Assembly (NCBI RefSeq): GCF_001659605.2 | Contig: NC_035169.2 | Coordinates: forward strand, 7,969,610 to 8,033,609 | Direction: 5' to 3' | DNA: 64,000 nt | Source of the DNA: Manihot esculenta | Taxonomy: Eukaryota > Streptophyta > Magnoliopsida > Malpighiales > Euphorbiaceae | Shown: piece by piece, positions 1 through 64,000 of the stretch | How positions within the stretch are numbered: the first letter of the stretch is position 1 | Layout: each line of letters starts with the position of its first letter | Notes under the pieces: model-generated | What the model saw: only the letters and a program-made list of their open reading frames with translations | What the model was told of the DNA's origin: nothing | Database searches by the model: none | Program-made: the position numbers and the translations under genes

Positions 1-34
1 GAAACTTAAAGGCCTTAAAAGACAATTAACTTAC

Positions 35-353
35 CTACAGTGAATTCAAAGACTACAACCACTGTGAGCACAGCCCACATTCCCGCAACCCCAAAACCAT
101 CATAGAGAGTCCTACAATAATATAATAAGGACACCAATGTGAGAGCAAGTGCCACTTTGAGGGAATGAATGACTCTTCTTGGATCATCATGTCCAAGCTT
201 TCTTATGCTCTTTGCAAATCTAATCACCTTGTCCTTGGATTTACAAGGGAAGGCTTTGAGCCAATCCCATCCTCTAGTGAAAGACCTAGCCTTCTCTTGA
301 TTTGCTGACTCAATCTCCATTGCTAGAGATGATGAAGGTTGGCAACTTTGCAT
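35..353 (-). CDS. Aluminium-activated malate transporter (ALMT), first exon only
   Basis: This is the first coding exon, about 106 residues, of an ALMT-family anion channel; the rest of the gene lies beyond the left edge. Seen: a hydrophilic N-terminus, then the block [20 protein letters not shown], which opens the first membrane segment, then a second segment containing [17 protein letters not shown]. This arrangement is diagnostic of the plant ALMT membrane domain. The exon ends in phase 1 at a consensus donor (G|GTAAGT on the minus strand), inside the glycine codon after FTV, as expected for the family. Two starts are possible, at residues 1 and 12. The second (MEIES) resembles the usual start of the ALMT2/ALMT10-like group, but the upstream ATG is in frame and at least as likely to be used. 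The family moves malate and other anions across the plasma membrane or tonoplast; which subgroup this belongs to cannot be settled from one exon. Confidence 0.9.
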
Positions 354-489
354 GAACTAATTAAAAAATGAGGAATGGCTTTAAAAGTTTTGAGCTGGAT
401 TTCTTTTCTTCTAAGTATTTTGAGAGTGAAGAAAGATATGGTGGGGAATTGAAGAAAATGCCCTTTGAAGAGAGTCTCTCACTAGCTTA

Positions 490-497
490 TATTTATA
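490..497 (-). promoter_or_regulatory. Probable TATA box of the ALMT gene
   Basis: The minus strand reads TATAAATA about 137 bp upstream of the ALMT ATG, a normal distance for a plant TATA box plus a short 5' UTR. No other strong TATA-like site lies nearer to the ATG. Confidence 0.5.
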
Positions 498-734
498 GTA
501 GCAGAAAGAGTAGAATGGAACTAAATAAAGAATATTAAACTGGAACACATTGTAGGGATGGTGTCTTAATTTTGTAGGGTCAAAGGACAAATTCTTATAT
601 ATATATTTGAGAAAAAGACTTCATTCAAAAAGTGGCTGACTAGGATATCTAGTTTAAGTCCCATATTTTAATCTCAACTAATTAATACAAACTGACTTGT
701 AATTATTTAATTAATGGCTCAAGTTGGTGAATTA

Positions 735-1195
735 TAAATATTCACACGGGATAATTCGGTCGATTTAGTTTGAAATTGAATCAAACGGAATAAATTAAAA
801 TTTGAAATTTTAATATTTATAAAAATCGAATCGATTTTAATAAGAAATTAAATTAAACTGAACCGATCTGATTCGATTCGATTTGATTTAGTTTGATTGA
901 TTTAAATTTTTAATAAATTTTTTATTGTTTGCACTTTATTTTTAATATTTTAAAATTTAATTAAAATATTTTAATCTTAATATGATTTAATCTCTTTATA
1001 TTATTAAAAATAATATATTATTATCACTAAATCGGTTTGGTTCAATTTTTTTAATTTTTTTCTGATCAAAATCGAACCAAATTGAAATAATTAAAAATTT
1101 TAAAATTAAAAATCAAACTGAATCGAATCAAAATAAATAAAAATTTAAACTAAAATTTTAAATTAATTTGATTCGATCAAAATTTTCCTTTTCAA
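735..1195 (-). mobile_element. AT-rich hAT-like miniature element, family A, copy 1 (inverted)
   Basis: About 450 bp, non-coding. It is the reverse complement of the blocks at 1740-2185, 5610-6056 and 55895-56400. Shared features are runs of GATTCGATTC-type sequence and the core ATTTTAAAATATTAAAAATA. The ends resemble a degenerate ATTCGGTTT...AAACCGAAT inverted pair followed by GTTCATCCTA-like sequence, as in hAT-type MITEs. Superfamily assignment is tentative because no clean target duplication was found. Confidence 0.5.
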
Positions 1196-1739
1196 CTGGG
1201 TACTGATAACCCTAATATGTATAGTACTAATTAATATATGAATCTAAATAAGCTAATGAGTTTTTACTGCAAAAAGTCTGAATCACTTGGAGGAATATTT
1301 TTATTAAAATAATATATATATAGGCAAAGTGAAGTCCAACAAAACTTAGTGTGTGCCTCATCCCGTAGTACCCAACAAAAAAGAATAGCTAGGTCACCAC
1401 TATCCAATGCTACCAGTTTCAGAGTAAACATTACATCAAATAGGACCATAATGACAAGAGTATGACAAAGAAATAAGTAAAAAAAAAAAAAAAAAGACAT
1501 AAATTAAAAAGGAAGGAAAAGATACATGGCTTCTAATTAATTAAGAGGAAGTCAAGTCAAATGGGTTTAAGTTATAGATTAATACATTTCAAACACATAA
1601 ATTAGTAGATTTTTTTTCATAAAAAAAATAATAAAATTCTCAATAATATTTTTTGAATTCATAATAAATTAAATTCATCTAAAAATTTTTTAAATCACAA
1701 CTGAACTATAAATTTGAGTATAATCTCATATCTAAGTAA
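1196..1739. other. Intergenic, no gene seen
   Basis: AT-rich spacer between two copies of repeat family A. It contains an A-run near 1480-1495. No credible coding sequence on either strand. Confidence 0.6.
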
Positions 1740-2185
1740 TATTCAGTTTAAATTGAAAAAATCGATCGAATTGAATTAATTTAAAATTTTAGTTTGGTTT
1801 TTTATTCATTTCGATTCAATTTGATTTTTAATTTTAAAAATTTTGATTATTTCGGTTCAGTTTTATTTTGATAAAAAAATTTAAAAAATCAAATTCAATC
1901 AATCAGTAATAATAGTATATTATTTTTAATAATATATTGAGATAAATATGATTAGATTATATTAATATTAAAATATTTTAATTAAATTTTAAAATATTAA
2001 AAATAAAATATAAAAAAATTTATTGAAAATTTAAATTGATCAAATCGAACTGAATTGAATCAGATCGATTCAATTTGATTTAATTTTTGACTAAAATCAA
2101 TTCGATTCGATTTTTATAAATATCAAAATTTTAATTTTAAATTTATTCATTTGGTTGGATATGAATCGAACAAACTAAATGTACA
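1740..2185 (+). mobile_element. AT-rich hAT-like miniature element, family A, copy 2
   Basis: Direct-orientation copy of the family at 5610-6056. It begins near ATTCAGTTTAAATTG and ends near GAACAAACTAAATG. It lies about 550 bp from the inverted copy at 735-1195, so the two could pair as a hairpin if transcribed together. Non-coding. Confidence 0.5.
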
Positions 2186-2984
2186 TTCTAATTGAGAGTA
2201 GTTGCACTTGAAGAATAAGACAATATATTATAATGTTTTGTTTGAAAAATAAAATTACGAATGATTTTAAAATTTTTTTACATTTAGTTAAAAAATTAAA
2301 AATTTCTTTTCCAATAAGAAAATTAATTAAATTAAAATTTTAATTCTAAATAGCAAATAAAAGAAGATAAAATGAAATTGATTTTAATTATATTATATAC
2401 ACTCTCATGATTGGAGAATTTCACAATTTTATTGTTTTGAACATTTGGGTTTTCATTGATCTCTACCCATAATTTATATTCTCATCATGTGTTTTTCTTT
2501 TCTTTTTCTTTTTCTTTTTTATCGATCTACAGACTTATCATCATCAATATCGGATTGTCATTGTCAGCAAATCACTAGTGAGTAGGATTTGACGCGATCA
2601 CATATGATTGTTTCTTTTTATTTTCTTATCCTCTTTACTCATCATAATTTAGATGGAAAAAATTCAGGTTTTTTTTAAATGGAAATTGAAAATAAAAAAA
2701 TAAAATTTAAGATTTTTAATATACACTTATTATTATATTGAATTTGTGAATATCGAAAAATTATTAAATTTAATAAATTGTATAAAATAATTTATATACC
2801 TAATTAAGAATTCATATTTTATAGTTTATAATGGGACTATCATTACTTCAATAATTTATTAATTTTTAATTAACAATATTGAATATAAGGTTACTCTCTC
2901 AAAGAAGATAATAAATTAACAATTAAGTATAATATAGTGATAAAGCCATTATGCTTTCCAGCAAAAATTCATCCCAATTATTTG
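2186..2984. other. Intergenic, no gene seen
   Basis: AT-rich DNA with a CTTTT-type pyrimidine tract near 2495-2520. No coding sequence or recognisable element. Confidence 0.55.
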
Positions 2985-3417
2985 TGATAACCGCAGGGTC
3001 TTTTTCCTTTTCCTACTGGTCTAGAATCCATAATAGTAAAAGTCAGTCCAAAGGTTAGATCATCTCAAGAAAAGTCTGTGGGACATGAAGACCTCAGTTG
3101 ATCTGGGCCACCTGCGAGCCCAGGTCCGCAATATTGAAGCCAGCTCCACGATGGGATTCGGTAGTGGGTAGCAGGCCCAGTCTTTTCGTAGCCCTTTTTG
3201 CACGCGTCCTGAGGAGAATTAAATGGCCGCCTGACATGAGTAAGAGGAACTGACACCACTGTACGTATGGAGCTGAACGACAGAGACAGAGCAGAAAAGC
3301 CGTTAGATGCCACTAACCAGAAAGGGAAAAATGATAAAAAGAGAGGGACATCGTTCTCTTAGGATAGAACTTATTCATCAATAGTAAACCTTATTTTTTT
3401 TAAATCTCAGATCATCA
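2985..3417 (-). mobile_element. Solo LTR related to the Tat-lineage element at 33.8-55.6 kb
   Basis: A 433-bp block begins TGATAACC and ends GATCATCA, matching on the minus strand the termini of the 499-bp Tat LTRs at 33847 and 55055 (TGATGATCTG start, GGTCATCA end). It is flanked by a perfect 5-bp direct repeat ATTTG (2980-2984 and 3418-3422), which is the target duplication. No internal region is attached, so this is a solo LTR left by LTR-LTR recombination. It is more GC-rich than its surroundings. Confidence 0.8.
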
Positions 3418-3999
3418 ATTTGAAAGATATATTTAAAGAGCAAGTCATGAATATCAGGAATTAGTTTCCGTTTAAATTTTATTTATGATAATTTTAAATC
3501 ATTTTAAAACTGTTATTTTTATAATATTAAGATAATAAATTTATAATCATCGTTGTAATACTGTTATATAAATTATAAAATTTAATAGTGTTATCTGTAA
3601 ACCGTAAAATAGATATAGGAAGGATTTTGTCGTGAAAATAAAGAGTGAATCAAATTCAACATTATGAATGGAGAGAAATTAAAGGAAAAGATATGATACT
3701 TTAGTTATATATATCCCTTCCTTCTATATTACCAAAAACATATGCATATAATGATTCTTCAATTGGAACTTGTCAGATTATCAACCAACTTGCTAAGGTA
3801 GTAATGGCAAAGGATAGACATGTGAGAGGGAAACAACAAAGAAATCTATTGATCATGGTGGGACAAAGCAATGACAAACAACAACAGACATGTAAGAGAG
3901 AAACACTGAAATAAATTCTGGATTTCATGTAGGAGAAATTTTATAATATAATTATATTATTATTATTAATGATGATAAATTACATATAAATTTTATGAT
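3418..3999. other. Intergenic, no gene seen
   Basis: AT-rich spacer between two LTR-derived blocks. Nothing recognisable. Confidence 0.55.
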
Positions 4000-4400
4000 T
4001 GATGTTTTAAAATTCAGAAAATAGGATTTATGATAGTTGTGTAAATTTGTATGGAGAATAAGAAATTTTTTATCTTTTATCCCTTTTCTTTTTATTTCCT
4101 AATAACGTCTAATTGTTTTTCTGCTATAGTGTTATCTGTCTTTGTCTCTGTTACTTAAATCTGTACGTACGGATGTGTCAAAACTTTTCTTCACGCTAGA
4201 CGGTCATTTAATTTCTCTCGGCGCGTATACGGCCAGGATTGCGATGTGATTGGATTTACTTCTCTACTTCTTATCACGTTATCGAACTAGATTTTTTTGT
4301 ATGGGTCCATTTGCGTGATCCATCTGAACTATTTCACGCTACCGGACTGAGATATACGATGTAGGACTGATTCACTTGAATAAAACACAATGAGTCTTGA
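4000..4400 (+). mobile_element. Degenerate Tat-type LTR fragment
   Basis: The start (TGATGTTTTAAAATTCAGAA) aligns by eye with the start of the Tat LTRs. The CTTTTAT...CTAATAACGTCTAATTG and TACGTACGGATGTGTC blocks are shared with 2985-3417 (inverted), 9629-10086 (inverted) and 17675-18110. The right end is uncertain; similarity may extend to about 4500. No target duplication could be assigned. Confidence 0.55.
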
Positions 4401-4704
4401 ATTATTTTATTTTTTTAAAATTTGATCTTATTTCATAATGAAATTATTTTATTTTTTTTAAATTTGATCTTATTCCAAGTGCAGTAGTGCGTAAAGTTGA
4501 GTGATGATTAATAATAATTATTAATTTTTAAGCGAAGAAATATTTATAATGATTGAAATTCGGAATTCCATATCCATCAACTCAGTTCATCCGTATTTTC
4601 CTTTTTCTGAGGTTGGCGTACATGGGAATCGTTGTATGTATGGCCTGAAATAGTTATTGTATGTTGGGTGATATGGATTTTTAATTTTATTGTTAAATTA
4701 ATAT

Positions 4705-4757
4705 TTGATTTTGATTTTGATTTTGATTTTGATTTTGATTTTGATTTTGATTTTGAT
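4705..4757. repeat. (TTTTGA)n microsatellite
   Basis: About nine perfect copies of the hexamer TTTTGA. Reading frames through it give ILILIL or KSKSKS strings, which are not real proteins. Confidence 0.95.
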
Positions 4758-5609
4758 GGATGGAGCAAATTCTGAAGGACAAATAGAATATGTTCATTTT
4801 GTTTTAGATTATTCTCTTACGACAAAATCTATCAATAAAGGTAGCAATTGGTTGTCTGCATCGTATCACTGCCCTAAAATAAATATTTTATAAAATATCA
4901 TTCATTTAATGCAACAAAGGAAATGATGGTTTGTGTAATGCAATCAAATTTCTTTAATTATAATAATTCTATATAATTTAAATAATAAACTTTTCTAATA
5001 ATTATTTATTTTTGTTTCACTAATCTCTGTTGGAATAACAACCAACAACGCAAAAAGAAATTTCTTTAATTATAATAATTCTTTTATATAGATTTGCCTT
5101 TGTATTGCCAATATAATTAATAACTTCTCGAAAAACAACCAAGTCATACTAAGAAGAGAATAATTTTTTTTTTTTTTTTGCAAAAATAACAAAGTCAAAT
5201 TATAAAAAAACAACTACGTATATTTAAAAAAAGAAAGAGACTGAAATGGATAATATTCATAGCTATAATATTCAGAAATTAATTATAAATATATATAAAG
5301 GCTTAATCCTAAATAAGTAAATATTTAGGGATAATTTTATAAATATATAACGATATTTTTTAAAAATAATTATAATATTTTGGAGTCGCTTTATAAAAAT
5401 ATGTGATTTATTTATAAATAATTACAATATTTAAAAATTAATTTATATTAATATAACAATAAATTTGTAAATATGTATAATATTAGTGATTAATTTATAA
5501 AGTTGTGCTTATTTATATATATTTATAATATTTAGAGATAAATGAATTAAAAATTAAATTAAATGATCAAAGTATGTTAGTTAATTGTTTTCGTAGCTAT
5601 TAATAGGAG
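4758..5609. other. Intergenic, no gene seen
   Basis: AT-rich. A 24-bp-scale direct duplication (AAATTTCTTTAATTATAATA) occurs near 4947 and 5058. No gene or complete element is visible. Confidence 0.5.
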
Positions 5610-6056
5610 AGTATTTGTTTCAAATTGAAAAAATCGATCGAACTGAATTAATTTAAAATTTTAATTTAATTTTTTATTTATTTTTGTTCGATTTGATTTT
5701 TAATTTTAAAAATTTTAGTTATTTCGGTTTGATTTAGTTTTTATCATAAAAAATAAAAATAAAAAATCAAACCGAATCGATTAGTGATAATAATATATTA
5801 TTTTCAATAATATAAAGAGATTAGATCATATTAAAATTAAAATATTTTAATTCAATTTTAAAATATTAAAAAAATTATAAAAAATAAAAAAATTCATTGA
5901 AAATTCAAACCGATCAAATTGAACTGAATTAAATCAGACCGATTCAATTCGATTCGATTTCTGACTAAAATCAGTTTGATTTTCATAAATATTAAAATTT
6001 TAATTTTTAGTTTATTTAATATGATTTTAAATTAAACTGACCAATTGCTCACCTCT
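5610..6056 (+). mobile_element. AT-rich hAT-like miniature element, family A, copy 3
   Basis: Same sequence family and orientation as 1740-2185. It starts near CAAATTGAAAAAATCGATCG and ends near AAACTGACCAATTGCTCACC. The CACCTCTAG tail is like the TAGGGGTG-type ends of hAT MITEs. Non-coding. Confidence 0.5.
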
Positions 6057-6892
6057 AGCCGCTAATTATTCAATATTAGTTACTAGTAATTAATTATTTG
6101 TATAGTAATTTAAAGTAGAAATATTCAGTATAAAATAAATATTAAATTAATTATTAAATACATGGATATGTAAATTTATAAAATTTATTTTAAATTAAAT
6201 TTAATATATTTTAACTGTAAATATATTGAAATATAAGTATATTGAAAAAACATATATATTTTTTTAATTTCCTAAAAAAATTTTATTACCCTAAAATTCA
6301 TTTTTTTTTCAATAGATAATTATACTAAAAAGAAAAAGATCCTAAGGCCTAATTACAACACCCATGTCTAGACCTAGGCCCAAGCTCAATTAAAAAGAAA
6401 ACCCTAACTTGCAAATTGAGAGGCTTCTGAAAATTACTACTGCTGCTAGAGAGAGATGCTTATAGAGGAACTAAGACGTCAACGACAAAACCAAGAAACA
6501 CAGATGAAGTATTAGCATTGGAAGCCAATGATTTCAGGAAGAGAGAGACAGGATCACCGAAGTCGAAATCATGAAGCAACGCCTTCCTTCGTCAGAGTCA
6601 TGAAAGAAGACATTGAGAAGAGCTCACTGGCCGTTGTCTTGTCTGGAAGATCAACAAAGGAAGGAGACAGAAAAATCCAAGAATCTGAACGTCAAGAAAT
6701 AAGCTAAAACTCTTCACATGACTATAATATATAAACTACCGATTGAAGTATAATAGATGAAGGGTGAGATTTCAAAAGAAAGCCGATCATTCCAGTGAAG
6801 GAGGCTCTCTAAAATTCAATGTTAAACATGGTCTTCATAGATATATTCATATGTCACCCTTTACTTTGGTTTTTAGAATATAATGAGCTGCC
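6057..6892. other. Intergenic with an unidentified GC-richer block
   Basis: The stretch 6340-6850 is clearly less AT-rich than its neighbours and contains AAACCCTAACTTGC and several purine-rich AGAGAGA motifs. It has no ORF of useful length and matches nothing else in the window. It could be a decayed transposon or exon remnant; I cannot name it. Confidence 0.35.
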
Positions 6893-7655
6893 CATAGTTA
6901 CCGACCTAAACAAATTGAGTCAAACCTAACTTTAAAAAGTTTAAATATGATTCGTTAAAATTTTTTCGAACTCGAGCTGAATTCGAGTTTTACTATTCGA
7001 ACTCGAGCCGAATTCGAGTTTTACTATTTCGAACTCGAGTCGAGTATTAAGAAACTCAAGTTTGACTCGTTTAGCAAACGAGTTTAGACGAGTTGAGCTT
7101 TTATCAAATTTAGTCTCGAATAATTCACGAATAGTTCAATTTATTTATATGTATAATAAGTTTTAATTTAAAATTAATAAGTTTAAAATAAAATAATTTT
7201 AATAAAATTAGTATATCTACAAATTAACTCATAAAATTATAAAGATGAGTTTTTAAATTTTAATGATCAAAATATATACAAGTTTAAAAGTGTAACTAAA
7301 TTATATAAAACTGAATTTTAGCAAATTTAAAATTGGCTCATGCAAGTATACGTAGGGTTTGAGTTTATTTTTCTTATGATAATAATCTCAGCTTACTTAA
7401 CAAGACTGTTCATTACTCTATTCGCGAGCTTGCTCATGAATTCAGAAACGAGTCGAACTCATGAGATTTAACGAGCTGAATACTATGGAACTCAAACTTG
7501 ACTTGTTTACCAAACGACCCTAAAAATAAAATTCAAGTTTGACTCGTTTAAAAATCGAGTTTAGCTCGTTTAGAAATCGAGTTGAGCTCGATCGAGATTT
7601 TATTGAACTGAAAGTCAAATAACTCATGAAAAATTTGATTTATTTACACCCCTAA
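6893..7655. mobile_element. hAT-like miniature element with GAGTT/AACTC repeats
   Basis: The right end is TTTACACCCCTA (about 7643-7654), the classic plant hAT-type terminus. The left end near 6893 is degenerate. Both flanks are packed with complementary motifs, such as TTCGAACTCGAG and TTTGACTCG with AAACGAG, so the element can fold back on itself. No transposase coding is present. Confidence 0.55.
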
Positions 7656-9628
7656 TCATAATATAATATAGTATAGTATGCATAAGCAAATTGACTTAAA
7701 AAATTCAATATTTGAATTGATTTTTTTTTTTATCAATAAGTATTGAAAAGGAGAAAAGATCGATTCATCTAATGGGTAGTAGGTCCTAATTGGCAATTGA
7801 CCAATCTGTTGTAATGGTACAAAAAGTGGCCATTCCAAAACTCCATTTTCTCTTAAAAAAACATTTCATAAATCAATCCTAGTGAAAAGTAATTGCCCAT
7901 CAAATTAAGAAAATTTTCAAAAAGATATTGTATGCATATGAAAAATTCCTTAATTTAGTGAAGTGTCAATAATAAATTATTGTTTTTCTAATTTAAAAAA
8001 TATTGAAATAATAAAAACAGTATGAAGTTAGAGTACTGTCTGCCATGCACAACAAAATCATGAAAGACCCAATTGTTAGAAAGTGAAAGCAGATGAAATT
8101 GCCAAGTCTAAAGTAGTAGGTGGGAGCTTAAATTATGAAGCTCAAAGGGTAACCAAATGAGGATTTCAAGCCAATTGGGGAGGCCCATAAACAGAATTAT
8201 TGTTTCAATTAAATGGGCCACCAATGTGGTCCATCTTTACAAACATGGACCTAGCAGTAGTAGATAGATGCTCTCTCTCCCCTTTTGTCCTCTCAACCCC
8301 CTTCACTTTCTTATCCTCTAGGACAAAATTTAAGGTCCATTTTTAAAAACTATCACCAAATTGACCTCTGCCTTTTTACTCAATCTCTTCAATAGTTTGC
8401 ATCAAATCAAAGTTTCTAACCCATTTGGTTTTTAGTACACTTTTGGGTTCCATCGATTGGATATTAACATTTTCATTTTACCCTTTACACGAATTAAATT
8501 AGAGTAAAAATAGAGTTAAAAATCGAGCTAGTTGAACTTAGAATCTCCTAATTCAATTTGATATAATTATCATCGTAAAATCAAAGAGTTTATAAATAAA
8601 TGGGTGTGTTGCGTTTATTTAACTTAAAAATTTTAGTAATTTTTTTTATAAAAAAAAAAGTTAAAATAAAGAAATAATAATAAGTGGAAGGAAGGAAGGA
8701 GAAGAGAGAATTGGTTGATGTAATGGGCTTGAAAAAAAAAGCTAGGAAAAGAAACATGTAGGATACCACTCCCTCCTCTCTAAGTGTGAAATTGGGAATC
8801 TCATCATTGTACAACAACTTCAAAAGCAATTGTATTGTTTTTTTTTTTTTTTTTTTGAATAAAAAAATAAATAAAAAATAAAGAAGACAAAAGACCCCAT
8901 ATATCTCTAATCTCTTATATCATTTGTTTCAGAACTCAAGCAAGTTGACACATGGGCCAACCTCACTTTGAGACTCCCATCTTATTTCAATTCATTCATA
9001 TCAACACAATTTTTTTTTTAAATTTCATCCAATGAAATAATAAAAAATTAAAAAAAATCCAATCCTATTAATTTCACCAAATTTTAATTTCCTTAATAAT
9101 AATAAAAATACATTATAGAGTGAAGACAGGAATTGAGAAGTTGGATTGGGACAAGCAAGAATTGCTGCATCCTCCAAGTCTGAAAAAGAAAAAAATATAT
9201 ATATATATAAATCAAAACATGTGACAAAGTATCTATAACAAAGTTTGATTTAAATATTAGTTTTGATGGATGATATGATACAAAAAAACATAGCAGGAGA
9301 GACTGACTGAAAGATACATAGAAAGCCCATGAGATCTTGATAGTGAGATTAATTTTTATATATAAAAATATATACGACACACTAAATATTGTCTATACTT
9401 TCTGAGGCACTTAACCTTCCAAACTCCTTGTTTTCATTTCTCTTATCACAAAACTATCCGTTAATCAATATCATCATACAATTCAAGATTCGTATAATGC
9501 AAAAAGCAAAAAGTTCTATTTTTTTTCCATTAATTTAGTTTTAATATAATATAATAAAAAGCTTTATAATATTATATATTGATAGTTAGTATTGATATAC
9601 TTATTTGATGTTTTGACTTATTGAATTG
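7656..9628. other. Intergenic, no gene seen
   Basis: AT-rich with several poly-A and poly-T runs (for example near 8840-8856). No coding sequence, RNA gene or bounded element could be supported. Confidence 0.5.
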
Positions 9629-10086
9629 TGATGATTGTCGGATTTCTTACACCTGAAAGTAAGGTCAGACCCTAAAAAAGAATATTGATCCAAGGCCTAA
9701 AGCTCATTAGGTTTGACTCAAGCAAACCAACTACACGCTGTGGATCGCAGTCCGAAAACGTGAAGCAGGCTAAACAGACCACGTGAATGAGTCCGTACAA
9801 GAAAAGTCTAATTCGGTGATGTGACAAGAGGTAGGAGAGCGGGTCAAATCATTTTGCAGTCCTGTCCGCACGTGTGCCAGAGAATTAAATAGCCGTCTGG
9901 CGTGGAGATAGACCCTGGCACATCTGTACGTACGGATCTGAATGACAGAGACATGTGATACTGTAGTAAAAGGGCGATTAGACGTTATTAACAAATAAAA
10001 TGAAAAGGAATAAAAGAAACATATTTTTCTCTGATCAAATTTACACAAATAACTGTAAACCTTATTTTCTATATTTTAAAATATCA
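9629..10086 (-). mobile_element. Solo LTR related to the Tat-lineage element
   Basis: A 458-bp block starts TGATGATTG and ends AAAATATCA. It is flanked by a perfect 5-bp duplication AATTG (9624-9628 and 10087-10091). Its minus-strand start (TGATATTTTAAAATATAGAA) and its CGCTAGTGACGT-like core, here decayed, match the other Tat-type LTRs in this window. No internal region is attached. Confidence 0.8.
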
Positions 10087-11930
10087 AATTGCAATTTAAA
10101 ATATCAAATTGCAATGAAATTTAATTCAGCAGTTTAAAGTATATTATTTTTTAGTAAATATGATTTTAATTTTTTATAACTAATTTTTTTATTAAAAAAA
10201 TTATGATGGAATGGTTAATCTTTTGATAAGAAAATGATAATTATTATATTATATTATATGGGTTCCCAAGTTTTGGTGATTAACAAAGAAAAAAAATTAC
10301 AAAATGTCACAATCCAACACCTACGATGTCAATCTTTAGCTCACTTTCTCTTATTTTAAGATGAGAAATAAAGGAAAAGAAAATGAAAAGAAGAAGCAGC
10401 CCAGATCAAAACAGGACAAATTAACCTAGTTAGGCATGTCTAAGTTAGAGGTTTCCAACATTTAATTTAAATTTAATATATTTTATTATTTATAAATATT
10501 TGAATGTCAGTTCTAAATCATAATGATAATTATAAAATAAGAAAAGTTTATTTAAAAATAAAATAAAATTAGAAGGATAGATAGTATAGATGAATATGTC
10601 TGCCTAACAGGACACTTGCGGGATAACCCTTGGATATAGCACGGCCCACGTACGTTTACCTTTTTATAATAATAAATTTATTAATTGTAAAGAAAATTTC
10701 AAAAAGCTAACTAAATTCAAATCCCTAATTCCTAGTTGGCAACGTTTCAACATGAAAATTTTAATCATAAAAATCCAAGTTTGGTGGCAACCCAGATCAA
10801 GAAAATGAAGAAAAATTGAATTTTTTTTACACCTTAAAAATAGGATTTTTATTTTAAAAATTGATTAATAGAAAAAATACACCATAAGGATACTTGAATA
10901 ATACAACAACTTGATTTTGATTATGAATATAAGAAAATTTACTTGGGATTTGGAGAGGAAATGAATAATTAATTATTGTTAGGTTTGGAAAAGATTTTTA
11001 ATATGAAAATAATATTAAAAAAAAGATATTAATTATGATAAAGTAATCAATAATACAAATAAAGGACTAATTAACGATACAAGACATGTCCATCAACTTT
11101 GGTCGGGTTACATTTATTGTCTGATAACAAAATAACCTAACTGTAGAGTGACCACCATATTCTTTTAATTCAAGGTTTTTTTTTTTTGAAAAAAATGGTT
11201 ATGGTTTTATTTTAAATTATATTAAATTAATCAAATTCACAGTTGCTGGCTTGCTGCACCATCGTTTTAATTAAAAAAAAAAAAAAAAAAAAACTCCTGG
11301 CTTTCGGGTCTTCGCCTTTTTAATAATGAGGGCGCTGTCACCGTAGAAAAACCATTTTCCATTAAGGGAAGATCCTCTGGCCTCTGCTGTGCTCACTGTT
11401 TGCCAGTCACGTTTTGGATGATAATATGTCCAATCTAACATCCCTCACTCGCACCTCTCTTTCTCCATTTACCCATTGGGCAGTGAATTTAACGACAGGC
11501 ATCTGCGCGTTCAATTACTAAACTACTCTCCATCATTCAAATTTACATGATATCACAGTGGATTTTTGTCGTTCTTACTAAAAAAAGACGCAGATACTTG
11601 CGTACGGCCTACGTCACCAGCCAATCCTTTCGTTACACGCAACCATAGTAATCATCTGTATATCACCCGTACATCATGTAATCAGATCATCAATTGTTGA
11701 CCGCTGGATCGTAATCAACTTTTTTTTTGACTTCTAATCAAGCGGTAATATTTGGATAAACCTATAAAAAGGAGACACACTCGTGCACTGCGTGAAAATG
11801 ACTCAAAAAGCTGACGGTGGGATGTATACAATAATAACTTCGAAAAGTTTTTTTTATTTTTTTTTTTTCAAGAGACGAAAAATTAATTGAAAATAAATAA
11901 ATAGTATCAGTAATTTTACCATGGAGGGCT
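10087..11930. other. Intergenic, no gene seen
   Basis: AT-rich to about 11280, then moderately GC-rich. A TATA-like CTATAAAAAGG lies at about 11762, but no gene follows it on the plus strand. Confidence 0.45.
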
Positions 11931-12500
11931 AAAGGGGTCATTTTTCCAGAAAGGGACACGCGATGCCAACGTGGCAAGGACAAAAACGTGAACAGAGACA
12001 AAAGAGGTGAAGTGGTATGAGAAGAGGACACGTGTCTCATCAAAATCCTAAAGCCGACAACGACAAGCTTGAAGATGGGATAGCATTAAAGAAAAAGGCA
12101 GAAGCAAGTAGTTGCCCCCGAGACCCAACCTCTGCTGCTATTGGTTGCTTTCTTGACTTTCTCGACACGTGGGACCCGTCAATTCGTGGAAGTTTTGATT
12201 GGGTGGTGGGAGCCACAGCCTAGGGGTAGAAGAAAAAGGCAAGGGGAGGAGAATCTTCGCTAAAGGAAAAAAAAAATTATTAAAGAAAATAAAAATCAAA
12301 TGGGCTGTTTGTTTGACGCGTGTACAGTAAGGTTGGGGGAGGCGGGGTCCATGGCTAGTTAGCTAAAGTCCAAACTCAAGTCTTTTAAAAAGAAAGATAG
12401 GGGTTGGAGGTGGCACGTGGAATGAAGGACGTAGGACCCGCTTCGCATGCCTAAGTCCGGCAATTAGTGCGCTGGGTGACGTGGCAGCTGTTGTCACCAT
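11931..12500. promoter_or_regulatory. Cluster of ACGT-core (G-box/ABRE-like) motifs, orphan promoter-like block
   Basis: Five ACGT-core sites lie within about 520 bp: CAACGTGGC near 11970, ACACGTGTC near 12029, ACACGTGGG near 12165, GCACGTGG near 12413 and TGACGTGGC near 12477. A CCAAT box on the minus strand lies near 12140. The block is GC-richer than both flanks. In plants such clusters bind bZIP/bHLH factors in stress- and light-responsive promoters. No coding gene could be found within several kb, so the target is unknown or absent. Confidence 0.4.
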
Positions 12501-13440
12501 TTAGCGGAATAGGGTCTCAGATTTTTTTTTAATTATTTTGAAAAAATTTAGAGCCAGAATTCAAATTCTGAAAAAAAAAAAAAAATTATTATTAAAAAGA
12601 AAAAAAGCTTGCAAGGAGGCCCCCTGGTGTGCCCATTAGGCCTGCCGTGATATTTGGGATGAATTTTCTTATTGTCCACATATAATTATTATACAAAAAG
12701 TATATAATTTTTAATTATATTTTCTATTATGTATTTTCTAAACAGTTTTTTATATAAAAAAATATTAGAGTTATTAAATTATTTATATATTTTTAATTGT
12801 CGGCAAATCATTATCGTATTAGCAGAACCACCATTATCATATTTACCTTTTTTGAAAGAGACTATTATCTGTATAATTAAATATAATAAATTAATCTAAA
12901 ATTGATAAGAAGTATGATAATATGTATTTTGGCTCAATATATATTGAAAATTAATTAAACATAAATGTAATAAGTTGGGAAATTCTCACTGCTAACCATT
13001 CATCTTGCCGCATTTCTTCTTGTCAACTAATTTTGGAGTAAAAGAGGAAAAAAAAAAAATCTTATTTGATTGAATAGAGCCAACCAAAATGTTTCTTCTC
13101 ATATGGGATTGAAAAAAATATATATTTTAAATAAAGGGAATAATTTTTTTAAAAAAATAATTTACTTTTAATTATTTGGTTACAACCTTAAAAATAAGGG
13201 TATTAATAAGATTTGTGTAGACAAAATTCAGTGTTATCAATAAAAATCTCAAAATTAAGAAATAACTTCTTACTTTATTAAAATAAATAATTTTTATGAT
13301 TTAAATAAAAAATTTACCATTAACTAATTTTCTTAAATATCTCAAATACCAAAAATTGAAAGTATATTCTCTTTAAAAAATGCTCTCCACATTTGCCTTA
13401 ATTAGCAAAAGAGCATCGATCAAACCAAGATATATATGAA
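12501..13440. other. Intergenic, no gene seen
   Basis: AT-rich with poly-A runs. Nothing recognisable. Confidence 0.5.
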
Positions 13441-13960
13441 AGATTAATGTGAAAAATAGAAAGGGTGGATGATTTAACACTCATCCATAAAGAAGTAACT
13501 ATTAGCCTATAAATACAGGACAAAAGAAGTATAATTAAGAAAAAATCAACGTAATTGTTAAGTGATAAATAAAAGATGTAACCACTATTTCAGAAATTGG
13601 ACGATAATTTCAAAAAATCAGGTTAGACGACTATTCAAAATCAGATCAGATGATGACTTAATATTAAATAAAAATTGAATAAATTTGATGATCATTCTAG
13701 AAAATTAAATCAGATGATCATTTAATATCATGTCGAACAACAATTCAAATACAGACGATCAGGTCAGACGAACACTCCAATAGATCAGGTTTATTTTATT
13801 TTAATCTGTCTTGTTTCGAACAAGTTTCCTTTTATAACATTAATTGTAGTCATGTTCTGCAATACTAACCATTGTAATAGCTAATACTTATTCTAATAGT
13901 AATTAATTAAAACTAATTAAACGAACTAGTCTTTCAAAATTTATTCTTTTAATTTTTAAA
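13441..13960. repeat. Degenerate short repeats with CAGACGATCA motif, possibly LTR-derived
   Basis: Imperfect reiterations of AGACGATCAGGTCAGACGA-like and ATTCAAAATCAGATCAGA-like sequence run from about 13600 to 13790. They follow a TATAAATACAGG-type site at 13508. The layout resembles the U3/R part of an old LTR, but no partner LTR or coding remnant was found. Confidence 0.3.
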
Positions 13961-16900
13961 AATATTTATTAAAATATTAAACCCTACTTTAAAATTTATT
14001 GCGGAATAAAGTCTTTATCTCTTATTAGTTCTGCAAACAACTGCTTTTAGAGTTCTTTTTAGGGTTTTAACTTTTGAGTTAATTTTCCCTTAAAAAAAAA
14101 ATCTCCTTTTCTAGATTTGGGAGTGATTAATCCACATTTAGCAGTTAAATTTAAACTTTGTGATTTCTAAAATTAATATTAATTTTTTTTATTAAGGGAT
14201 TAAAGGGGTAAGTAAACATGGTATATATACTTTTAATTATTTTATCAAAGCAGGTTAAAAAGAATATTAATTTTTATTATAGCTTGATTATATTACTATT
14301 TTTGTTTTATAATATGTTATTTAAGATTTATACATTCAAATAAATAAAATTAATTAAAAAAATTATAATATATAATTTATCTAGAATATTTTATATTTTT
14401 TATATAATAGCATTAAATTATTTAAAAAATTAATAAAAAATTAAAATAAAGAATGAAGCATTTATTGAGAATATAATGTATGATAATTTTTGGATTCCAA
14501 AACTAACACCTAACCGCTAACTGAAAATTCCGCCCAACTACTAGCTGAATTTACACTTTAAAATTTCCACATAGCATACAACATCACAAAACATTGATAG
14601 TAACTATAAATTTGTTAATTACATCTGTCGCCATTAATGTAAGAATTGCATCATTCAATTGTTTTCATTACAATTTTTTTTTAAAAAATATAAGTTGATT
14701 TATTGAAATTCAGTAGTTTTGATAATGATTTTTCTATTTTTTTATTAAATTTTAATTATTTTATAATTTTAGAAATGATTTCAATTTGAAATAATGATTT
14801 TAATTCGACTACAGATCGGATAAACACAAAGAGTAATAATTATGGTGTTCATCTTCTCAACCATTGAAAATCTTTCAATAAAGATAATGAAAATCACTGT
14901 CAAGCTAGCAAAGGGAAATGTAGTGCCATCTATGTGATATTGAGTGGAAGTTGCACTCCTACTAGTTTAGACGTTAATAAAAATTTACATATTTATTTCG
15001 ATCGATAATAATTAAATAAATTATTTTTTAAATTTGTATATTCATAACTCTATTTAACATTATAAATTATAAATATTTATTCATTTAAGAATTAAGACCG
15101 ATTAGCGAGAAATAACAGATAAATATAGCATTTAATTTTTCCTTGAAATGAGGTTAAGGTTACTATATTGTGGGGGAATTGATGTTTCATTACATAATGT
15201 GCCTACTATATGGAGCTAATGAGCTAATGCTGTGTGGCGAAGAGACCTCCATTTGTCTTGCTCAACCATTTTTTTTTTTCCCACTTTCCATCCATAAAAG
15301 CAATTATCAAGGCTAAAAGAGCACACACAGAAACTCCCAATAATGCAATTTTACCTATAGAATGACAAGTGATGGTTCATTGAATTTGACATTAACAAAA
15401 AGATATCTATTAAAATCACTAACCGACTAGCCTAAAGATTTTGTAAAAGGGTCCATGTACTAATTACTTACTAACCCTAGAAAGAATAGGAAAACAAAAA
15501 GCCACTGACTTGTAAAACACACTGCAATAGATATTAAAATTAGTGAGAAAAAAATTTATTTTTTTTATAACAATTTAGTTCTATTAATTTAAATAATTTG
15601 TAATAATTTAATTCATTTAATTTGAGTTAATTTTTTTAATTAACACGTTAAAATTAATTATTAATAAAAGAAAATTTTAAAAATTAAATTATTTAGTATT
15701 AAAAAAATAAAAATTAAGTAATAATTTGTGATAAAACTAATGAACTATACTGTAAATTACCTTTAATAGAATAGTATTTAAAGATTTTATAAAGGGAGAG
15801 GTGGGGTCATGAGTAGGTAATGATAGGAAAAATCCCTATTAGTGTTGCATGAAAATTGAATTTTTTTTTTATTAAAAAAAAAAGAGAGCAATAATGGAAG
15901 GGTTGCGTCCAGAGATGGGTATTCTCTTCTCTGTACCATTTAAAAAAAAAAAAAAAAAAAAAAAAAGTATCACATAATAGAGCAAAGAAGCAGTCCCTCT
16001 TTAGTAGCTAATTAACGCTATTGGCTCCACCTCTGAAAGCAACCCTTCTCTCTCTGCGTAGTCAACAAGCTTGATTGTACTGGATTTTTCTTTTCTTTTC
16101 TTTTAATTTTGATTTGTTTGGATGATAAAAGCAATTGTGGTTGTAATTAAAGCCACGATTTGGAAAACTATACCCACCCAATCATGCAATTTTAAGCATA
16201 ATTTTTTTCCATTAATTAGCTCCTCTTCAGAAAAAAAATTGGTTTAATTCTTTTTTATTTAATTTATTTTACCTATTCCATAATTAAAATGGATTTTCAG
16301 TAAAAAAAAAAATTCAAGCAATAGTAAATTTAATGAACTAAAAATAAATATTTGATGTTTTACCTGTTTTTTTTTTTATGAAGAAAATGATTTTTTTTTT
16401 CTTATTGGATGATCATAAAAAAAGTGTTTGAAAATTGCTTGGCAGAGTGATTTAGAAAATTTAAAACAAAAAAATAATGATATTTATTAACAATAATATA
16501 ATAGAGACGGTGAATTTAGAAATTTATTAATTTTTTTTTAATGAATCGATTCAATTGTAATTTTAAATATAAAATTTGAAGGATTAAACAAGAAATGGTA
16601 TTATGTAATTCTTGAATTACTGAATGTGATTGTTCTAGTGTTTGATTTTCTTGTTGATATGATGCAAAATAGGATGATTTCTGAGATATCAACATGTTTT
16701 CCTTAGGTTGGCTCCAAGATTCGTTTCAATAAAAAAATTTAAAAAAATTAATAAAATTAATTGGTAGTTATTTTTCTATTAACTACTTTAATTTCTAACT
16801 ATCAAAAGTAATAAAAATTAAATATTAATATAATAATATATTTTAACTCTGATAGTTATAAATATTATATCATTCATGGCCTATGATACTCTGAAAATAC

Positions 16901-17674
16901 TAAATAATTCATTTCTCTTAAAACAAATCGAAATAATCACAATTTTAAATAATACTCACGAATTTTTTAAATCTAAATGGTTAATAGAAATATTAAAATT
17001 TACATGTATTTGGCTAATTATTGACTCTTATCATTGTAATGCCTATAAGTAATCTCAAATGCTATGAATATATGAACGTAATCATACATTTAGACAAGTT
17101 TTTCAATTGCTTGAATGGTAAATTACTTGCTAGGTTTAATGTTTCGACTATTTAAAAATTATACCTACGACATATATAATTAATAAATAATTAATAAAGA
17201 AAATCGAGACAGAATACAATCAACTCTTGATTTTAATTAAAAAAAATTTACTCCCTTATAGAAATATGACTGAGTCCATAATACATTTAGGTAACCCATC
17301 TCCATTGGAAGTCAGAGACTTTGTAATATGTTTTGAGGAGAATAGTTTTTTATATGTCTTATGAAAATATACTACTTTTTTACATAAGAGTGCCTTACAG
17401 CTCTGTTAGGGCAACAAGAGTCTCCTTGCTTTTTCATCCATGTGTCAATGTATAACAAAAATGATTAAGAATTTTTTTTGATAATTCTTATAAAAATAAA
17501 AAATAAAATCATGGATTTTACACCGTATCTAACTCAAATTCTTTTAAGGCAATGGGTTTATAGATCCTTTACCCTTATACTTCCTCTAGTGATCTATGAT
17601 CTCTCTTTGATGTGATAATTTGACACTTGCATATCTCAATAACTCTATACATCTTACTTTATTATTATTTTTTT
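13961..17674. other. Long AT-rich intergenic stretch, no gene seen
   Basis: No ORF of credible composition and no recognisable RNA gene. Homopolymer runs occur at about 15941-15966 (A) and elsewhere. Confidence 0.5.
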
Positions 17675-18110
17675 TTATAGATCTAGAAAACATGATTTAC
17701 AGTGATTGTGTCAGTTTAGACGGAGAGAAAGACGTTTCTCCCCTTTTATCCCTTTTGTTTTTATCCGCTAGTGACGTTTAATCGCCTTTCTGCTACAATA
17801 CTATATGTCTCTGTCACTCAAGTCCATACGTGCAGATGTGTGTTAGAGCCCCTTTCCATGCCAGATAATTATTTAATTCATTTTCAGCGCGCATGCGGGC
17901 AGGGCTGCAAAGTGATCGGACCTGCTCTCTTTTTTCTGGTCATATCACCAGATTGGACTTCATTCGGAAGGATCCGCGTGTGAGGTTTGTCCGGCCTAAT
18001 TTCTCGACTGGTATGAGACACACAATTTAGACTGATTCACTTCAAGAAGAGTTGGGTAGGTTTTGGGTAGGTTTTGAGTTTGTTTTTTTCGTTAGGATCT
18101 AGACTTGCCA
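17675..18110 (+). mobile_element. Degenerate Tat-type LTR fragment
   Basis: Contains TATCCGCTAGTGACGTTTAAT, very close to the TGTCCGCTAGTGACGTGTAA core of the 33847 and 55055 LTRs. It also has the GTCCATACGTGCAGATGTG and GCGCATGCGGGCAGGG blocks shared with the other solo LTRs. The exact 5' end is lost, and similarity may run to about 18140 (GTGATGATCA). The open frame inside it is not a gene. Confidence 0.6.
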
Positions 18111-20239
18111 AAGGCTAGTGATGATCAATAGCTATTAAATTAATTTAATCTTTTGAGATCTCCAAAAAGAAACCCGCGTTATGCGCTCATATTACCCGTT
18201 TTAATAGCTATTAGTTATTTGCGAAAAAAGTTTTTATATATATATAACTATATATATTATGCAGAATACGGTGACATGGACTCTTTATGGAGATAGTTTA
18301 CCAAGCTAGTATTGAAGATGGTCCCACAAATCACCACACCACCTATATATGGGAAGATAAAATAATTAATTAACTTAATAAATCAATTTAATTATATATA
18401 ATGATGATGAAAATGCAAGAATATATTATATAGGTTGTATGCTTTGTGAAATTTCCACATACATGAATTCTTTAACCATCAAATCTCAAACCTTTAATTA
18501 TCATATTGTTGAGTCATTTTCTTGCTAAAAGATTGTACGGCCTTGTACTAGCTTGGGTAAAACTATAGCACTTGCTCATCAATGTATTTCTCAATTTTAG
18601 ATGAGAAATACATAAAAGAAAACTTACACATGTTATGTTAGGTAATATTCAATTGTAATTACAAATTAACAATTAATTAATTGGGAATTTGATCTTTGAA
18701 TTAATAAGTTAAGCTATGATAGGTCACCATCAAAGGGGTTACTTTTGCTTTTAGATTCTAGTATGGAAACTTCCTTATCATTCTTGTTAATCAAAACCCA
18801 TTAATTAATATAGAAATAATAATAGAATTTTATCTCAAAACTATACATTATACCAAAATTTAGATTGTAGATTTAATATAACTTCTCATTTGACAAATGT
18901 CTTGATGCACTTGAAAAGGACACTGGAACTTCACCACACTAATTTTCATGGTTGCTTACATAAATCCACTTTTAAACTACACCTAATCAAGCCTCCATCT
19001 GTATACTAATAGCTATTCTGGGAGGAATATTTTAATACGTACAAAGTTAATCGTAACCGTAACCCTAACGTGATAATATTTTAATACGTACAGAGTTATA
19101 ATAATTTTATTTTATTGTATATATTAAACTTTACATCTTTATCTTTGAATGGAGAATGATATATTGGGACATCATTTAGTTTTGAATTTTATATAGTACT
19201 GCTGAGCAATAGTAACTGATAATGAAGGCTCCCTAAGCTTGGAAGAAAATTTTCTCAAGAAAATTAATTTCCTTGAGCAAGGTCAATCCACTCCTTCAAA
19301 GTTGGGCTTGAAAGATTTCTCCTAACTTTTGATGAAGATTCTTTACACTACTATTGCTAGTAAAATAAAAGGTAGGCATTCAATTCTACAATAACTGCTC
19401 CTTGTGATTTGACTTGAGTTCAGTAGTTGTGATTTTATGTGTATTATAATTCTGATAAAAAAATTAAGGTTTTAAAAAAGAAAAGAAAAGAAAAGAAAAG
19501 AAAGGAAAAGGTGAGAAAAGTACAGAAAGAAGTGTAATCCATGTGTATAAAAAAAGAGTAGAAGGGATAGCTAATAATTGAAGCAGAATCTGAGCAAATG
19601 GGTACTTTCAGATGAATATGGAGGATAAGCAGCTTTCACTACCACTGAAATTAGTTAATGTGAAAGCCTGACAGACAAGTTATAAAGTTTTTGATGTGGG
19701 AGAATCATAGAAAATTAAAAAAATATTATATATTATTTTAATACAGTAGAAAATTATTCATTAAATTAATGTCTATTTTTAATTACCAGCTGCTGATTAT
19801 GATCAAATATATAATATTTTATGTTGTGTACTTGTTTCAACTCCCAGTCCTGTTAACATCAAAACTTTCATTTTTGCACTTGTTTTTTTTTTTTTTTTTT
19901 TGATGGTGATAGAAATGATTTCTTCTAAATATATCTTTCCTTCTGATCATTTTCTGTTTATGTATCTGAGATGGATACAATAGTCTGTGAATTATCCATA
20001 TTTCCATTTTGACAAGCTTAATTCACTTGTTTTTAGTGTGAAGCAGTGTTAAATAAAAATATTCGATAAATATTTTTAAAATTTATTACAGTTGTTTATG
20101 ATATTGATTAAATTAAAATATATAAATTTATATACGTGAGAAATTTTAAAAAATTTTACGATACAAGCATTATAAATATAATATATTATTATAAAAGTTC
20201 GTTTAAGACTTTAGTTGTAAATTATTATTTTATATATTT
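18111..20239. other. Intergenic, no gene seen
   Basis: AT-rich. A short direct duplication of AATATTTTAATACGTACA occurs near 19025 and 19075, and an (AAAAG)n tract near 19480-19505. No gene. Confidence 0.5.
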
Positions 20240-20400
20240 TAATTATGTTAAATTTGAGTCAAATCTAACTCACTCAGAAATTAGTTCAAGGTATGTTATA
20301 TCTTTCCATAGAAAATTTAATATCGGATAAAAGTTTTTAATATCACGTTAAATTGGTACAGATCTAATTCATCTCAAAAACTAGTTTAAGAGAAAGAGTG
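20240..20400 (+). repeat. Decayed copy of the repeat seen at 60235-60535
   Basis: Two half-copies read GAGTCAAATCTAACTCACTC and CAGATCTAATTCATCTCAAA, each followed by an AGTTCAAG- or AGTTTAAGAG-type stretch. They match the tandem units at 60235 and 60425. Non-coding. Confidence 0.45.
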
Positions 20401-22412
20401 CCTGTGATTTAAATTTAATAAATTATAAATTAATAATAATGATTTGAAAGATGTAAATTTATTTTTATCGTGTAATATATCGATATATATTTTTTTTTAA
20501 AATAAATAAAAAAGTATTTTTTTTATTAATATTGTTTCCTTTAGACCCAACTCATTGTTGTTTTCTGTTTCTACATCATCTACTCTATATCATCCCATGT
20601 GGGGATCCTTTTTGGAGGTCTTTTTTTTTTTTATTGAATTTCAATTTCTTTAGTTAATTTCTTTAAATTAATTAAATTTGAATTTCATAGTGTTAAATAT
20701 AACTAAGATATTATTGCTTTAAAATTTATTGATTCTAAATGATAATACTTTCAATCAACAATTAAAAAAATAATTTTAATTACTTTAATTAAAATAAACA
20801 CTAAGTTTTATTATTAAATAGTTTTAAAAATACCTTTGAATTAGGGCATTCAAAATCACTACCACAGTACTCTTGAAGCAGCAGAAAAAAAAAACAAAAA
20901 ATTAAAAAAAAAAAAACTATGAGAATTCTATCAAGTTAGTAGATTTAGTCTACTTTACATTTTGGATGGTTCATCATAAAAAGAAATAAATAAATAAATA
21001 AACGTGTTTACACGTTTCAAATATATATTAGATGTTATACATAGGAAAATATTTTATTTTTTATTTTTATAATAATAAATAAATAAATATATATTTTTAA
21101 AATAAATAAATAATTAGATATATAGCTTTTTGAGCATTAAAGTAGGTGTTGTAGGGTTGTTGGTTGTCTGTTCCTTAGCAATTTAATTGCTTTATCTTCA
21201 AACACTGCCATCCAACCAAAATAATAATAATAAAAATAATAATAATGATAATAATAATAATAATAATAATTAAACAATGAAAATAATTGAAAAAAAAAGA
21301 AAGAAAAAAAAATGAAAAAGACAAATAGATATTTATTATTGAATTGAAGCATATGGGACCCTCTCCCTCTCCTCTCCTCATCTCATCAGTTGAAAAAATT
21401 CATTTTCTTTATCTGAAATAAAACTTTAATTTAATTTTTTATCAATAAAAATTATTGATTAAACAGTCTTATCTTTCATCATTATCATCATCATCCTTTG
21501 CTTCTTCTATTCTTTAATTATTATTTTTTTCAATTTTTAAGTTTTAGGGTTTTGAAAGAAGAAGTTTCCTTGTTTTTCAGTTGTTTGTATCATCTTCCGA
21601 CACAAATTCAAGTTCAGATTTTTATTTTATTTTATATTTTTCATAAAAAATAATAAAAATTGATAATTGTTTATATATTTTTTTAACACTTTCTGCTCAT
21701 CAAAAGTTGATCAAATGATGATTTGAAATATGGGAGTGTCAAATCAGATAAGTTCCCTTGTTTTGATGTTTTCGCAGGTACCTCACTCAAAACCCATTAA
21801 ACCAGAAACATAGAAAAAGAAGCAAAGGTATATAATTTCTAATAATAAATAAATAAATCCCATTTGAAAAAAATCAAAATTTCAATTTTGGAAAATATGT
21901 TTCTGATTGCTACATATCATAATATTAATAAATGGTATGGATAATATATATGAAGGAATAAAGATGGGTATCTTTTTCTCAGCCTTTTTAACCAAGTCTT
22001 TCTCTTTACTTCTCTTTTTCCTTTTGAGTATGAGAGTTGCAGAGATTTTAGTCTGACAAAGAGTTTTCTCTTCTGTGAAGAGACTCATATCTTCCAAATC
22101 CCATAGAGGTTGGTGTCTCTCTGTGTACTGAGTTTTCTTTTCTTTTCTTTTCCTTTCCTTTCTTTTCCTTTCTCTCCTTTTCCTTGATATGTACTTTCTT
22201 TTCTCTTAATTTTCTCTCATGGGTATTAGGTCATTGTAAGTGAAAATTAAAAAAAAAAAGAAAGAAAATTCTTGTTTCCTTTGTAGTGAAGATGATCATG
22301 AAGCACGTGCACACTCAGATTTCCATCACAACAGGTTCTAATTATATAAAAAAACTAATACTATAATCAATTCTTCTCTCTCTTTCTTTCTCTGTCAATC
22401 TCTCTCTATTTC
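20401..22412. other. Intergenic DNA and upstream region of BLH1
   Basis: AT-rich. It contains an (ATA)n/(AAT)n tract at about 21220-21272 and a long CTTTT/CCTTT pyrimidine tract at about 22133-22190. The last kilobase is the likely BLH1 promoter. No coding sequence seen. Confidence 0.5.
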
Positions 22413-22426
22413 TATATATATATATA
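22413..22426 (+). promoter_or_regulatory. Probable TATA box of BLH1
   Basis: A TATATATATATAA run is followed within 30 bp by a CT-rich stretch typical of a plant transcription start. It lies about 550 bp upstream of the ATG, leaving room for the long intron-containing leader described below. Confidence 0.5.
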
Positions 22427-22484
22427 AGCAACCCTTCTCCATATCCTCCTCCCTTTCCCCTCCGTCCTCCTCCTCCTAGATTTT

Positions 22485-22520
22485 ATGTTCTTACTTGATG
22501 AAGTTTACTGTAATCTATAA
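22485..22520 (+). CDS. Upstream ORF 1 in the BLH1 leader (11 codons)
   Basis: ATG to TAA, 11 amino acids, within the predicted 5' UTR and upstream of the leader intron. Too short to be a stable protein. If transcription begins near the TATA box, scanning ribosomes meet this ATG first. Confidence 0.35.
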   Translation: MFLLDEVYCNL

Positions 22521-22577
22521 TTGAACAAGAAGAAGAAGAAGAATAAGCAACAGAATAGTTAATTCTATTGAGATCTC

Positions 22578-22703
22578 ATGAACTTGTACATAGCTTCATA
22601 TTCTTTCATCTTCATTTGCTTTCAGAATTCCTCATTCTTTTCTTGTCTCTTAGCTCCGGGAAGGCTTTCACTGGAAACAGATGATCGGAGTTTTCTTCTG
22701 TAA
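22578..22703 (+). CDS. Upstream ORF 2 in the BLH1 leader (41 codons)
   Basis: ATG to TAA, 41 amino acids, starting MNLYIASYSF and ending TDDRSFLL. It lies wholly in the first leader exon and ends 65 bp before the leader intron donor. It has a hydrophobic, aromatic-rich N-terminal half. Such an ORF would be expected to lower translation of the main BLH1 frame. Whether the peptide is conserved cannot be judged from one genome. Confidence 0.4.
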   Translation: MNLYIASYSFIFICFQNSSFFSCLLAPGRLSLETDDRSFLL

Positions 22704-22767
22704 TAGTATTCCGTCGATTTCAACTGTTTCTTTGATGGGTTGATCAAGAAATCTTCGCTATCATAAG

Positions 22768-22923
22768 GTATTTTATGTATGTAAAGTATGAGTATGCATG
22801 TACGTGTACAGAGGAAGAAGATGAAGTAGTGGGTTAATTTTCTTTTTTATTTTTTTTTCTTTTCTTGGATTTGATATGTGGATGTGAAGTTTTAAGTAGA
22901 TAACTAACGTAGTCTCTTTTCAG
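22768..22923 (+). other. Intron in the BLH1 5' UTR
   Basis: Donor AAG|GTATTT at 22767/22768 and acceptor TTTTCAG|TG at 22923/22924, with a T-rich tract before the acceptor. The coding start follows 42 bp after the acceptor. Leader introns are common in this gene family. Confidence 0.6.
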
Positions 22924-22965
22924 TGCAGAGAAAAAGTCTACAATTTTCCCAAGAAAACCAATTCG

Positions 22966-25498
22966 ATGGCGACGTACTTTCATGGGAATCCGGAAATCCA
23001 AGCAGCTGCTGCAGCTTCAGCCGAAGGCCTCCAAACCCTCGTCCTCATGAACCCTACTTATGTCCAATACTCTGATACACCACCATCTTCCAACAATCTC
23101 CTCTTCCTCAACTCCGCCGCCAACAACCTTTCTTCTCCACCACACCTCTCTCACGCGCCACCCAACACCCAGCAATTTGTCGGCATACCTTTGGACCCTA
23201 ACTCCCATGACACTTCAACTTTGCATGGACTTATTCCGAGAATTCATTACAACCTCTACAACCCAGTTGATCCTTCCTCGGCTGCGCGTGACACTCCACG
23301 CGCTCAGCAAGGACTCTCTCTCAGCCTTTCATCGCAGCAGCAACCGGGTTATGGCTCACAGGCTCAGGCGGTATCAGGTGAAGATATAAGGGTTTCCGGT
23401 GGGTCAGCTTCCTCAGGTTCCGGCGTGACCAATAATGGGGTGTCTGGTATTCAAGGGGTGTTGTTGAGCTCCAAGTACCTGAAGGCTGCTCAGGAGCTCC
23501 TTGATGAGGTTGTTAATGTGAATAACCATGGGATTAAGAATGAATTATCCAAGAAAAGTAATGGGATTAACAGCAATAATAGCAACAAGGTGGTTGGAGA
23601 ATCATCAGGTGGAGATGGCTCAGCTGGTGGCGATGCCGGCGGGAAGCGGGGAGCAGAGCTTACCACGGCGGAGAGGCAAGAAATTCAGATGAAGAAGGCC
23701 AAGCTTATCAGTATGCTTGACGAGGTATGTGGTATTTTTATATATTGATTTATTTAACTAATGATAATCAATTCAGCTGTGTGTCTTATCGTGAAAATTA
23801 GACAAGAGAATGAGAAATTTTGAGAACTTGATTTCGATAATTCAAAGAGACCCATGAAAGGAAATGGGTTCCATAATTTCAAAGTGTTGATCTTTTCTTT
23901 CTCCAAGTTCTTGAATGATTTCAAGTGTCAACTCATAGTTTTCAGTCAAAAACACAACTTTTCTTGAATTGGATCTTTGCCTCCAGACATATATTAAACA
24001 TAACAGATGAATTTTCATGAGATGATTATCAAAACTTAGTGTTTTGTTCATATGGTGATAATTGAAGGTGGAGCAAAGGTACAGACAGTATCACCACCAG
24101 ATGCAGATAGTGATTTCGTCATTTGAACAAGCTGCAGGAATTGGTTCAGCAAAAACATACACAGCTCTTGCACTGCAAACAATCTCCAAGCAATTCCGGT
24201 GCTTAAAAGATGCAATAACAGGTCAAATTAAAGCAGCAAACAAGAGCTTAGGTGAAGAAGATTGCCTTGGTGGAAAGATTGAAGGTTCAAGGCTCAAATT
24301 CGTCGATCATCATCTTCGACAACAGCGAGCTCTTCAACAGTTGGGAATGATCCAGCACAATGCTTGGAGACCCCAGAGAGGATTACCAGAAAGATCAGTT
24401 TCTGTTCTTCGTGCTTGGCTCTTCGAGCACTTCCTCCATCCGTAAGCAATTCTAACAAACTGGGAAATATTTTTCTGTTCTTCTTTCCTTTACCAGCGAT
24501 TCTAACAGAACTTCAACTTGTGTTTCAGATACCCTAAAGATTCTGATAAACACATGCTTGCTAAACAGACGGGGCTCACTAGGAGCCAGGTATGCACAAA
24601 ACTCTGCGTTTTATTACTCACTCCTTTCTCAATGATTGGAATTCTTATGGTGAAATGTTCTGTTCTATGACAGGTGTCGAATTGGTTCATAAATGCTAGA
24701 GTTCGGCTTTGGAAGCCAATGGTGGAAGAAATGTACCTGGAGGAAATTAAGGAGCAAGAGCGGAATGGATCAGAGGACAAATCTAGCAAGAGCGAACATA
24801 ATGAAAATTCAGCTTCAAAATCAGTCCTGCAAGAGAGAGGTTCAGTTAATGAGAATCAGACTAAAAGTTTCAAGTCCTTCGACAGTTCTCCAAACCAGAA
24901 TGCTCCTGCAATTTCAATATCTGCAGCTTCAACTTCCCCTGTAGCAGGAAATGTAAGAAACCACTCTGGATTCTCCCTCATAGGCTCATCTGAATTGGAA
25001 GGTATCACACAAGGAAGTCCAAAGAGACCCAGAAGCACTGAATTGATCCAATCCCCAACTAGTGTTCCTTCCATGGATGTCAAGCCTGGTGAGACGAACA
25101 ATGACCAGATTTCAATGAAGTTTGGCAATGGGAGGCAGAGTAGAGATGGCTACTCATTCATTGGAGGCCAAACCAACTTCATCGGAGGTTTCGGCCAATA
25201 CCCAATAGGGGAACTTGGAAGGTTTGATACAGAACAGTTCACACCAAGGTTTCCTGGAAATGCTGTTTCTCTCACTCTTGGTCTTCCCCATTGTGAAAAC
25301 CTCTCCTTATCAGGCACCCATCAAAGTTTTCTTCCCAGCCAGAACATTCAACTGGGAAGAAGAGTAGAAATTGGCGAACCGAATGAATTCGGAGGCATCA
25401 ACACATCCACACCGCACTCTTCAACTGCCTATGAGAGCATCAACATTCAGAACAGAAAGAGGTTTGCAGCACAACTGCTACCAGACTTTGTTGCCTGA
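22966..25498 (+). CDS. BLH1: BEL1-like homeodomain transcription factor, BLH1 type (complete)
   Basis: Four coding exons, 22966-23724, 24068-24441, 24529-24589 and 24674-25498, join in frame at GT/AG borders to give 672 residues. In order they hold an N-terminal ZIBEL-like motif (GLSLSLSS, about residue 115), the SKY box ([17 protein letters not shown], about 168), the BELL domain ([20 protein letters not shown] onward, split by intron 1), and a TALE homeodomain (about 353-415) with the PYP three-residue loop and recognition helix [15 protein letters not shown]-terminal ZIBEL motif VSLTLGLPH (about 597) precedes the end, QLLPDFVA. Start [11 protein letters not shown] and the C-terminus both fit the BLH1 group best. 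Such proteins act in the nucleus as heterodimers with KNOX proteins, controlling meristem and organ development and seedling responses. The leader has an intron and two uORFs, suggesting translational control. The gene converges on the BTB gene downstream. Confidence 0.95.
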
Positions 25499-27690
25499 TG
25501 ACAAAGCCAATGCCATGGAGAAGTCACCAGTGGAGGTCTCCACGGCTCCAAGATCTCTTCACACTATTTCTTGCTGTTCCAACAATTAATAGGGAACAAG
25601 GATAAATGCATGGTAGTGTAAAGAAAGAACAAATTTTACATAGTATAGGTCTATACTTTGGCATATAACCATTTGAGTTCTTAGATAGCTTAGGATTATA
25701 TGGGTTGAGGATTGTATATTATTTTTGCAAGTTTTTGAAGATGGATAGATGGATTGATGTTATAAGAATTAGTTATTGGGGTATACTAATATATATTGAT
25801 TGTGAGCAAATATGGTGTCATTCCATGCTTGAATGTGGAGTCATTATTATAATTTTTCCAATTTAAATCCTTCCTTTGAATTCTAAATCCCACTGGTGTT
25901 TTCCCATGCAAAATTATCATTGCTAAAGAAACAAGCCAATGCTGGTAATCTAGAACTGTATGAGCACCATCTCTTTGATCAAGCAGAGGAAAAATAAATA
26001 ATCTTAAGATCTCTTCTAGAAACTCAAACCAATGTGTTAGCATCAGCCATGTGCAGCCACAGATTTAAGCGAAATCCCTTGGTCAATTTTCAGAAACTCT
26101 GACGAGCGAGCTTCTTGAACCATCAATATCACGTCTCATTCAGACCAAGGTTACACAGACAAGTCACTACGGTTGTAATATATAAGTTTCTGATGCATGT
26201 ATCCTAGGAGATATGATGACAAGATGAGGAACCCCATAAAGGAGGTCTGCTCTAGAAAAGTTAGAAACAAACTGATGCAGCAGAAAATGAAGTCAGAAAG
26301 TGTGAATCGATATTAAAAAAATATACGACCCAAATGTAGCAAAATCATTGCCTAATTGAAGAAGAAAAGAAAACACAATTATTTTTCTCTATGATATAAA
26401 ATATACAAAAGGGTATCAGCTATAGCAAAAAATACCCATTTATATATATAAAGATTGCTTGTTTGGCAAAGATATTGATATCTTTGACCTAAAATTAATA
26501 TAATATTACAAGCATGGATAAAATTCCTCATAAACAATTTCTATATTCTTCTGGTAGGGACGTCCACAAATTCAATTTGACTATAAATCAAAAGTGCAAA
26601 TTACTGAATTAGACTCTGGCAATAGAAGGAGAAGGGTACATATATCTCTCATATTCTTACCAACCTCACTGAGACACCAAAGAATATTCACAGGCCAACC
26701 CTACAGGGATTAGCATATTATAGACTGTATTCACTTTTCTTCACGATTTTGGACATAGACAGTCGCTAATAATAGATCACATGATGCCTTATCTTCTTGA
26801 GGATATCAACAACATGATAGCAATCCATGAGAAATATTTTTCCAATTCAATGTTTTTGGGTTATTCATAGAAGTATAGAAATTTCTTCCCAAGCACCTCA
26901 TGCCAGTTGTCACCAACAATATTCCTTCTTCATTGAGAAGATCCTCAAATAATTGCATATGAATAATTCCAAGTATAGCTTCATTCCATTTACTACAGTG
27001 GTAAGAAGTTTGGTGTGCTAGAAAAGGAAAATACATACAAATCCAATTACCAAACTCACAGTTGTATGATATCTACACATCCATATTTCACAATTACCCA
27101 GCTTATATGTATGTTCACTAGTCTTCAGGTATATTTTCAGTGCCAAGGGTCAACAATGGTATATTTCACAATTACCCAGCTTATACAGTAGCATATGTAT
27201 GTTCCCCTCACAATGGAATACTATCCTTAGCTAACATGATTTTATTGAGTATCCAACAAATCATACACGTGAATTCAGCATAAGATACTACTGTGAATTG
27301 AATAAATAAACATTAAATCAGCATAAGCTAATTTGATAATATAATGCCATAGTACAGAAAGATTTCACAGCTTTTTTTTTTGAAGGAATGGTTACACAAC
27401 TATACATCTCAAATTCAGTTGTTCTAGAATTTAGAAATATTCACAATTACAGTTTTTACAATCAAATGGTTCCTAACACTGTAGAACGTACAAAAACCTA
27501 GCATCCAATTTCATATTTTGAAAAGTAAGCTAAGAATCATAGCACCTACACCTCTTGTTCTCATGAACATTTCTTTCTATACAACCTCTGATATATGCAG
27601 ATGAAAGGAAACTAATGAATTCTTAACACTAGGTTAAGCAAAATTTGACTATGCCTAGTGAAACAATACAAAATAGGTTACATGACGTTA
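25499..27690. other. 3' flanks of two convergent genes
   Basis: The BLH1 3' UTR probably ends near 25750. The BTB gene 3' UTR comes from the right. No third gene was found between them. A 27-bp-scale duplication (ATATTTCACAATTACCCAGC) occurs at about 27084 and 27162. Confidence 0.5.
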
Positions 27691-28992
27691 TCAAAGTGTG
27701 TTTTCCATACCATGGTTTTCCTTAATATCTGCTAGTCTTCTCTTGGCAATTTTGGTCCTGTAACACCAAACCTCAAATGCCTCAGAAAAGTCTGGATAGT
27801 GAACATGTTCATTCCCCAACCATTCAGTCAAAATCTCCGCCTGGTCTCCTGAAGGCAATGCAAGAACTATTGAAACAAATGCAGATTCCAAGGACTGCCA
27901 CAGCTCACCATCAATCTTAAGCTCCATTGCTTCATCATCATTAGTTGTCACAGAATCAATTAATGGTTTTGAAACCCTCACAAAAGGAAGCCAAGTTTTT
28001 ACCATGTGAAGCCGCTTTGCAGTAGGCAAAATAACAGTACCATACCCTATTGCTTCTAAAATCTTTGATGTCACCTCGATAACTTTCAACTTTGTCTCAA
28101 TTACTTCACCGGTTGAACTAGCATGCTTGACAACTTGAAGTATCTTATCTGATGCATCTACCCAACTGTTGACAAATTCAGACATGATTTCCAACTTGCT
28201 TAAAATCTGACAGGCCCATGAAATATCTGATAAATGATGTTGAAATGATTGCATTTTCCCTGATTCAGAAACTGATTCTACAGGTTGAAATAAGAAAGTG
28301 TCCAATAGGTTGTTAAATCTGGAAAAGAGTCCTTTGACACAATTTTTTACAACAGATTTGACCTCATCATCAGCAGTTAATAGAGGGGCATCATCATCTT
28401 CAGTAAGCATGTACTCCAGCTGCTCTTGAGCTGAAGTTTTAAGATTATTCATGGATGAAGGAGGTGATGATGTAGCAAATTGAACAGCTGAAAAAAAAAC
28501 CCTCCTTATAGTTGAGGGATTAACAGGTTGGAGACGGGCAAGAATTGGCTCTGCTTGAGATCCCATGCCTGGAACAACCCTTAGAATCTCCTCCTCGTCA
28601 GCTTCTTCCCAAGGGACTGCTTCCAAGTAATTCACACAACCAGTAACAATTTGGGGACATCCAAGTTCAACAGCCACCTGCAGAATACCAAGGGCATTCT
28701 TCACGCCATGCCAAAAGTCATCTGATGAGCCATCTATGGCAACATATAGAAGGCGAATAAAATTGACAAAGTGATCAAAATCTGATTCTTCACAGTAAAC
28801 TTCAACGCAATTCCGTGAGTCAATGATCTGGCAAGTTGGCCAATTCTCAGAAAGACGGTCAGCAAAATACTTGCTCTTCTCTACCAGGATGTGAGAATGA
28901 CAATAAAACCAATCATCTCGGCCTTCCCGTGTTCGTAACCTTACAACAACATCGCTGGTTGATCGGTCACCAATCCTACTTGGTGCCTCCAT
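27691..28992 (-). CDS. BTB/POZ domain protein, At3g05675-like (complete, single coding exon)
   Basis: A 433-residue uninterrupted frame starts at an ATG (MEAPSRIGDRSTSDVVVRLR). Residues about 13-100 form a BTB/POZ fold: SDVVVRLR, then FYCHSHILVEKSKYFADRLS, then the helical block with DFDHFVNFIRLLY. The rest is a helical C-terminal domain containing YLEAVPWEEADEEEIL and ending EVWCYRTKIAKRRLADIKEN. Length and motif order match the plant-specific group typified by Arabidopsis At3g05675 and relatives. BTB proteins of this sort usually serve as substrate adaptors for CUL3 ubiquitin ligases, but this group's substrates are not known to me. The frame shows no breaks. The 5' UTR appears to be spliced (acceptor TTTTGCAG at about 29049). 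It faces BLH1 tail to tail. Confidence 0.9.
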   Translation of the reverse strand: MEAPSRIGDRSTSDVVVRLRTREGRDDWFYCHSHILVEKSKYFADRLSENWPTCQIIDSRNCVEVYCEESDFDHFVNFIRLLYVAIDGSSDDFWHGVKNALGILQVAVELGCPQIVTGCVNYLEAVPWEEADEEEILRVVPGMGSQAEPILARLQPVNPSTIRRVFFSAVQFATSSPPSSMNNLKTSAQEQLEYMLTEDDDAPLLTADDEVKSVVKNCVKGLFSRFNNLLDTFLFQPVESVSESGKMQSFQHHLSDISWACQILSKLEIMSEFVNSWVDASDKILQVVKHASSTGEVIETKLKVIEVTSKILEAIGYGTVILPTAKRLHMVKTWLPFVRVSKPLIDSVTTNDDEAMELKIDGELWQSLESAFVSIVLALPSGDQAEILTEWLGNEHVHYPDFSEAFEVWCYRTKIAKRRLADIKENHGMENTL

Positions 28993-28996
28993 TTAG

Positions 28997-29047
28997 TTAA
29001 TCAGAAACCAAAGGAAAATGTATAAGCAGAGTTAGAAAATTAGACAT
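28997..29047 (-). CDS. Possible 16-codon upstream ORF in the BTB gene leader
   Basis: On the minus strand, directly after a good acceptor (TTTTGCAG|ATG), a short frame (MSNFLTLLIHF...) ends in TAA five bases before the BTB start codon. Its role depends on the acceptor being used, which is a prediction. Confidence 0.25.
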   Translation of the reverse strand: MSNFLTLLIHFPLVSD

Positions 29048-31418
29048 CTGCAAAATACTTTGCAATAACTAAGAAAGGAAAAACATGATGATAACTTGTT
29101 AAGTTAAATGCCAATAGTTGTACAGTAACATATCACTTACTATTATTTGGTAAATTACATGTAGCACTGCACTAAGAGTCTAATAAAACATAAAAAATTT
29201 ACAGTAGCACATAGTTTGCACTGTTTATTACACTAGACAACACCTAATGGAATGGTTTTCTCTTCATTGTTCTGTCTTTTTTTTTCCGTCCCATTTCATT
29301 GTATTCATTATGACATATTAGATGAATTCACTAGCCAGGCTGATCAAAAGAGTCATTGCAAGTGGGTAAGAGGTAGGGAACAGAACCAAAAAGAAAAAAA
29401 CATAACAGAGTAAGAGCCAAAAGAAAAACATAACAAAGTGAGAGCTACTTCATTGGCAGTAATTCATTCAGAGTGTTCTCTAAAACCAACAAACAAAACA
29501 ATAAAATGCAGAAATTTCAATATCCTCAACTTAATTCTTGTACAATTTCATTGCTAATATTAGGAAATTAGTACATCAATACAAAAAAATTAAAGCAAGT
29601 ATCCATACTCCCTTAATGAAGAAATAGAAAGTCATTATCAAGGGTTTCCCTCAATAAACAAATGAAATACATGTTGCATTTGATGGGAAAATTAGAAATG
29701 TTGAGATTTTTATTTGAATTTTAGTTCAAATCATGTAATGGAGATTTGGACACACATACTTCAACTGAAGTTTGAAGAAAATATTCAAATTACACGTTTT
29801 TAGGAGGTATTTTAAGTTCACATTAAGCAAATTTTTGCCCGCACATGAACCTGATCTCCATTTGATGAATCTATCAACTATAACCCAAAAATCTATTTGT
29901 CATAGACATCAAAACTAACATTTAATTCAAATCCCTTTTCACTTCAAATCCTCTGAAATCCAAGGATACAATGAATGGGAAAAAAATACTAGAAAATTAT
30001 TAAAATAAGTGAATGGTACTTACAGAAGCCTCCATAAAAGCAACTTGCACTATTAAGTATTTCTCTTACTCATTATGGCTTCAGTAAAGCAATGAGAACC
30101 TACAAGCAAAAAAAGTCTAACTAAATGGTTAAAATAGTCTACTAATGAAAGTGGTATAACTAGAACTGATGCAAAGTATTGGATGCTGCGACAACTTTCT
30201 GATCTTGATATTGCATTATACGGGTCACAAATTTAATCAAAGAATATGCAGAATCATAATCTGAGCAACTGCAGAAAGAAATGGTCCGAAGTCGAATAAT
30301 CAAACTAGCTGCATTCTCAATGAAGTTGCAAGACAGGCATGATATCAATATCACAGATCAAAATGGTAACGTACCACCAGATTAAATTGAAATTAAAAGA
30401 ACTTTTGTGCGTATACCTGAATACATTATTAAAACGTGGAACTCTCTTAAGCTTAAATTGAACCCAGATTCACCCAAAATTAAATAAAAATACAAAAAGA
30501 TCATATTCTAGCAATTGTAGTACCCTACTCACACTTTCTTCATCCAAGAAATTTGAATATCACGGAACACTCAATGGGAGATGGCTTTATCATAAACCAG
30601 AATAAGGGATAAACCTAAGTTAGGAAATTGGGCAGGTAAACAAAGCCCATACATAAATTAGGAATGCATTCAACATATTTAATCATCTCCTCCATATGCC
30701 CTCTTCACTAGTACGTATTTATGCGCCAGCTCTAGAGTTAAAGAAGGTAAAGAAAGAAAAATTGGGAAAATATGTATGAGAAAATGAAGATTTGAAAGCA
30801 AAGAACATTGGGCGTATTAAAACAGACCTAAAAATCTGTTTTCTGGTACAAGAAACCAAATGCCAAACAGTGGAAGTAGAAGAACAAAGAGAAGCAAGAA
30901 CTGAGTTCAAATTGAAGTTTCAATACAAAGGATACTATACTGAAGCAGAGAAATGAAAGAGAAAAAGATAGAAATCAAAACCTCTACACATAATCTTGTG
31001 TGTTTCTTGATTCCGCATCAGGATTCATAAGTAGCAGATTACAAGGTAAAGCATAAGCTTTGCTTCGGTGTCTCTTTCTCTCTCAACTATGAAGTGTCGT
31101 CAACTGTCAAGTGGATTTTCTGAGTGGGCCGTGATTTTCTTACTCTAAGCGTAAATTTATTTACCCAAATCTGATCTCCTTTTGGGCTTTTGATACTCTG
31201 TTAATGTCCAGTTTCGAAGAAAAAGAAAATCGAGTCCTCGCACAATGTTTGGATGACAGGAAAATCAATAAGTTAAAAATAAGTCTAATTGTGAAAAGCA
31301 AAACCTAGATTTTGTTATTTTTTGTCGATTATATGAGTTGTTTTTTTAAATTTTGGATTATTAATTTTTAAATTTATTATAATTATAATTAATTTTTAAA
31401 ATAATTGTAATTAATTTT
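29048..31418 (-). other. Probable 5'-UTR introns and promoter of the BTB gene
   Basis: No coding frame of credible composition. The likely first exon lies around 30980-31090, where the minus strand has CT/GA-rich leader-like sequence (GTTGAGAGAGAAAGAGACACC). The gene therefore probably has one or more leader introns totalling up to 2 kb. Exact exon borders were not resolved. Confidence 0.35.
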
Positions 31419-31578
31419 AAATTAGGCCCATTATTAAAAAAACAGCCATTTATATTTTAATTCAATTCTTTTTATTTTAGTTTAATTAACTTAATCTTTG
31501 CATAATTTTATATAATCTATAAATTTTTAAATTTAATAATTTATATAATAATTTAATAATTTAATTGATATGCTATGT

Positions 31579-31629
<51 letters not shown>

Positions 31630-32333
31630 GTTAATTGGCTGAAAAAGAGCTAATGATCTTGTCATTTTATATTTTAATTTAAATGTTTAAATTTTAGATA
31701 AATTAGTCCAATTTTTTTATTTTTATATAATTTTAGCAAATTTTAAAAATTAAAATTAAATATAAATAATTTAATTATTAAATATATAATTCTTTTATTA
31801 TACAGTAATAATTATAAATATTTTATACTATTCATTAATCTAAAATAACAGTATATATAAAATAATTAAATATAATATATTTATTATAAAATCTTACATA
31901 ATTATTAATATAAAATAATATAAAATAAAATTTATCTACTGTTAAAATTATCGATCGTATATTTAATGATCAAATTATTATTATTTTTATAATTAAATAT
32001 ATCATTTAATTATAATTAAAAATAAATTAATATTATTTTTCGTATTTAACAATTAGATTACTATTATATTTAAAATTAAATATATCATTTCGTTATAATT
32101 AAAAATAAATTAATATTATTTTTATATATAGAATTAGTTTATATTTAAAAAATAATAAAATATTATATTTAATATTTTATCAGAAATCTTACATTTTATT
32201 TTTGAAAATTGATTAAAATTATATTCAAAGGCAAACGTTAAGCTAAATTTATTCAAAATTTAGATGTTTAAATTAAAATATAAAATAATATAAGTATCTA
32301 GTTTTTTCAGTTATTTAATTATTAATTTGTATA

Positions 32334-32368
<35 letters not shown>

Positions 32369-32516
32369 ATATGTTATATCCTAAACTACTAAATTATTAT
32401 ATAAATTATCAAATTTAAAAATTTATTGGTATATACAAGATGGTGTCGATTAAATTAAAATTAAAAGAATTAAATTAAAATAACATTAAATTTTTTGAAT
32501 TAATTGGCCTTTAAAT
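31419..32516. mobile_element. 1.1-kb inverted-repeat (foldback) element
   Basis: Two arms of about 340 bp, 31419-31760 and 32180-32516, are reverse complements of each other along their length by eye. Shared landmarks are AATTTAGGCC-like ends, AATTTTTAAATTT(A/G)ATAATTTATA, GCTATGTGTATTATTATT on the left and its complement AATAATACATATG on the right, and GGCTGAAAAAG against CTTTTTTCAG. A (TTA)n run of about 46 bp in the left arm faces a (TAA)n run in the right arm. The roughly 420-bp interior is AT-rich and non-coding. It could be a long-TIR MITE or a foldback transposon. Target duplication not determined. Confidence 0.6.
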
Positions 32517-33846
32517 TAATATATGTGATAATTATATATTATTTATTTATTTTTAAAAATATTATATAAATATATATCAGTAATCTCTTAAGTTTAATTA
32601 TTTATATATCATAAAAAAACACCTAAATTTAATTGTTTTAATTCTTAAATTAAAAATTCAATTTTTTTATAAAATTTTAAATCCAAATAGTTTTAAATTA
32701 AAAATATTAGAGTTGAAATTAAATATTAAAATTTATAGTATATGAATAATTAATTTTAAAAAATTGTTTATGTAAATTTACTTAATTTTAAATTAAAAAT
32801 GCTATGTGCACTAAAGTTTTTAGACTTGAAGTCCATTGTTCAAGTGGATTATAAATGAGTAGTTTACAAAAATCTGATAATTATTATAAAGTGATATATT
32901 TTTAATTATTTTTTAAAATTCAATTAGACTGCTAATTTATTAAAAAATAAAAATAAATTACATAATTATGTATATAGCTCTCTGTATAAAATCTCTAAAG
33001 GATTTAAGTTGGCTGAAGTAATGAGAATTTTAATTTAATCAAATTATATATAATTTTATATTGGTTAAAGTAATATAGATGCATGCGATATTAATACTTT
33101 AATAAATATTTTCAAAATAATATTATAAATATATTTTTCATAAAATAAAAGTTTTAAATTACTATTAAATTTTTAAATTTTTTAAAAATTTATTAATTTG
33201 TCCCATCTAAAATTCAATGTAAATAGACTTGGATTATTTTTTTTTAAAATAAGACAGCTCAAAGCTAAAAAAAATTATTATTAAGCTTTAAAATTCATTT
33301 ATATTTTAAAACCAGTAATCATCATAAATATTTATATTACATAATTTTTATAATTTAAATTCTATATATTATTTTATAAATATTACATAATTTCTATAAT
33401 TTAAATTTTATATATTATTTAATTTATAACCGTTAAATTATACAGTCTAAATAAATTTTAAATCTATTTTATTTATTTAAAATAATTAATTTAAATTATT
33501 TAATAATTTCTAATTAATTATTATATATCACTTACGATTTCAATGCATAGCACGTCACATAATCTCTATAATTTTAAATATCCATATTATTTATTTTATC
33601 TATAATTAAAACTTAAAAAATAAATAATACTACTGTAAGTATACTAACAGTTTATTTGATAAAAAAATTTTTGTGATAGAACCAAAGTAGTAAATTTCCG
33701 AAAAATCAAGCAGCTCATAGTCATTCTCCCTTCTTGGTTTCTAATGTTGAAAGGAAAATTAAAAGAAGCCTTGAATGCATAGCAACTAAGATTATGGAAC
33801 CTCACTTTTAATATTTATTCTAATGGATGATTAAATTTTTACAAGT
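32517..33846. other. AT-rich intergenic, no gene seen
   Basis: Very AT-rich DNA up to the left edge of the Tat element. The last 5 bp, CAAGT (33842-33846), are one half of the element's near-perfect target duplication. Confidence 0.5.
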
Positions 33847-34345
33847 TGATGATCTGAAATCCAGAAAATAGGGTTTTACAATGGGTTCTGTAAAATTGGA
33901 AAAACCTTAGACCTAAAGAAGAATATTTCTCCTTTTATATGTTTTCTCTTGTCCGCTAGTGACGTGTAACAGAATATATGTCATTGGGCCACCTGCCCCT
34001 GTCATGTTGATATGGACGTACGAGAAAATCATATCGCTGCCCCATGCGTAACGGCCCCTGATTCTCATCGGGCATGCGTACAGATGGTCCCTCAAGGCGA
34101 GTGGGCTGAACTTCTTCCTGGTTCCGAGCGGGGCAGGTAGACAAGATTAAGACTAGGCCTAGAGGAGATTTGTTCATTGGGCCGAAAGAGTTGGGCCGGC
34201 CTGATTGAAGAATCTGAATAGAGCCTGGTCTTTGAGCCGGGTGGGCCTGGCCTGGCTCTTGGAGGAGACTTAGAAGCCTTCAGATTTGTGGGCTGTCCTA
34301 ATGGGCCTAGCCTTAGACCGGGACGAAGAAATCCAGCGGTCATCA
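33847..34345 (-). repeat. Tat element 3' LTR (left copy)
   Basis: 499 bp, starting TGATGATCTG and ending GCGGTCATCA. It is the same length as the right copy at 55055-55553. I counted about 26 differences by eye, mostly transitions, which is about 5% divergence and so an insertion clearly older than the nested chromovirus. Confidence 0.92.
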
Positions 34346-34357
34346 ACTGCCCCTTTA
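34346..34357 (-). other. Tat element polypurine tract
   Basis: The minus strand reads TAAAGGGGCAGT immediately before the left LTR, in the position expected for the plus-strand primer of reverse transcription. A near copy of this PPT-like block plus flanking sequence recurs internally at about 36838-36895. Confidence 0.6.
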
Positions 34358-34902
34358 CCTTCTCGTCAGTTATTGCCCAACTGATGAGGGGGTAAATACC
34401 AAGAATCATTATGACCGCGCCTACTTATGTACAGCTTGCCTCATAACACGCTTTCACCTTATTGTCGTTTAGACTTTCGAATCCTCTCTGTCTTTTTCCA
34501 CTTCTAGCTTTCCTCTATTCTTTGTGCATGCTGCCATCTTCGCTTTCCTGCTTTTATCTTCAAGGTACGGTTTTCTTCCTTTCTCATGAATAGCTTTTAA
34601 GGGTCCTGGTACCGCTAACCTAGAGTCTAGCGTCGCCTCGTCCAGCATAAAAACCTCATTCTCAGGGTATATCTTGATATCATCTCCCTTTTCACCTTCA
34701 GGACCCTCACCGGAATGAAAGGATCTTTCTTCTCGATCCACATACCTCTGGTATAATCGATCTTCAGAAAGACGTGAGCTTAGTTTTCTCTGTTAAATAG
34801 AAAAAGTATGGTTTACCCTTTCCCTTATCTCCTTTCTTCCACGGGGTTTTCTAGTATTTTGAGATTGCTTCTTGAATACTGACCCCTAATTTCATTCTCT
34901 TC

Positions 34903-36366
34903 ATGTCTTTTTTCGAATATGTCTGTCTGAGCGGGGGTTTTACATCCACAGGACATCTGTTCAATACCTTCTTCGGGTTGGTCAAGGCGAGCCAAAAATG
35001 TTATTGCTTTGTCTCTCATGCAGGTTTGTTTTAATCTTAGTTTTGTGACTTTTACTGAGAATCGTTCTGACTTGCTTCGGTTTTGGATTTTTGGCAGCTT
35101 CTAAGATGAAGAGGGATCAGATTAAGCCCCCTAAAATTCTTATGCTGCCCAGGGGGAGCCTGAACGTTGCCTCGGGCTCCCTCTTAATGGGACGATCGGC
35201 GGGGAGGTTTACCCAACAAGTGGCCGAAGTCATATCGTTCAGGTCGTCCAGCCGGCCTCCTCCTCCTGCTCTTGTCCGAGCTCCGGAACTAAGTTTTCGA
35301 GGTGCCGAATCTTCAAGGCTGCCAAGTATCGACAGGTCGGTCTCAGCCGCTCTAGCTGTTCAAGCTCTCAGGTCCCCTCAGACTTCAAGGCCGAGCGAGG
35401 ACTCCGGGTTGATGGGAGCGAAGCCTGCTCCGCCTTTTGGCGATGCTTCTGGAGAGAGGCTTGATGCCTCCATAGCTGAGATGGGGACCCTTGCAAGCAG
35501 GGCTGAGATCGCCTCTGTGAGGAATGTCCATGGGGTCCTTTCCGAGGTCGGCCCAACTGTCGAGGATAGGGAACTCAGCTTTGTAGATGATGGGGGTGTA
35601 GCGGAGAAGGTCGGGGGCAAGCGTCCCATCCCCACAGAAGTGCTTGTCCTGGTTCGCGTTCCAAAGAAGTCTTGGGCTTCTAGAAGACCGGCTCCTGCTT
35701 TTCTTCCTCTCGGGAAGAAGGAGAAGGTTCCCGTGGTGCCCCCGATGTCTGCTCCTAACTCAAACTCATGGAATAACATGGTTCCTGAGATTTATTGTGA
35801 AATACAAGATGTAGTTCACACATGTAACATAAAGCAGCTCATGGCGGGCTCGTGTCAGGATTTCGATATAGGGCGCTTGTGCTATGAGGAACAGAGATTT
35901 GTTGCACTCAATCGAGCTTCTGTTGATGCTTTCAAACATGTGTTTCGTGATATTCAAAGTTTAGCTTACAAATATGCAAGTGAGGACAATGCATTAATGA
36001 CTATGTTTAAATCAGGAAGCAAGGGTAATCTGCTAAAATTAGTCCAACATAGTATGTGTGTAGGTTTGCAACATTCACTTGTTCCATTACTCTTCAGAAT
36101 GCCTTGTCAATTTTTCTGTGGAATGTTTTGTTCATTCAGTAACCAGTCGACAAGGCTGATCTTCCTGGGACTTTAACTTGAAGACTTATGTTTTTCATGC
36201 GTGATATACACACAGCATATGATGGAACAGTGAGAGATGCTTATGGGTATTAACTTGTTCAGTTCTCCTATAATGACGAGACGGAGTTCAGCTGGAGTGT
36301 AAGGAGCGTCTAAGGGAGTATAGGGAGTCCGCCGAGCTAAAAGTGGGGGATCCAGCAGACTTGTGA
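34903..36366 (+). CDS. Antisense ORF (aORF) of the Tat element, chimeric with an NRPD1 fragment
   Basis: This lies on the strand opposite to gag-pol, between integrase and the 3' LTR, where Tat-lineage elements often carry an antisense ORF of unknown function. A spliced model fits: exon 1, 34903-35023 (ATG, 40 codons, MSFFEYVCLS...), donor CAG|GTTTGT, acceptor TTGGCAG, and exon 2 from 35098, phases matching. An alternative start is the ATG at 35106. The first 220 residues of exon 2 are basic, then Pro/Ser-rich (RSSSRPPPPALVRAPELS). From about 35775 the frame runs straight into NRPD1-like sequence and stops at 36174-36176. After that block, a 28-codon stretch from 36280 to the stop at 36364-36366 (containing ECKERLREYRESAELKVGD) looks like a coiled-coil tail in another frame, as though the original aORF had been interrupted by the captured segment. 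Confidence 0.55.
35775..36274 (+). pseudogene. NRPD1: Captured fragment of RNA polymerase IV largest subunit (NRPD1)
   Basis: About 500 bp reading as the plant NRPD1 region around its conserved AGSKGN-like motif. Seen in the aORF frame: VPEIYCEIQDVV, CNIKQLMAGSC, AFKHVFRDIQSLAYKYAS, then GSKGNLLKLVQHSMCVGLQH, ending near PCQFFCG. Two further pieces follow in other frames: ECFVHSVTSR from 36121, and from 36155 ADLPGTLT, a stop, RLMFFMRDI, then AYDGTVRDAYG, a stop, LVQFSY. Motif order is that of NRPD1; canonical Pol II largest subunits lack these exact blocks. Compared with the family as I know it, about 45 residues are missing before ECFVHS and about 7 after it. Stops lie at 36179-36181 (TGA) and 36251-36253 (TAA). 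No intron-like interruption is visible. It is sense to the aORF and antisense to the element's genomic RNA. Pol IV itself makes the siRNA precursors for DNA methylation of transposons. Confidence 0.85.
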
Positions 36367-37330
36367 AGCTCATCTTCCGAGCTGTAAGGATTCTCCTGAA
36401 TTGAAAGCTAAGAGAATAGTGTAGGTAATAGTGATGTAAATGTAGGTGATAATGCGCCTAGGCATGTAAGTCCTTTGAGGACAGTTTTTCTTTCAGTAGA
36501 GTGAGTGATTAGACTGTAAATCTTCTTTTTCTTTGAATGAAATTTCATTTTCGTCTACTTTGCTTGTCAAGCCCATCAGAACTAAAATTCTATCAACTGA
36601 CTGAACTTTTGACTCATAAATTTATCTATTTCACTAAGGCATTCTTATTTGTAAGATCTTTCAGTTACTATGAGCTCGGTCACACAGCCTTTGCTTACTA
36701 ATAATAAGTCAGATCATGTACCTTTAAAGGTGATGAGCAGGGCTGGCCTTTTTGCTTTGAGTTCTGATTTGATTCTGATTTGACAGGAACTGAAGCTAGG
36801 GTCTTATCTGCTTACGCCATTGGATTTCTTCTCGAGTTGCCCCTTTACCTCCTCAGTATTTATTACATGAGTGGTGAAGGGGTAAATCCTTATACTTTAT
36901 TTGCAACAGCGCGGCTTCATTTTAGAGGATTTTACCTCTCTTGCTGGTTATAAGCTCGGATATCTGGTCCCTCTAGAAGTGACCCTTTGTCAGTCTGTGC
37001 GGTCTGGGCTATATGCTCCACAGGGATGGGGAGTTCAGCTGTATTGTCGTTTTCCTCTCCCAGGGTCATTTTTGCTAAGTATTTATTTACTGTGAGTTAA
37101 TTCGAGCTGTGAATGGGATCATTTGCTTTTGTCGTGAGTCCGTCCATTCAGCAGATTAAGGAGCTCGGATTTTTGTTCTTTGCTTGGGCTTTTGCGCTAC
37201 AGCTTTTGCGCTATTTGTGTGACGGGCTCAGGAGTTCAGAAATTCACCTTTCTCATTGTGAAGTCAATACTTAATTTCTTGCTTTCTTGACGAGTCTTAT
37301 ACGGGCTATGTTTCAGGGATCCTAGTCATT
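36367..37330. other. Non-coding 3' region of the Tat element
   Basis: Contains a likely transcript end for the aORF (TTTGAATGAAATTTCATTTT near 36531). It also contains an internal copy (about 36838-36895) of the block beside the 3' LTR: CCCCTTTACC ... GGGGTAAAT, arms that can pair. No coding sequence was recognised. Confidence 0.45.
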
Positions 37331-37577
37331 CTTGCTCCGGGGAGATCTTGGAGATCCTGCCGGCCATTTTTGCTCCAGGAGATCTGACGAGATCCTGGCC
37401 GTTTTTGCTCCAGGAGATCTGACGAGATCCTGGCCATTTTTGCTCCAGGAGATCTGACGAGATCCTGGCCGTTTTTGCTCCAGGAGATCTGACGAGATCC
37501 TGGCCGTTCTTGCTCCAGGAGATCTGACGAGATCCTGGCCGTTTTTGCTCCAGGAGATTTTTGAGATCCGCCGGCCT
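37331..37577 (-). repeat. 35-bp tandem array between integrase and aORF
   Basis: Five near-perfect and two degenerate units of about 35 bp with the core TTGCTCCAGGAGATCTGACG and GAGATCCTGGCC. Units contain the complementary words GGATCTC/GAGATCC. Tandem arrays in this position are typical of Tat-lineage elements. Frames through the array give repetitive Ser/Arg/Gly strings that are not proteins. Confidence 0.85.
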
Positions 37578-37849
37578 TGTACCTTCTTGAGGTTTTGCGC
37601 AAGATTCGGGCTCATTGGCCTTACTGTCGCTTCGTTACCTTAGTCGATTTTGTGGTGCCGGGGGCCTTTTGGGAGCTCGGCCACCTACCTAACTGAGGTC
37701 GTGGGCATTTTTACCTGTTTCATTTTTCTTTTTTGTTTCTTTCATGAAAACAATATGAGTAGAGACAAGTAATGAATAGAGACGATGATCAACGTCTATT
37801 TTATTATCACGCTTTAAGATACAATAGGTCTTTTACATTTGACGATACC

Positions 37850-39754
37850 TCAGGGGAAGTACATTTTCAAGTACTGGATATTCCAGGCATGGAGTTCAGG
37901 GTTTCCCTGCATATCTTCATTTCGGTATACTCCTGGCTTGACTACTTTTACTATTCTGAAGGGGCCCTCCCAGGTCGGTGCCAACTTGCCTACTGCCGCT
38001 CTTTTTCCAGTAGCCTCCAGGTTTCTCAGGGCCAGGTCTCCCACCTTTAGGCTTCTTTCCCTGACCCTTTGATTGTAATAACGGGCTGCCCGTTGTTGGT
38101 AAGCGACAGTTCGAACTAGAGCTTCCTCCCTAACCTTTTCGAGAGCATCCATGTTGCTCCTTAATTTGTCCTCGTTAGTGCTCTCGCTAGCAAATTGGAC
38201 TCGGTGAGTGGGGATTTGCAGCTCGACTGGGACTACGGCCTCTGTGCCAAAAGTGAGTGCAAAGGGCATTTCTTTAGTGGACGTTCTGGGGGTAGTTCGG
38301 AGTGTCCACAGAATGCTGTTGAGCTCTTCCGCCCAGTTCGCCTTGGCCCCATCCATCCGTTTCTTCAATCCTTGAAGGATTGCTCTGTTGGTGACCTCTG
38401 TTTGACCGTTGGTCTGAGGATGGGCTACTGAGGAGAACTTGTGCCATATACCCATGTTTGCCGTAAACGCTTTGAAGGCGCTGCAATCAAATTGCCTGCC
38501 GTTATCTGAGATGAGTACTCTGGGTATGCCAAATCTGCAGATGATGTGCCCCCATACAAAATCTATCATCTGACGGGCTGTGATTGTGGGGATTGCCTCC
38601 GCCTCTGGCCATTTTGAGAAGTATTCCACAGCCACCACTACAAACTTTTTCTGCCCCGTGGTTTTGGGAAAGGGTCCCAGGATGTCTATTCCCCATTGTG
38701 AGAACGGCCACGGGCTGGATATGCTGGACTGAGGAGTGGCTGGTATATTGATGGCGTTGGCAAACCACTGGCATACATCGCATTTCCGGACGAACTCTCC
38801 TGCCTCTTTCTTGACAGTGGGCCAGTAGTATCCTTGCCTGAATATTTTATTGGCCAGTGTTCCTGCTCCTTCGTGAGCTCCACACATTCCTCTGTATATC
38901 TCTTCCATCACTTTCATTGCCTCCTCCGGGTTCACAAATCGAAGCCATGGGCTGGACTTCCCTTTTCTGTACAAGGTCCCCCTCACTGCTTGGTAGTTAG
39001 CAGCACGAGCTGCTATCTTTCTCGCTTCATCCTTGTCTTCAGGGAGCTTTCCTTTTTCCAGATATTCCAGGTACGGGGTCATCCAAGTCTGGCTTTGTTC
39101 TACCTGCAACACAGTGGCTGATTTATTAAAAGCAGGTGTACTGACATGCTGTATGTATACTTCATCAGGGAGTTGTTCTAGTTCTTCCTTGGATAACCGA
39201 CTAAGCATGTCTGCTTCTTCGTTTTCTTCTCGAAGTATTCTTTGGTATTTGACGATGGTTCCCCGACCCTTGAGCTCGGCTTCTATGGCTCTTACCTTTG
39301 CTAGGTAATTCTGCATGGTTGGATCTCTAGCCTGATATGCTCCAGTTACCTGATTGATCACCAGCTGGGAGTCACTATTCACTTCGAGGTCAGTTGCTCC
39401 TACCTCCATTGCCACCAGCATCCCATTTATTAGGGCTTCATACTCTGCCACGTTATTGGAGGCCTTGAATTCCAGGCGTAGGGCGTAGCAGACCTTTAAT
39501 TCTCCAGGTCCTTTAAGCATTATTCCGGCGCCACTGCCCCCGGCGCTTGATGCCCCATCTACATACAACTTCCATTCGAATTCTTGGAGAGGCTCTCCTT
39601 CTCTCCCATTCCCCGACGCTTCAGAAGATGACTCTCCCCGCTCCTCGTTGAACGAGCATTCTGCTGTGAAATCAGCAAGGGCCTGAGATTTTATAGCGGT
39701 CCGAGGTCGATACTCTAGGCAGTAAGGGCTAATCTCCATGGACCAAGCGAGCAT
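37850..39754 (-). CDS. Tat element archaeal-type RNase H plus integrase (intact frame, 3' part of pol)
   Basis: A 634-residue open frame. Residues about 55-190 form the second, archaeal-type RNase H: WKLYVDGASS, then SNNVAEYEALINGM, then NSDSQLVINQVTGAY, supplying the acidic D-E-D residues. The integrase follows: a zinc-binding region ending CDVC, a catalytic core with D in GIDILGPF, D in ISDNGRQF and E in NGQTEVTN, then a C-terminal domain with LKVGDLALRN and WEGPFRIVKV. It ends YLKMYFP. The frame is separated from the upstream RT/RNase H frame by a one-base loss near 39752. This is the best-preserved part of the outer element's pol. Integrase inserts the cDNA into the genome. A second RNase H is the lineage marker for Tat. 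Confidence 0.88.
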   Translation of the reverse strand: MLAWSMEISPYCLEYRPRTAIKSQALADFTAECSFNEERGESSSEASGNGREGEPLQEFEWKLYVDGASSAGGSGAGIMLKGPGELKVCYALRLEFKASNNVAEYEALINGMLVAMEVGATDLEVNSDSQLVINQVTGAYQARDPTMQNYLAKVRAIEAELKGRGTIVKYQRILREENEEADMLSRLSKEELEQLPDEVYIQHVSTPAFNKSATVLQVEQSQTWMTPYLEYLEKGKLPEDKDEARKIAARAANYQAVRGTLYRKGKSSPWLRFVNPEEAMKVMEEIYRGMCGAHEGAGTLANKIFRQGYYWPTVKKEAGEFVRKCDVCQWFANAINIPATPQSSISSPWPFSQWGIDILGPFPKTTGQKKFVVVAVEYFSKWPEAEAIPTITARQMIDFVWGHIICRFGIPRVLISDNGRQFDCSAFKAFTANMGIWHKFSSVAHPQTNGQTEVTNRAILQGLKKRMDGAKANWAEELNSILWTLRTTPRTSTKEMPFALTFGTEAVVPVELQIPTHRVQFASESTNEDKLRSNMDALEKVREEALVRTVAYQQRAARYYNQRVRERSLKVGDLALRNLEATGKRAAVGKLAPTWEGPFRIVKVVKPGVYRNEDMQGNPELHAWNIQYLKMYFP

Positions 39755-41985
39755 CGACCTGATGTTTCCGGCCTGCGCAGAATCTTCTTCAGAGGTTGGT
39801 CTGTTATCACCACACCTTGATGGCTTTCCAGATAGACCCTAAACTTCCGGACGGCTAGCAATAGAGCATACGCCACTTTTTCAATGTTCAAATATCTGAC
39901 CTCAGCATCCTTAAGCACCTTGCTGACGTAAAACACTGGCTTTTGTTCTCCTTCGTCTACTCTTACCAATACTACACTGATTGCTTGTTCAGAGGCTGCC
40001 AAGTATATCAAAAGTTCTTCGCCTTCCAAGGGGCTACTGAGCACATGGGGCGAGCTGAGGTAGCCTTTGAGCTCTTTCAAAGCTTCTCAGCAGTCTTCCA
40101 TCCATTCGAAGTTTGGTACTTTCCTCAACTTCTTGAAGAATGGCAAGCATTTCTCTGCCGACTTGGACATAAAGCGGTTTAACGCCACTACTCTCCCAGT
40201 TAGTCTCTGGACATCCCTTACACAGGTCGGCTCTGGCATATTCAGTATAGCTTCTACTTTCTCTGGATTGGGCTCGATGCCTTTCCCACTCACCATATAT
40301 CCCAGGAACTTTCCTCCTCTGATGAAAAAGGCACACTTCGCTGGGTTCAGCCTCATTCTATACTGTTCTAGCACCTCAAATACCTCCCTCAGATCTATCA
40401 TATGCTGCTGGAAAGTGGGGCTTTTGACCACCATATCATCTACATAAACTTATACATTTCTGCCGATCTGATTTTTGAAGATTTTGTTCATTAGTCTTTG
40501 GTATGTTGCCCCGGTGTTTTTTAGCCCGAAGGGCATGGCTTTATAGCAGTAGGTTGCATCTTCTGTTATGAACGAGGTCTTTTCTTCGTCCGACCCGTCC
40601 ATTGGGATTTGATGATAGCCAGACATAGCATCCAAAGAAGACATGTAATTGAAACCGGCCGTAGAGTCAACCATTGTATTAATATCAGGGAGGGGATAAC
40701 AATCTTTAGGACAGGCCTGATTTAGCACAGTAAAATCTATGCACATCCTATATTTGCCATTGGCTTTTTTGACTAATACAGGATTTGCTAACCACTGCGG
40801 GTACATGACTTCCCTAATAAAGCCTGCCTCTTCTAACTTCCGTACTTCCTCCCTGGTGGCCTGTTGCTTCTCCCTTCCTACCACTCTCTTCTTCTGTTGT
40901 ACCGGTCTGGCGTCGGGGAGGACGTTCAGCTTATGGGTCATCACCTCAGGGTCAATCCCAGACATGTCAGAGGGCTTCCAGGCGAAGCTCGATGCGTGAC
41001 CTCGGATTAGGGCCATGACTTCAGTTTTTTATTCTTCAGTAAGGCCGGCATTGAGACTGAAAACCTTATCTGTCTCTGCCTCTGATAAAGGAAAAGTCTC
41101 CAACTCTCCGACCGGCTCTGTTCTGGCCTTTTTCTTCTCATCCCTGACCTCTAGCACTTCTGAGTCGAGCCTCTCTGCTGCCGAGCTCGGTTCTGTCACT
41201 GTGGCTAAGTACACTGCTCTCGCCTCTTCTTAGCTTCCCCGGACTACTCCCACTCCTGCCTCTGTTGGGAATTTCAACGCCAGATATCTGATACTGGTGA
41301 CGGCCTCGAAGTCAAACAGTGCAGGTCTCCCCAAGATTGCGTTGTAGCTCAACGGGAGTTTGACCACTAAGAACACCGCATAATGGGTGCGAGTTCTCGG
41401 CGCTTCGCCTAAGGTGAGAGCCAGCTTCACTTTCCCTTCTACGGACACTGGTACTCCTCCAATCCTCTTGACCGGTGCCTGATCCCGGACTAGCTGTTCC
41501 TCGGGGATTCCCATCTGCTGGAAAACCCGGTAGGATAATAGGTTCACCTTGCTCCCATCATCCACTAAAATCTTCTTGACTCGGTAGTTGTGAATGACGG
41601 CTTCAACGACAAGGGCGTCGTCATGGGGCATTTGAACGCCCTGGGCATCCTCTGGAGAGAAGGTGACGGCCACTGGAGAGTGCTCGACGACCTGCATGAC
41701 CTCGGCGTTGTTGCTTTCCCCTTCTCGACTCCTCTTCTTTCCCCTACGGCTCATCCGACCTCCAGTTCCCCCGACAATCATGTTGATGGTTCCACTGGAC
41801 CCATCATTCACTGGTCCAGTTCCTGCTCTCCTTGGTACTTGGGCTGCCGGATTGGTCTGAGGTCCCTGTCCCTCCGGTTTCCTCACGAAGTTCTTGAGGT
41901 GTCCTCTTTTTATCAGCCTCTCGATCTCTGTGATCAACTGGAAGCAGTTATTGGTGTCGTGCCGTGTGTGCGATGGTACTGACAA
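39755..41985 (-). pseudogene. Tat element protease, reverse transcriptase and first RNase H (broken frame)
   Basis: One minus-strand frame (41985 down to about 39755) carries in order an aspartic protease (ILVDDGSKVNLLSYRVF), a linker, reverse transcriptase (IDFTVLNQACPKDCYPLPDI, then SLDAMSGYHQIPM, MPFGLKNTGATYQRLMN and YVDD just after 40447) and the first RNase H (LLIYLAASEQAISVVLVR, TDQPLKKIL). Stops interrupt it at about 41230, 41026, 40447 and 40084. A one-base loss near 41964 breaks it from gag and another near 39752 breaks it from the aRH/integrase frame. The stop at 40447 falls directly before the YVDD active site, so no functional polymerase can be made. Domain order and the second RNase H downstream place it in the Tat lineage. 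Confidence 0.88.
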
Positions 41986-42163
41986 TATTTGTCAGGGTCT
42001 CGCTGGTTTGCTTTCGTTTTCATAGGCCTGGGCCATTGGAGGAACTCCTTGTCCTGGACGGCCATGAGCACTTCGGCTCTAGAGGCGTTGAGTGGGGTTG
42101 GCGTCTCCGGAACCCACGGAGGGAGTGGCCTCTGTTCTGAGATCCGAGGAGGGAGAGGTCTTT
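41934..42163 (-). pseudogene. Tat element gag, C-terminal part (distal to the nested insertion)
   Basis: The gag frame resumes here, opening with proline-rich PLPPRISEQRPLPPWVP and running to DPDKYCQYHRTHG. The frame is lost near 41964, where a one-base deletion shifts it into the protease frame. The coding phase is preserved across the chromovirus insertion: subtracting 42164-53692 and one copy of the TCTTT duplication rejoins this part with the N-terminal gag. Confidence 0.8.
42159..42163. repeat. Target site duplication TCTTT, left side of chromovirus
   Basis: TCTTT precedes the TGTAATACCC start of the left chromovirus LTR. The same five bases follow the right LTR at 53693-53697. A perfect 5-bp duplication proves a single intact integration event. 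Confidence 0.95.
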
Positions 42164-44413
42164 TGTAATACCCGGCTAGACTCCGATATCGGAATTTCAA
42201 CCGTCCGGTGGAATCTCGGATGTCGGAAACCTCTAGAAGGGTAAAACCAGGTTTTTATAAAATGTTTTCATGTATTTTAATGTTTTGAGCATGAAATTAA
42301 ATGAGCTTTTGCATGAATAATCTTTGGAGGAAAACCCAGGTTCGGCCGCCGAAAGTCAAGTTCGGCCGCCGAACATGCATGCGTTTTGGAGGCACGTTAG
42401 GCCCCCGAAAGCATGAGTGAGGGAAGTCCAGGTTCGGCCGCCGAAAGTCAAGTTCGGCCGCCGAACATTGCATGGATTCGGAGGCACATTCGGCCCCCAA
42501 ACGTGGCCTGGCCAGCCACCTATAAAAAGGGGACTTAGCCGAAACGGGTGAGTTTTCTCCCATTTTCGGCCACAGCTAGCTTCCAACCTCCCTCTCCCAA
42601 ATCTTTTGTTCTTCCTCCAAATCCCCACCATTTTTCTTAAGTTTTGAGCTTGCATTGAAGGTTTTGAGCTTTTAAAACAAGTTTTGGAGCTTGGGAGACT
42701 CAGGAGCCCATTTGCTTGGATCTCCGAGTTTAGGTCGTCTCTCTCTCAATCTTCAAGAGGTAAGAGCCGATCTTGAGCTCAATGTATGTTTTTAACAAGT
42801 TTTAAGTAGATTTATGGGGTAGAAATGCATGTTAGGGTTATTTGAATATTTGGGTTTATATTATGATTTCGAACAATGTGTGTTGATTGTGTGTGTTTGA
42901 AGTGTTGTAGTTGGGGTATATGACTGTTTGAGACCCCTAGGAACTTGTATGCATGTTTTGGTTGAGATTTATGCATGATTTGAGGTTTTGGGAGGCAAGG
43001 GGTTCATGTGAACCAAGTTTCTGCCCTTCTGGCAGAAACCAGGTTCGGCCGCCGAAGGGAGTTTCGGCCGCCGAACCCCCTTGTGGAGGCAGCATTCGGC
43101 TGCCGAAGCTTGCCCCCGAAAGGAGACTTTCGTCTCTGTCTGGGACTTTCGGCCGCCGAAGGTGCCGCCGAAAGTGCCTGACTTTCGGCTCTGGAGGGAC
43201 TTTCGGCCGCCGAACCTGCCGCCGAAAGTGCCCTGTCCAGCCATTTCATGCATGTGTTTCTATGATTATTTCATGATGTTCTAGGGGGTTTTTGGGGAGT
43301 TTATTAGAGTTATGTTTATATATGTTTGGTCCTTCATTGGAGTCCACCTGTGTAGGTTCGGACCCGAGAAACCGAGGACCCCAGCAGTGAGATAGCTGCT
43401 TCAGAGTCTGTAGAGCTTCAGCCAGAGGTGAGTGGAATAACCTTAAGTCTTTAAACAAATGAAATATAACTTTTGAGCACGTTCATGCATCATATATGCC
43501 ATGTGATATTATAGGGTGTTTGCATTAGTTTTCACGAATATGTTGCATTGCATAATTTGATGTGGATGTGGATTGGTTATTGAATGATCCTTTAGTCCTC
43601 TTATGCTATGATATGATGATGTTATGGTAGAGAAAGACCAGTGAGGCCCATTCTACGCCCCTGGCACAGAGAAAGAGAAAGACCAGTGAGGCCCATTCTA
43701 CGCCCCTGGCACAGTTGGACTGCTATGTTATGTTATGCTATGTAAGAGAAAGACCAGTGAGGCCCATTCTACGCCCCTGGCACAGTTGGACTATGTTGAG
43801 GACTATGGGTGACAATACCATCCTTGATGTGACTTGTTTGTGTTGTGTTGCATCCCATGGTAGCATGAAGATTTTAAATACATGTTTTTCTATTCTGCTC
43901 ACTGGGCTCTTGTAGCTCACCCCCTCCCCTAATATCAGATGTGCAGGTACAGGGTAGACCAGGAGATCAGCCAGAGTTATGAAGTCATAGATAGATTGTG
44001 GACATGACAAATGATTAAGATGTAATGTAAAGTCTAGTACAGTTATGTATTTTCAAGTTATGATATTGAGGATAGAGTTGTGCTTGACCAATACAGATTG
44101 TTAATCCCACTTGTATGTACATGGTCTTTATGATATGAGATATGAGGTTATGTTTCAACCAAGCTTATGTATGATGAGATACCCCATTGGAGCATTTGAT
44201 GAGGGCTCCAGTGGAGGTTTATGATATGTTTATGTTTATGTACAGGTTGAGCTTGGTTGTTATATGAAAATGTTTACAGGTTTATGAGTATTGTTGATCA
44301 TGTATGGGATTAAACAGGATTACAGGTTATGTCAGGCTTGCTACGGTTCCCGGCGGCCTTATGCCGATCTGGATCCTAGCGCCGGTAACGGTCCGGATTT
44401 CCGGGGCGTTACA
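42164..44413 (+). repeat. Chromovirus 5' LTR
   Basis: 2250 bp, ends TGTAA/TTACA. It has a TATA box (TATAAAAAGG at 42521), eight exact copies of the hairpin-forming 13-mer TTCGGCCGCCGAA between 42341 and 43214, and three copies of an approximately 40-bp unit (AGAAAGACCAGTGAGGCCCA core) at 43629-43785. Reading frames inside it are artefacts of these repeats. Confidence 0.95.
42521..42530 (+). promoter_or_regulatory. TATA box of the chromovirus LTR
   Basis: TATAAAAAGG lies within the GC-rich first quarter of the LTR, just after the first block of TTCGGCCGCCGAA motifs. The right LTR has the same site at 51803-51812. It probably sets the 5' end of the genomic RNA. Confidence 0.6.
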
Positions 44414-44416
44414 GAG

Positions 44417-44428
44417 TGGTATCAGAGC
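44417..44428 (+). other. Chromovirus primer-binding site (initiator Met-tRNA)
   Basis: TGGTATCAGAGC starts three bases after the 5' LTR. It is complementary to the 3' end of plant initiator methionine tRNA, the usual primer for this clade. Confidence 0.92.
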
Positions 44429-47400
44429 CCTAGGTTTGTATGGTCGGACCTAGCGTGTCGGGCTCATAGAGGTTGTAGAAGGTCAAGCACAATAGGAAAA
44501 GTCATGTCCACTAGGATAGGATATGGAGTCCTGTCTTGTATGATGATGTGATATGCCATGGTTATATGCATGTGCATAAATGATATGTTATGTATGCTAT
44601 GTATGTGATGAGGGTTTATGTGTGCCCACATGAACCATATGATGCTGATGTTCTATGTGTTATGTGCTGTTTTCAGAAAACAGGATGAGAGGAACTCGTC
44701 GATCTGCACGATTGACTGGAATGCCACCTGAGGATGAGGGCATGAGCGCCCGTCCTCCAGCATTGCCTAGGGAAATGTCTAGCAGGTCCAACAGGGACAG
44801 AGCAGTAAGGGACCCTAGAAGGTCTTTGGATCTGGGTAGAAGCAGATCAGTCAGAGGAACAGTTCAGGGAGGAGCATCAGAGGATATGGGGGATGATATG
44901 GATGTAGACCAGAGGAGGGATGGCAGTTTGGGGATGAGTATGTCAGAGGAAGGCATGGGAGAGTCCCAAGGAGGCACTCAGGCCTCGGGTTTTGTTCAGC
45001 CACCTCATTACCCACCTTTCTCATAGAATCCCGGGTATTCGATGGGAGGTACATCGGATTACCCTAGTTTTAGCCCTTACCCCACACAGATGCCATACCC
45101 ACCATATTACCCACCATACCCACAGTATCCTATGTATCCACCACCACCCTACCATCCAAATCCAGCAAACCCTACCACAAAAAATGTTGCACCTCCTCCA
45201 CCAGCAGCAGCACCTACTGTCCCAGGAACCCAAATACCTCAACCTGGCTCATCTGGAGGGAGCAAGGTCAGAATGACTGATTATATGAAGTTGGGTGCTC
45301 CCCAGTTTGAAACCGGTGATGACCCGTTTGTGTACCTTGAGAGGGTCAAGGCGATAACAGATGAGATAGGGGCGGATGACAGTAGAGCCATTCAGATGGC
45401 TGGGTTCACACTAAAATGCAAGAAGGCCCGTGAGTGGTTCAAGGGCTATGTGAAACCGAGGGTGGATAGTCTATCATGGGAGGAGTTTGCTAATGAATTT
45501 GCAGGGTGGGCTTTCCCTGATAGTTCAAGGGAATTGAAGATGATAGAATTCGAGCAGTTGAGGCAAACTGATGACATGAGTATAGATGAATATACTGACA
45601 GATTTATGGAGTTGCTGCCATTTGCTGGGCAGAACCTTGATACAGATCAGAAGAAGTCAAGGAGGTACATCATGAAGCTCCATTCCAGGTATTCCTCCTT
45701 GATACAGTCGGCAGATAGAGAGAGTTTTCATGCCATAGTAGACATGGCTAGGAGGATGGAGGCTAGTGCTATCATCGAGGGAAAAGTCAAACAGTCAGTA
45801 GCACAGCCTTCTGGTTCCAAAACCCCAGGTAGGGGAAAAGTGGATCCTTCTTCCTTAAGCTCAGGTAGTAAGAGGTGGGGCAGTACCACCAAGAAGTTTA
45901 AGAAGAACAAGTTCTGGAACAAGATCAAGTCAGGTCTGGGATTAGGAAGTGGCTCGAGCTCAGGTGCAAAGAATGCAGTATGTAAGAAATGTGGGAGACC
46001 GCACAGAGGAGTATGTTTGGTTGGGACATCAGCCTGCTTCAGATGTGGGCAGGAGGGACACATGGCACGAGAGTGTCCTAGAGCAGCTTTTGTGACACAG
46101 TCTCAGCAGACAGCTTCTGGTAGTGTGGCACAGTCAGTAGCTCCAGCCATGACACAGGCCAGTGGCAGAGGCAGAGGGAAAGGGTCAGCCTCTTCTTCAG
46201 CAGGGTTCAGAGGTGAGGGTCCGTTAGCTCCAGCAAGGATCTTCACCATGACACAGCAGGAGGCAGATGCATCTAACACCGTGGTGGCAGGTAACTTAGT
46301 CATTGGGTGTTCTGATGTGTATGCATTAATGGACCCTGGTGCATCTCATTCTTTTATTGCTCCGAGGGCCGTAGAGAGGTTGGGATTAATGGTCTCTGGG
46401 TTAGAGTGTCCTCTCTGGGTCAGTGGACCCAAGTGTGATCCATCAGTGGCAGAGTCAGTCTGTCAGTGTAGTCCAGTTTTTGTTGAGGGGAGATGCATGT
46501 CCGCCGACCTTGTGGTTCTAGATTTGACAGATTTTGACGTCATTCTAGGGATGGACTGGTTATCAACCCATGGCGCTACCTTGGACTGCAGGGACAAGGT
46601 AGTCAGGTTCAGAGGTCAGGATGGATCAGAGGTCGTCTTCAGAGGAGACAGGAGGGGTACACCTAGAGGTTTGATCTCATCTCTTCAGGCTCGTAGGTTG
46701 CTTAGGAGGGGATGTCAGGGGTATTTGGCTCATGTGAGAGAGCTAGACAGTCAGATTAGAGAGCCCGCCGCAGTGCCAGTGGTCAATGAGTTTTTAGATG
46801 TGTTCCCAGACGAGTTGCCAGGTTTACCACTTGCTAGGGAGATAAAGTTCGAGATAGAATTGATGCCTGGAACCTGACCGATCTCTATCCCTCCCTACAG
46901 GATGGCACCAGCTGAGTTGAAAGAATTGAAAGAACAGTTGCAAGAGTTGGTAGACAAGGGCTTCATCCGACCGAGTACCTCACCCTGGGGTGCTCCAGTG
47001 CTGTTTGTAAGAAAGAAGGATGGATCCCTTAGACTTTGTATCGACTATAGGCAGTTGAACAAAGTCACTACCAAGAATAAGTACCCATTGCCAAGGATCG
47101 ACGATCTATTCGACTAGCTAGCAGGAGCGGGTTGTTTCTCCAAAATAGATTTGAGATCTGGGTATCATCAGCTGAGGATCAGGGAAGAGGATGTACCGAA
47201 GACAGCTTTCAGGACCAGATATGGGCACTATGAGTTCCTTGTAATGCCGTTCGGGTTAACCAACGCCCCTGCAGCATTCATGGACCTCATGAACAAAGTG
47301 TTTAGACAGTACCTGGATCACTTCGTTATCGTCTTCATAGATGATATCTTAGTGTATTCCAGGAATGCAGAGGAGCATGCCCATCATCTGAGGATAGTTC

Positions 47401-49515
47401 TGCAGACCTTGAGGGAACATGGCTTGTATGCCAAGTTCTCCAAGTGTGAGTTCTGGTTGAGGAGCATCTCGTTCTTGGGGCATGTAGTGTCAGAGAATGG
47501 AATAGAGGTAGACCCCAAGAAGGTAGAAGCTGTAACTAACTGGCCTAGACCCACCTCAGTGACAGAGATCAGAAGTTTCTTGGGTTTAGCTGGTTATTAC
47601 AGGAGGTTCGTTCAGGACTTCTCGAAGATTGCAGCTCCTCTAACCAGATTGACCAGAAAGAATCAGAGGTTTGAGTGGACCGATCAATGTGAGGAAAGCT
47701 TTGAGGAGCTCAAGAAGAGGTTAACTTCAGCACCAGGGTTAGCTCTGCCGACTAGCAATGATGACTTCACAGTGTTCTGTGATGCATCCAGAGTAGGCTT
47801 GGGTTGTGTGTTGATGCAGAATGGCAGGGTGATCGCTTACGCCTCTAGACAACTGAAGAGGCATGAGTTGAATTACCCCACACACGATCTTGAGATGGCA
47901 GCAGTCATCTTTGCACTCAAGATGTGGAGGCACTACCTCTATGGGGTGAAATGTGAGATCTTTACAGATCATAAGAGCCTGCAGCACATCTTGAGCCAGA
48001 GAGAACTGAATTTGAGACAGAGGAGGTGGGTAGAACTGTTGAGTGACTATGATTACAAGATCCAGTACCATCCGGGTAAGGCTAATGTAGTGGCTAACGC
48101 CTTAAGCCGGAAGTCACTTGGCAGTTTATCCCACATCACGGCAGAGAGGAGACCAGTGGTGAAGGAGTTTTACAAGCTCATTGAGGAAGGTCTACAGTTG
48201 GAGTTGTCTGGTACAGGTGCCTTGGTTGCTCAGATGAAAGTGACACCCGTGTTTCTGGAGCAGGTGGCTCAGAAACAGCATGAGGACCCAGAGTTAGTGA
48301 AGATTGCCAGGACTGTTCAGTCAGGCAAGAACAGTGAGTTCAGATTTGACAATAAGGGGATCCTCCGCTATGGGAGTCGATTGTGTGTACCAGATGACAT
48401 AGGGCTAAAAGGAGACATTATGAGAGAGGCTCATAATGCAAGATACAGCATTCACCCCGGAGCCACCAAAATGTATCAGGATCTGAAGAGAGTATATTGG
48501 TGGCCAGCTATGAAGAGGGAAGTGGCACAGTTTGTGTCAGCCTGCGAGGTATGTCAGAGGGTGAAGCTGGAACATCAGAAGCCGGCTGGAATGCTTAACC
48601 CGCTACCTATTCCAGAGTGGAAATGGGAAAATATAGCTATGGACTTCGTAGTGGGGTTACCGGCAACATCCAACAGATTAGACTCCATATGGGTGATTGT
48701 GGACAGACTCACTAAATCTGCTCACTTCATCCCTGTTAGGAGCAACTACTCTGTGGATAAGCTAGCGCAGGTGTATGTTGAGGAGATTATCAGATTGCAT
48801 GGGGTCCCAGTGTCTATAGTGTCAGATAGAGGGCCCCAGTTCACCTCCAGGTTTTGGCGGAGTCTGCAGAGTGCTATGGGTACCAGGTTGGATTTCAGTA
48901 CTGCCTTCCATCCCCAGACTGATGGACAGTCAGAAAGGACCATCCAGACTATCGAGGATATGCTTAGAATGTGTGTGCTGGACTTTAGCGGTTCTTGGAG
49001 GCAACATCTACCTTTGGTGGAGTTTGCCTACAATAACAGCCATCATGCTAGCATCGGGATGGCTCCATATGAAGCTTTATATGGGAGGAAGTGCAGGTCA
49101 CCTGTTTGCTGGGAGGAAGTTGGAGAAAAGGCCTTGGCAGGGCCTGAGTTAGTAGAGATCACCAGCAGGGTGGTACCCATCATCAGAGAGAGAATCAAAA
49201 CTGCTACAAGCAGGCAGAAGAGTTATGCAGACCTCCACAGGAAACAGGTAGACTTTCAGGAGGGGGATTTAGTATTGCTCAAGGTGTCTCCAATGAAAGG
49301 GGTGGTTCGGTTTGGTAAAAAGGGTAAGCTAGCTCCACGGTACATCGGACCCTTTGAAGTCTTGCAAAAGATTGGGAGTGTATCGTACAAGCTAGACTTG
49401 CCTGCTTCTATGGAAAGAATCCATCCGGTTTTCCATGTTTCCATGTTAAGAAAGTACGTGTCAGATCCGAGCAAGGTTCTTAGTGAGCCTGATGTGGAGA
49501 TCCAAGAGGATCTCA

Positions 49516-49520
49516 CTTAT
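49516..49520. repeat. Target site duplication CTTAT, left side of solo LTR
   Basis: CTTAT precedes the TGATAGAG start of the inserted LTR and recurs at 51187-51191 after its CTCTGTCA end. The duplication lies inside the chromodomain-proximal codons of the host gag-pol. Confidence 0.88.
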
Positions 49521-51186
49521 TGATAGAGTATAGTTTAGTCCATTTTATATTAATATTATTGATAAATATTTACATGATTTCTGCTTAATTTATTACTTTT
49601 AATATTATTTTGCAGAAAATAATATAAAAGGACAAATTGGAGAAAATATCCCTAAAATTGCCTTATTTGAAGCTAAAGGAGCAAGCCTGCACATGAATCC
49701 GCAATTGAATGACCAAGCCCACGCACAATGACAGCCCATGGAGCCACTCACGCACTTCGCATGGACCATTCCCGCGCGCAAGGCCCGCCAAAGTGCAACG
49801 CTTCAATCTTCACAACACATGCACATGGCCCGTTGAAACTAAAGCTCTTCACGCGAACCAAAGCTCTTTCTTTGCACATGGACCCGCTCACTCACACTCA
49901 TGCACTCACGCCTCCACTCATTCAAGCACATGGACCAATCTTCATATGGGCCCCGCCGATCCACACCTTCACTCCAGCTCACGGACGGCCCGCTTCGACG
50001 CCCACGTGCACTGTACCTATTCACTCCATCAAAACGCGCAAATGGCCAGCAATTGCAACCACTTCGCATGGGCCCCGCCAAGGCGCTCCAAGCTGCACAC
50101 GCAAAGGCCCGCACCGCCACTCTTGCAAAGAACCGCGCACGCGAGACAACTTCCTAATTAGTGCGTCCTCTGCGCTCTATTTAAGGGACTTTAAGCGGCC
50201 AGAGAATGGATCCCTCCTGTTCGGCGATTTCCGCCGGCCTCTGCGCTCCATCGGTTCTCTCTTTTCCTTTTCCTTTTTTTTATTTTATTTTTCTGTTTTC
50301 AATTCAGTCAATGAGTGGCTGATTTTCCATCTAGTTGAATATTGGTTGAAACTTTAGTTATTTAATGGGTTGTGAGACTTGATCAAATATTGTTTAATTT
50401 TGGAGATTCAATATTCATGCAATTTCATATTTAATTCTCATATTATTTTGTTATTGAAATCTACGTTGATTTTTATTGCAAAATAATTATTTGTTAGTTT
50501 GAATAATTTAAGTCCGTAATTGCTTGGGTTATTCTTACATGAGAACACTTGGGATAAAATCCAAGAAAATTGCATGATCTAGCGTTATCTCCATACGTTT
50601 GGGTAGCTAGGATTGGATCTCTCTATTTCTTAATGCAATTGACAATTGTTTTGATGCCTAAGGCCCAAGGACGTTCCTTGGCAATTTGTTGATTAGTAAT
50701 TAATTAGAGGACGTTCCCTAATTGGTTTAATCATAAGGAGAGATAATGGTGGTGAGAAGCGTCTTCCATCTCCATAAACTAATCTATTGAATTAACCCAA
50801 AAGAACAAAGTGTCTGTGATCAACCCCAACAACTAAAGTGGATCCAATATTTCAACTAGAGCTTTCTCATTATTAATTACTTTTTACTTAATTATTTGCT
50901 TTCTATTATTATTCTCATTATTAGTTACTATAATCATTCTCAAACCCCCCATTTTACTTTTATTGCAATATATTTTTGTTCTGCTTTCAGTTTATCTCAT
51001 TTGATCCCACTTTCAGTATTTTATCTCATCTTTAATTTATTATTGTTTCAGTTTATTGGTCTGTTTGAGAAAAATAAATAGGTAATCAATTCTCTGTGGA
51101 TTCGATCCTTTCACCACTATCTGCAGTTGTAAATTGTTGATAACCAGAAAGGTTATTTTTGGCCGGCTTCGACAACCGCTCTGTCA
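49521..51186 (+). mobile_element. 1666-bp solo LTR inserted in the chromovirus gag-pol
   Basis: It starts TGATAGAG and ends CTCTGTCA (an imperfect terminal inverted pair) and is flanked by CTTAT on both sides. The last 130 bp, with GTGGATTCGATCC and a GGTTATTTTTGGCCGGCTTC-like tail, resemble the 3' ends of Ty3/gypsy LTRs of the Athila/Tat group. It holds a GC-rich block (49690-50170) with repeated ACATGG and CGCA words. It has no gag or pol, and no second copy exists in the window, so it is a solo LTR or less likely a non-autonomous unit. The open frames inside it have no protein-like composition. It is the youngest of the three nested insertions. Confidence 0.82.
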
Positions 51187-51432
51187 CTTATGTTGAGCAG
51201 CCAGTGCGGATCCTAGACACACAGATCAGAAAGTTGAGGAACAAGGAAATCCCGATGGTTAAAGTCCTTTGGAACCACCACAATATGGAAGAATGCACTT
51301 GGGAGACACGGGAGTCCATGCTCCAGCAGTACCCTCATCTCTTTTAAGGTTAGATCTCTTTGTGTTTGTATGTATGTTATGATGTATGCTATGCATGTGT
51401 TAGTTGAGGAACATTCGGGGACGAATGTTCTT

Positions 51433-51445
51433 AAGGGGGGGAGAA
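51433..51445 (+). other. Chromovirus polypurine tract
   Basis: AAGGGGGGGAGAA lies immediately before the 3' LTR start (TGTAATACCC at 51446). Confidence 0.85.
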
Positions 51446-53692
51446 TGTAATACCCGGCTAGACTCCGATATCGGAATTTCAACCGTCCGGTGGAATCTCG
51501 GATGTCGAAAACCTCTAGAAGGGTAAAACCAGGTTTTTATAAAATGTTTTCATGTATTTTAATGTTTTGAGCATGAAATTACATGAGCTTTTGCATGAAT
51601 AATCTTTGGAGGAAAACCCAGGTTCGGCCGCCGAAAGTCAAGTTCGGCCGCCGAACATGCATGTGTTTTGGAGGCACGTTAGGCCTCCGAAAGCATGAGT
51701 GAGGGAAGTCCAGGTTCGGCCGCCGAAAGTCAAGTTCGGCCGCCGAACATTGCATGGATTCGGAGGCACATTCGGCCCCCGAACGTGGCCTGGCCAGCCA
51801 CCTATAAAAAGGGGACATAGCCGAAACGGGTGAGTTTTCTCCCATTTTCGGCCACAGCTAGCTTCCAACCTCCCTCTCCCAAATCTTTTGTTCTTCCTCC
51901 AAATCCCCACCATTTTTCTTAAGTTTTGAGCTTGCATTGAAGGTTTTGAGCTTTTAAAACAAGTTTTGGAGCTTGGGAGACTCAGGAGCCCATTTGCTTG
52001 GTCCGAGTTTAGGTCGTCTCTCTCTCGATCTTCAAGAGGTAAGAGCCGATCTTGAGCTCAATGTATGTTTTTAACAAGTTTTAAGTAGATTTATGGGGTA
52101 GAAATGCATGTTAGGGTTATTTGAATATTTGGGTTTATATTATGATTTCGAACAATGTGTGTTGATTGTGTGTGTTTGAAGTGTTGTAGTTGGGGTATAT
52201 GACTGTTTGAGACCCCTAGGAACTTGTATGCATGTTTTGGTTGAGATTTATGCATGATTTGAGGTTTTGGGAGGCAAGGGGTTCATGTGAACCAAGTTTC
52301 TGCCCTTCTGGCAGAAACCAGGTTCGGCCGCCGAAGGGAGTTTCGGCCGCCGAACCCCCTTGTGGAGGCAGCATTCGGCTGCCGAAGCTTGCCCCCGAAA
52401 GGAGACTTTCATCTCTGTCTGGGACTTTCGGCCGCCGAAGGTGCCGCCGAAAGTGCCTGACTTTCGGCTCTGGAGGGACTTTCGGCCGCCGAACCTGCCG
52501 CCGAAAGTGCCCTGTCCAGCCATTTCATGCATGTGTTTCTATGATTATTTTATGATGTTCTAGGGGGTTTTTGGGGAGTTTATTAGAGTTATGTTTATAT
52601 ATGTTTGGTCCTTCATTGGAGTCCACCTGTGTAGGTTCGGACCCGAGGAACCGAGGACCCCAGCAGTGAGATAGCTGCTTCAGAGTCTGTAGAGCTTCAG
52701 CCAAAGGTGAGTGGAATAACCTTAAGTCTTTAAACAAACGAAATATAACTTTTGAGCACGTTCATGCATCATATATGCCATGTGATATTATAGGGTGTTT
52801 GCATTAGTTTTCACGAATATGTTGCATTGCATAATTTGATGTGGATGTGGATTGGTTATTGAATGATCCTTTAGTCCTCTTATGCTATGATATGATGATG
52901 TTATGGTAGAGAAAGACCAGTGAGGCCCATTCTACGCCCCTGGCACAGAGAAAGAGAAAGACCAGTGAGGCCCATTCTACGCCCCTGGCACAGTTGGACT
53001 GCTATGTTATGTTATGCTATGTAAGAGAAAGACCAGTGAGGCCCATTCTACGCCCCTGGCACAGTTGGACTATGTTGAGGACTATGGGTGACAATACCAT
53101 CCTTGATGTGACTTGTTTGTGTTGTGTTGCATCCCATGGTAGCATGAAGATTTTAAATACATGTTTTTCTATTCTGCTCACTGGGCTCTTGTAGCTCACC
53201 CCCTCCCCTAATATCAGATGTGCAGGTACAGGGTAGACCAGGAGGTCAGCCAGAGTTATGAAGTCATAGATAGATTGTGGACATGACAAATGATTAAGAT
53301 GTAATGTAAAGTCTAGTACAGTTATGTATTTTCAAGTTATGATATTGAGGATAGAGTTGTGCTTGACCAATACAGATTGTTAATCCCACTTGTATGTACA
53401 TGGTCTTTATGATATGAGATATGAGGTTATGTTTCAACCAAGCTTATGTATGATGAGATACCCCATTGGAGCATTTGATGAGGGCTCCAGTGGAGGTTTA
53501 TGATATGTTTATGTTTATGTACAGGTTGAGCTTGGTTGTTATATGAAAATGTTTACAGGTTTATGAGTATTGTTGATCATGTATGGGATTAAACAGGATT
53601 ACAGGTTATGTCAGGCTTGCTACGGTTCCCGGCGGCCTTATGCCGATCTGGATCCTAGCGCCGGTAACAGTCCGGATTTCCGGGGCGTTACA
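51446..53692 (+). repeat. Chromovirus 3' LTR
   Basis: 2247 bp, nearly identical to 42164-44413. The differences noted by eye are mostly transitions, plus loss of 3 bp near 51999. It is followed by the TCTTT duplication at 53693-53697, after which the Tat gag frame resumes. Confidence 0.95.
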
Positions 53693-53697
53693 TCTTT

Positions 53698-54976
53698 GGT
53701 CCCTTCGCTCCCAGGGTTGTCTGTAAGGCTCGGGCCTCTTGCCATGCTTTTTCTCACGCCTCTCTGGCCTCCCTTCCTCTGGTGCTTTTCCCTTATCTGT
53801 CGCTCCCCTGACGAACCTGCTCGTCACCAAGGCATCATCCTGCCTTATGTATTTTTCAGCCCGCTTCATCAGCTCGGCCAGTAAGGTCTGAGGCTTCCTG
53901 CTTAATGAGCCAAAGAACTCGGCTGAGGTCGTCCCCTTCTGCATGGCTTCTACAGCCCTTCCCTCATCGAGCTCGAAAATTTGCAGGGCCTCCGTATTGA
54001 AGCGAGCGACGTATTCCCTGAGCGATTCGTCTCTCCTCTACCTGACCGTCTCCAGGTAACTCGTCTTCCTATCTGCGGGCACCCCGGCGATAAACCGGCT
54101 GATGAAGCGAGTGGCCAGATCTCCAAATCTGCTAATACTTCCGGCCTCAAGGCTATTGAACCACGCCCACACTGGCCCTGAGAGCGTCGTAGGGAATACC
54201 TTGCACATCAAGGCATCTGACAAAGTTTGCAGCTCCATGAAGGTCTTGTAGTTCAAGACGTGCTCCCGGGGGTTCCCAGCTCCGTCGTACGCGGCCATAG
54301 GTGGCATCATAAATTTCTTGGGAACAGTCTCTTGCTGCACCCACTTCGAAAAGGGTGAAGAGGTGGGCAGGAGAGTCTGGTTCTGATCCCTTGCTCCCAG
54401 CTCGGCTAAGAGCTGCTCTCTCATCTTTTGCAGCTTTTGGTCTATACTCTCATCTTCCTGCCTGGGCGTCTTCTCCAGACGGTATTCCTTCTCTTCCACT
54501 TTGCTTCTCGTCCACTTTGTTGTTTCGGCAGAATAATTGTCGGCCCCATCGTTCTCAATCATCTCTCTCATTCTCCTTCCATGAACCCTGGCCTCCGGTT
54601 CTTCCTCTTCCCCAGCTCTTCTCTCCCTTTCTCCGGTTTCACGGCTAACTGTTTGGGGATGGTTGTGGGTAGGTTGAGGTTCATTGGTCTGGGGCTCTTC
54701 TACCACTGGCAATACATTTGCTGGGGTGCTAAGGCCATGTTGCTGCATTATCTGCCCCAACCAATGGGCGGTGTTTTGTAGTTGGAGGGCCATGGTTTGG
54801 AGGTCCTGGTTGGACAAGGTAGCGGCGGAAGCATTCCCTGCCAAGCTTGGCGAGGAGTTAAAAGGGATGGGTGTTTGGTTGTTTGGTGTTGTGGGACTGG
54901 AAAAGGAGAACTGCTGCCCCTCTTGGGCAGAGCTCAGGTCATTTGGAGTGACATTGTTTTCGTTGTGGTTAGCCAT
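53698..54976 (-). pseudogene. Tat element gag, N-terminal part (one premature stop)
   Basis: The frame starts at an ATG (MANHNENNVTPNDLSS) and runs 312 residues to a TAG at 54038-54040, then continues in the same frame to the nested insertion at 53697. Upstream of the break are a Q/N-rich N-terminus, a charged region (GERERRAGEEEEPEARV) and the capsid-like block (KTFMELQTLSDALMCKVFPT, then WFNSLEAGSISRFGDLATRF). Downstream are FFGSLSRKPQTLLAEL and RFVRGATDKGKAPEEG. This pattern is typical of Tat gag. Gag would form the virus-like particle that packages the element's RNA. The stop plus the chromovirus insertion abolish it here. Confidence 0.87.
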
Positions 54977-55036
54977 TGTGGATCTCAGTGGGTATTGTAA
55001 GAGTGGAACTCCGGTGATGAAAAGATCTCCTTCGTT

Positions 55037-55053
55037 CCCACAGACGGCGCCAA
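55037..55053 (-). other. Tat element primer-binding site
   Basis: On the minus strand, directly inside the right LTR, the sequence reads TTGGCGCCGTCTGTGGG. The first nine matching bases, TGGCGCCGT, are those of elements primed by Asp-tRNA; the rest diverges, so tRNA identity is tentative. Confidence 0.6.
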
Positions 55054-55054
55054 T

Positions 55055-55553
55055 TGATGATCTGAGATCCAGAAAATAGGGTTTTACAATGGATTCTGTA
55101 AAACTGGAAAAACCTTAGACCTAGAGGAGAGTATTTCTCCTTTTATATGTTTTCTCTTGTCCGCTAGTGACGTGTAACAGAATGTATGTCATTGGGCCAC
55201 CTGCCCCTGTCATGTTGATATGGACGTATGAGGAAATCAGATCGCTGCCCCATGCGTAACGGCCCTTGATTCTCCCCGGACATGCGTACAGATGGTCCCT
55301 CAAGGCGAGTGGGCTGAACTTCTTCTTGGTTCCGAGCGGGGCCGGTAGACAAGATTAAGACTAGGCCTAGAGGGGATTTGTTCATTGGGCCGAAAGAGTT
55401 GGGCCGGCCTGATTGAAGAATCTGAATAGAGTCTGGTCTTTGAGTCGGGTGGGTCTGGCCTGACTCTTGGAGGAGACTTAGAAGCCTTCAGATTTGTGGG
55501 CTATCCTAATGAGTCTAGCCTTAGACCGGGATGAAAAAATCCAGCGGTCATCA
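55055..55553 (-). repeat. Tat element 5' LTR (right copy)
   Basis: 499 bp, TGATGATCTG to GCGGTCATCA, partner of 33847-34345. It is followed by CAAAT, the counterpart of CAAGT on the other side. Confidence 0.92.
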
Positions 55554-55894
55554 CAAATCTTAAAGCCTGTTTGAATATTACTGTTAAAATCGTTTTTGAG
55601 AAAAATATTTTAAAAAAAATATTAGTTAGAGAATATTTAAAAATAATATAAAATTATATTTGACATCACAAAAATACGAAAATAACAAAACAAATTTTCA
55701 GAAATCGTATTTTTTAACAATATAAAAAATATGCATTTTTCAGAAAGTATTTTTTGGCCACCAAAACTCAATGTCAAATAAACTCTTATTAGTTGATGAA
55801 AAGATTTATTAAGTGCCATTTAGTTAATCGAAAAAATGTTAATAAAAATATATTTTAGTGTAAAATTATATTTTGTTATATTCTACTGGAAAGT
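55554..55894. other. Intergenic, no gene seen
   Basis: AT-rich flank right of the Tat element. Nothing recognised apart from the 5-bp half target duplication at its start. Confidence 0.5.
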
Positions 55895-56400
55895 AGAGTG
55901 CGTAATATTCAATTCAAATAAAAAAATTAATCGAATTAAATTAATTTAAAATTTTAGTTTAATTTTTTATTCATTTTGGTACGTTTAAATTTTTAATTTT
56001 AAAAATTTTAATTATTTCATTTCAATTTAATTTTAATAAAAAAAATAAATCCAAACCGAACAGATTAATAATAATATATTATTGAATATATTATTTATAT
56101 ATTTTCAATAATATAAAAAGATTAGATTATATTAAAATTAAAATATTCTAAGATTAAATCATATTAAAATTAAAATATTCTAATTAAATTTTAAAATATA
56201 AAAAATAAAGTGAAAAATAAAAAATTTATTAAAAATACAAATCGAATTGAATCAAATTGAATCAGATCAATTCGATTTAATTTGATTTCTGATCAAAATT
56301 AATTTGATTCGATTTTTCTAAATAACAAAATTTTGATTTTCAATTTATTTAGTTCAGTTCGATTTTAAACCGAATTAACCGAAACCGAATGTTCATCCTA
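55895..56400 (+). mobile_element. AT-rich hAT-like miniature element, family A, copy 4
   Basis: Same family as 1740-2185 and 5610-6056. The right end reads AACCGAAACCGAATGTTCAT, the best-preserved terminus of the four. It contains a local duplication (TTAGATTATATTAAAATTAA-type) near 56123 and 56157. Non-coding. Confidence 0.5.
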
Positions 56401-56590
56401 GTTGAAAGGTGTTGAGATGGATTCTATATTGATATTCAAACATTTTTTTTTTCAGTGAAAAATCATCAAACATGGGAAAAAAATCCGCTGACATATACGC
56501 AATTTCCCCCCCCAAAACATCATCTAACCAAAAATAAATGGCCATCATAAGAAATTCTGGGAGGCATAATGTTTGATTGGTCATACGTTT

Positions 56591-56958
56591 TCACTTGAAG
56601 TTTTGCTTTCTCTCTTCATCCTTAGACAGTGTGAATAGGAAGGTGGAATCAAATGTTGCAAAGTTTACTTCTGATTCTGAAGAGGTGCTAGAATATGTAA
56701 ATTCAGTCTTGGAACGCTTTGACTTCCAACCATCAGAAACTTCAGTAGTTAAAGATTTTTTGGACGGAAACACAGGCATTGAAACAGTTTCTTCCTCATC
56801 ACTTGCATAGTTTCTGCCATAGCTTCTGGGTTCCAAATACTGCAGATTTAAGCTATTGCCAGAAAATTCACGGCTACCAATTGAAACATCTTTGTGATTG
56901 TGCCACATGTTGCAGGAGTATTGAGTGTTGGCACTTAACGAGCCTCTTGAAGTTCTCT
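56591..56958 (-). CDS. Unidentified terminal exon, possibly the 3' end of the SMEK-like transcript
   Basis: A 121-residue open stretch on the minus strand follows a strong acceptor (TTATTCAG|AG at 56959) and ends in TGA. The protein is Ser/Thr-rich and acidic-basic mixed (ASDEEETVSMPVFPSKKS, DGWKSKRSKTEF). I do not recognise it, and it does not look like the C-terminus of PP4R3 proteins. Its phase (two bases, then RTSRGSL) is compatible with joining to the last SMEK-like exon upstream at 57915, so a short chimeric protein could be made. It may instead be the last exon of an unrelated gene, or not a gene at all. Confidence 0.4.
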
Positions 56959-57914
56959 CTGAATAATTTAGAGTCAAAAAGAGAATTCTTAGGTTAATAT
57001 CTTAACAGTCAAAAACCAAAAAAAAAGCATAATCTTATCAACGTCTATAAATATTAAGCATAAATTTAAAAGAAATTGAAAGCATATATGATTTTGTGAA
57101 AATTTATTTGAAATCTTTTTTTGTAAAATAAATTGTTCCAAACGAAACCATAAGGGCGTATATGGTTCGATTAAGAGTGAAACTTTTACTACAGATTCTC
57201 AAGCTTTTTCAGAAGTCTAACTCAATCCCCAGAAAACAAAGAACAGGGACAATTACAACTGTGGATGCAAAACAGAAGAGAATTTGAAGAAGAATCACAT
57301 ATTGAACCACTATCAGTTTCACACAAACCGTAGACTAACACTAGCATCACAAAAAACACACCATAGATGCATAAACCACTTAACTCATTGTTAAGATGTA
57401 CGAATTTATAGGTCAGGAGACACAAACACTTCATATGTTTAGAGACATAATTGAATTTACACATCCAAAAAACTTGATTTAGTGCCTTATTGGCAATATC
57501 AAGTGAAAAGCCATTGCTTAGCCCACCGTTTTTCATTTAGAACTAATACAGTCAACCAATGGTCTATTCAATTCCATGTATCAAGCTTATGGATCAAGGA
57601 ATCCCATTATAATCACAATATCTTGTGTTAAGCACATGGTTCACAAGTAAAGATGGGAAAGCAAAGGGAGAACGTAGACCATCTCAAATAGCACAGACAA
57701 ACATTGGACTGATTAAAAAGAAAACACAAAGTTTACACATAAACATAAACAAGCAAGCATGGGCTATGTAAGAACAGAATACCAAACATCAAAGGTTTGC
57801 TCCAGATAAAAGACGGTTTCCTCGCAAATTAAAAACCACCTAAGAAATCTGGCTAAGTGGCTCCAAGAAAAAACAATATCAAAATGACAGTTTTAACTGA
57901 ATATAAATACTTAC
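56959..57914 (-). other. Expected site of further SMEK exons; none found
   Basis: I read this minus-strand stretch for the PP4R3 exon that normally follows the N-terminal domain (an ELRELPPVEL-like block) and did not find it. No other coding sequence was recognised. Confidence 0.45.
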
Positions 57915-60900
57915 TCTCAATTGTACTAAACTGCAGACTTCTATGCACATTACAGATATTATACCTGAACAAAGCATGCATGTCAAAGGTCAGGAGACAT
58001 GGGAGAAAATCAAGGAACAAACAAAGACAAGTTACCATATATGAGAACACCCAGTTGTCTCCTGAAAACTTAGCGCTAATTCTGCAGAACATACCGGATC
58101 TCTCCATGAGATTATTGTATCTGAAAAGTTTAAATAGAGAAATCATCTAATCAAATTCTGCAAATAAAGATAGCTGTGTATATGGCACTAGCCAACAGTA
58201 GTAAAAAAAGACACTTGTGACGAGCCATTTGTGAGACACCAGAATACCTTCTTGTTTCCTGTAAATGTCATCTGGCATGATACGATGAATAAGTAGTGTT
58301 TCATTGTCGTTTTCATCAATAACAAACAAGCCCAGGTCATCTGATCCCTGCTCAATAACATTCACATTTCAAAATGCAGTACACATTTTACTAAAGCAAT
58401 TTTTTTAAGAATTACATTATTAATTATATTACTTAGGTTCCAGAAATTCAGCAGGATTAACAGACAAATAAAGAATCCAGTAAAAGAATTGAACAAACCT
58501 CCAAACAGTCAACAGTAACATGTCCAGTCCCTTGGTCATCCCATTTACCGTCATCATTTAGACGGTAGACCTTCACCCCCTGCAAATTCAATGAAACAAG
58601 CTCAAATACCTCTACGGCCATTGCATCATTATTGCTGAAATTCAGCTAACTTATCATGATCATGCAATCACATTCAAGCATAACGAAAACCAAAGAGCAT
58701 ACAAGCAGAAGAAAGATAACTATAGTCGCCTAGATGCTGTTGGATTCGGTAAAAGTGAGGAGAATGACAACCACACATGCAAAGCAAGATAGCTAGAAGT
58801 GAAGTGCACCAAGAATCCCATGCAATTGCTGTATACAAACATTTCTACACATCAGGACAACGAAAACTCTTAGATCCACACCTACACCTTAGGCCTATGC
58901 TCAAAGATCCACTTGCAACTTTAATAGCTATGGGGATACATTAGATGCAAATAGATAAATAGGATGATCATTTGAAATAAGTGTTTTCCTTTTCTATTAT
59001 AAATAAGCTTGACATCAAGATTTGTCCATATCAGCAACAAACACCATTTTGTTGATTGCATTGGTTTACAAGTGGCCAAATACATGCTTCCACCCTATAC
59101 TAATTGGGATAACCCATTGGATACCTGAAACTAAAATTATAACCTATTTAAAATTCTAAACATAAAAATCATAACTATTAAATACAAATTAGTTATATTA
59201 CTAATGATCTATTGGAAAAACTAAAAATTAACATATTGTTCACTACATCTAAATTTTGTTGATTATACTTGAAATTTTTATAAAATAATAAAATTACTCT
59301 CATCTAACTTTTTCAATTTATTAAATTTCAGAGTACAATGAGCAAAATTTTAGGGTACAGTCAATAACATATGTGATCATTTAACCTTTTCCAATAAATC
59401 ATTGGAAGTATAAATTCAGCCTTTTAGAATTGCTAATCATGTCAATCATCCAAGTCACTAGAAGAAATTAGTCATTTTATATTGATTCAGTGTTAAGACA
59501 ATGTTTGGAACTTTGGATACTAAAATTTGAAATTTAAGGATTTAGTCTTAATTTTAGCATAGACTATTGATAAGTTGTGGATTTCAAATACTATCACAAT
59601 ACTTATTAAGGACCTTTTAGTGTGAATTTTAAATAACACTAATTTAGAAGTCATATAAAATCCACATTGAAATAAAATGCTCTCTATATTTATGAGTCTT
59701 AAACATATATTCATGATTTTAATCAAAAGAACAAAACATATAAATTTATCAAATCCAAATCTCATATTTTAAATTCTTCCATCCAAACACAACATCAGTA
59801 TGATGCAACTTGTGCAATTACGGCAAGTGCCCAAAAAGAGAAGAAGGAAACAATGGGGAGATGAAAACTGAAAAGCAACCTTGCCAACAATAACCTGTAC
59901 TTGCCACTACATTGTCATTTTATGGACGTAAAAAGACCAACAATTTGTCAATGGCGGAGGGAATTAGGGGCCAGGGGGGGCATTTTCAAAATTACCTAGG
60001 TATGTTTTAGTAATTTTTCCTTAATCTTAAATAAATAAAGGAAAAAAAAATATTATTAAGTCTATTTAATTTTAACTATACTTATTATTTAGTTTGTTTG
60101 AGCTAGCTTTTAGGGTGAGTTAAGCCTGGCCCAATTTAACATATTTCATAAGAATTTTAAATATTCATACTATTTAGTTATTTGACTAATACCAAAAAAA
60201 TTTGACTAACAGTTTTTTGATAAATGAACTTTATTAAATTTAGGTCAAACCTAACTCACTCCAAAAGCTAATTCAAGAGGAGGAGTGTCTATAGCCCATA
60301 TAAGGGGCACGTTACCCCTTTACACAGCCGATATGAGATTCAACACACTCCCTCACACCAAATATTTTATTGGTGCGTAAAATATTTATAGAAGGCCCAG
60401 CAATATCGGATAGGGAGGTCTGAGTTAAATTTAGATCAAGTCTAACCCACCCCAAAAGCTAGCTTAAGGGGGAGGAGTGCCTATGGCCCATATAAGGGGC
60501 ATGTTATCCCTTTCCACAACCGATGTGAGAATAAACAGAACTAAATAATTTGAATTTATATAATATAATGATTTTGATATAAAAACAGACTAATGAATTT
60601 TCTAAAAACTCAAAAATTTAATACTAATACTTCCATAATTAAAACTCCAACCTTAATACAATTTTACAACAAGCATCCTTATATGTGTGTCTCTTTTTCT
60701 GTTCTTTTATAATCCAAAAAATTTATTTCTAATATGCAAGATTTCAACTCCAACTGTACTTATTTTTTTTCTTTTCAAGTATTTATATAATAAGCTATTT
60801 ACTCATTATTCAATTTATTTTTATACGCCATTTTTATTATTAGAAAGTGATAGTTATTTTTGTTATCTCTATTTATGTGATTAATAGTATATGTTAAACT

Positions 60901-62409
60901 ATTTAAATTTAGGAAAATAAATTTTAAGTTTTTAGAAAAAAAGTTTTATGTGTAGATTATTTAATAGGTTTCATAGACTATTTAGACTTAGAAAATAAAT
61001 TTAGAAAAAATGAGTTTGATAGGTAACGAGTTAGATTATTTAAATTTATTTAAAATAAATCTTAAATATAGATAAAAATAAAATAGTGTTTTTTTTTTTT
61101 TTAATAAGGGATGAGGGATTAGAGAATTGAACTTGAGACATGCTAAAGTTCAACTTAATGCACTTGCTGTCGAGTCATGCTCACCAGTGCAATTAAATAG
61201 TGTTGCTATAGATAGCAGGTTAGACTATTCAGATTAAAAGAAAAAAAAAAAATCCTAAAGACCAAATTCTACATTTTATATTGGCAAATTCATTCAACTT
61301 GCAAAATCTTTTATCTAAGATAAAATTTTTCCAATTGTTCTACTTAAATTTGTATCTCAACTTAAGCACTCTATATTTAATATGTATATGAAAAGTTTTT
61401 TTTTCTAAGTGAGTGAAATTAGAAGCATTACTGAAAATATGAAAGTGAGCCCCTCTCACTTAAATTTCTGCATTCGTCACTGTAATTGTTCATCAACAAA
61501 ATGACAAAATAACACTTACAAAGTCCTCATCACCAACTCAGCAACAAAGATAAATATTGATTTGACTAGCTACAAGCAAAGAAAGCAAACAAACTGACGA
61601 CCACCAACCAGTCCAAAACTAAATAGATAAAACTTCAGAATGAGATCATACTCCCTTCAAAGTTCAAACTTCTACATCTCTGCCAAATGCTTCCGAAAAC
61701 CAGAATTCTAATATTATAAGATGAAGTACCAATAGTTCTACTAATGGAATTACTCTTAGCCTCCCTCTTGGCATTGTCATAAACCACCCTACAATAGCAA
61801 AGAGAGGGGGAGGGAGAACCTGCACCCACTAGAATATACAATGCTTGGATCAAACACCTGAATTGCATAAATTGCTATTGGAAAATCAAAGCAACTCTGA
61901 AGCGTCTTCATTACCCCACTAAATGGAACTTATAATAGCACATTTCTTAAAATACATCTCCATGAACAAGATAAATCAGCAATACCAACTTAAAAGAAAG
62001 CCAGTCCGAGTCAACTGCCTTGCCAGTATCACAAACCTAGACACCACCTTAAACAAATTAATAAAAACCAACTGCAAATAATTTACTCATGAACCCCCCC
62101 CCTCCAAAAAAAAAAGGAAAAACAAAACAAAAACAAAACAGACCATTTTGCATATGTAACCCACGAGTTACAACAATCATACTATCCTTAAGACAATAAT
62201 GAAAACAGAAGATCAAATAACACCAAGAAAATGAAAACAAGAAACAAATATTAATTTAGAAGTGAATCTGTGCTTCGAAACAACTATCTAGTACCAAGTC
62301 AAATCTAGCACAAATAGAAGGCAAAATAATACCAAAGCCCAGATAGCTATTCAAATGGACTTACATGCATCGAATTGGATTCCACTTGTGACTTCTCTTC
62401 TGTCCCCAT
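57915..62409 (-). CDS. SMEK1: Serine/threonine phosphatase 4 regulatory subunit 3 (SMEK/PP4R3), N-terminal exons only
   Basis: Five coding exons with canonical borders and matching phases: 62365-62409 (MGTEEKSQVESNSMH), 58499-58579 (GVKVYRLNDDGKWDDQGTGH...), 58248-58347 (SDDLGLFVIDENDNETLL...), 58036-58120 (DTIISWRDPVCSAELALSFQ...) and 57915-57964 (NICNVHRSLQFSTI). They encode about 120 residues forming the EVH1/PH-like domain that opens all PP4R3/SMEK proteins and binds the phosphatase complex or substrates. A full-length SMEK has about 800-900 residues; the armadillo-like core and the C-terminus are not found downstream in this window. The frame itself is intact, with one atypical stretch (DPVCSAELALSF where the family usually has a PE-type sequence). 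This is therefore a truncated duplicate, a gene chimera with the exon at 56591-56958, or a pseudogene. PP4 acts in DNA repair, microRNA biogenesis and development. Confidence 0.8.
60235..60535 (+). repeat. Tandem duplication of a dispersed non-coding repeat
   Basis: Two units of about 110 bp, 60238-60345 and 60425-60533. Each holds TAACTCAC- or TAACCCACC-like sequence, then CCAAAAGCTA, GAGGAGTG, GCCCATATAAGGGGCA and a CCGATRTGAGA end. A reverse-complement piece (GCTAGCTTTTAGGGTGAGTT) lies at about 60103-60122. The family also occurs in decayed form at 20240-20400. Superfamily unknown; non-coding. Confidence 0.55.
61105..61200 (-). mobile_element. Possible tRNA-related SINE fragment
   Basis: The minus strand has a GTTCAATTC B-box-like motif and a GCACTGGTGAGCATGACTCG start. 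No clear A box was found, and no tail or target duplication could be set. Offered as a weak suggestion only. Confidence 0.2.
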
Positions 62410-62800
62410 TTCCGCCCCACATTTCCCAACCTGAACCGGAGGCCCCAACATCCCTGAGGATTTTACTTATAGTAAAATTAGCTATTAGCATGTAAAAAGT
62501 AGGGTTTTATGGAGAGGACTGAGACGAGGATAAATGAAAAGTATGAAATGTGGTAAGGGAACAACAGAAAACCCTAACCACCATTAATTGATAGGAACAC
62601 GGAGTATTCTAGAGTATACAGTAACAGAAAGGAAAAGTTTTATTGGAGATAAAGTAGGTGGAAGCACGTGACTGGCAAAAAGGATAGAAATTAGTATAAA
62701 GAGAATAAAAGGAGAATGAAAAGGGATCTGAAAAATCTGTTTCTCTGGTTAGAGATAGAGGGGCAGCCATTCTTTTTATCTTCATAGTTCCTTGCTATTT
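62410..62800 (-). promoter_or_regulatory. SMEK-like gene upstream region
   Basis: This is the roughly 390 bp between the start codon and the copia LTR, and must hold the 5' UTR and any core promoter not displaced by the insertion. No unambiguous TATA box was seen. Confidence 0.35.
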
Positions 62801-63135
62801 TGTTCCTTAGTATTAGCTTTGTCATTTGAGGGAAGAGAGGAAGAGAGCTGTACTGATTGCAAAAGGTTTTTGCAATTCTCACTACAACACGATTCTCAGT
62901 TCAGCAACTACATTCAGTCATTTATATTTTCATTTGTTACTCGCTCTATCTTTCTGAAGAATTTTGGGAGAAATTTTTGATCCTATTCCAATTTACAAGG
63001 TTTGAGTATGTATACACAAAGAATCAACCTAAATTAGGAATATTTATAATAAGAATAAAATCTCTTAAATCAATCCTAATTAGGATCCTACAAATTTGAA
63101 TCCTTTTAATTAGGAACCTTCTATGTTGGTCAACA
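62801..63135 (-). repeat. Ty1/copia 3' LTR
   Basis: On the minus strand the block starts TGTTGACC just after a polypurine tract (GAGGGAAG) and probably ends GGAACA at 62801, giving about 335 bp with TGTT/AACA ends. The start is firm because it follows the PPT and the pol stop. The end is inferred from the terminal inverted bases. It contains a TATAAATATTCC promoter-like site on the minus strand near 63050. Confidence 0.65.
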
Positions 63136-63141
63136 CTTCCC

Positions 63142-64000
63142 TCAAGTTGGTGCATAGATATCACATATGCCCAACTTGCAAACCAAGGTATGATAGGTCT
63201 TATTGCTGATCCCTTTGGTAAACACATCAGCTGGCTGTTTATCGGAAGTCATATGATCTAATCTCAAGACACCATTTATTAAATTCTCTTTAGTGAAGTG
63301 TCAATCAATCTTTATGTGCTTCCTTCGGTCATGTTGAACCGAATTGTGAGCTATATTGATGGTAACTTTATTGTCATTTATCCCTCTCTAATAGTTTCAA
63401 TTCCTCCAACAATCTTTGCAACCATAGGAGTTCAAAAACACTTTGTGCCATCGTTTTATATTCCGTCTCAGCAATTGATCGAGCAACAGCACTTTGCTTA
63501 TTGCTTCTCCAAGTGATAAGGTTTTCTCCCACAAGTGTACAACAACCACTAGTCGACCTTCCATCACCAAGGTGTATAGCAACCACTAGTCGACCTTCTA
63601 TCATTAAGGGATCCAGCTCAATCTGCATCTATGAATGAATGTATGCTAAGATGACCATATTTAGAGAATAGAAGACATTTTCCAGGAGCAAACTTCAAGT
63701 ATTGCAAAATGCGAAAAACAGCTTTCATGTGAGACTCACGAAGATCATGTATAAACTGACTGACTAAACTGACTGCATATGCTATATTTGGTCGAGTATG
63801 AGAAAGATAAATCAGTATGCCTATCAATCTCTGATACCTTCCTATATCCACTAATTCACCAATCTCTGCTTGTAGCTTGTGATTGCTCTCAATAGAAATT
63901 TCTGCTAGTTTGCAACCTAATGTACCGGTTTCTTCTAAAAGATCCAAAATGTATTTTCTCTGGAAAAATAAAAGTTTCCTTCTTTGACCTGCCAATCTCG
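63142..64000 (-). pseudogene. Ty1/copia polyprotein, end of reverse transcriptase and RNase H (runs off the window)
   Basis: The minus strand from the right edge reads the reverse transcriptase tail and connection (RYQRLIGILIYLSHTRPNIA, then HMKAVFRILQYLKFAPGKCL and LSIHSFIDAD). RNase H follows (RRSTSGCC-like, then LVGENLITWRS, ELLWLQRLLEEL, SVQHDRRKHIKID, DKQPADVFTKGI), ending IYAPT and a stop at 63142-63144. Several frame breaks occur between 63618 and 63370, and a 37-bp direct duplication (CAACCACTAGTCGACCTT) lies at 63544/63581. This is the end of copia pol; gag, integrase and the other LTR lie outside the window. The element is degenerate. Confidence 0.85.

Follow-up and report, generated by a model that had tools for sequence, protein, structure and literature searches.

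RNA-directed DNA methylation (RdDM) begins with RNA polymerase IV (Pol IV), whose largest subunit is NRPD1. The window, a 64,000-nucleotide stretch of the cassava (Manihot esculenta) genome, contains an LTR retrotransposon with an NRPD1-like segment inside it. The question raised by this locus is whether the segment was captured from the host gene and, if so, whether it acts on that gene or is simply carried along. The coordinates of the features are shown in Table 1.

Table 1. Captured NRPD1 segment and parts of the carrier element in the window.
Feature	Position	Strand	Evidence or remark
Captured NRPD1 piece	35755..36285	+	from NRPD1 exon nt 1151-1844; 42-bp, 104-bp and ~17-bp deletions
Accessory ORF fused in frame to NRPD1, antisense to gag-pol	35106..36176	+	356 aa from ATG
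Accessory ORF remainder after capture, frame unused by fusion	36286..36370	+	counterpart of VQLECEERLREYKESAELK in P0016
Outer retrotransposon	33847-55553	-	LTR pair and likely 5-bp target-site duplication
3' LTR of outer retrotransposon	33847..34345	-	499 bp; 94.8% vs other LTR
5' LTR of outer retrotransposon	55055..55553	-	LTR match
Likely target-site duplication, outer element	CAAGT 33842-33846 / CAAAT 55554-55558		one mismatch
Gag-like ORF, outer element, stop to stop	54038..55114	-	ORF reading
Pol ORF, outer element, stop to stop	37850..39838	-	Pfam RVT_3, RNase_H, Integrase_H2C2, rve
Region between pol and 3' LTR, outer element	34346-37849		3.5 kb
Tandem repeat between pol and 3' LTR	37318..37569	.	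35-bp unit, 5.6 copies
Second LTR element, lying within the outer element, outside the finding	42164..53692	+	LTRs and Pfam

Identity and structure of the captured segment

Translated positions 35760-36176 contain the Pfam domain RNA_pol_Rpb1_4 (PF05000), and their sole PDB matches at E<=0.1 (phmmer) are to Pol IV subunit 1 (chains 8xmb_A and 7eu0_A, E 1.6e-25), with the next match at E 0.73. The parent gene was located by a genome search with the NRPD1-like protein P0003 (653 aa) and lies on C2 (G000:C2:2364298-2366178, plus strand), where the matching part occupies an open exon of 703 codons. The segment is a captured piece of this host gene, which stands elsewhere in the genome. The window copy aligns with the exon in two blocks, nt 1151-1558 at 78.9% and nt 1661-1844 at 85.3% nucleotide identity, and the captured piece spans the part of NRPD1 from the funnel helices to the bridge region. 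Five copies group with cassava NRPD1 in a single clade of a protein tree (support 100/100), apart from twelve other NRPD1-like sequences, with branch lengths of 0.02 for the gene and 0.04-0.15 for the copies. Chance similarity to NRPD1 was ruled out by the PDB matches and the genome search; a relative of NRPB1 or NRPE1 was rejected on the scores of the longest copy (1.5e-67 with Pol IV, no better than 3.9e-9 with other polymerases).

The initial annotation had read the segment as NRPD1 lying between integrase and 3' LTR, and both points are confirmed, with Pol IV subunit 1 as the best match. The interval given there, 35775..36274, marks the right region within slightly wider limits, 35755-36285, which take in the microhomologies at the joins. 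The protein blocks listed are those of NRPD1; the last of them, from ECFVHSVTSR to LVQFSY, lie off the frame of the first ones in the window copy, since a 104-bp deletion shifts the frame. The piece was correctly described as antisense to gag-pol, but it was overlooked that it is sense, and in frame, for an accessory ORF of the element.

The structure of the capture is certain. The captured length is 694 bp of the NRPD1 exon, and the piece replaced about 0.85 kb of the accessory ORF (855 nt between the flanking anchors at the P0016 locus, the one uninterrupted copy with whose DNA the joins were compared). At the 5' join, ORF and gene have the 5-nt microhomology CTGAC in common; at the 3' join the shared stretch is about 3 nt. 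The fused ORF begins in the accessory ORF of the element, continues in frame into NRPD1 and ends at 36176 in the window. The 3' join is out of frame, and the fusion therefore lacks the remainder of the accessory protein, whose counterpart in the uninterrupted protein P0016 was read by eye, with the join DNA also compared. The same fusion is annotated in cassava as LOC122722383 (P0001; 80% over 98%), and a relative of it that differs in its deletions is annotated as P0002; the annotated accessory forms P0009, P0016, P0017 and P0020 showed no NRPD1 part.

Copy L042 keeps the full 694 bp without gaps; its identity is 89.9%, and its open frame extends over 440 codons. Other copies are shortened, by 42 bp alone, by 42 and 104 bp (the window type), by 104 bp without the 42 bp (L035 and L036), by loss of about 230 bp, or by a match that ends near nt 1661 (the 3'-truncated type). 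Several types have open frames, about 280-440 codons long from stop to stop, that span the accessory and NRPD1 parts. Copies L031-L034 have the 42-bp deletion and not the 104-bp one, L035 and L036 the reverse; a simple tree does not account for these combinations of deletion types, which suggest that element RNAs or copies have recombined. The 5' join position, read across, is common to the window type and types A and D, and the alignment starts agree, with the exception of L050, in which the NRPD1 match begins at nt 1375 after an additional deletion. These common joins point to a single capture event. We infer that template switching made the join with the accessory-ORF transcript as partner, which would account for the orientation of the piece. 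Intron loss as a test of RNA-mediated capture is uninformative, because the entire piece lies within one exon.

The carrier element and its relatives

The LTRs of the outer retrotransposon differ by a K80 of 0.055. Its pol ORF comprises RNase H and integrase (Pfam), and the gag-like ORF gives a weak match to Retrotrans_gag (E 0.018, under the curated cut-off). The nested element, on the opposite strand, is recent, with LTRs of 2.25 kb (42164-44413 and 51446-53692; K80 0.006) and RT, RNaseH and integrase domains (Pfam). The window also contains four copies of a dispersed repeat about 400-500 bp long (755-1198, 1736-2204, 5619-6018 and 55902-56414), with 71-82% identity.

The Retand lineage is marked by long regions between pol and the 3' LTR with antisense ORFs; in Tat/Retand elements this region measures 2.9-6.6 kb and carries tandem repeats in about half of the elements (PMC11963269). 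The outer element has a region whose length falls inside that range, an ORF (plus strand) antisense to pol (minus strand), and a tandem repeat, whose 35-bp unit recurs over 37362-37558. A TRP28 domain is reported in the antisense ORF of 97% of Retand clusters, with exceptions (PMC11963269), and TRP28 (PF04195) was not found by Pfam in the window ORF or in P0001, P0002, P0009, P0016, P0017 and P0020. Judged by the layout of its pol-3'LTR region, the outer element is Tat/Retand-like, a label limited in this way because of the absent TRP28 domain and the basis on which the lineage was judged.

Like Grande, RIRE2 and Retand elements, the cassava element thus has an ORF between pol and 3' LTR that is antisense to gag-pol, with tandem repeats nearby; for the ORFs of those elements no host-gene origin is described in the sections cited, whereas here NRPD1 is fused in and the TRP28 domain of the Retand ORFs is absent (PMC7264820, PMC11963269). 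Extra domains occur in several Ty3/gypsy families, and some are also linked to RNA or silencing: 2-ODD/AlkB in LTR elements of Phalaenopsis and ArgoL2, an Argonaute region, in those of Asparagus (PMC9289625). The 2-ODD protein of the Phalaenopsis elements is active in vitro, unlike the fusion here, which is predicted; the main text of that 121-genome screen for extra domains mentions no Rpb1 or NRPD1 domain and does not name Manihot (PMC9289625). Among the open-licence PMC papers listed for retrotransposon capture of NRPD1, cassava LTR elements and NRPD1, captured genes and silencing, and Manihot and Retand, no title or abstract beginning describes such a capture of NRPD1.

Spread and divergence of the copies

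The piece is present in at least dozens of copies. A DNA search with the fragment gave matches at 40/40 scored places (841 candidates), and accessory-ORF DNA flanks the piece on both sides in all 30 fetched copies. In the NRPD1 protein search (68 scored of 634 candidates) the listed places match the captured stretch, with two exceptions, the host gene itself and a place on C4 that resembles a paralogue. A search with nothing but accessory-ORF DNA gave 368 candidates; among the 40 matches with the best scores, the piece is present in 38. Twenty-eight of the 40 adjoin places already listed by the fragment or NRPD1 searches, and of the remaining 12 the piece is found in 10; in the two matches without it, the ORF match ends short of the join, at query base 629 and 633 of 656. 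The initial proposal that a retrotransposon captured a host gene piece is upheld for a multi-copy family, and a unique decayed copy is ruled out by the fragment and accessory-ORF searches. Relatives of the uninterrupted accessory protein are much more numerous, with 6874 candidates, of which 68 were scored. The subfamily spread after the capture while deletions shortened the piece.

Among ten 9-kb loci, nine match the window LTR over nearly its full length, and the tenth (L037) has a 57-bp LTR end. In five of the ten loci pol was found, and NRPD1 is antisense to it in all of these. One locus, L033 (G000:C15:24859000-24868000), holds a short element at 1778-7026 with LTRs at both ends (K80 0.038) and the target-site duplication AATAT; it has the accessory-NRPD1 region and no pol match, and is a non-autonomous carrier.

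Divergence of the fragment and its flanks was calculated at first from 30 copies found by the fragment itself, a biased sample, and was therefore redone on copies found by the accessory ORF. Two samples of 26 (S1) and 10 (S2) copies and the window make up 37 of the 38 carriers, one carrier on C12 being left out; S2 is the cleaner sample, since the S1 copies had first been fetched via the fragment or NRPD1 searches. Divergence from the window in S1 is 0.056 for the fragment and 0.095 for the accessory ORF (fragment lower in 25/26), and in S2 0.063 and 0.115 (lower in 10/10; ORF identity rounded). In 19 window-type copies the mean pairwise difference is 0.063 in the in-frame part, 0.060 in the out-of-frame part and 0.058 after the stop, whereas the flanking segments to either side differ by 0.099-0.140. 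The piece has thus diverged roughly half as much as the adjoining DNA, out-of-frame parts included. Transversions are also lower in the window-type copies (0.005-0.008 in the fragment, 0.011-0.035 in the flanks), and cytosine deamination alone is therefore not the explanation. When the S1 sites are sorted by base, divergence is lower in the fragment at A, T, G, non-CpG C and CpG G, but higher at CpG C (0.193 vs 0.109). Flank divergence declines towards the fragment, a gradient that could reflect spread driven by recombination.

In the branch, synonymous and type-D-versus-rest tests, for which copies were partly picked by open frames and protein score, synonymous divergence of fragment and accessory ORF is nearly equal within type B (0.067 vs 0.075) and type D (0.108 vs 0.105), so that the slower change shows most clearly in the window type; pN/pS is 0.28-0.64 on the branches of the transposon copies, where the neutral median is near 0.58, while the gene branch has 0.11-0.21; and for type D against the rest the net pN/pS is 0.34 in the NRPD1 part (bootstrap 0.19-0.64, neutral median 0.53) and 0.87 in the accessory part (0.64-1.23, neutral median 0.75-0.77). 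The value of 0.34 does not fall below the neutral simulation (P 0.12-0.16). Against the majority base in 27 copies, pN/pS is 0.85 for the fragment and 0.89 for the accessory ORF. At most, these ratios suggest coding selection on the NRPD1 part.

Possible effects on host NRPD1

Within NRPD1 nt 1151-1844, 276 of 674 21-mers and 216 of 671 24-mers have an exact counterpart in one or more of 55 copies, and no exact 21- or 24-mers from the control stretch nt 1-1100 of the same exon were found in them. The window copy alone contains 45 exact 21-mers and 26 exact 24-mers of NRPD1. Stretches that match the host NRPD1 mRNA exactly over 21-24 nt, a feature of transposon-borne counter-silencing of the miR820 kind, are present, and 32 of 37 copies match the host gene exactly over 24 nt at nt 1469 and likewise at nt 1661. 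The least diverged windows in 36 copies are NRPD1 nt 1469-1492 (24 nt, P 0.0145) and nt 1661-1690 (30 nt, P 0.0065), by a permutation of sites that ignores the relatedness of the copies. In the 10 S2 copies the same two windows are weaker (P 0.25 and 0.06), and no such windows emerged from this kind of test when 7 type-B or 10 type-D copies were taken alone. This local invariance, too, was first measured in copies found by the fragment; it is weaker in those found by the accessory ORF.

The 24-nt siRNAs require Pol IV itself, so that an RNA device would have to work through 21-22-nt RNAs or antisense pairing, or would be self-limiting. In the related element Grande of maize, the antisense accessory ORF is reported to be driven by a promoter of its own (PMC7264820); by analogy, sense, antisense and double-stranded NRPD1-like RNA as well as a fusion protein are all possible products of the cassava element. 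Were both the LTR promoter and a promoter of the accessory ORF active, RNAs of both polarities would be made over the NRPD1 sequence, and small RNAs from them would match the host NRPD1 mRNA exactly at many sites. A lowered level of this mRNA would mean less Pol IV, which makes the siRNAs by which the element is silenced. The piece would then matter mainly as nucleic acid. As our main reading, with a probability of roughly 40%, the captured piece exerts an RNA-level effect on NRPD1. The slow divergence in and out of frame, the retention of the piece in most sampled copies, the exact 24-nt matches and the miR820 precedent fit this reading; the weak windows in S2 and in types B and D, the nearly equal synonymous divergence in those types, the more diverged CpG cytosines, the gradient in the flanks and the erosion by deletions speak against it. 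The detailed course, in which transcription of the piece from both sides gives NRPD1-matching RNAs with conserved 24-30-nt sites and lowers Pol IV, with a possible addition by the fusion protein, is somewhat doubtful. The RNA-level anti-silencing device envisaged in the initial annotation is possible by sequence, and its interpretation as a whole is partly supported.

A neutral capture is equally likely. The piece would have been caught once, by template switching or microhomology repair, and spread with the element and by recombination; it would have been tolerated since the replaced stretch of accessory ORF was dispensable, and its slower change would reflect low mutability or DNA spread by recombination. 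Captured gene pieces are common in plant transposable elements (PMC7264820), and the repeated erosion by the 42-bp, the frame-shifting 104-bp and the ~230-bp deletions and by 3' truncation, the recombined deletion combinations, the gradient in the flanks and a pN/pS not clearly under the neutral simulation are all as this predicts. Less easily accommodated are the retention of the piece in 38/40 sampled copies, its low divergence relative to the flanks on both sides, transversions included, and the exact 24-nt matches at the two sites. These facts would serve equally for a homology that limits the element itself, its NRPD1-like RNA pairing with host NRPD1 RNA and mainly aiding silencing of the element, or acting in an NRPD1 feedback adopted by the host. 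Antisense transcripts have been proposed in a review to form double-stranded RNA that inhibits retrotransposition (PMC7264820), but a harmful piece would not be expected in nearly all sampled copies of an amplified subfamily, and this explanation is the least probable of those considered.

An action as protein is unlikely, although less so. An accessory-NRPD1 fusion could present the funnel-helix surface, bind RDR2 or Pol IV subunits, and block Pol IV-RDR2 assembly as a decoy. By cryo-EM, RDR2 sits on the NRPD1 funnel helices (PMC11603163, PMC10229537), with contacts at N638, E642, Y645, D710 and L714 of Arabidopsis NRPD1 (PMC11603163). The piece in L042 corresponds to Arabidopsis residues 632-865 and includes all five positions; the residue is that of the cassava gene for N638 in 51/54, E642 in 49/54, D710 in 54/55 and L714 in 50/55 copies, and the window copy keeps these four. 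At the Y645 position cassava NRPD1 itself has C, kept in 44/54 copies. The long open frames over both parts, and the lower net pN/pS of the NRPD1 part than of the accessory part in the same ORFs, also fit a decoy. However, the four contact residues are kept no more than random codons (P 0.16), the lower ratio is not below neutral simulation, 9 of 10 newly fetched carriers lack about 230 bp that include two contact residues, and the fusion ends early in the window type. A pull-down placed RDR2 binding at NRPD1 1-300, outside the piece; the part of that study cited here names just NRPD1 255-555 as non-binding (PMC8020760). The AlphaFold model of the window piece (pLDDT 48) is useless and was set aside.

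Few plant transposons are known to counter epigenetic silencing, among them those with miR820 and VANC. The rice miR820 is borne by a CACTA transposon, is possibly derived from DRM2 and targets DRM2 (OsDRM2); there as here, a transposable element carries DNA possibly from a host RdDM gene, and the sequence is amplified with the element and matches the host mRNA (PMC3459959). Unlike the cassava piece, miR820 belongs to a DNA transposon and is a fold-back microRNA with demonstrated target cleavage (PMC3459959), whereas the carrier here is an LTR retrotransposon with 694 bp of exon, known from DNA alone, and its putative target is Pol IV. VANC of VANDAL transposons is likewise a transposon-encoded counter to epigenetic silencing, for which the cassava piece is a candidate; VANC proteins are sequence-specific and involve no captured silencing gene in the sources cited (PMC10398659, PMC5735166).

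Cassava, a crop, thus holds at least dozens of element copies with part of a Pol IV gene, and the exact 24-nt NRPD1 matches make an anti-Pol-IV device testable by ordinary small-RNA sequencing. Even as a passenger, the piece shows that host gene sequence can enter an antisense accessory ORF in frame, a point relevant to the origin of such ORFs. In the NCBI annotation of cassava, the transposon accessory ORFs P0001, P0002, P0009, P0016, P0017 and P0020 are listed as host genes, under the names podocalyxin-like, verprolin-like, MAP7 domain-containing-like and uncharacterized.
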